From a virus, in IMG/VR virus record IMGVR_UViG_3300001097_000011, positions 14,320 to 34,957 of that record: 20,638 nucleotides of DNA; one strand, 5' to 3'. The notes beneath the pieces are model-generated. The model was not told the DNA's origin and made no database searches. It worked only from the letters and a program-made list of their open reading frames with translations. This document shows positions 1 to 20,638 of the stretch, in pieces (positions within the stretch are counted from its first letter, which is position 1; every line of letters starts with the position of its first letter). Both the position numbers and the translations under genes were made by a program.

Positions 1-99
1 CCTGTTTTAATGATAGAACATAATTCTATGTTAAAATCTATTATAGATGAAACATACACAGTAGTGTTACAAAACGGTACTTCTAGAGCAAGGATATAA
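1..99 (+). CDS. C-terminal end of an unknown protein (5' truncated by the window)
   Basis: Frame 1 is open from the first base to a TAA at 97-99 and gives 32 residues ending in NGTSRARI. It is followed after one base by the GTG start of the next gene, and an AAGGAT-like ribosome binding site for that gene lies inside its last codons, the usual packing here. The fragment is too short to recognise. It could be an accidental open frame, but the tight junction favours a real gene end. Confidence 0.5.
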   Translation, partial: PVLMIEHNSMLKSIIDETYTVVLQNGTSRARI

Positions 100-100
100 A

Positions 101-412
101 GTGGCATTAAAATACTACACTAATTCTGAGACCGGAGAAGAAAAAAGGTCTTTAAAGCCGCTAGAAGCTCCTTGGATAGAAAAATTAGTAGCGCCACAAG
201 CTAAGTTTCTAGAAAAAATAAACGAGGATAGAGGTATTTCTAGACAAAAAGGACTTACCGCAATTTTAAAAGAGAGAGCTAGAAACCATTCTAGAGATGT
301 AGACTTAGATAAAACTATTCACATAAGCAGAATAAACGGTATGGATAGTTTTGCTAAAAAAAACTTTTTAAACAAAAACGGAACTAAACGTAGGAAGATA
401 GACGATATATGA
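101..412 (+). CDS. Hypothetical basic protein, 103 aa
   Basis: I do not recognise this protein. It starts at GTG (101), one base after the preceding stop, with an AAGGAT ribosome binding site upstream. It is rich in Lys, Arg and Glu, has no Cys, no hydrophobic segment and no clear motif, and its C-terminal end is strongly basic (KNGTKRRKIDDI), which could allow nucleic-acid binding. Its stop overlaps the next ATG in an ATGA junction at 409-412, so it is probably translated together with the phosphoesterase and resolvase that follow. No function is assigned. Confidence 0.7.
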   Translation: MALKYYTNSETGEEKRSLKPLEAPWIEKLVAPQAKFLEKINEDRGISRQKGLTAILKERARNHSRDVDLDKTIHISRINGMDSFAKKNFLNKNGTKRRKIDDI

Positions 413-1062
413 GTGAATCATGGAAAACCAATGTATTCTTTACTTCAGACTGGCATATAGGCCATGCTGTTTCTATTAAATTTGACAATAGACCATTTAC
501 AGACTTAGAGCATATGCACAAAGTTTTAATTAATAACTTTAACGCTACTGTTTCTGAGAATAGCATAACCTACTTTTTAGGGGATTTAGGAATAGGTACA
601 CCTCAAGACTTATCTAAAATTGTGAAACAGTTAAATGGAACAAAAATAATGATCTTAGGCAATCATGATAAACCTGGAGTTGCTAGATATATAACTATGG
701 GTTTTAGTGCCGTTATGAACGGAGCTATGTTTAGTATTGCAAACCAAACAGTTACCGCAGCACATTGTCCTTTAAGAGACGTTTATCGAGAAGATACCAC
801 CGATATGAGAGGCTCTTTAGCAGGAGAGCCGTGGCACGGAAACAGTAGACTAAGACATAGAGCTTGTGCATTTCCAGACTTCGGCCAATTTGCTCTTCAC
901 GGACACATTCATTCTAGTAAAGAAAAAACCAGATCTCAAAAAATATTAGGTAGACAGTTTGATGTTGGCGTGTGCGGAAACGACTACCGTCCAGTTTCTA
1001 CTTCTACGATTGAGTCTTGGATAGCAAAAACTTTGAAAGAGGAAAATGAAAAAATTACTTAG
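409..1062 (+). CDS. Calcineurin-like metallophosphoesterase
   Basis: Predicted two-metal phosphoesterase of 217 residues. The family's metal-binding blocks appear in order: DWH near residues 14-16 (the D-x-H motif), GDL with Asp59, GNHD at 84-87, His119 in AAHCPL, and HGHIH at 164-168. This is a complete calcineurin-type set, so the enzyme should be active. The substrate cannot be read from sequence; relatives in phages act on nucleotides, phosphoproteins or nucleic-acid ends. The spacing of motifs and short length match the small stand-alone phage and bacterial subfamily. It overlaps the preceding gene by 4 bases and the RuvC-like gene by 17 bases, which suggests coupled translation and possibly a shared role in nucleic-acid processing, though that is inference. 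Confidence 0.9.
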   Translation: MSESWKTNVFFTSDWHIGHAVSIKFDNRPFTDLEHMHKVLINNFNATVSENSITYFLGDLGIGTPQDLSKIVKQLNGTKIMILGNHDKPGVARYITMGFSAVMNGAMFSIANQTVTAAHCPLRDVYREDTTDMRGSLAGEPWHGNSRLRHRACAFPDFGQFALHGHIHSSKEKTRSQKILGRQFDVGVCGNDYRPVSTSTIESWIAKTLKEENEKIT

Positions 1063-1645
1063 TATAGATCTTAGCACAACTTCTACTGGATTTGCGACTT
1101 TTTATTGGAACGGAACCCTTTTAGATTGTGGAGTAATAAAGCCTAAAAAAGTAAAAGGGAAGAAAGACGATACAACCTACCCAGAAACCCAGCTCTTAAG
1201 AATGTACTCTATTTGTTCTCAGATCGTAGACTTGGTAGATAAAGAACTGCCAGATGTTATTGTAGTTGAAGAGATAGCTGGTTCGTCTTCTAGACTAGGA
1301 CAAAAGACCTTAGATGGAATACATTGGATTTTGGCTGATTATTTATACAAAAACGGAACTATTAAAAAGATAGTATATTATGACGTAACTGGAGTATCTG
1401 GATGGAGAACCCATCTAAGATTAGTTTTGTCAGACGCTGACAAACTGCACAATAAAGAAGCTAAGAAACTAAATAAGATAACTAGAGGCAAAAAAATAAT
1501 ACCCATTACTTCTAAGCACCTAGCTTGCAGGTACGTAAATCACTTTTTTAAACTAAACCTAGACGTAGACTTAAATAAATCAGACTCAGACGTTTCAGAC
1601 GCTATTTGTATGGGACATTCATATTGCAAGCTTTACTTAAAGTAA
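1046..1645 (+). CDS. RuvC-like Holliday junction resolvase
   Basis: A 199-residue RNase H-fold endonuclease of the RuvC type. The first strand carries the signature SIDLSTTSTGFA with catalytic Asp8. The second acidic site is VIVVEEI (Glu75/76), and the C-terminal helix has DVSDA with Asp182 and Asp185. Together they supply the four-acid, two-metal site of RuvC. In phages such enzymes resolve recombination and replication branches before packaging, which suits its place just upstream of the terminase genes. It has an insertion of about 40 residues, rich in Lys and Thr, between residues 110 and 155 relative to a minimal RuvC. The start overlaps the phosphoesterase gene by 17 bases and has a good GAGGAAA site upstream. 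A -35-like box for the next promoter sits in its last codons. Confidence 0.85.
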   Translation: MKKLLSIDLSTTSTGFATFYWNGTLLDCGVIKPKKVKGKKDDTTYPETQLLRMYSICSQIVDLVDKELPDVIVVEEIAGSSSRLGQKTLDGIHWILADYLYKNGTIKKIVYYDVTGVSGWRTHLRLVLSDADKLHNKEAKKLNKITRGKKIIPITSKHLACRYVNHFFKLNLDVDLNKSDSDVSDAICMGHSYCKLYLK

Positions 1646-1662
1646 AATTCTTGATAAAATTT
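1632..1662 (+). promoter_or_regulatory. Class A promoter: TTTACT, 17-base spacer, GATAAAATTT
   Basis: TTTACT at 1632-1637 is followed by exactly 17 bases and then TAAAAT at 1655-1660 within GATAAAATTT (1653-1662). The ATG of the next gene begins at 1668, seven bases after the -10 hexamer, so the predicted transcript starts at or within a base of the start codon. No ribosome binding site is seen. The same arrangement recurs upstream of 7355 and 10268. Confidence 0.65.
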
Positions 1663-1667
1663 ATACT

Positions 1668-2024
1668 ATGGACCAGTCTGACAAAGTTCTATATCAAGTA
1701 AGCGGAGTAAAATGGCTGTATCAATATGAGCTAGTTTACGACCCTCAACTAATAAATCACTTAAAAATGAATATTTTAATGATATCCAATAGAATAAAAG
1801 AAGTAGAATTACTGTTTTTTACTCCAAAAAAGCAGCTTTTAATATACTTAGAGCTAGACTGGATTGGGACCAAGTTCTATGTAGAACAAAGAAACGAAGA
1901 GGTAACCTCTATAGTTAAGGATTTACTTCCTAGCTATAATATACGAGTTATAACGGATAGGACTATATTAGAGTCTTCTAAAGAGCTTTTAAAAGCAAAT
2001 ATGGGAGCGGAGATAAGTGAATAA
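1668..2024 (+). CDS. Hypothetical protein, 118 aa, probably leaderless
   Basis: An unrecognised 118-residue protein encoded between the resolvase and the small terminase. It alternates hydrophobic and charged segments (VELLFFTPKKQLLIYLEL), as expected of a small alpha/beta fold, and has no Cys, signal peptide or membrane segment. The ATG at 1668 has no ribosome binding site; instead it lies about seven bases after a strong -10 element, so translation is probably from a leaderless message. It overlaps the GTG start of the next gene by 8 bases. A packaging-related role is suggested only by position. Confidence 0.75.
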   Translation: MDQSDKVLYQVSGVKWLYQYELVYDPQLINHLKMNILMISNRIKEVELLFFTPKKQLLIYLELDWIGTKFYVEQRNEEVTSIVKDLLPSYNIRVITDRTILESSKELLKANMGAEISE

Positions 2025-2580
2025 GTTTTTAGTAAAAAATGGACAAGAAATTATAGAAGTTACAGAAGATCAGATAAGAGAGTCTTTTGTTATTGAAGGG
2101 TTATCTGAAGTTGAAATTGCTAGAAAGTATTCTGTTCCAAAAGATCAGATTATGCTTTTTGTAAAAGAAAACCACCTAAAAGCCCACAGAAGAGCCTTAA
2201 TCACAGAAGGTCTCAAAAAGATACAAAACGTTCAAGTAAAGCAAGCTAACGAGTTAATGAAGCTAGAAAGTAACTTTAAAAAACTAAAATTAATACAACT
2301 ACAACATAGCCTAAAAGACTTCGCTGCCTATTTTGAAAGATATGGTGACTTTTATAAAAGACATCACATAACTGGAGAAGTACTTAAAGATTTAAACGGT
2401 ATGCCGCTTCAATTAGATATTCCAGATGTTTCTAAAGAAATTAGTCATCTTAAGGAAGCCGTAAGTATGTCAGAAGGCTTAAAAAAACTTATAAGTCGGA
2501 TAGATGAAATTATTAATGACAAGGACCCAAAAGGACCTAGAAATTTAAACTCTGCCGTAAACGACTTTTTTGGAGATTAA
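2017..2580 (+). CDS. terS: Putative terminase small subunit
   Basis: A 187-residue, largely helical protein directly upstream of the large terminase. Residues 16-55 look like a helix-turn-helix (LSEVEIARKYSVPKDQIMLF), the DNA-recognition part of small terminases, followed by long amphipathic helices at about 60-110 and 140-170 that could form the oligomerisation coiled coil. The C-terminus is acidic and proline/asparagine rich. Start is GTG (2017) with GGAG upstream, overlapping the previous gene. Identification rests on position plus this architecture; small terminases are poorly conserved. In the family, this subunit forms a ring that recognises viral DNA and stimulates the motor. Its stop is immediately followed, with no gap, by the TTG start of the large subunit, suggesting reinitiation. 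Confidence 0.75.
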   Translation: MNKFLVKNGQEIIEVTEDQIRESFVIEGLSEVEIARKYSVPKDQIMLFVKENHLKAHRRALITEGLKKIQNVQVKQANELMKLESNFKKLKLIQLQHSLKDFAAYFERYGDFYKRHHITGEVLKDLNGMPLQLDIPDVSKEISHLKEAVSMSEGLKKLISRIDEIINDKDPKGPRNLNSAVNDFFGD

Positions 2581-4407
2581 TTGAATTTAGAAGAGATGGG
2601 CTACCAAGAATTTGTAGATTTTTTTAATTTATCTTTAGAAAAGATAAAAATAGACCCTATTAAATACTTTATTCAATCCCAAAACATTCTAGGAATTACC
2701 TTAACTCCAGCTCAAAGAGTTATCATCAAGATAGCGTTGGGCATTAAATTAGACTCAAAAGTTAAGTATGACTTATATATAGAAGTAATTGCAGATAAAT
2801 TTACTTTAGAAGAAAAACAGTATACAGAAGAGGAAATTTACTACTTTTTAACTGATAAAAGGTATGACTTTAAGCACCTAAGCCAGTTTAAAGTTAATAA
2901 AATGGACCTTATTTGTGGACGCAGAAGTGGTAAAAGTCTTATAGCAGCTATTTTATCTATCTATTTAGGAGTTACTACAAACTGGAGACCTTTTCTTAGA
3001 CTTACTCCAGCTGCTACAGTACTAATCATGTCTCACTCAAAAGAGTTCTCAGACGAAGTTTTGGACCTTATGAGAGAAATGCTTCAAAACTCACCATTAC
3101 TTACTAGATTAATTAATAAAGACAAGAAAAATACAGCTTCTACTTTGTTTCTTAAGGTGCCTTTTTTAGTAAAAGGTGTAGTAATGGACTCTCAAGTTCA
3201 GTTAAAAGTAGGAGCCGCTTCATCTAAAACCACTAGAGGCGGAGCTTGTTGCGTTATTATTTGCGACGAGATAGCTTTTTGGAACTTAGACGAAAACATG
3301 AAAGAAACAGATGTTAAAATTCTTAAAGCGGTACGTCCCACTATGAAACAGTTTGGAGAAAAGGGGATGCTTATAAAGCTATCTTCGCCAGCGATTAAGC
3401 AGGGAGTTCTTTTTAACGAGTATGAAATGGATAAGAGAGGGGAGCTTCCAGAGACTTATGCGGTTTTTAAAGCTCCTAGCTGGTTTATGAATAACGTAAT
3501 TCCTATCAATGAATACTATGAAGAGGAACGATTAGACTCAGAAGCTTTTGATAACGAGTATAGAGCTAACTTTAAAGACTCTTTATCCAATTTTATTTTA
3601 CCAGAGACAGTAGAAAGAGCTGTTTTAAAGAATGTAAAGTTCTTACCTCCTAGTGCAGACAAAAACGTTAAGTATTATGCTTCTATTGACGCTGCTTTTA
3701 AAGCCGATAGATTTACCTTTTCTTTAGTAGGAATTACCGAAAATAGGGTAACTCAGTACATATCCAAAGGATGGGAAGGCAGTAGAAGAGTTCCCATAAC
3801 CTCTTCTATTGTAGCTCAATGGATTAAAACCGCAATAAAAGACTTCCCAGTTGACTTTATCGCTGCCGATCAATTTGCTTTTCAACCTTTAAAAGAGATT
3901 TTTGAGATATATGGAGTGACCTTAAAAGAGAACACATTCACTCCAAAGTTTAAAAAACAGATATATTTTAACTTAAAAAAACTATTTCACTCAGAACAGA
4001 TAGACCTACTAGATAACCCTTTACAAACTAAAGAGATTAAGGAGCTGGTAGTAGAACAGTCAGCTAGCGGCACCATAAAAATAGGTCATCCAATGGCTGG
4101 GTCAGACGATTTTTCTGACTCTTTAGCCGTTGCTTCATATTTAGCCGTTGAGAACGTATCCGCTGGAAAGTTTGAATTTGACACAGCGCTTTCAATGAAT
4201 ACTTACGACATTAAGATGGATGCAGAAGGAAGAGCTATTGGAGCCGCTCCTTCTGTAGATATGCTTACTTCACAAGGATACTTAGATGCAAAAATCATAG
4301 ACAATTCAGCTAGTTACGCAGTTGATCCATTTGACGGAATTTTAAAACACATAAGCAAGATCTTAGACGATGACGACGAGGACAGTGGTCCTCAGTTCAT
4401 TTTTTAA
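2581..4407 (+). CDS. terL: Terminase large subunit (packaging ATPase and nuclease)
   Basis: A 608-residue motor protein that translocates DNA through the portal and cuts it. The N-terminal ATPase has Walker A GRRSGKS at 113-119, Walker B VIICDE with Asp229-Glu230, and a coupling-type LSSP at 267-270. The C-terminal RNase H-like nuclease shows the expected three acids: Asp370 in YYASIDAAF, Asp430 in FIAADQF and Asp513 in DDFSDSLA. All key residues are present. The start is taken as TTG at 2581, directly after the TAA of the small subunit; the alternative ATG at 2596 would remove only five residues. A tail of about 70 residues follows the nuclease and ends in an acidic stretch (ILDDDDEDSG) before the stop. 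Confidence 0.95.
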   Translation: MNLEEMGYQEFVDFFNLSLEKIKIDPIKYFIQSQNILGITLTPAQRVIIKIALGIKLDSKVKYDLYIEVIADKFTLEEKQYTEEEIYYFLTDKRYDFKHLSQFKVNKMDLICGRRSGKSLIAAILSIYLGVTTNWRPFLRLTPAATVLIMSHSKEFSDEVLDLMREMLQNSPLLTRLINKDKKNTASTLFLKVPFLVKGVVMDSQVQLKVGAASSKTTRGGACCVIICDEIAFWNLDENMKETDVKILKAVRPTMKQFGEKGMLIKLSSPAIKQGVLFNEYEMDKRGELPETYAVFKAPSWFMNNVIPINEYYEEERLDSEAFDNEYRANFKDSLSNFILPETVERAVLKNVKFLPPSADKNVKYYASIDAAFKADRFTFSLVGITENRVTQYISKGWEGSRRVPITSSIVAQWIKTAIKDFPVDFIAADQFAFQPLKEIFEIYGVTLKENTFTPKFKKQIYFNLKKLFHSEQIDLLDNPLQTKEIKELVVEQSASGTIKIGHPMAGSDDFSDSLAVASYLAVENVSAGKFEFDTALSMNTYDIKMDAEGRAIGAAPSVDMLTSQGYLDAKIIDNSASYAVDPFDGILKHISKILDDDDEDSGPQFIF

Positions 4408-4435
4408 GGTATAATTTGATATAAAAGGGCTTTTA
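4408..4435 (+). promoter_or_regulatory. Class B promoter GGTATAATTT with 5' leader hairpin
   Basis: GGTATAATTT at 4408-4417 follows the terminase stop with no gap. No TTGACA- or TTTACT-like box is found 16-18 bases upstream. The predicted start of transcription, about 4422, coincides with the left foot of a small hairpin, TAAAA-GGGC-TTTTA at 4422-4435. It would drive the portal gene 17 bases downstream of the motif's predicted start. Confidence 0.6.
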
Positions 4436-4438
4436 CGG

Positions 4439-6286
4439 ATGTCAGAAGATAAAAAAACTTCAATATTTTCAAAAATAGTAGACGCAGCTAATTTAGCGTT
4501 AGAAGATACTATAGCAAAGTCTAGAGCTTCTCTAGCTTCTAAGGGTAGTTTATCGGAAGAGGACTATTTTTATGCTAAAACATTAACAGAAGACCCAACA
4601 ACTTCGGTCCATGCTCAAGGATGGAGAGAAAGAACTTCGAGAATAAACGCAAGCCATTTAAAACAAATGTCTTACCAAGATAGCGTTATAACTTCTGTGA
4701 TATTAACTAGACAAAACCAAGCATCTTTACACTCTAAGCTAGTTGGCAACAAAAATCTTCCTGGATGGATGATTGAAGTCAAAGACGTAAGAGATAAGAT
4801 AGCGAAGATAAAAGAAAAAATGTCTTCTAAAAAACCTAAAAAAAATAAGAAAAACGATAACTTAGAAAATCCTGACGTTTCAGATGGAAGCGATGATGAC
4901 ATAGAAGAGATTGACTGGGAGTTAGAGCGTAAAGCTCAAGCTGAGTTAACAAAAGCTACAGAAAAGAAAATGAAAGAAGTAGAAGCTTTTATTCAAAACT
5001 GCGGAATTACTGACAATAGACCTTTCGAGACTTTAAAGTGGACTTTTGACGGAGCGCTTAGAGCGTGGGTTCGAGACTCTTTAACTTACGATCTGTATGC
5101 TTCTGAGATAGTTCCAGGAAAGCTAGGACAACCGCATCACTGGTTTCCAGTAGATGCCGCTACTATCAAATATTCATCTAGTCAACTTAGTAATTATAAA
5201 GACGCTGCCGAACAGTTCCAAAATATTGATATTCTTTTCCCTGAATCTAACCCTCAAAAAAGAGAAAAAGTTCAAGAAAGACTGAAGTTAGATGAAGAGG
5301 CTTTACGTTTAGACAAATACAAATGGGTTCAAGTAGTCCGTGGTAGAATAGAAAGAGCTTACACTCATGAAGAGCTAAAAGTAGGCATTAGAAACGTAAA
5401 CACTGATATTTATAATAATGGATATGGTATTTCAGAGTTAGAGCTTTTAGTTTCATTAGTTACTGGCCATCTAAATGCTGAATTTTATAACCAAGCTTAT
5501 TTTACACAAGGATTTAGCGCAAAAGGAATTTTGCATATTAAAGCCAATATCTCTAGAAGAAAAATAGAGACAGTTCGCCAACAATGGCAACATATGTTAA
5601 AAGGAAGCAGAAACTCTTTTCAAACTCCTATTTTTGCAGGAGTAGACGAGGTTTCATGGATACCTTTGACTCAAAATCATACAGATATTGGTTTTGAAGG
5701 CTGGATGCGTTACTTAATTAGAATGATTTGTGCCATTTACCAAATAGACCCAGCTGAAATCGGAGTAAATTTAAAAGATGAAGGCGGAGGCGGAATGTCT
5801 GGAGATAACACTAAAGAGAAGATAATTCACTCCAAAGGCAGAGGTCTTTATCCTTTAATGAGACACTTAGAAAACTACATAAACACTAATATATTAGCTC
5901 CTTCTTATCCAGAGTTTGAGCTTAAGTTTTGCGGTTTAACTGGCGAAAGCGAAGAGGAATTAGTAAATAGACTTGAAAAAGAAGTTAAGTTTGCCAAAAC
6001 TGTTAACGAAATTAGAAAAGAGTTAGACTTACCGCCACTTCCTGGAGTAGATGATTTAATTTTAAATAATGAGTATCTTAACCATTATAATAGATATTCT
6101 AAGAAAGCTCAAGAAATTCCAGACCCAGCTATGGGAGGATTTCAACAAGACGGAGCACCGCCAGAAGGGGAAGCCGAAGACCCTCAAGTAGAAGAGGCTT
6201 TTGCTTTACTTAATAAGTCTAAGTCGGTACAATCTAAAGGAAAAAAAGTACCTAGAATTATAGAGTACTACTACGACGAGGATTAA
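4439..6286 (+). CDS. Portal protein
   Basis: A 615-residue protein immediately after the large terminase with the profile of a phage portal: the dodecameric ring at the packaging vertex that docks the terminase and later the neck. The recognisable part is the C-terminal half, with WIPLTQNHTDIGFEGWMRYL and ICAIYQIDPAEIGV, typical of the region where portal proteins inspect and list candidate residues near the channel crown, followed by a glycine-rich loop (DEGGGGMSGD). Residues about 110-165 form an unusual insertion with a strongly basic run (SSKKPKKNKKNDN) followed by an acidic run (DGSDDDIEEIDWE), likely a surface loop. The C-terminus is proline and acid rich, then basic. Ribosome binding is weak (AAAAGGG). 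Promoter and hairpin lie just upstream. Confidence 0.88.
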   Translation: MSEDKKTSIFSKIVDAANLALEDTIAKSRASLASKGSLSEEDYFYAKTLTEDPTTSVHAQGWRERTSRINASHLKQMSYQDSVITSVILTRQNQASLHSKLVGNKNLPGWMIEVKDVRDKIAKIKEKMSSKKPKKNKKNDNLENPDVSDGSDDDIEEIDWELERKAQAELTKATEKKMKEVEAFIQNCGITDNRPFETLKWTFDGALRAWVRDSLTYDLYASEIVPGKLGQPHHWFPVDAATIKYSSSQLSNYKDAAEQFQNIDILFPESNPQKREKVQERLKLDEEALRLDKYKWVQVVRGRIERAYTHEELKVGIRNVNTDIYNNGYGISELELLVSLVTGHLNAEFYNQAYFTQGFSAKGILHIKANISRRKIETVRQQWQHMLKGSRNSFQTPIFAGVDEVSWIPLTQNHTDIGFEGWMRYLIRMICAIYQIDPAEIGVNLKDEGGGGMSGDNTKEKIIHSKGRGLYPLMRHLENYINTNILAPSYPEFELKFCGLTGESEEELVNRLEKEVKFAKTVNEIRKELDLPPLPGVDDLILNNEYLNHYNRYSKKAQEIPDPAMGGFQQDGAPPEGEAEDPQVEEAFALLNKSKSVQSKGKKVPRIIEYYYDED

Positions 6287-6288
6287 AA

Positions 6289-6501
6289 TTGTCTTCTATA
6301 AAAATAAACATTCCTAAAGGTATGAGTCAGGACCAAGCTGACGACATACTTTTAAAAGCTCTCAAAAGAAAGGAAGACGGTAACGTTGGCCCTTCTGTTT
6401 TTGAAGATGAAATAATGAAGGAAGTGTTTAATATTTTTAAAGATAACTACGAAAAAATGTCAGAAAAGATAATAAAAGAGATCTTAGATGAACTTAAGTA
6501 A
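6289..6501 (+). CDS. Hypothetical small helical protein, 70 aa
   Basis: Unrecognised, 70 residues, lying between portal and MuF-like genes. TTG start at 6289 with GAGGA ending in the portal stop region; no ATG is available before residue 10 or so. The sequence is helical and charged (MSEKIIKEILDELK at the end), without Cys or hydrophobic segment. It overlaps the next gene by 14 bases, so the three genes probably form one translational unit. It may assist portal or minor head protein assembly, but this is only from position. Confidence 0.65.
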   Translation: MSSIKINIPKGMSQDQADDILLKALKRKEDGNVGPSVFEDEIMKEVFNIFKDNYEKMSEKIIKEILDELK

Positions 6502-7318
6502 AGAGCTTTTAGCCAAAATCAAAAAAATCATTGAAAAAAACCATACATTTCTAACCCTTTCTGTGTTAGGAAAGAGCTCCTTTACCAAAGAAGAGGTAGA
6601 AGAGTTCAAAAAATTAACAGGTAAAGAACCCAACAACGAAAAATCCTTGTTGGAGTATGTTTATCTTTCTAACTTTGCAGATACTCCAGTTAAAAACTTA
6701 AGCGAATTAGACTCTATAAAAACCCCTAGAAAAGACACAATACTTCAATCAGATGAAGTTATAAAGACTTTGATTGCAAAATTATCCCAAGACATGAGTC
6801 AAAAAATGCTAAATAGTCTTATAGACGTTACTAGATCGTATAGAAATGAGGACTTCACAGAAGCGCTTAAAAACAAGTCTTTTTCTGAGATAAAACAGAG
6901 ATTTAAAGACATATCTGGAGACGGAAATAGAGATTGGGGAAGAGTCGTTGCTACCGAAATGTCAAACCTAATAGGTTATGGTTCAGTAGACAAAATCCTA
7001 AAAGACGGAGGCGACCCAGAAGAAACCTATGTATTTAGAAAGATTGTAGGGGACATAAAAACTTGTCGCTGGTGCCGTAAGTTTTACGGAGAAAATACCC
7101 CAAAAGTATATAAACTATCGACTTTATTAGCTAATGGCTCTAACTATGGAAAACTTAAAGAAGACTGGCAAGGCGTAGTAGGTGCTACACATCCTAATAC
7201 TAGAACAAGTCCAATAATTGAAATCCCAGTAGGTTATATCCCAAATTCCTCTGGAGTGCTTACTTTTGTAGGTAAAGAAAAATTCTTAGAATTTATTGAA
7301 GAAAATTTAGAATCTTAG
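6488..7318 (+). CDS. MuF-like minor head (head morphogenesis) protein
   Basis: A 276-residue protein next to the portal with the C-terminal signature of the Mu gpF / SPP1 gp7 family: a Cys pair in KTCRWCRKFYG (Cys193, Cys196) followed about 50 residues later by ATHPNTRTSP (His245 to Arg249). In most family members the second element is HPNCRC; here both later cysteines are replaced by Thr, so a canonical Cys4 metal site cannot form and only C-x2-C plus His remain. The N-terminal 120 residues are helical. In SPP1 the homologue sits inside the capsid on the portal and influences DNA ejection. The start ATG at 6488 overlaps the previous gene. Its end contains the -35 box of the next promoter. 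Confidence 0.8.
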   Translation: MNLSKELLAKIKKIIEKNHTFLTLSVLGKSSFTKEEVEEFKKLTGKEPNNEKSLLEYVYLSNFADTPVKNLSELDSIKTPRKDTILQSDEVIKTLIAKLSQDMSQKMLNSLIDVTRSYRNEDFTEALKNKSFSEIKQRFKDISGDGNRDWGRVVATEMSNLIGYGSVDKILKDGGDPEETYVFRKIVGDIKTCRWCRKFYGENTPKVYKLSTLLANGSNYGKLKEDWQGVVGATHPNTRTSPIIEIPVGYIPNSSGVLTFVGKEKFLEFIEENLES

Positions 7319-7319
7319 G

Positions 7320-7350
7320 TTTACTTTTTACTCTTTTTTGTATAAAATTT
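7320..7350 (+). promoter_or_regulatory. Class A promoter: TTTACT, 17-base spacer, TATAAAATTT
   Basis: TTTACT at 7320-7325 is followed by 17 bases and TAAAAT at 7343-7348 in TATAAAATTT. The ATG of the next gene is at 7355, six bases past the -10 hexamer, again where transcription should start. No ribosome binding site is present. Nearly identical in plan to the elements at 1632 and 10233. Confidence 0.65.
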
Positions 7351-7354
7351 GTAT

Positions 7355-7564
7355 ATGAAAAGACTAGAAGAAGGCCAGATAATCTTTAAAAAAGAGACTC
7401 CAGAAGAACTATTTTATGTTTTAGGAGTAAAAAAAGAGACTTTAAAAGAGATTATAGTGTCTTTTTTAATATTAGATAAATCGACAATGGAGTCAAAGAA
7501 AGGATTAAGTCTAACCATTAAAAAAGCTGAGTTATCTAACTGGAGCGAGTTTAAACTAACATGA
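7355..7564 (+). CDS. Hypothetical protein, 69 aa, probably leaderless
   Basis: Not recognised. From ATG 7355 it gives 69 residues beginning MKRLEEGQIIF, rich in Lys and Glu with beta-type hydrophobic runs (EIIVSFLILDK). A TTG six bases upstream (7349) is in frame, but it lies inside the promoter and is rejected in favour of the ATG, which sits at the predicted transcription start. Its last bases overlap the next ATG (7561-7564), the common ATGA coupling. It opens the accessory block between the portal genes and the capsid genes. Confidence 0.7.
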   Translation: MKRLEEGQIIFKKETPEELFYVLGVKKETLKEIIVSFLILDKSTMESKKGLSLTIKKAELSNWSEFKLT

Positions 7565-8052
7565 GTCAACTACAAGAACTATTAACTAAACTTCAGAAAC
7601 AAAAATCTAAGATAGAGCTTTTAAACATCTATAAGCAGGTTTTAAACCAAACGTGTATACCAGACTCAGACACAGATAAGCATCTTAAAGAAGTTGAACA
7701 AGACGTTAAAAATTCTATTGTTCTTTTTATTGAAAAGTTTATAGAAAAATTAGAAACGGTAGAGTCTGCCGCTCCTACTCCAATAGCTCCAATAATCAAC
7801 AAAGTAGAAAGTAAAGGACCTATTCCAGAACCAAACTTCGCTTTAGATTTATCTGAGAAGTATTCTTTAATAGAAAAACAACACTTTGGCATTACTCACA
7901 GGCACCTAGCAGGGAAGGTAGTTTATGTAAACGACCCTTCCGGAGAAAACTACAGTGGCGAAGTGGTGCAGTTAAACTGTCCTTACGTTATAGTTAAAAC
8001 AAGTTCAGGAATAAAAAAAGTAACCTTAGAAAGCATTAGCCTTGGAGAATAA
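7561..8052 (+). CDS. Hypothetical protein with coiled-coil N-terminus and SH3/KOW-like C-terminus
   Basis: A 163-residue unknown. Residues 1-25 and 40-70 form charged amphipathic helices, then a proline-rich linker (SAAPTPIAPI) leads to a beta-rich C-terminal module of about 45 residues: HLAGKVVYVNDPSGENYSGE, then a strand pair with VIVKTSSGIKKV. The pattern of short strands with G-K-V-V-Y at its start resembles SH3-like or KOW-type barrels that bind protein or nucleic acid; this is a fold guess. Start overlaps the preceding gene by 4 bases and the stop is two bases from the next ATG, so it belongs to the 7355-9472 operon. Confidence 0.75.
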   Translation: MSQLQELLTKLQKQKSKIELLNIYKQVLNQTCIPDSDTDKHLKEVEQDVKNSIVLFIEKFIEKLETVESAAPTPIAPIINKVESKGPIPEPNFALDLSEKYSLIEKQHFGITHRHLAGKVVYVNDPSGENYSGEVVQLNCPYVIVKTSSGIKKVTLESISLGE

Positions 8053-8054
8053 AG

Positions 8055-8597
8055 ATGGGAAAAAAGAAACAGCCAACAAAATCATTTGAGCATATAGTAT
8101 CAGACATGACAACTAAGAAGTTTGAACCACTAATCAAGCAGCTTATTGCAGAGTCTTTCTCTCAATTTGCGTTTAAGTATAACGATACTTTACGAGATCT
8201 ATTTTTAAAGGTAGCCGTTATTGACGATATTTTAACTGAAAAAATTGAAACTATTAGCTTTAACGGTATAGCTAGTAGAGTAGCAGATAAACAGGATGTA
8301 ATGGAAGGCTACAAAAGTTTGAAAGGTCCAGAAGAAAAAATTACCGCTAACGATAGAGTTAGAATTTCTATGGAAATTAAAGAAAAAGACGCAGCTGATT
8401 TTGGCGAAGTTCAAAAATTACAGATAGATGCAGTAGGTTCTGGACAAACATTAGGTATTGAGTTTGAAACTCATTTAATAGATATGGTCAATTATACTAC
8501 AAAAGAAGTTATTCTAAAAGGTAAAGACGAAACAGATCAAGTAGCTGGAGTAACTATTAGAGTTGTAGTAGATAAAATCTCTAGAAAAGAGGCATAA
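8055..8597 (+). CDS. Hypothetical protein, 180 aa, upstream of co-chaperonin
   Basis: Not recognised. The first 60 residues are helical with a basic start (MGKKKQPTKSFEH). Residues about 60-180 are probably beta-rich, with alternating strands such as RVRISMEIKEKD and GVTIRVVVDKISR at the end. No Cys, membrane segment or catalytic motif stands out. Start ATG 8055 is two bases after the preceding stop, and its stop is one base from the GTG of the GroES-like gene. Because the next gene is a co-chaperonin, a structural or assembly-client role is possible but unproven. Confidence 0.75.
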   Translation: MGKKKQPTKSFEHIVSDMTTKKFEPLIKQLIAESFSQFAFKYNDTLRDLFLKVAVIDDILTEKIETISFNGIASRVADKQDVMEGYKSLKGPEEKITANDRVRISMEIKEKDAADFGEVQKLQIDAVGSGQTLGIEFETHLIDMVNYTTKEVILKGKDETDQVAGVTIRVVVDKISRKEA

Positions 8598-8598
8598 A

Positions 8599-8853
8599 GT
8601 GAAGATTGCAATGAGAAAAAAGTTAGTGGCAGTAGAGCCAGACACTAAGCCAAAAGCTAGTGGTCCTTTTGTTGGAATGGACTCTGATAATAATACTTCT
8701 GGAATAGTTAGATTTTTAGGTCCAGACGTAGATCAAGACATTAAAATAGGCGCTAAAGTGTTTTTTGCAAGTAAAATAGCTAACTTAGTCATAGAAGGAA
8801 AAAATTTAAGTATCATGGAGTCTGATAATATTGTAGCCATTGTTGAGGATTAA
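8599..8853 (+). CDS. GroES-like (Cpn10) co-chaperonin
   Basis: An 84-residue protein with the layout of GroES, whose usual length is about 97. The N-terminal strand KKLVAVEPD matches the GroES opening; residues about 16-33 (KASGPFVGMDSDNNTSG) occupy the mobile-loop position that contacts GroEL; GIVRFLGPDV is the following strand; IKIGAKVFF matches the conserved GD-x-V-hydrophobic segment; and the end LSIMESDNIVAIVED closely matches the GroES C-terminus. It probably caps the host GroEL to fold capsid proteins, as T4 gp31 does. GTG at 8599 is preferred over ATG 8611 because it keeps the full first strand; GAGG lies upstream. The next gene starts four bases after the stop. Confidence 0.85.
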   Translation: MKIAMRKKLVAVEPDTKPKASGPFVGMDSDNNTSGIVRFLGPDVDQDIKIGAKVFFASKIANLVIEGKNLSIMESDNIVAIVED

Positions 8854-8857
8854 TCAG

Positions 8858-9472
8858 ATGTCTAAAAAAAATCCTGTAAAAAGTTTAGATTTAGACACGG
8901 CTAAAACTTCTGTAGAAAACAAAATAACCATGACTTCACTCTTACTCAGCTATCAGTTTGAGTATGGAGTTAACTTTAATGAAAGAATAATAAACTTGAC
9001 TGGAGACATAGACGAAACTATGTTCTTTGTTTTAGACTCAGCTTTAAATGAGATGGAAACTAAATCCAAAAAAGATATCGTTATTAAAATTCATTCGGTA
9101 GGAGGAAATGTTTACGATGCATTGGCTATCGTGGGCAGAATAACTGAATGTAAGTGTAAGATAATCACTAAAGGGTACGGTTGTGTCATGAGTGCCGCTA
9201 CCTTAATATTAGCTTCTGGAACCAGACGAAGAGAAATATCTAAGTATGGTAGATTTATGTGGCATGAAGCTTCCTATTCTTTAGAAGGAAAACATTCAGA
9301 AATAAAAGCTACCGTAAAAGAAATGGAAAGAGAAGAGGCTTTATTTTCAGAGTACATGGCAGAATTTACCAAAAAGGACGCTAAATTCTGGAGATCTACT
9401 GGAGTACACGAGGATGCATATTTTTCACCTAACCAGCTAAAATCTTTTGGCGTGGTAGACGAGGTATTTTAA
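8858..9472 (+). CDS. ClpP-like serine peptidase (family S14), cytoplasmic
   Basis: A 204-residue ClpP-type peptidase. VIKIHSVGGNVYDALAI matches the ClpP N-S-P-G-G-x-V segment, with Val replacing Pro. The nucleophile is Ser112 in GCVMSAATLI and the catalytic His is His136 in FMWHEAS. The ending SFGVVDEVF corresponds to the ClpP GLID motif. The third residue is not assigned with certainty. There is no signal peptide. Start ATG 8858 has GAGG 10 bases upstream; an in-frame TTG at 8840 lies inside the co-chaperonin gene and is rejected. S14 peptidases in head modules often serve as prohead proteases, but this phage also encodes a herpes-assemblin-like candidate at 11871, so this one may process another virion protein or modify host proteolysis. 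Confidence 0.85.
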   Translation: MSKKNPVKSLDLDTAKTSVENKITMTSLLLSYQFEYGVNFNERIINLTGDIDETMFFVLDSALNEMETKSKKDIVIKIHSVGGNVYDALAIVGRITECKCKIITKGYGCVMSAATLILASGTRRREISKYGRFMWHEASYSLEGKHSEIKATVKEMEREEALFSEYMAEFTKKDAKFWRSTGVHEDAYFSPNQLKSFGVVDEVF

Positions 9473-10209
9473 TGAATATATTTGAAAAAGCAATTTTAGA
9501 GATGTTAGAGGTAAAAACTACTCCCAGAGTAAAAACTACCAAAAACTTCGCTCCTTCTTTGTTAGGGTCGCCTTGCGAAAGAAAGATCTATTACACTTAT
9601 AACTGTGTAGCAGAAGAGGCCATAAAGCAGACTTTACCATTAAAGGTAGCTTTAGAAGCTGGAAAGGCATACGAGGAAATAGTTCTAGGCTTTCTAAGAA
9701 ACGCAGGTATGACTTTAGTTGAAGACCCCATCTCATTTAACAAACAAATTCAGATATCTAGCCCTGAAATAGGGATAAATAAGGCATTTATAGACATTTT
9801 GCACGTTAAAGACAACGTAGCCTATGTAGGAGAGATAAAGTCTTGTACCCTAAAAGATTTTAAGGATATAGAAAAGAAAAACCTTCCCAAGCCTACACAT
9901 TTAGTTCAGGGAGTTTTGTATTTATATATCTTAAGAAGTATGTTAAAAAATGGTAGACTAGCCCACCTAAAGGAGATGAAAGACGTTAAAACCATAAAAA
10001 GCATCTCTTTTATCTATATATGTAAGGATTCTGGAGCCATAAAGATCATGGAGCTAGATAAGGCAGATGGAGTTTTTACCGACATCTACAAAAAGATTAC
10101 TAAAATTAAGGAGTTTTCTGAAAAGAAGATACTCCCACCTAAAACTTTTGACTTTTGTATGAATTGTCCCTTTAAATCCAAGTGTTACAGGGAATTTAAT
10201 GACATTTAA
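9472..10209 (+). CDS. Cas4/RecB-like PD-(D/E)XK nuclease with Fe-S cluster
   Basis: A 245-residue nuclease with the Cas4/AddB arrangement. Four cysteines that would bind a 4Fe-4S cluster flank the nuclease core: Cys35 in SPCERKIY, and Cys229, Cys232 and Cys238 in DFCMNCPFKSKCY at the C-terminus. Between them lie the catalytic elements: Glu68/69 in KAYEEIV, Asp109 region in FIDIL, GEIKSC with Glu121 and Lys123, and the Q-x3-Y motif in HLVQGVLY. All residues expected for activity are present. Such enzymes degrade single- or double-stranded DNA ends, and phage copies function in recombination, replication or host DNA breakdown. No CRISPR genes or repeats are nearby. Its ATG shares bases with the ClpP-like gene's stop, so the two are translated together. 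Confidence 0.88.
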   Translation: MNIFEKAILEMLEVKTTPRVKTTKNFAPSLLGSPCERKIYYTYNCVAEEAIKQTLPLKVALEAGKAYEEIVLGFLRNAGMTLVEDPISFNKQIQISSPEIGINKAFIDILHVKDNVAYVGEIKSCTLKDFKDIEKKNLPKPTHLVQGVLYLYILRSMLKNGRLAHLKEMKDVKTIKSISFIYICKDSGAIKIMELDKADGVFTDIYKKITKIKEFSEKKILPPKTFDFCMNCPFKSKCYREFNDI

Positions 10210-10232
10210 TTCAAATATTTTAGCTGTTTTTA

Positions 10233-10263
10233 TTAACTTTTATATGATTTGTAGATATAATTT
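10233..10263 (+). promoter_or_regulatory. Class A promoter: TTAACT, 17-base spacer, GATATAATTT
   Basis: TTAACT at 10233-10238, a 17-base spacer and TATAAT at 10256-10261 in GATATAATTT. The ATG of the 59-residue gene begins at 10268, six bases after the hexamer. No ribosome binding site precedes it. The element lies in the short gap after the nuclease gene. Confidence 0.65.
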
Positions 10264-10267
10264 TGAT

Positions 10268-10447
10268 ATGAAAGAGTCGGTAACCGTTTTAAAAATCAGA
10301 CAACAATTAAGGAATAGCCTTCTTTTCTGTTTAAATCAATCTATAATTAATTTTAAAGTAGCTAATGCCTTAAAAGAGGACATTAATTTTTGTAATGTTT
10401 TATTAGCTTCTTTAAACAAACAATATAATGAAAAGGTATATAAATGA
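10268..10447 (+). CDS. Hypothetical protein, 59 aa, probably leaderless
   Basis: Unrecognised. From ATG 10268 it encodes 59 residues (MKESVTVLKIRQQL at the start), helical, with two Cys and a basic C-terminus. The frame is also open upstream to an ATG at 10199, but that version would overlap the nuclease gene and be read through the promoter; the internal ATG at the predicted transcription start is preferred. Its stop overlaps the next ATG (10444), so it seems to serve as the leader cistron of the membrane protease operon. Confidence 0.6.
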   Translation: MKESVTVLKIRQQLRNSLLFCLNQSIINFKVANALKEDINFCNVLLASLNKQYNEKVYK

Positions 10448-11442
10448 GTAATCTAGGAATAGTTTTAAGAGTTTCTTTAGTAGCCGTAGTTGTTTCACTG
10501 TTTATATTTCTTTCTGGTTCTCCACAAGAAATAAGATCATTTGCTAAAGGCATAGGAGTTGACGCTCCAGTTATTGATAATACAACTATAATCCCTTATA
10601 AAAAAGAGTTTATCCCAGAAGCTTCTAACTTAGTATTACTTTCAACAAACGATCAACAAACAGAAGGACAACCAGAAAGATTAACTTTAGAAAAGGGTAG
10701 CTTTTATTCCTTTAATAGTGTTGTTACTAGCTCTTACGTTGCTACTTCTATGCAAGCTATAATGAAGCTAGACCAAGAGTTAGAAAAAGGCAAGCCTTTA
10801 TATTTAGTTTTAAATACCCCTGGAGGTTCTATTTTTTCAGGAGTAGAGTTTATTGATTTCCTAAAAGGATTAGATAGAGAAGTTAAAACAATTTCTTTAT
10901 TTAGCGCATCAATGGGTTTTGCCTTCGTTCAAGAGCTAGGAGAGAGAATAGTAACCGATAACTCTCTTCTAATGGCACATAGATCAGCTGGAGGAGTAGA
11001 GGGACAGTTTGATGGCGAATTAGAGTCTAGATATAACATGATAAAGAGAAAAATAGACCTTTTAGAGATTAGAGCGGCAAAAAGACTTCAAATTCCAGTG
11101 AAAGATTATAGACAAAAAGTATTAAATGAATACTGGGTCCACGGTTTTGACGCAGTAGGCGACAAAGCTGCCGATAAAAACGTAAGATTAAAGTGCGGCA
11201 GTAGTCTTTCTGGTACAAGTGTTAAACAAATTCCTTTTGTTTTTGGAATAATTTTGCAGGTAACTTTCTCAGATTGTCCTTTAATAAAAGAGCCATTAGG
11301 AATTACAGCTAAACTTCCAGAAGAAAGCTCAAAAGAATTAGTTAAACAAGCAAAAGATTTAGTAAACGAGTTACATTCTAGTAAAGAAACCTTCTTTAAT
11401 GACTATGTAAAGACTGGAAGATATAAGTTGTTTTTCAAATAA
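10444..11442 (+). CDS. Membrane-anchored ClpP/SppA-like serine peptidase
   Basis: A 332-residue ClpP-fold protein with an N-terminal hydrophobic segment at about 5-24 (VLRVSLVAVVVSLFIFL), either a signal peptide or an uncleaved anchor; no lipobox Cys follows. The core has LVLNTPGGSIFSGVEF (the N-x-PGG-x-V strand-turn), nucleophile Ser156 in FSASMGFAF, catalytic His179 in LMAHRSAGG, and YWVHGFDAVGDKAAD, matching the ClpP segment before its GLID motif. After about residue 235 there is a tail of about 95 residues with two Cys (near 241 and 278) that could form a disulfide outside the cytoplasm. Its function is unknown; possibilities are envelope proteolysis during infection, superinfection control or lysis support. 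It is coupled to the preceding 59-residue gene by a 4-base overlap. Confidence 0.8.
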   Translation: MSNLGIVLRVSLVAVVVSLFIFLSGSPQEIRSFAKGIGVDAPVIDNTTIIPYKKEFIPEASNLVLLSTNDQQTEGQPERLTLEKGSFYSFNSVVTSSYVATSMQAIMKLDQELEKGKPLYLVLNTPGGSIFSGVEFIDFLKGLDREVKTISLFSASMGFAFVQELGERIVTDNSLLMAHRSAGGVEGQFDGELESRYNMIKRKIDLLEIRAAKRLQIPVKDYRQKVLNEYWVHGFDAVGDKAADKNVRLKCGSSLSGTSVKQIPFVFGIILQVTFSDCPLIKEPLGITAKLPEESSKELVKQAKDLVNELHSSKETFFNDYVKTGRYKLFFK

Positions 11443-11444
11443 AT

Positions 11445-11822
11445 ATGAAAAAGACTTCTCTAAAACTCCTTAATAATAATCCTTTACCTGAAGAATCTAC
11501 TTTTTTCAGGTCTTGTCCCTTATTTTTAAGCTTTTTACCAGAGAAACCATGCCCAAAAGGTGCTCCCATTTACAATAAAGCTAAGATACAATCATTAGGA
11601 AGCTGCGCTTGGTCTATAACTTTAGAAAAATATAACTATTGTTTTTGGACTTATGTAGCTAAAACATCCGAAAAAAACGGAATAATGAAAGAACACACTA
11701 ATAGTGAAATAGCTAGAATTTTAGGTATTCCCTCAAATAAAGCTTCTGTAGAAATAGAAGAGGCTTTTGACGCTTTAAAAGAGCTCTTCATAAAGCATAA
11801 TACTCACACTTATATTAAGTAA
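11445..11822 (+). CDS. Four-cysteine protein with sigma region 4-like helix-turn-helix
   Basis: A 125-residue protein in two parts. The first 70 residues hold four cysteines at 24, 36, 54 and 66, in spacings of 11, 17 and 11 intervening residues; SCPLF, PCPKGAP, GSCAWS and NYCFWTY are the local contexts, suggesting a metal or Fe-S site or paired disulfides. Residues 83-117 read EHTNSEIARILGIPSNKASV then EIEEAFDALKELF, resembling sigma-70 region 4 helix-turn-helix domains. I infer a DNA-binding regulator. Similar small Cys plus HTH proteins occur in other phage genomes, from memory only. Start ATG 11445 lies two bases after the preceding stop. It is the last gene before a class B promoter. Confidence 0.7.
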   Translation: MKKTSLKLLNNNPLPEESTFFRSCPLFLSFLPEKPCPKGAPIYNKAKIQSLGSCAWSITLEKYNYCFWTYVAKTSEKNGIMKEHTNSEIARILGIPSNKASVEIEEAFDALKELFIKHNTHTYIK

Positions 11823-11834
11823 TTCTAAAAATTA

Positions 11835-11844
11835 GGTAAAATAT
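11835..11844 (+). promoter_or_regulatory. Class B promoter GGTAAAATAT
   Basis: A 9-of-10 match to the recurring GRTAWAATTT motif in the gap before the prohead protease. TTAAGT is 16 bases upstream, a poor -35 at best. Predicted start is near 11849; TGGAGAAATA then provides the ribosome binding site for ATG 11871. The short CTC/GAG pairing in this leader is too weak to call a hairpin. Confidence 0.5.
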
Positions 11845-11870
11845 TAGAACAAGCTCTTTTTGGAGAAATA

Positions 11871-12974
11871 ATGTCTCAAGATATTTTAAAAGCAATAATC
11901 CCAGCCGAACTATTCAAATCAGAGGACGGAGAGTGGAAAATCAGAGGTTTAGCTTCTACAAATGAGCTAGATCAACAAGGTGAGATAGTTTTGCAATCTG
12001 GCATTGACTTAACTCCTATTGACCAAAAGAAAGGCGTTATTAATTATGACCACAGACCAGGTCCAGAAAACATAATTGGTCTTTTAGACGGTTATGTCAA
12101 AAACGAGAAAGGTCTTTATATCGAAGGGCGCTTACTTAAGAACCATTCTAAAGCAAAAGCAGTATATGAGATCATGTCTTCTTTATCTGAAAAAGATAGA
12201 GGTAGAGTAGGGTTATCAGTAGAGGGTAGAATCCTTAAAAGAAACGCTTTAAATCCAAAAATTATTGAAAAATGCGAAATTAATGCCGTAGCTATTACTT
12301 TAAACCCAGTAAATAGAGCTACTTACGCTGATTTAGCAAAATCTATGCAGGTTGACTTTAACTCTGAGTCTTTGGACACAGAAAAAGATTATTCAGGTCC
12401 TGTTTCTTTTACCGCAGAACAAGTATTAGAAATGATACAAAAAGCACTAAGTGCAGGTGCTCCATCAACACAAGCTCCAGCTGATAGAAGTGGCGGAGCC
12501 GCTTTAGGTAAAGAAGATTTGGATAAAAATTGTTGGACAGGCTATAAAAGAGTTCCAGGAACTAAAGAGTTTTCTGACAATTCTTGTGTAAAAAAGAACG
12601 AAGATATGGATAAAGGTGGTCCAGGTTCTGGTCCGACAGGTTCTGGTACTTCAAGTAACTATAATTCTGAGTATACAGCCATTATGTCTAAGTTTAGAGA
12701 ATTATCACAAGTTCCACAGTCTAAGGAAGAATTTGAAAGATATTCTAATCAAATAGGTAAAGATATAGATGCTATAAACGTTAAATATGGCAAACCTAGA
12801 GGCTATGCTCCAACTTATAAAATGGTAGCTAAAAGTGCTTTAATTAAATCAAATATTTTAGAAGTTTTAGAGAGATTACAAACATTACATCCAGAAACCA
12901 AAAAAGCAGAACTTTGGGAGTCGTTAAAAGATAGGCTTTTAACTAAATTTCCAGATATAAACGAAGAATTTTAA
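11871..12974 (+). CDS. Prohead (capsid maturation) protease with extended C-terminus
   Basis: A 367-residue protein. Residues 1-150 fit the HK97-type/assemblin-like prohead proteases: IRGLASTNELDQQGEIV is the family opening, His61 in VINYDHR the catalytic His, and Ser116 in VGLSVEGR the nucleophile; the third residue is uncertain. The remaining half is atypical: a proline/alanine linker (near 195-206), a cysteine-bounded segment CWTGYKRVPGTKEFSDNSC (221-239), a glycine-rich GGPGSGPTGSG (249-259), then about 105 residues of helical sequence. In many phages the protease is fused to a scaffold-like domain, which may be what the tail is. The protease would digest scaffold and trim capsid protein in the prohead. 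TGGAGA precedes ATG 11871. A class B promoter lies 27 bases upstream. Confidence 0.82.
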   Translation: MSQDILKAIIPAELFKSEDGEWKIRGLASTNELDQQGEIVLQSGIDLTPIDQKKGVINYDHRPGPENIIGLLDGYVKNEKGLYIEGRLLKNHSKAKAVYEIMSSLSEKDRGRVGLSVEGRILKRNALNPKIIEKCEINAVAITLNPVNRATYADLAKSMQVDFNSESLDTEKDYSGPVSFTAEQVLEMIQKALSAGAPSTQAPADRSGGAALGKEDLDKNCWTGYKRVPGTKEFSDNSCVKKNEDMDKGGPGSGPTGSGTSSNYNSEYTAIMSKFRELSQVPQSKEEFERYSNQIGKDIDAINVKYGKPRGYAPTYKMVAKSALIKSNILEVLERLQTLHPETKKAELWESLKDRLLTKFPDINEEF

Positions 12975-12977
12975 TTA

Positions 12978-13007
12978 GGTATAATTTAAAAGTTAGGAGA
13001 AATAACT
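12978..13007 (+). promoter_or_regulatory. Class B promoter GGTATAATTT with RBS-containing hairpin
   Basis: GGTATAATTT occupies 12978-12987, three bases after the protease stop, with no -35-like box. Predicted transcription start, about 12991-12992, falls at the foot of a 5-bp stem, AGTTA (12991-12995) with TAACT (13003-13007), whose 7-base loop GGAGAAA holds the ribosome binding site. The hairpin ends directly before ATG 13008. The stem is short and AT-rich, so any effect on translation would be modest. Confidence 0.55.
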
Positions 13008-13139
13008 ATGAGTGACGATTTAAAAAAAGCATTAGCGGTAGCATTAGCAGCTAAAAAAGACGGTAAAAACGTTTCAGACGAGCTAGTTAACATTATTGAA
13101 ACCCTTTTGACTAGAGTGTTAGCTCTAGAGAACCCATAG
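13008..13139 (+). CDS. Hypothetical 43-residue helical protein
   Basis: A very short gene of 43 residues: MSDDLKKALAVALAAKKDGK, then a second helix with ELVNIIETLLTRVLAL, ending ENP. It fills a gap between the protease and scaffold genes, has its own class B promoter, an AGGAGA ribosome binding site eight bases upstream and the local codon style. It looks like a helical hairpin and has no Cys or membrane segment. The function is unknown; position suggests a capsid or scaffold accessory. The next gene's start is eight bases after its stop. Confidence 0.65.
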   Translation: MSDDLKKALAVALAAKKDGKNVSDELVNIIETLLTRVLALENP

Positions 13140-13147
13140 GACTTATT

Positions 13148-13867
13148 ATGAAAAATGATTTACAAAAGTCCATTGATATGTTAATTGACGACATTTTTGC
13201 TCCACAAGAGATGGAAAAGTCTATTGATATTAAGCATGACGCTAAAACTACTCCTGAAAACATGAACGAGCCTACTGCAAAGAATGACAAAGATAGAAAC
13301 GCAGGTCGATCAAAAGGTATTTCTGGAACTGACCCTAAAAACTATGATTATGATGACGACATCACTGCAAAACTAGCAGAAGAGGATGTAGAAGAGTCAG
13401 ATCAAGTAGTAATTCCTGAGTCTATGAAAAAAGCTTATGAAGTTGTTATTTCTGAAGAGGAGTACGAAGAGTTATTGTCTTTCAAAAAGTCTATGATTGC
13501 TTCAGAAGATCTTAAGAAAGCTGAAAAAGCTAAAGAAGACCAAGAAGAGCTAATTAAGTCTGCGGTTAAAAAAGAAACTGAAGAACTTAAAAAAGCGCTT
13601 TACGATCAGACAGAACTTATAAAAGCTTTTGCTAAAACTCCTGAGCGTCCTAAGTCTATTACTGGAATTTCTCAATTAGAGAAGTCTGTTAACAGAGAAG
13701 GAAGCCCATCAAACACATTTACTAAGAGTGATCTTTTAAATGCAGCTGAAGAATTGGCTAAGTCAAACACTATTTCTGTAGATGACGTTATTGAACTTGA
13801 AATGACTGGTTATATTCATAACCCTCGTACTAGAGCTTTAATTGAAGAGAAATTAAACGGAAAATAA
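13148..13867 (+). CDS. Putative head scaffolding protein
   Basis: A 239-residue, very charged and mostly helical protein between the protease and the major capsid protein, the usual slot of a scaffold. It has no Cys and no Trp. The middle (about residues 105-175) is a Lys/Glu-rich heptad-like helix, EEYEELLSFKKSMIASEDLK and on, typical of scaffold coiled coils; the first 80 residues are acidic and probably disordered. The last 60 residues contain LLNAAEELAKSNTISVDDVI then ELEMTGYIHNP, a globular tail of a kind I recall from other phage head proteins. It would organise capsid protein into the prohead and then be digested. GGACT ahead of ATG 13148 serves as ribosome binding site; a strong terminator lies downstream. 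Confidence 0.72.
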   Translation: MKNDLQKSIDMLIDDIFAPQEMEKSIDIKHDAKTTPENMNEPTAKNDKDRNAGRSKGISGTDPKNYDYDDDITAKLAEEDVEESDQVVIPESMKKAYEVVISEEEYEELLSFKKSMIASEDLKKAEKAKEDQEELIKSAVKKETEELKKALYDQTELIKAFAKTPERPKSITGISQLEKSVNREGSPSNTFTKSDLLNAAEELAKSNTISVDDVIELEMTGYIHNPRTRALIEEKLNGK

Positions 13868-13900
13868 TCTATTCTATCAAATTAATATCAAAAAGTAAAG

Positions 13901-13931
13901 AAAAGTCTTCGGTAAAAGGAAGGCTTTTTTG
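13901..13931 (+). terminator. Rho-independent terminator after the scaffold gene
   Basis: AAAAGTCTTC (13901-13910) pairs with GAAGGCTTTT (13919-13928) through a 10-bp stem with one G-U pair and an 8-base loop GGTAAAAG, followed by a T-rich run. It separates the protease/scaffold unit from the capsid protein unit, whose promoter begins seven bases later. Confidence 0.8.
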
Positions 13932-13937
13932 TTTTGT

Positions 13938-13947
13938 GGTATAATTT
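13938..13947 (+). promoter_or_regulatory. Class B promoter GGTATAATTT of the major capsid gene
   Basis: A perfect copy of the recurring motif right after the terminator. TGG precedes TATAAT, so it also fits an extended -10. No -35 box exists because the upstream sequence is terminator stem. Predicted start is near 13952. Confidence 0.7.
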
Positions 13948-13951
13948 TTTT

Positions 13952-14018
13952 TATAAATCACATTATTCTTACAAGAATCGAAATCACGAAAAAACCAATT
14001 TAATAGGAGACATTATAA
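13952..14018 (+). promoter_or_regulatory. Leader of the major capsid mRNA
   Basis: About 67 bases of leader, the longest here. It contains a small hairpin, ATTCT (13965-13969), loop TACA, AGAAT (13974-13978), an A-rich unstructured stretch, and a near-consensus AGGAGA at 14005-14010 eight bases before ATG 14019. This fits high-level translation of the most abundant virion protein. Confidence 0.5.
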
Positions 14019-15425
14019 ATGTCACAAGAATTAAGATATGCTAACGACCAATCAGTAATCGGTTTCGGTAGTCATAGTGCAAGTAAGGTAGAAGAGCTAC
14101 AAAAAGCTTTAGCTATTACTCAAAACTATGGTACTACTGCTTCAAATGCTTTGACTGGCGGTTCTGCATTAGCCGTAGAAGATCTAGACAAAACATTAAA
14201 ATTAGTAACCAACACACTTGGTCACCTAAAATTATGGAAAGATATTATCAAAGAAAATCAAGCTCAAGTTGTTTCTGAGTATAACGTTCAAAACTCATAT
14301 GGACAGGAAGTTTCTCCTTTCTTCAATATGGGCGGATTGCCACAAAGTACAGATGCTAATTATGACCGAGAGATCGTTCAGGTTAAGTATCTTGGAACAC
14401 AAGGTCAAGTTCAACATAACTTAACTTTAATCCAACCTGCACACGGTCCAGTTATAGCTAGAGAAGTTAAGAATAAGACTATTGAGTTATTGTCTCGTAA
14501 CGAGCGTTATATGTTTGAAGCTGATTCTAACATCAACACTCTTGAGTATGATGGAATTAAGAGTCAAATTGAAGTTAAAGAAGCTCAAGCTCAATATAAA
14601 TCTACTGCATTTGCAGGTTATGAGAGTGGCGAAGATTCAGTTATAATTGACGTAAAAGGTCAGTTTACTGACGTAATTGCTGAGAAAATGGCTTTAACAA
14701 ACGTTAACAACTTCGGTATGGCTATGGATTGTTACCTAGCTTCAGATGTTCATTCTCGTTTTTCTACAGACTTCTTTAACAAGCAAAGAGTTCAATCTGG
14801 AGAAGTTCTTACTTCTGGTAACCGTATTAAGGAACACCAAGGTATTATCGACTTTAGATTTAAGCCTAGTTTATTTAACCGTCCAAGAATTGCTCCTTTG
14901 AATGTTTCTGTTTCTGCTAGTGCAGCTCCAACTTTGGCTAACCCAACTTCTCCTGTAGACGCTCTTAGTAAGTTTGCTACAGCTGACGCTGGTGCTTATG
15001 GTTACAAAGTTTCAATGATTTATGCAGACGGAGAGACACTTCCTTCAGCTACTGCTACAGTTACTGTAGCAGCTGGTGACAGTGCTACCGTTGAGATTTC
15101 ATTCACTGGTAACCCAATTTATGCTAACGTTTTTAGAACTGCTCTTGGAGATGCAGCTGGTGTAGTTAAATTCACTAAGCGTATTTCTGTAGGTGCTTCT
15201 GCTACTGCAATAGCTATCGACCTTAACAAAAAAGTTCCTGGATCTTCTGAGGCTTTCTTGTTGATGCACGATGCGGACACTTTAGTCTGGAGACAATTAG
15301 GTTCATTAATTAAGTATGACCTAGCAGTAATCGACACAAGCTACCGATGGGCACAGTTAATGTATGGTACACCGCTTATATCTGCGGCTAGAAAACATAT
15401 AGTAGCTACAAACATCACTGCATAA
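14019..15425 (+). CDS. Major capsid protein (HK97-like) with inserted Ig/FN3-like domain
   Basis: A 468-residue protein with its own promoter, strong ribosome binding site and a terminator on each side, following protease and scaffold. The N-terminal part, with LKLWKDIIKENQAQVVSEYN near 90-110 and long helices rich in Gln and Glu, and the ending DTSYRWAQLMYGTPLISAAR are consistent with an HK97-type fold. Residues about 300-405 look inserted: AYGYKVSMIYADGETLPSAT, then VTVAAGDSATVEISF, NVFRTALGD and FTKRISVG, the strand pattern of an Ig or fibronectin type III domain that would project from the shell. The helix-rich scaffold gene and this gene are not fused. A processing site for the prohead protease may lie in the first 60 residues, but none can be placed. 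Confidence 0.88.
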   Translation: MSQELRYANDQSVIGFGSHSASKVEELQKALAITQNYGTTASNALTGGSALAVEDLDKTLKLVTNTLGHLKLWKDIIKENQAQVVSEYNVQNSYGQEVSPFFNMGGLPQSTDANYDREIVQVKYLGTQGQVQHNLTLIQPAHGPVIAREVKNKTIELLSRNERYMFEADSNINTLEYDGIKSQIEVKEAQAQYKSTAFAGYESGEDSVIIDVKGQFTDVIAEKMALTNVNNFGMAMDCYLASDVHSRFSTDFFNKQRVQSGEVLTSGNRIKEHQGIIDFRFKPSLFNRPRIAPLNVSVSASAAPTLANPTSPVDALSKFATADAGAYGYKVSMIYADGETLPSATATVTVAAGDSATVEISFTGNPIYANVFRTALGDAAGVVKFTKRISVGASATAIAIDLNKKVPGSSEAFLLMHDADTLVWRQLGSLIKYDLAVIDTSYRWAQLMYGTPLISAARKHIVATNITA

Positions 15426-15449
15426 TTTAAAACTAATAATATAGTGCTT

Positions 15450-15482
15450 AAAACCCTTAAACAAACTTTAAGGGTTTTTTTT
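15450..15482. terminator. Bidirectional rho-independent terminator
   Basis: AAAACCCTTAAA (15450-15461), loop CAAAC and TTTAAGGGTTTT (15467-15478) form a perfect 12-bp stem with a long T tail on the + strand and a short TTTT on the - strand. It lies between the major capsid gene and a convergent gene on the minus strand and can end both transcripts. Confidence 0.88.
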
Positions 15483-15486
15483 ATTT

Positions 15487-15711
15487 TTAACGTCCTTCTA
15501 GATCTTTTTTTAGTTCAGCTCCAAAAGCTACCCCAAGAAGAAAGACATCCAATTCTGCCACTTTATAAATACCAATAACCGCTCTTGGAACTTTTACAGT
15601 ATTTAAACACTGATTATCAAATAATCCAGCTACTATTCCCATAAAAGCTTGATACTCTACAAAGCCGTTTATGATATGTCCATACTTTAAAGCTTCTTTA
15701 GTTTTAAACAT
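15487..15711 (-). CDS. Hypothetical minus-strand protein, 74 aa
   Basis: Unrecognised 74-residue protein, second gene of a two-gene minus-strand unit. It begins MFKTKEALKYGHIINGF, has two moderately hydrophobic stretches (FMGIVAGLF and ELDVFLLGVAFGAEL) but no clear membrane segment, and one Cys. Its start follows a GGAGAT ribosome binding site inside the end of the upstream gene, two bases after that gene's stop. Transcription would end at the bidirectional hairpin right after its stop. Codon style is like the rest of the window. Confidence 0.65.
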   Translation of the reverse strand: MFKTKEALKYGHIINGFVEYQAFMGIVAGLFDNQCLNTVKVPRAVIGIYKVAELDVFLLGVAFGAELKKDLEGR

Positions 15712-15713
15712 TT

Positions 15714-15992
15714 TTAATCTCCAGAGTCAATTACAGCTTTTATTAATATAATAGTATCGCCTTCAGGGGATTTTGTATACAAAAAACTTCCTTCTGGACA
15801 AATTGGTCCTTTCATTTTTCTAAAGGCATACTCACCTAACGATAAAGCCTCTTCTAAAGAGGAAGGCTGTTTTATAAACTGGCTAACCGAAAAAAACTCT
15901 TTAACTTCCCATGCGGAGGTTATTTTATCTAGGTCGATATGCTCATAAACACTAACACAGCCTTTTTGTGATTTTAATACTAAGTTTTTCAT
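15714..15992 (-). CDS. Hypothetical minus-strand protein, 92 aa
   Basis: Unrecognised 92-residue protein, first gene of the minus-strand unit. It begins MKNLVLKSQKGCVSVYEHID and is a mixed alpha/beta sequence with two Cys and no membrane segment. The ATG at 15992 has AGGAGA about nine bases upstream on the minus strand, good evidence that it is a true gene rather than a shadow. It runs against all other genes in the window and is flanked by a divergent promoter region and a bidirectional terminator, as is typical of an inserted accessory cassette. Confidence 0.75.
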   Translation of the reverse strand: MKNLVLKSQKGCVSVYEHIDLDKITSAWEVKEFFSVSQFIKQPSSLEEALSLGEYAFRKMKGPICPEGSFLYTKSPEGDTIILIKAVIDSGD

Positions 15993-16022
15993 TTACTTTT
16001 GTCTCCTTATATGATTTAATAT
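15992..16022 (+). promoter_or_regulatory. Plus-strand promoter TTTACT, 17-base spacer, TTTAAT
   Basis: TTTACT at 15992-15997 stands exactly 17 bases ahead of TTTAAT at 16015-16020, itself inside GATTTAATAT, an 8-of-10 match to the recurring motif. Spacing and -35 equal those of the class A elements, but here the ATG (16071) is about 44 bases downstream of the predicted start near 16027, with AAAAAGG as ribosome binding site. Confidence 0.5.
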
Positions 16023-16046
16023 AGCAATAAAAGAAGTAAAAAGAAA
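16018..16046 (-). promoter_or_regulatory. Minus-strand promoter overlapping the plus-strand one
   Basis: On the minus strand TTTCTT (16046-16041) is 17 bases ahead of TATATT (16023-16018), with a predicted start near 16011 and a short leader holding AGGAGA for the gene at 15992. Its -10 shares bases with the plus-strand -10, so the two cannot easily be used on one DNA molecule at the same time. Confidence 0.4.
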
Positions 16047-16070
16047 TATTTATCTTTAAAAAGGTTTAAA

Positions 16071-16265
16071 ATGGTACATTTATTAATGATTTTATTCTTA
16101 AATTGCCCAGAGACGGTTATAAAAAACTACTCAGACGAGCCTGTAAATGAAAAACTTCTTGTACAAGCTACTAAAACTTGTCAAGCTAACTATGGTAAGT
16201 GCTTAAAATTGTTAATAAAAAAGAAAGACAAACATCACTACGCTATATGCGGAAAAGGAAATTAG
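16071..16265 (+). CDS. Small exported four-cysteine protein
   Basis: A 64-residue protein with a short hydrophobic start (MVHLLMILFLN), then four Cys in the order NCPET, KTCQANY, GKCLKLL and AICGKGN, at about 12, 37, 44 and 60. The pattern C-P, then C-x3-Y-x2-C-L with Y-A-I-C-G at the end is one I recall from a widespread small phage and bacterial family, probably periplasmic with two disulfides; its function is unknown to me. If exported, the leader is short for a signal peptide, so export is inference. ATG 16071 has AAAAAGG upstream. It opens a five-gene run ending at 17398. Confidence 0.7.
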   Translation: MVHLLMILFLNCPETVIKNYSDEPVNEKLLVQATKTCQANYGKCLKLLIKKKDKHHYAICGKGN

Positions 16266-16266
16266 T

Positions 16267-16572
16267 ATGGAAAAAGATAATCAAAAAGAGATTTATAAAA
16301 TCGAAGAGAAATTGATTAAAGACGGAAGAAAAGAGTTATTAAAAGAAATCGCAGGAGAGTCAGAAACCGCTGTAAACACTAGACTTTTAAATCTTGCCAA
16401 ATACGAGCAAGACATTATTACTTCTAAGAATGAAGACGCTGAGTTAACTTCTTTAAGCAATCAAGTAAAAGAGCTAAAAGCTCCTTATGCTGAGGCTTTA
16501 AAAGCTAATAAGCTTATTAGAAGATACATTACGTTGTATTTAAGGGAATTTCATGGTACTGACGCTGGTTAA
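16267..16572 (+). CDS. Hypothetical coiled-coil protein, 101 aa
   Basis: Not recognised. It is almost wholly helical and charged, with MEKDNQKEIYKIEEKLIKDG at the start and a likely coiled coil near 60-85 (LTSLSNQVKELKAPYAEALK). No Cys or membrane segment. Start ATG is one base after the preceding stop, with GGAAA upstream; it overlaps the next gene by 20 bases. Small helical proteins near capsid and tail genes often act as chaperones or connectors, but there is no motif to support that here. Confidence 0.7.
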   Translation: MEKDNQKEIYKIEEKLIKDGRKELLKEIAGESETAVNTRLLNLAKYEQDIITSKNEDAELTSLSNQVKELKAPYAEALKANKLIRRYITLYLREFHGTDAG

Positions 16573-16927
16573 TTATTTAAAAAACTTATATAAAGTTTAT
16601 ATTACTGAGGTCTTTTTTGAGTTTAAAGACCCTAAAGAGCTTTATTTTATTCAAAAAGTTGAAGATTTGAATGTTAGGCTGTTTTGGGCTAGAGACTCTA
16701 GCGACATTATGCGAAGCATTTACGAAATTCAAGGTAAAGAAACGCTTACGTTAGAGTTAGAAGAGCTTCTAGCGGAGCTTACTTTAGAAATACTGTTTAG
16801 ATACACAGAGTTAAGAGATTGTTACGGATATGAGTTATCTGATAAAAAAGTAGAAGAATACTCATATCTTCGACATTCGATATACTGTAATAAAGGACTA
16901 TGTTCCTTTTTAACGGAGGTTATATAA
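16553..16927 (+). CDS. Hypothetical acidic protein, 124 aa
   Basis: Not recognised. A 124-residue acidic protein with many aromatic residues early (LYKVYITEVFFEF) and a long helix rich in Leu and Glu in the middle (LTLELEELLAELTLEILFRY). Three Cys lie in the C-terminal third. AGGGAA precedes ATG 16553, supporting this start despite the 20-base overlap with the previous gene. Its stop overlaps the next ATG by one base. Confidence 0.7.
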   Translation: MVLTLVNYLKNLYKVYITEVFFEFKDPKELYFIQKVEDLNVRLFWARDSSDIMRSIYEIQGKETLTLELEELLAELTLEILFRYTELRDCYGYELSDKKVEEYSYLRHSIYCNKGLCSFLTEVI

Positions 16928-17175
16928 TGACAGAAGTAACTTGTTTTTGTGGTAAAAGTAAGAAGAATTTTAAATTTTTAACTGACTTGACTGGCTTTCA
17001 CGCAGAGTGTTGCGAAGAGGCAGGTTTTAATTACTTAGGTGTACAAGTAGTTAAACCTAAAAAGAAAGAAGCAGAACCCCTTATTAAAGAAATGCAGATT
17101 ATAGAGCCAAAACCTCTTAAAATAGCTAATAAAAAGCTCGGAAATACCAAAAAAAATGGAACCAAAGCAAACTAA
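16927..17175 (+). CDS. Small putative zinc-binding protein, 82 aa
   Basis: An 82-residue protein. The first 40 residues carry TCFCGKSKKNFKF and GFHAECCEEAGF: a C-x-C pair, then His and C-C, which could bind one zinc ion in a short ribbon. The rest is a Lys/Pro-rich, probably disordered tail ending in KKNGTKAN. ATG 16927 is chosen because ACGGAGG lies seven bases upstream; an in-frame ATG at 16900 lies before that site and inside the previous gene. It overlaps the next gene by 20 bases. Its role is unknown, perhaps nucleic-acid binding. Confidence 0.65.
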   Translation: MTEVTCFCGKSKKNFKFLTDLTGFHAECCEEAGFNYLGVQVVKPKKKEAEPLIKEMQIIEPKPLKIANKKLGNTKKNGTKAN

Positions 17176-17398
17176 GATTTTTGAAACAAATAACCTAGAC
17201 TTCGCCACTTTTCTTTTAATGGAAGGTGAGCGACTATTAGAGCTAAGAAAAGACGGACCTAACGTCTTTATGCGCTTTATTGACGACCTAGGCAAATGTA
17301 GAGACTTAGAACAGGTTTATTTACGCAGTGACGTAAAGAAATTTGGAGAGCTTCGTAAGTGGCTTCTTAAGAAGGTCCACGAGGAACTTAACTCCTAG
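17156..17398 (+). CDS. DUF5659-like protein, 80 aa
   Basis: An 80-residue protein. TNNLDFATFLLMEGERLLEL, followed by F-x-x-F-I-D-D-L, a Y-L-R-S-D element and the ending LRKWLLKKVHEEL fit the small phage family I know as DUF5659; the match is from memory. The family has no known function. Start ATG 17156 overlaps the previous gene by 20 bases; a later ATG at 17219 would cut away the conserved opening. It is the last gene before the class B promoter at 17401. Confidence 0.65.
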   Translation: MEPKQTKIFETNNLDFATFLLMEGERLLELRKDGPNVFMRFIDDLGKCRDLEQVYLRSDVKKFGELRKWLLKKVHEELNS

Positions 17399-17400
17399 TT

Positions 17401-17430
17401 GATATAATTTGATTGAAAGCATGGGCTTTC
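17401..17430 (+). promoter_or_regulatory. Class B promoter GATATAATTT with 5' leader hairpin
   Basis: GATATAATTT at 17401-17410 is preceded by TT, giving a TGA-TATAAT extended -10. Predicted start is about 17415, exactly the left foot of GAAAGC-ATGG-GCTTTC (17415-17430), the strongest of the leader hairpins, with TTTT after it. An AAAGGA site follows, then ATG 17447. The stem plus TTTT might also act as a weak terminator for the upstream genes. Confidence 0.6.
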
Positions 17431-17446
17431 TTTTAAAGGACTAGGT

Positions 17447-18133
17447 ATGGCAGTAGAGAAAAGGTGGTTATCACTTCCAGATAACCCATTGTTAACAGAC
17501 GGAACAGTAGACGGACAAATAACAGTAGCTAATGGTATTAACTACAGAGTCGGTCAAGACGTAATTCTTAAAAGTTCTACTCAGACTTCAAAAACCCTAA
17601 AAATCGCTAGAATACAAGGTAACTCTATATTTTTTAGAGCGCTAGGTAAGATCATAACGTCTAGAGAAGACGTTTCTATGTTTTTAGTGGCTGACTCAGC
17701 TGTAATATTCTTATTTGAACAAGAAAAATCAAATATACCCTTAGACGAATTAACTAGATCGGTGTATGAAGAGGAGCCTGTAGTAGCTAACAGAGTCGTT
17801 GTAGTTGACAACAAAGGCGATATCTTTAGCGGCACAAATCCTATTCCAGTAAATATAATTTCTGGCGGAGGAGGCGGAGGCGGAGGGGAACCTGAACCTT
17901 ACTTAGCTTATCAACTAAATGAATTTGAAGATCTTCTAAACGGAACCCTTTATATCGGTAAATCAAATCCAGAAGGCTTATGGATAGTAGAGCGAATTAT
18001 AGAAACTGGCGGAGCTTTGTCTAAAAAATATGCTAACGTAAGTAATAACGCTACTAGAACTACCTTTACTCAAGGCTGGACTAATAGACTTACTTTAACC
18101 TTTACTGATTTTCATAACTTAACAGGAATTTAA
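17447..18133 (+). CDS. Putative virion structural protein with polyglycine linker
   Basis: A 228-residue protein in two modules. Residues 1-135 are beta-rich, with repeated strand-turn elements (GINYRVGQDVILKSS). A run of eight Gly at about 141-148, then EPEP, forms a flexible linker. The last 75 residues, with LNGTLYIGKSNPEGLWIVER and SKKYANVSNN, then WTNRLTLTF, resemble a small module common in phage structural proteins, in which an opening strand T-Y-I-G is followed by a W-x-I/V-x-R strand; this is from memory. It probably belongs to the tail, neck or fibre. It starts a late transcription unit with its own promoter. The next gene begins one base after its stop. Confidence 0.75.
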   Translation: MAVEKRWLSLPDNPLLTDGTVDGQITVANGINYRVGQDVILKSSTQTSKTLKIARIQGNSIFFRALGKIITSREDVSMFLVADSAVIFLFEQEKSNIPLDELTRSVYEEEPVVANRVVVVDNKGDIFSGTNPIPVNIISGGGGGGGGEPEPYLAYQLNEFEDLLNGTLYIGKSNPEGLWIVERIIETGGALSKKYANVSNNATRTTFTQGWTNRLTLTFTDFHNLTGI

Positions 18134-18134
18134 A

Positions 18135-20638
18135 ATGGCTTATATAGTAACTACAGAACAAACCTTATCAGAAGCGGCAGCAATATCGCTAGATGTATTT
18201 ATACCAGCCGCAGTTCAAGAAAATGATTTAATGATTATGTTTGTTACTCAAGACGGAGGGGGAACTAACATATTAGTAACCGTAGCCACAGGTTGGACTT
18301 TATTAAGTGGTTCCCAAGGAGCTTCTCAAACACAAAGAACTGTCTGCTATTATAAAATAGCCACCGCTTCAGAAACAGATCCACTATTAACAGGTGCTAC
18401 AGAAGACTGGATTGTATCTTTTGTAGTTATGAGAAATGTAAACTTAGTTACGCCAATTGCCGATTTTGACATTACTAACTCAGCTAACTCTACTTCTAGC
18501 TTTTTAGACTCAGGCGCATTAACTACTACTCAAGATAATGTTGTAATTTTAGAAGCTTGGGGTTTTGACGGCTCTGGTAAATTAGTTCCAGAAATTCCTA
18601 ATAACATTACAAACCTTACTAAAGAAAGTAACATAGGGGCTTGTGTTCAATATGTAGGATATAGAAACTTTTTAACTATGGGAACTACAGTTCCAATTAG
18701 AATGTTAAATGAAAACTCATCTGAGGGTGGGACTGTTATTGCTCTAGCTGTTAGAGACGCAGACCCTTTAAACCCAAAAATGGGTCCAGATTGCACAAGA
18801 GCATTTGACCCTATCAAAAGATATGGTGGTATTTCCACTCAACTAGTCGCTGCAAACGGATTTATCAGACATGATCTTCCGTTAACTTGGTTAGATCATA
18901 CTAATATAGCAGCGACTACCATTGATGGAGTTGATGTGGCAGGTGCAGCTACTGCATTTATAGAACAATCAATTGTTTCAACGATTTCTACATGGGGATC
19001 TTTCACAAGTGTATCTCAAACAACTAGTGGAGTAAACAGCATAGGAAGATGGGTAGGTGCTACACACACAATGGCCTCGGTAGATTTAACTGCTAAAATT
19101 CTTTCATTAGAATTTAATATAGCATCTACGGTAACTTCAAGATTCGGAGTTAGAGGTTGTATTATATATTTACAATCATCAAACGGAGGATGGGCAGCTT
19201 ATCAACTATCAAGAAGACAAGGTATATTTGCTAACGTACCGATAACTGCTTTTATATCTATAGATAATGCTACTCCTTTAGAAACCGCAGGATCTTTTAA
19301 TGCTTCTGACGTAGTTCAAGTAGCCTATTTGTGGCACAAAATAACAAATAATGCGAGTGCAATCGCAATGAGAGTAAAAAACTTAATTACTTTAGATCGG
19401 GTAACTTACGTTGATGGCTCTTTAGAAGCTCCAGCTACCCCAACATTTGCAAGACAGGTGCTAGGCGGTAATGGCACATTTGGTATTGCATCAATCCAAG
19501 GTGCTGGACAAGCCATTCTTAGACAAGCTATTCGACTAGGTGATGGAACTAGAAATATATTTTATGATGCTACAGCTACCTCTCAAGAACTTCCGTTAAA
19601 CTCAGACAAAATTTGGCAAGTACCAACTCTAGCAAATGGAGCTAGATTTAGATTAAATGCTACAGCTAACAGCACAATTAATTTAACTTCATGTATTATT
19701 TCTAGCGAGTCTTTACAGAAATTTATTATTGAAGCTACATCAAGTACTGCCGCTACATATAATTTTGCAGGTTTATCATTAATCGGTTATCAAGTAGAAA
19801 ATGATACCACAGTGACAATAAATTCAACTACGTTTTCAAAATGTGTTATTCAGTCAAACGCAGGAGGATTGCTTAACTCTAACATAGGTAGTCAGGCTGC
19901 TCCTGTTTTATCATCTGATCCAGCTAAGTTAATAGGTAATGATTTTATAGCTAATTCTCTTACTCCTACCTATGGAATAGAGCTTAACACAGTAGGCACA
20001 TATAACTTTAATGGTAATACGTTTTCTGGCTATGGTGCAAATGCTTCGTCTTCTGCCTTTATATTTAATAACTCTGGCGGATTAATTACTTTAAATCTAA
20101 ACCCTAGTGACCAAACTCCTACCGTAACTAACGGAGTCGGTGCTTCTACTGTATTAGCTTCAACTCCAGTAAACATTTCAGCTACAGTATTAGCAGACTC
20201 AAGAGTGCAAATCTTTAATGTAACTACTAGCACTGAAATTGAAAACATAAATGAGCCTACAACTAGTTATGCGTTTTCTGTAACTTCTCAAGCTACAGTA
20301 GGTGACGTAATCCGCTTAAGACTCACTAAAAAAGGGATTGTTCCTGTTTCTTTAAACGCAGTATTTAGCGCTACAGGCATCTCATTTTTACCCGATCAAG
20401 TAGCAGACGAAGTCTATGACTCTTACGGAATTGATGGGGCTACCATTACTAAATTTGAGATAGACTTACCTAACTTAGATTTTGATCTTAATATAATAGC
20501 TAACTTTAGCGGGACTGAATTATACGCATGGTATTCTAATATGTTAACTACTGAAGACGGAGTTAGAAGCTTTTTTAATGCGATTACCCCTATTGATGCT
20601 GCCAACTTAAGACTAAATAATTCTATTGTGGACGTAAG
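18135..20638 (+). CDS. Large virion structural/adhesin-type protein, 3' end outside window
   Basis: The frame opened by ATG 18135 stays open to the right edge, giving at least 834 residues. Residues 1-215 look like a beta-sandwich module: ATGWTLLSGSQGASQTQRTV, then YYKIATASETDP and DWIVSFVVMRNV, a kind common in phage fibre and lectin-like proteins. The middle, about 225-500, is a Ser/Thr/Asn-rich beta region. Near 515-635 short repeated strands with Asn and Gly turns (GNDFIANSLTPTYGIE, YNFNGNTFSGYGA) suggest a right-handed beta-helix. The last part has Ig-like features (LADSRVQIFNVTTSTEIENI). There are very few Cys and no membrane segment. Tail fibre, baseplate or host-range protein is likely; the exact role cannot be told. 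It is separated from the preceding gene by one base. Confidence 0.75.
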   Translation, partial: MAYIVTTEQTLSEAAAISLDVFIPAAVQENDLMIMFVTQDGGGTNILVTVATGWTLLSGSQGASQTQRTVCYYKIATASETDPLLTGATEDWIVSFVVMRNVNLVTPIADFDITNSANSTSSFLDSGALTTTQDNVVILEAWGFDGSGKLVPEIPNNITNLTKESNIGACVQYVGYRNFLTMGTTVPIRMLNENSSEGGTVIALAVRDADPLNPKMGPDCTRAFDPIKRYGGISTQLVAANGFIRHDLPLTWLDHTNIAATTIDGVDVAGAATAFIEQSIVSTISTWGSFTSVSQTTSGVNSIGRWVGATHTMASVDLTAKILSLEFNIASTVTSRFGVRGCIIYLQSSNGGWAAYQLSRRQGIFANVPITAFISIDNATPLETAGSFNASDVVQVAYLWHKITNNASAIAMRVKNLITLDRVTYVDGSLEAPATPTFARQVLGGNGTFGIASIQGAGQAILRQAIRLGDGTRNIFYDATATSQELPLNSDKIWQVPTLANGARFRLNATANSTINLTSCIISSESLQKFIIEATSSTAATYNFAGLSLIGYQVENDTTVTINSTTFSKCVIQSNAGGLLNSNIGSQAAPVLSSDPAKLIGNDFIANSLTPTYGIELNTVGTYNFNGNTFSGYGANASSSAFIFNNSGGLITLNLNPSDQTPTVTNGVGASTVLASTPVNISATVLADSRVQIFNVTTSTEIENINEPTTSYAFSVTSQATVGDVIRLRLTKKGIVPVSLNAVFSATGISFLPDQVADEVYDSYGIDGATITKFEIDLPNLDFDLNIIANFSGTELYAWYSNMLTTEDGVRSFFNAITPIDAANLRLNNSIVDV

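Follow-up and report, generated by a model that had tools for sequence, protein, structure and literature searches.

The cI message transcribed from PRM in phage lambda is leaderless, the AUG of that gene forming the 5' end of its transcript. Such behavior in lambda concerns a single repressor gene; the phages described below resemble it in carrying genes whose AUG would lie at a transcript 5' end, and differ from it in that the arrangement recurs as a conserved design across at least 16 protein families.

Further precedents have been described in bacteria and in a phage of Thermus. In phage phiYS40, most of the middle and late mRNAs are leaderless (Sevostyanova et al. 2007, as summarised in review PMC3594737), while in D. 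radiodurans a -10 motif located 6-7 bp before an open reading frame was demonstrated experimentally to drive leaderless genes (PMC12340547). Work cited in PMC9031893 indicates that leaderless translation in E. coli requires AUG. The '-10 region adjacent to ORF' genes of the Deinococcus-Thermus group (PMC12340547; PMC3160421) are similar to those considered here in the placement of a -10 box 6-7 bp before the start and in the lack of a Shine-Dalgarno (SD) sequence, but they are cellular genes with a degenerate TANNNT box, whereas the present phages display TATAAT with a G at -2.

The DNA analyzed here (20,638 nucleotides, corresponding to positions 14320-34957 of a 46,988-bp IMG/VR virus record, and referred to below as the window) contains the head and packaging module of a large tailed phage, with genes encoding a RuvC-like protein, TerL, portal, two ClpP-like proteases, a Cas4/RecB-like nuclease and the major capsid protein, while GroEL-like, DnaB-like, PolA and RecA-like proteins are encoded in its flanks. 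Isolated phages are distant matches, those of the SPO1 type displaying approximately 30-33% identity to the portal, prohead protease and capsid. The GC content of the phage group ranges from 33 to 52%, no tRNAs were found in the loci scanned, and when 84,980 species genomes were scanned for a host by portal alignment and with RNR, no relative turned up. At 8858-11442 of the window the Cas4/RecB-like nuclease is flanked on both sides by the ClpP-like proteases, and in phiYS40 ClpP likewise adjoins a RecB-like nuclease. The major capsid gene is bracketed by strong terminator-like hairpins (13899-13930 and 15450-15478), in a window that contains 24 terminator-like matches against 9.7 expected.

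Three sites on the plus strand of the window share an exact layout. A TTTACT -35 box at 1632-1637 is followed after 17 nt by a TAAAAT -10 box (1655-1660), and after 7 nt more by ATG1668; a second TTTACT box (7320-7325) is followed at the same spacing by TAAAAT (7343-7348) and then, after 6 nt, by ATG7355; and at the third site TTAACT (10233-10238), a 17-nt spacer, TATAAT (10256-10261) and 6 nt lead to ATG10268. The first-pass annotation had described these three layouts, and each is present as claimed. The pattern TTWACT-17-TAWAAT occurs in the window exclusively at these sites, in each case with an ATG 6-7 nt beyond it; none of 100 shuffled windows reached three occurrences (mean 0.24), and with the ATG included the pattern was absent from all of the shuffles. 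Scanned for generic sigma-70 promoters, the window gave 58 matches, against a shuffled mean of 59.4, and because such matches are not in excess, the signal resides in the spacing between the -10 box and the ATG rather than in the number of promoters. The first-pass annotation had further noted that these three ATGs lack a ribosome binding site while most other genes possess one, and duplex energies bear this out: computed with a canonical 16S tail, which may not be that of the host, pairing with the anti-SD sequence is +0.4 to +0.8 kcal/mol at the three ATGs, versus -2.9 kcal/mol or better at 25 of the 26 other window starts, 11445 being the sole exception. Beyond the window, the same phage carries a fourth start of the leaderless type at L007:3279-3692 (G000:37978), in which TTAACA-16-TATAAT-6-ATG precedes the gene of a 137-aa protein.

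The three predicted leaderless genes, all on the plus strand, encode proteins of 118 aa (1668-2024), 69 aa (7355-7564) and 59 aa (10268-10447), each located first in its gene run, in keeping with the earlier description of small proteins heading operons. A search of PHROG assigned the three proteins to no family, save for a marginal match to the product of 10268, and a Pfam search with the 1668 protein returned no match. Gene 1668, whose N-terminus is conserved, immediately precedes a likely small-terminase gene and TerL, and overlaps the next gene by 8 nt. Genes 7355 and 10268 each end in an ATGA overlap with the following gene (at 7561 and 10444), and these 4-nt overlaps suggest translational coupling; that of 7355 is kept in homologs L003, L010 and L016.

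Initiation at ATG1668, ATG7355 and ATG10268 is very probably leaderless, to judge from features of the sequence. In the proposed mechanism, an RNA polymerase carrying a sigma factor of the sigma-70 type would bind an extended -10 element, assisted at the three window sites by the TTWACT -35 box placed 17 nt away, and would take the A of the ATG, 7-8 nt beyond the -10 box, as its transcription start. The ribosome would then recognize the 5'-terminal AUG directly, without an SD sequence, and the downstream genes of each run would be translated by way of their own SD sequences and stop-start coupling. As the promoter is the same, only the presence of its ATG at the transcription start would decide whether a gene is leaderless or leadered.

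Conservation of the spacing in relatives, a check that the first-pass annotation had proposed, is evident at both short and long range. In close relatives, with proteins 88-96% identical, the two boxes are retained, still 17 nt apart and followed 6-7 nt later by the ATG, and substitutions fall outside of the boxes; the TTTACT at 1632 is identical in these relatives. More distant relatives were compared at protein identities of 24-52%, and the spacing recurs there for all three genes, though not in every lineage. In each of the 11 lineages compared for the 10268 family, TATAAT or TACAAT precedes a conserved first ATG by 5-8 nt (mostly 6). In the 1668 family, TANNNT is found at 6-7 nt in approximately 10 of 15 lineages and the others mostly display SD sequences, with L026, L030 and L128 having SD-led starts instead; homologs from relatives of 45-52% GC (L011 and L015) display a degenerate -10 box (TACCAT and TACTAT). 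The 7355 family retains the geometry in four of seven lineages (the -10 box being kept in L003, L010 and L016, and TTTACT-17 in L010 and L016), has an SD sequence in L019 and L024, and includes one ambiguous case. In both the 10268 and the 7355 family, the protein alignment begins at this ATG, which encodes the first residue to be conserved. Homologs of two SD-led window genes appear leaderless in relatives: those of 1046 at L030:5096 and L012:5844, and those of 11871 at L018:12026, L027:16393 and L012:17987. From their sequences, genes thus look to switch initiation mode between relatives, from leaderless to SD-led and the reverse.

The same spacing stands out across the group as a whole. In 18 related records (approximately 0.5 Mb and 728 ORFs, with the expectation taken from other distances), an exact TATAAT lies 6-7 nt before an ATG in 26 cases versus 3.2 expected (P ~1.7e-15, a value that overstates the strength of the result since homologous sites are not independent). 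The starts found at that distance are ATG in all 26 cases and GTG or TTG in none, although both of the latter serve as starts elsewhere; this restriction matches the AUG requirement of leaderless translation. SD sequences accompany 8% of the leaderless-type starts, versus 80% where TATAAT lies 15-39 nt before the start. The peak was replicated in held-out loci added later (6 versus 1.0 expected, P = 6.6e-4), and a further peak is found in phiYS40 (8 versus 2.4 expected, P = 0.003). More distant carriers of ClpP display a weak peak only, crAss001 and phiKZ display a weak peak at most, and T4, SPO1 and the Pelagibacter phage HTVC008M have no peak in the distance from TATAAT to ATG; D29 contains too few boxes for a comparison. 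The proposal of leaderless initiation made in the first-pass annotation is supported on several grounds, namely the conserved spacing, the ATG as first conserved residue, in-frame stops just before it in most of the distant 10268 homologs, the lack of an SD sequence and the exclusive use of AUG.

Several other explanations deserve consideration. One is that RNA polymerase starts slightly upstream, leaving a leader of 1-5 nt, and that the ribosome still loads at an AUG close to the 5' end. The choice of start site varies by 1-2 nt, sites at distances of 7 nt (14 sites) and 8 nt (7 sites) occur, and by sequence a leader of 1-3 nt is indistinguishable from none; the distribution nonetheless has a sharp mode at 6 nt, which accounts for 21 of the 28 exact TATAAT sites at 6-8 nt and sets the ATG at the canonical +1, and in leadered promoters an A occupies position 7 past the -10 box in 57%. 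A short leader is accordingly regarded as unlikely. That TATAAT-like boxes lie near ATGs by chance in AT-rich intergenic DNA would fit the ordinary number of sigma-70-like matches in the window, but is contradicted by the distance-specific peak, the depletion of SD sequences, the restriction to AUG and the conservation across lineages; chance was rejected on the shuffles, the distance peak and the held-out loci, and is given hardly any weight.

It could also be argued that the promoters are real, but that translation of the ORFs relies on longer readthrough transcripts, on upstream starts (10199) or on coupling to the preceding gene. In favor of this is the ATG at 10199, which is in frame with 10268, follows an SD-like AGGGAA, is overlapped by the preceding gene and would extend the protein at its N-terminus (10199-10267, plus strand). 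This frame is still open in close relatives, where a second, longer 10268 product is consequently possible, but the extension is missing from distant homologs, and in most of these a stop codon in frame, located 6 nt before the ATG, rules out upstream starts. The first-pass annotation had named translation from 7349 or 10199 as evidence that would count against its proposal. The former was rejected, the TTG at 7349 having become TTA in close relatives; the latter was rejected for distant relatives, while the nearest ones keep it open. The frame of gene 1668 contains no start further upstream, and none of the three ATGs offers an SD sequence to any readthrough message. Translation by these routes is judged slightly less probable than a short leader, and leaderless initiation at the three ATGs remains the preferred reading.

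The promoters themselves appear to be of a single kind. Logos aligned on the -10 box are identical for leaderless and leadered sites, with G at -2 (65-73%), a purine at -1, TATAAT and a following T, giving a common extended -10 element of GRTATAATT. Within the window, four plus-strand sites carry a TATAATTT-type -10 box with a leader and an SD sequence: TATAATTTGATAT at 4410-4415, which lies 23 nt from the portal ATG4439; a box at 12980-12985, 22 nt before ATG13008 and its SD AGGAG; a box at 13940-13945, upstream of the major capsid gene (ATG14019, SD AGGAG); and TATAATTTGAT at 17403-17408, 38 nt before the SD-led ATG17447. A TTDACH -35 box at spacers of 16-18 nt is found in 8 of 42 leaderless sites, six of them at exactly 17 nt, versus 0.8 expected; among leadered sites the count is 2 of 41. 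A real -35 box is present at a minority of the leaderless sites, including the three in the window. The first-pass annotation had assigned the three sites to a 'class A' of promoters. The TTWACT-17 geometry of that class stands, but its status as a separate class was rejected in strong form, because a logo common to both types of start reduces 'class A' mainly to the placement of an ATG at +1 on one promoter, an extended -10 element that leadered genes share.

A candidate for the factor that reads such promoters is encoded by relatives of this phage. Three relatives that reach the locus (G001, G003 and G014) encode a full-length RpoD-like sigma factor of 460-463 aa, at L031:10400-11791 (minus strand), L039:4632-6017 (plus strand) and L131:1018-2400 (minus strand); the window's own 47-kb fragment ends before that locus, the gene being expected about 8-10 kb further on, and absence there consequently says nothing. 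The domains of these proteins match sigma region 2 (2.5e-19), region 4 (3e-11) and region 3 (1.4e-4, below the curated cut-off), and the score against the NCBIfam RpoD equivalog is 233 bits, under the cut-off of 555. The side that reads the -10 box is kept, with ATWWI-Q in region 2, while the helix that reads the -35 box, which is VTRERIRQIEAKAL in bacterial primary sigmas, is altered to a L/ITKMGVRLVQNKGL-like sequence in all three relatives. This alteration is possibly the cause of promoters dominated by their -10 element. No match to a multisubunit RNA polymerase was found in five related records. We tentatively suggest, as a broader scheme that is itself rather doubtful, that a phage RpoD-like sigma with a rebuilt -35 helix might steer host RNA polymerase to GRTATAATT, and that ATGs have repeatedly been set at +1 of such promoters; part of the proteome would then be leaderless, hosts need not use leaderless genes themselves, and genes could switch between modes.

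The closest parallel is phiYS40. It is a large lytic phage with many leaderless transcripts, as predicted for the present group, and its genome likewise has a 6-7 nt peak between -10 box and ATG; it also combines an extended -10 element with a weak -35 (in the present group, the G at -2 and the 8 of 42 sites given above), and its portal, protease and RecA are weakly homologous to those found here. A shift in the balance of host IF2 and IF3 during infection is a further feature of the phiYS40 programme. It differs in its Thermus host, while the present group has the GC range noted above, intermingles leaderless with SD-led genes on the same promoter and is known here from sequence alone. Kinship is not close, the matches to phiYS40 being weak (24-27%) and the head genes being nearer to those of SPO1 (30-33%). 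The first-pass annotation had considered that a repeated leaderless design of identical geometry would be unusual in a phage, a view to be adjusted in the light of phiYS40, a precedent for a repeated leaderless design in a phage (PMC3594737).

The comparison of sequences thus gives good support to the view that a known strategy, that of leaderless sigma-70 genes with phiYS40 as precedent, extends to a new and uncultured clade of large phages. Leaderless expression would then be a conserved design in such a clade, beyond lambda cI and the phages of Thermus, and gene finders that rely on ribosome binding sites could misplace starts of this kind. The sigma factor of the relatives is a candidate for how these promoters became dominated by the -10 element, and the homologous genes that appear to flip between leaderless and SD-led starts on the same promoter would provide natural sets with which to test why a virus picks one or the other.

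Follow-up and report, generated by a model that had tools for sequence, protein, structure and literature searches.

The gene at 11445-11822 (plus strand) of the window, by which we mean the whole 20,638-nucleotide stretch of viral DNA analysed, encodes a 125-aa protein, P0001, that founds an uncatalogued phage protein family. P0001 joins an N-terminal module with four cysteines to a helix-turn-helix (HTH) like that of sigma region 4.2, and we regard it as a candidate RNA-polymerase-associated regulator, with the sigma-4.2-like domain in a protein of its own, that would act at the phage’s extended -10 promoters. This function is one that we infer, at a probability of roughly 0.42. The family, its synteny and a lineage-wide class of extended -10 promoters are new annotation, and are testable even if the function proves to be a different one.

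P0001 is a genuine gene under purifying selection and not a chance open reading frame, since dS is 0.39-0.46 and dN 0.034-0.037 in comparisons with three close relatives (93-94% protein identity), a dN/dS of about 0.08 (0.07-0.09); the family alignment, A5, likewise supports the frame. Its ATG lies two bases past the stop of the preceding gene, which encodes a ClpP-like protein with a hydrophobic N-terminus (10444-11442, plus strand), and the gene that follows encodes the head maturation (prohead) protease (11871-12974, plus strand; phrog_1028, E 2.5e-40). The record that carries it, G000, is a virus of 47 kb in which its neighbours are a terminase, portal, GroES, ClpP-like head protease, Cas4-like exonuclease, second ClpP-like protein, prohead protease, scaffold-like protein (a name given from gene position) and an SPO1-type major capsid protein (14019-15425, plus strand). 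Three protease-like genes (8840-9472, 10444-11442 and 11871-12974) are arranged around the Cas4-like exonuclease and GroES-like genes, an order that is kept in relatives. Terminator-like hairpins number 24 in positions 1-20000 of the window against 9.7 (sd 3.4) in shuffles, one example following the capsid gene (15450-15478).

A search of IMG/VR with P0001 alone returned only four close relatives. Nothing was found at E <1 by tblastn of the members P0001, L013, L107 and L133 against 50,697 phage records, PDB sequence searches gave no match with E <0.01, and a scan of genome contigs with A3 gave 304 pattern matches and no confirmed relative. Wider reach came through the major capsid gene, which led to 27 loci by capsid protein and 40 by capsid alignment; profile and sequence searches of the open reading frames in these loci recovered diverged members (20-35% identity, 109-184 aa), and the link from P0001 to the far member L133 runs via L107 and the family profile. 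Whole-record scans found a single family copy in each of 10/10, 7/8 and 2/9 records, the latter two sets overlapping in G011, for a total of 19 of 26 distinct records; the 126 kb record of L133, G026, stands outside both the profile scan and this count. The seven records with no family gene, G011 and six reached by the L097 capsid protein, all belong to one distant clade. In L097 itself an unlike small CxxC...CxxC protein (3110-3376) precedes the prohead protease, and a -35/-10 promoter-like sequence (TTGACA) also lies upstream of that protease. No published description of the family was found in a literature search whose scope left out most subscription journals.

The cysteines of P0001 (residues 24, 36, 54 and 66) lie at intervals of exactly 11, 17 and 11 residues, as a reading of the sequence made without database searches (the sequence-only reading) had stated. 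They form a first C-x11-C pair, Cys24 and Cys36 (CPLFLSFLPEKPC; 11514-11552, plus strand), and a second that includes invariant tryptophans, C54-A-W56 ... C66-F-W68 (11604-11648, plus strand). Both pairs recur in 18 of 33 members (pattern C-x11-C ... C-x-W-x9-C; N-terminal shuffles gave a mean of 1.5 and a maximum of 5) and the second pair in 27; the strict two-pair pattern is unmatched in 15, a count that takes in L025, which the pattern missed and in which just four residues separate the two pairs. Because both pairs are retained in L107, L109 and L133, the most divergent members, the two-pair arrangement is probably ancestral, and since both are kept in only 18 of 33 members it is not required for the family; a strictly conserved four-cysteine metal site was rejected. 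Loss of C54 accompanies a scarcity of N-terminal cysteines (18/4/1/5 in a table without L002 and L004, Fisher P 0.007, uncorrected for relatedness), with L088 as the one exception, and this pattern fits a putative metal site that has gone in some lines. In the 30-row alignment W56 and W68 are invariant, and M1, C66, F67, S75, G79, M81 and L111 are invariant or nearly so. In several members the C-terminus is an acidic tail. The exceptional L088 (2700-3254) carries an inserted, zinc-ribbon-like CxxC...CxxC segment, and a similar ribbon lies inside a DNA polymerase-like open reading frame of the window’s own record (L006, 5988-8684).

The HTH (11700-11795, plus strand; predicted helices 86-93 and 97-117 in an AlphaFold2 model) had been likened to sigma region 4, and this likeness is borne out through the relatives of P0001. 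Because the match of P0001 alone is weak (Pfam Sigma70_r4, PF04545, E 0.15, 12.1 bits against a curated cut-off of 24.1; phrog_1740, also weak, E 0.027), the resemblance rests on members such as L133 (E 1.1e-5, 25.3 bits, above the cut-off) and L033 (E 2.4e-4, 21.0 bits, below it). A Pfam match to sigma-70 region 4 at E up to 1 is found in 7 of 22 members, TIGR02937 of NCBIfam matches L088 (E 6.8e-4) and L133 (E 3.3e-5), and PHROG 351, a sigma factor, matches L088 (E 3.9e-4). The HTH also gave weak Tfx and GerE-like matches; among ten proteins scanned L094, L078 and L095 had no Pfam match, nor had two further proteins. Sigma-70 region 2, which reads the -10, found no match in any member scanned. 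The consensus of the recognition helix, NTKTHF, is departed from in P0001, L018, L025, L030, L034, L092, L094 and L095.

AlphaFold2 models were obtained for P0001 (pLDDT 77, pTM 0.68) and for L081 (pLDDT 82, pTM 0.62), both of which gave nothing at E <= 0.001 in Foldseek searches of the PDB, and a first comparison of the P0001 model with 10 chains gave no Z >= 2. When the L081 model was compared with 68 PDB chains, sigma factors, in each case aligned through region 4.2, took ranks 1-13 (Z 4.5 to 3.4), with CRP chains at Z of about 2. The best alignment places L081 residues 68-112 on residues 568-611 of E. coli sigma-70 (rmsd 1.4 over 44 residues) at a Z of 4.5, which is middling. Only residues 68-118 of the model align to sigma; region 4.1, the flap-binding part, is unmatched. 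The C-terminal domain resembles sigma region 4.2, with the N-terminal module occupying the position of region 4.1. Homology in sequence to sigma-70 region 4 is carried by relatives such as L133 and L033; the family protein is a stand-alone one, without regions 1-3 and with the Cys/Trp module in place of 4.1. The residues of the -35-reading helix of E. coli are not conserved in the family.

The ‘class B’ promoters of the sequence-only reading, described there as lacking a host-type -35 box, are real: they are a lineage-wide extended -10 class, G-n-TATAAT without a -35 signal. Exact copies of GGTATAATTT lie on the plus strand of the window before the portal gene (4408-4417), the scaffold-like gene (12978-12987) and the major capsid gene (13938-13947), the last being a full extended -10, TG-G-TATAAT. 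Sites with at most one mismatch number 9 against 2.97 expected, a count reached in 0 of 100 shuffles. P0001 had been placed just before the first dense cluster of these promoters, at 11835, 12978 and 13938, of which the sites at 12978 and 13938 are exact. The remaining one, GGTAAAATAT at 11835-11844 (plus strand), between the P0001 and prohead protease genes, is a weak extended -10-like member of the class because it has two mismatches from GGTATAATTT; better copies stand at the same position in relatives. One-mismatch copies are found upstream of P0001 at 10254 and 11245 and downstream at 17401, so that the class does not start at P0001. Two are GATATAATTT, on the plus strand at 10254-10263, apparently upstream of the unit of P0001, and at 17401-17410, before an open reading frame at 17447.

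Pooled over the loci, with near-identical sites merged (75% identity within each class), the extended -10 G two bases before TATAAT is present in 71 of 99 distinct intergenic plus-strand sites, compared with 39/151 and 19/146 in coding stretches and 3/37 for minus-strand sites between genes. When the -10 is kept constant, hexamers resembling a -35 show no excess (13/71 against 10.5, sd 3.0, in shuffles), and the sequence around the -35 of G-n-TATAAT sites is A-rich. Sigma-70-like -35/-10 pairs (10 of 12 matches) do occur in 34 segments of the family-bearing group, near-identical segments being merged, against 12.8 in shuffles; since no -35 excess remains once the -10 is fixed, we read this as an excess of TATAAT. 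In the window host-type promoters are not in excess (58 against 59.4 in shuffles). Of 39 loci, 20, for the most part divergent, have no exact TATAAT in the 220 bases that precede the capsid gene, and some of these carry variants such as TGTTACAAT. In the clade without the family no extended -10 enrichment is seen (0 sites against 0.8), a single contrast between groups that differ in base composition. Sigma regions 2 and 3 can alone read extended -10 promoters, and therefore no extra factor is required for a class without a -35; the earlier argument that a phage factor would explain the missing box is not supported, given the G in 71/99 sites. A tight pairing of promoter class with recognition helix was also rejected, as P0001, L018 and L025 depart from NTKTHF and have the same type of capsid-gene promoter.

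Our preferred reading is a small transcription factor that would work with RNA polymerase at G-n-TATAAT promoters. Its Cys/Trp module, ancestrally with two C-x11-C pairs, probably binds a metal or Fe-S cluster and would dock onto RNA polymerase, at the beta flap or on sigma; the HTH would sit upstream of the -10 on the DNA, in the place from which sigma region 4 otherwise reads the -35 box, and this would favour the G-n-TATAAT promoters that precede the genes for portal, protease, scaffold and capsid. In support of a polymerase-associated regulator are the region 4 homology in relatives and the thirteen top-ranked structural alignments to region 4.2, the presence of a single copy in each of 19 of the 26 records, and the conservation of W56, W68 and C66 beside the HTH. 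The -35-less promoters are moreover lineage-wide, with one right after the family gene in 25 of 31 loci, and the clade that lacks the family also lacks the promoter enrichment. Against it, extended -10 promoters are functional with sigma alone, the gene stands among structural genes, unlike the late factors of T4 and SPO1, NTKTHF is not kept in eight members and an exact TATAAT is missing before the capsid gene in about half of the loci compared, and the structural evidence consists of a middling Z with nothing found in the PDB by Foldseek at the threshold used. The sequence-only reading had seen in P0001 a candidate late regulator; the position of the family gene in the head cluster suggests that it is itself expressed late, and speaks against an early-to-late switch.

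Part of the same evidence could be read more locally. In those 25 of 31 loci a site with at most one mismatch lies in the interval from the family gene to the protease gene (the set has some near-identical pairs, among them the window with L009 and L107 with L109), against 5.4 (sd 2.0) in shuffles, and this constant position beside the protease promoter, along with the weak Tfx and GerE-like matches that place such an HTH in DNA-binding regulators as well, would suit a regulator that makes no contact with polymerase. It would bind an operator near the downstream promoter and tune the protease-scaffold-capsid unit, for example as a repressor keeping head proteins proportionate. We consider this rather doubtful, as G010 (109 kb) keeps the gene even though it has been displaced from the protease: L090, a locus of that record, has no family gene before its protease, and the copy lies outside the head cluster at G010:C1:8919-9230.

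Synteny would suit an accessory of head assembly or DNA packaging, or a virion protein, in which the HTH would serve DNA or protein contact and the cysteine module folding, with no task in transcription. When 35 loci, some of them overlapping pieces of one contig, were compared with the genes of the window, 33 had the family gene, in each case immediately before the prohead protease gene and between the portal-side genes and the protease; in L133 the order is portal, family gene, protease. The acidic tail of several members would also agree with such a role. We think it unlikely, however, because the homology is to sigma region 4 and neither to small terminases nor to head proteins, because a separate HTH-bearing candidate small terminase (by our own reading) is encoded at 2017-2580, and because SPO1, whose capsid is of the same type, lacks a gene at this position.

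Host shut-off genes are usually early, whereas this gene lies in the structural cluster, and this, with the flap-binding region 4.1 unmatched and only model residues 68-118 aligned, makes an anti-sigma or sigma-appropriating role highly unlikely. In such a role the protein would mimic region 4.2 and compete for the beta flap with region 4 of the host's sigma, so as to weaken -35-dependent host promoters and leave the -35-less phage promoters in use. A domain like region 4.2 with neither region 2 nor region 3 beside it, and phage promoters independent of the -35, are what such a factor would call for.

The polymerase-associated regulator has parallels in the split late sigma systems. T4 gp33, the late coactivator that acts with gp55, is likewise a small separate protein corresponding to region 4, and its phage too has -35-less promoters. 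One account describes it as mimicking sigma region 4 at the tip of the flap and repressing basal transcription, which also gives a sigma-appropriating factor its precedent, and describes T4 late promoters as lacking a -35 and resembling extended -10 promoters (PMC2988020); another reports gp33 to be structurally unrelated to sigma region 4 (PMC7892883). T4 gp33 has no Cys4 module and is encoded outside the head cluster. A mark of the gp33 family is binding to the beta flap tip and to a sliding clamp. SPO1, with its late sigma and accessory gp33/gp34, shares both a split late sigma system and the capsid type, but its two factors are encoded far from the head genes. Neither T4 gp33 (0.5 bits) nor SPO1 gp33 and gp34 (-1.6 bits) matched the family profile, so homology to them was rejected, and the family may therefore work like gp33, by analogy, without being a member.

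A more specific form of this proposal, which we hold to be somewhat unlikely, is a split sigma in which the region 4 function would reside in a separate protein braced by metal or an Fe-S cluster, independent of T4 gp55/gp33 and SPO1 gp34/gp33; it would couple polymerase to the -35-less promoters of the head genes, and might be gated by redox state or metal. If true, this would be a third, separately evolved phage takeover of the sigma region 4 position, by a region 4.2-like fold on a cysteine module, and would offer a handle on late transcription in an uncultured phage group whose longest records are 101-126 kb.

Other small proteins invite comparison. The WhiB-like proteins found in actinobacteria and in actinobacterial phages are small, have four cysteines and are linked with sigma region 4; WhiB binds region 4 and has no region 4-like domain of its own, and its cysteine spacing is unlike that of the family. 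The limited lists of Pfam matches obtained for scanned members contain no Whib model. In the viral library BFVD the best match of the P0001 model is A0A6J5KXK5, named ‘RNA polymerase sigma-70 region 4’; this protein and A0A6J7WTI0, both of uncultured Caudovirales phage, are predicted to fold in a similar way (probability 1.00; query-length TM 0.48) and differ in sequence, with 22-25% identity to P0001. For phage K, additional factors have been invoked because late genes lack clear canonical promoters (PMC11598898).

Sigma factors are also encoded within the group. A full sigma-70 over the cut-off is found in 6 of 27 records, in frames of 418-472 aa, and no sigma region 2 is detectable in G002 (121 kb), G012 (101 kb) or G016 (119 kb), records that may be fragments; a phage sigma-70 as universal partner of the family was rejected on these grounds. 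The full-length proteins are those of L049, L050, L051, L060, L103 and L104, and in several of them the region 4.2 helix is altered or degenerate: in L049-L051 the -35-reading helix carries TKMG or TKQG in place of the TRER of E. coli sigma-70, that of L060 is degenerate, and L103 and L104 retain more of it. Elsewhere, L006 has a GroEL-like frame (2-1549) whose start (HLYITDDFVPTHN) resembles an intein end.
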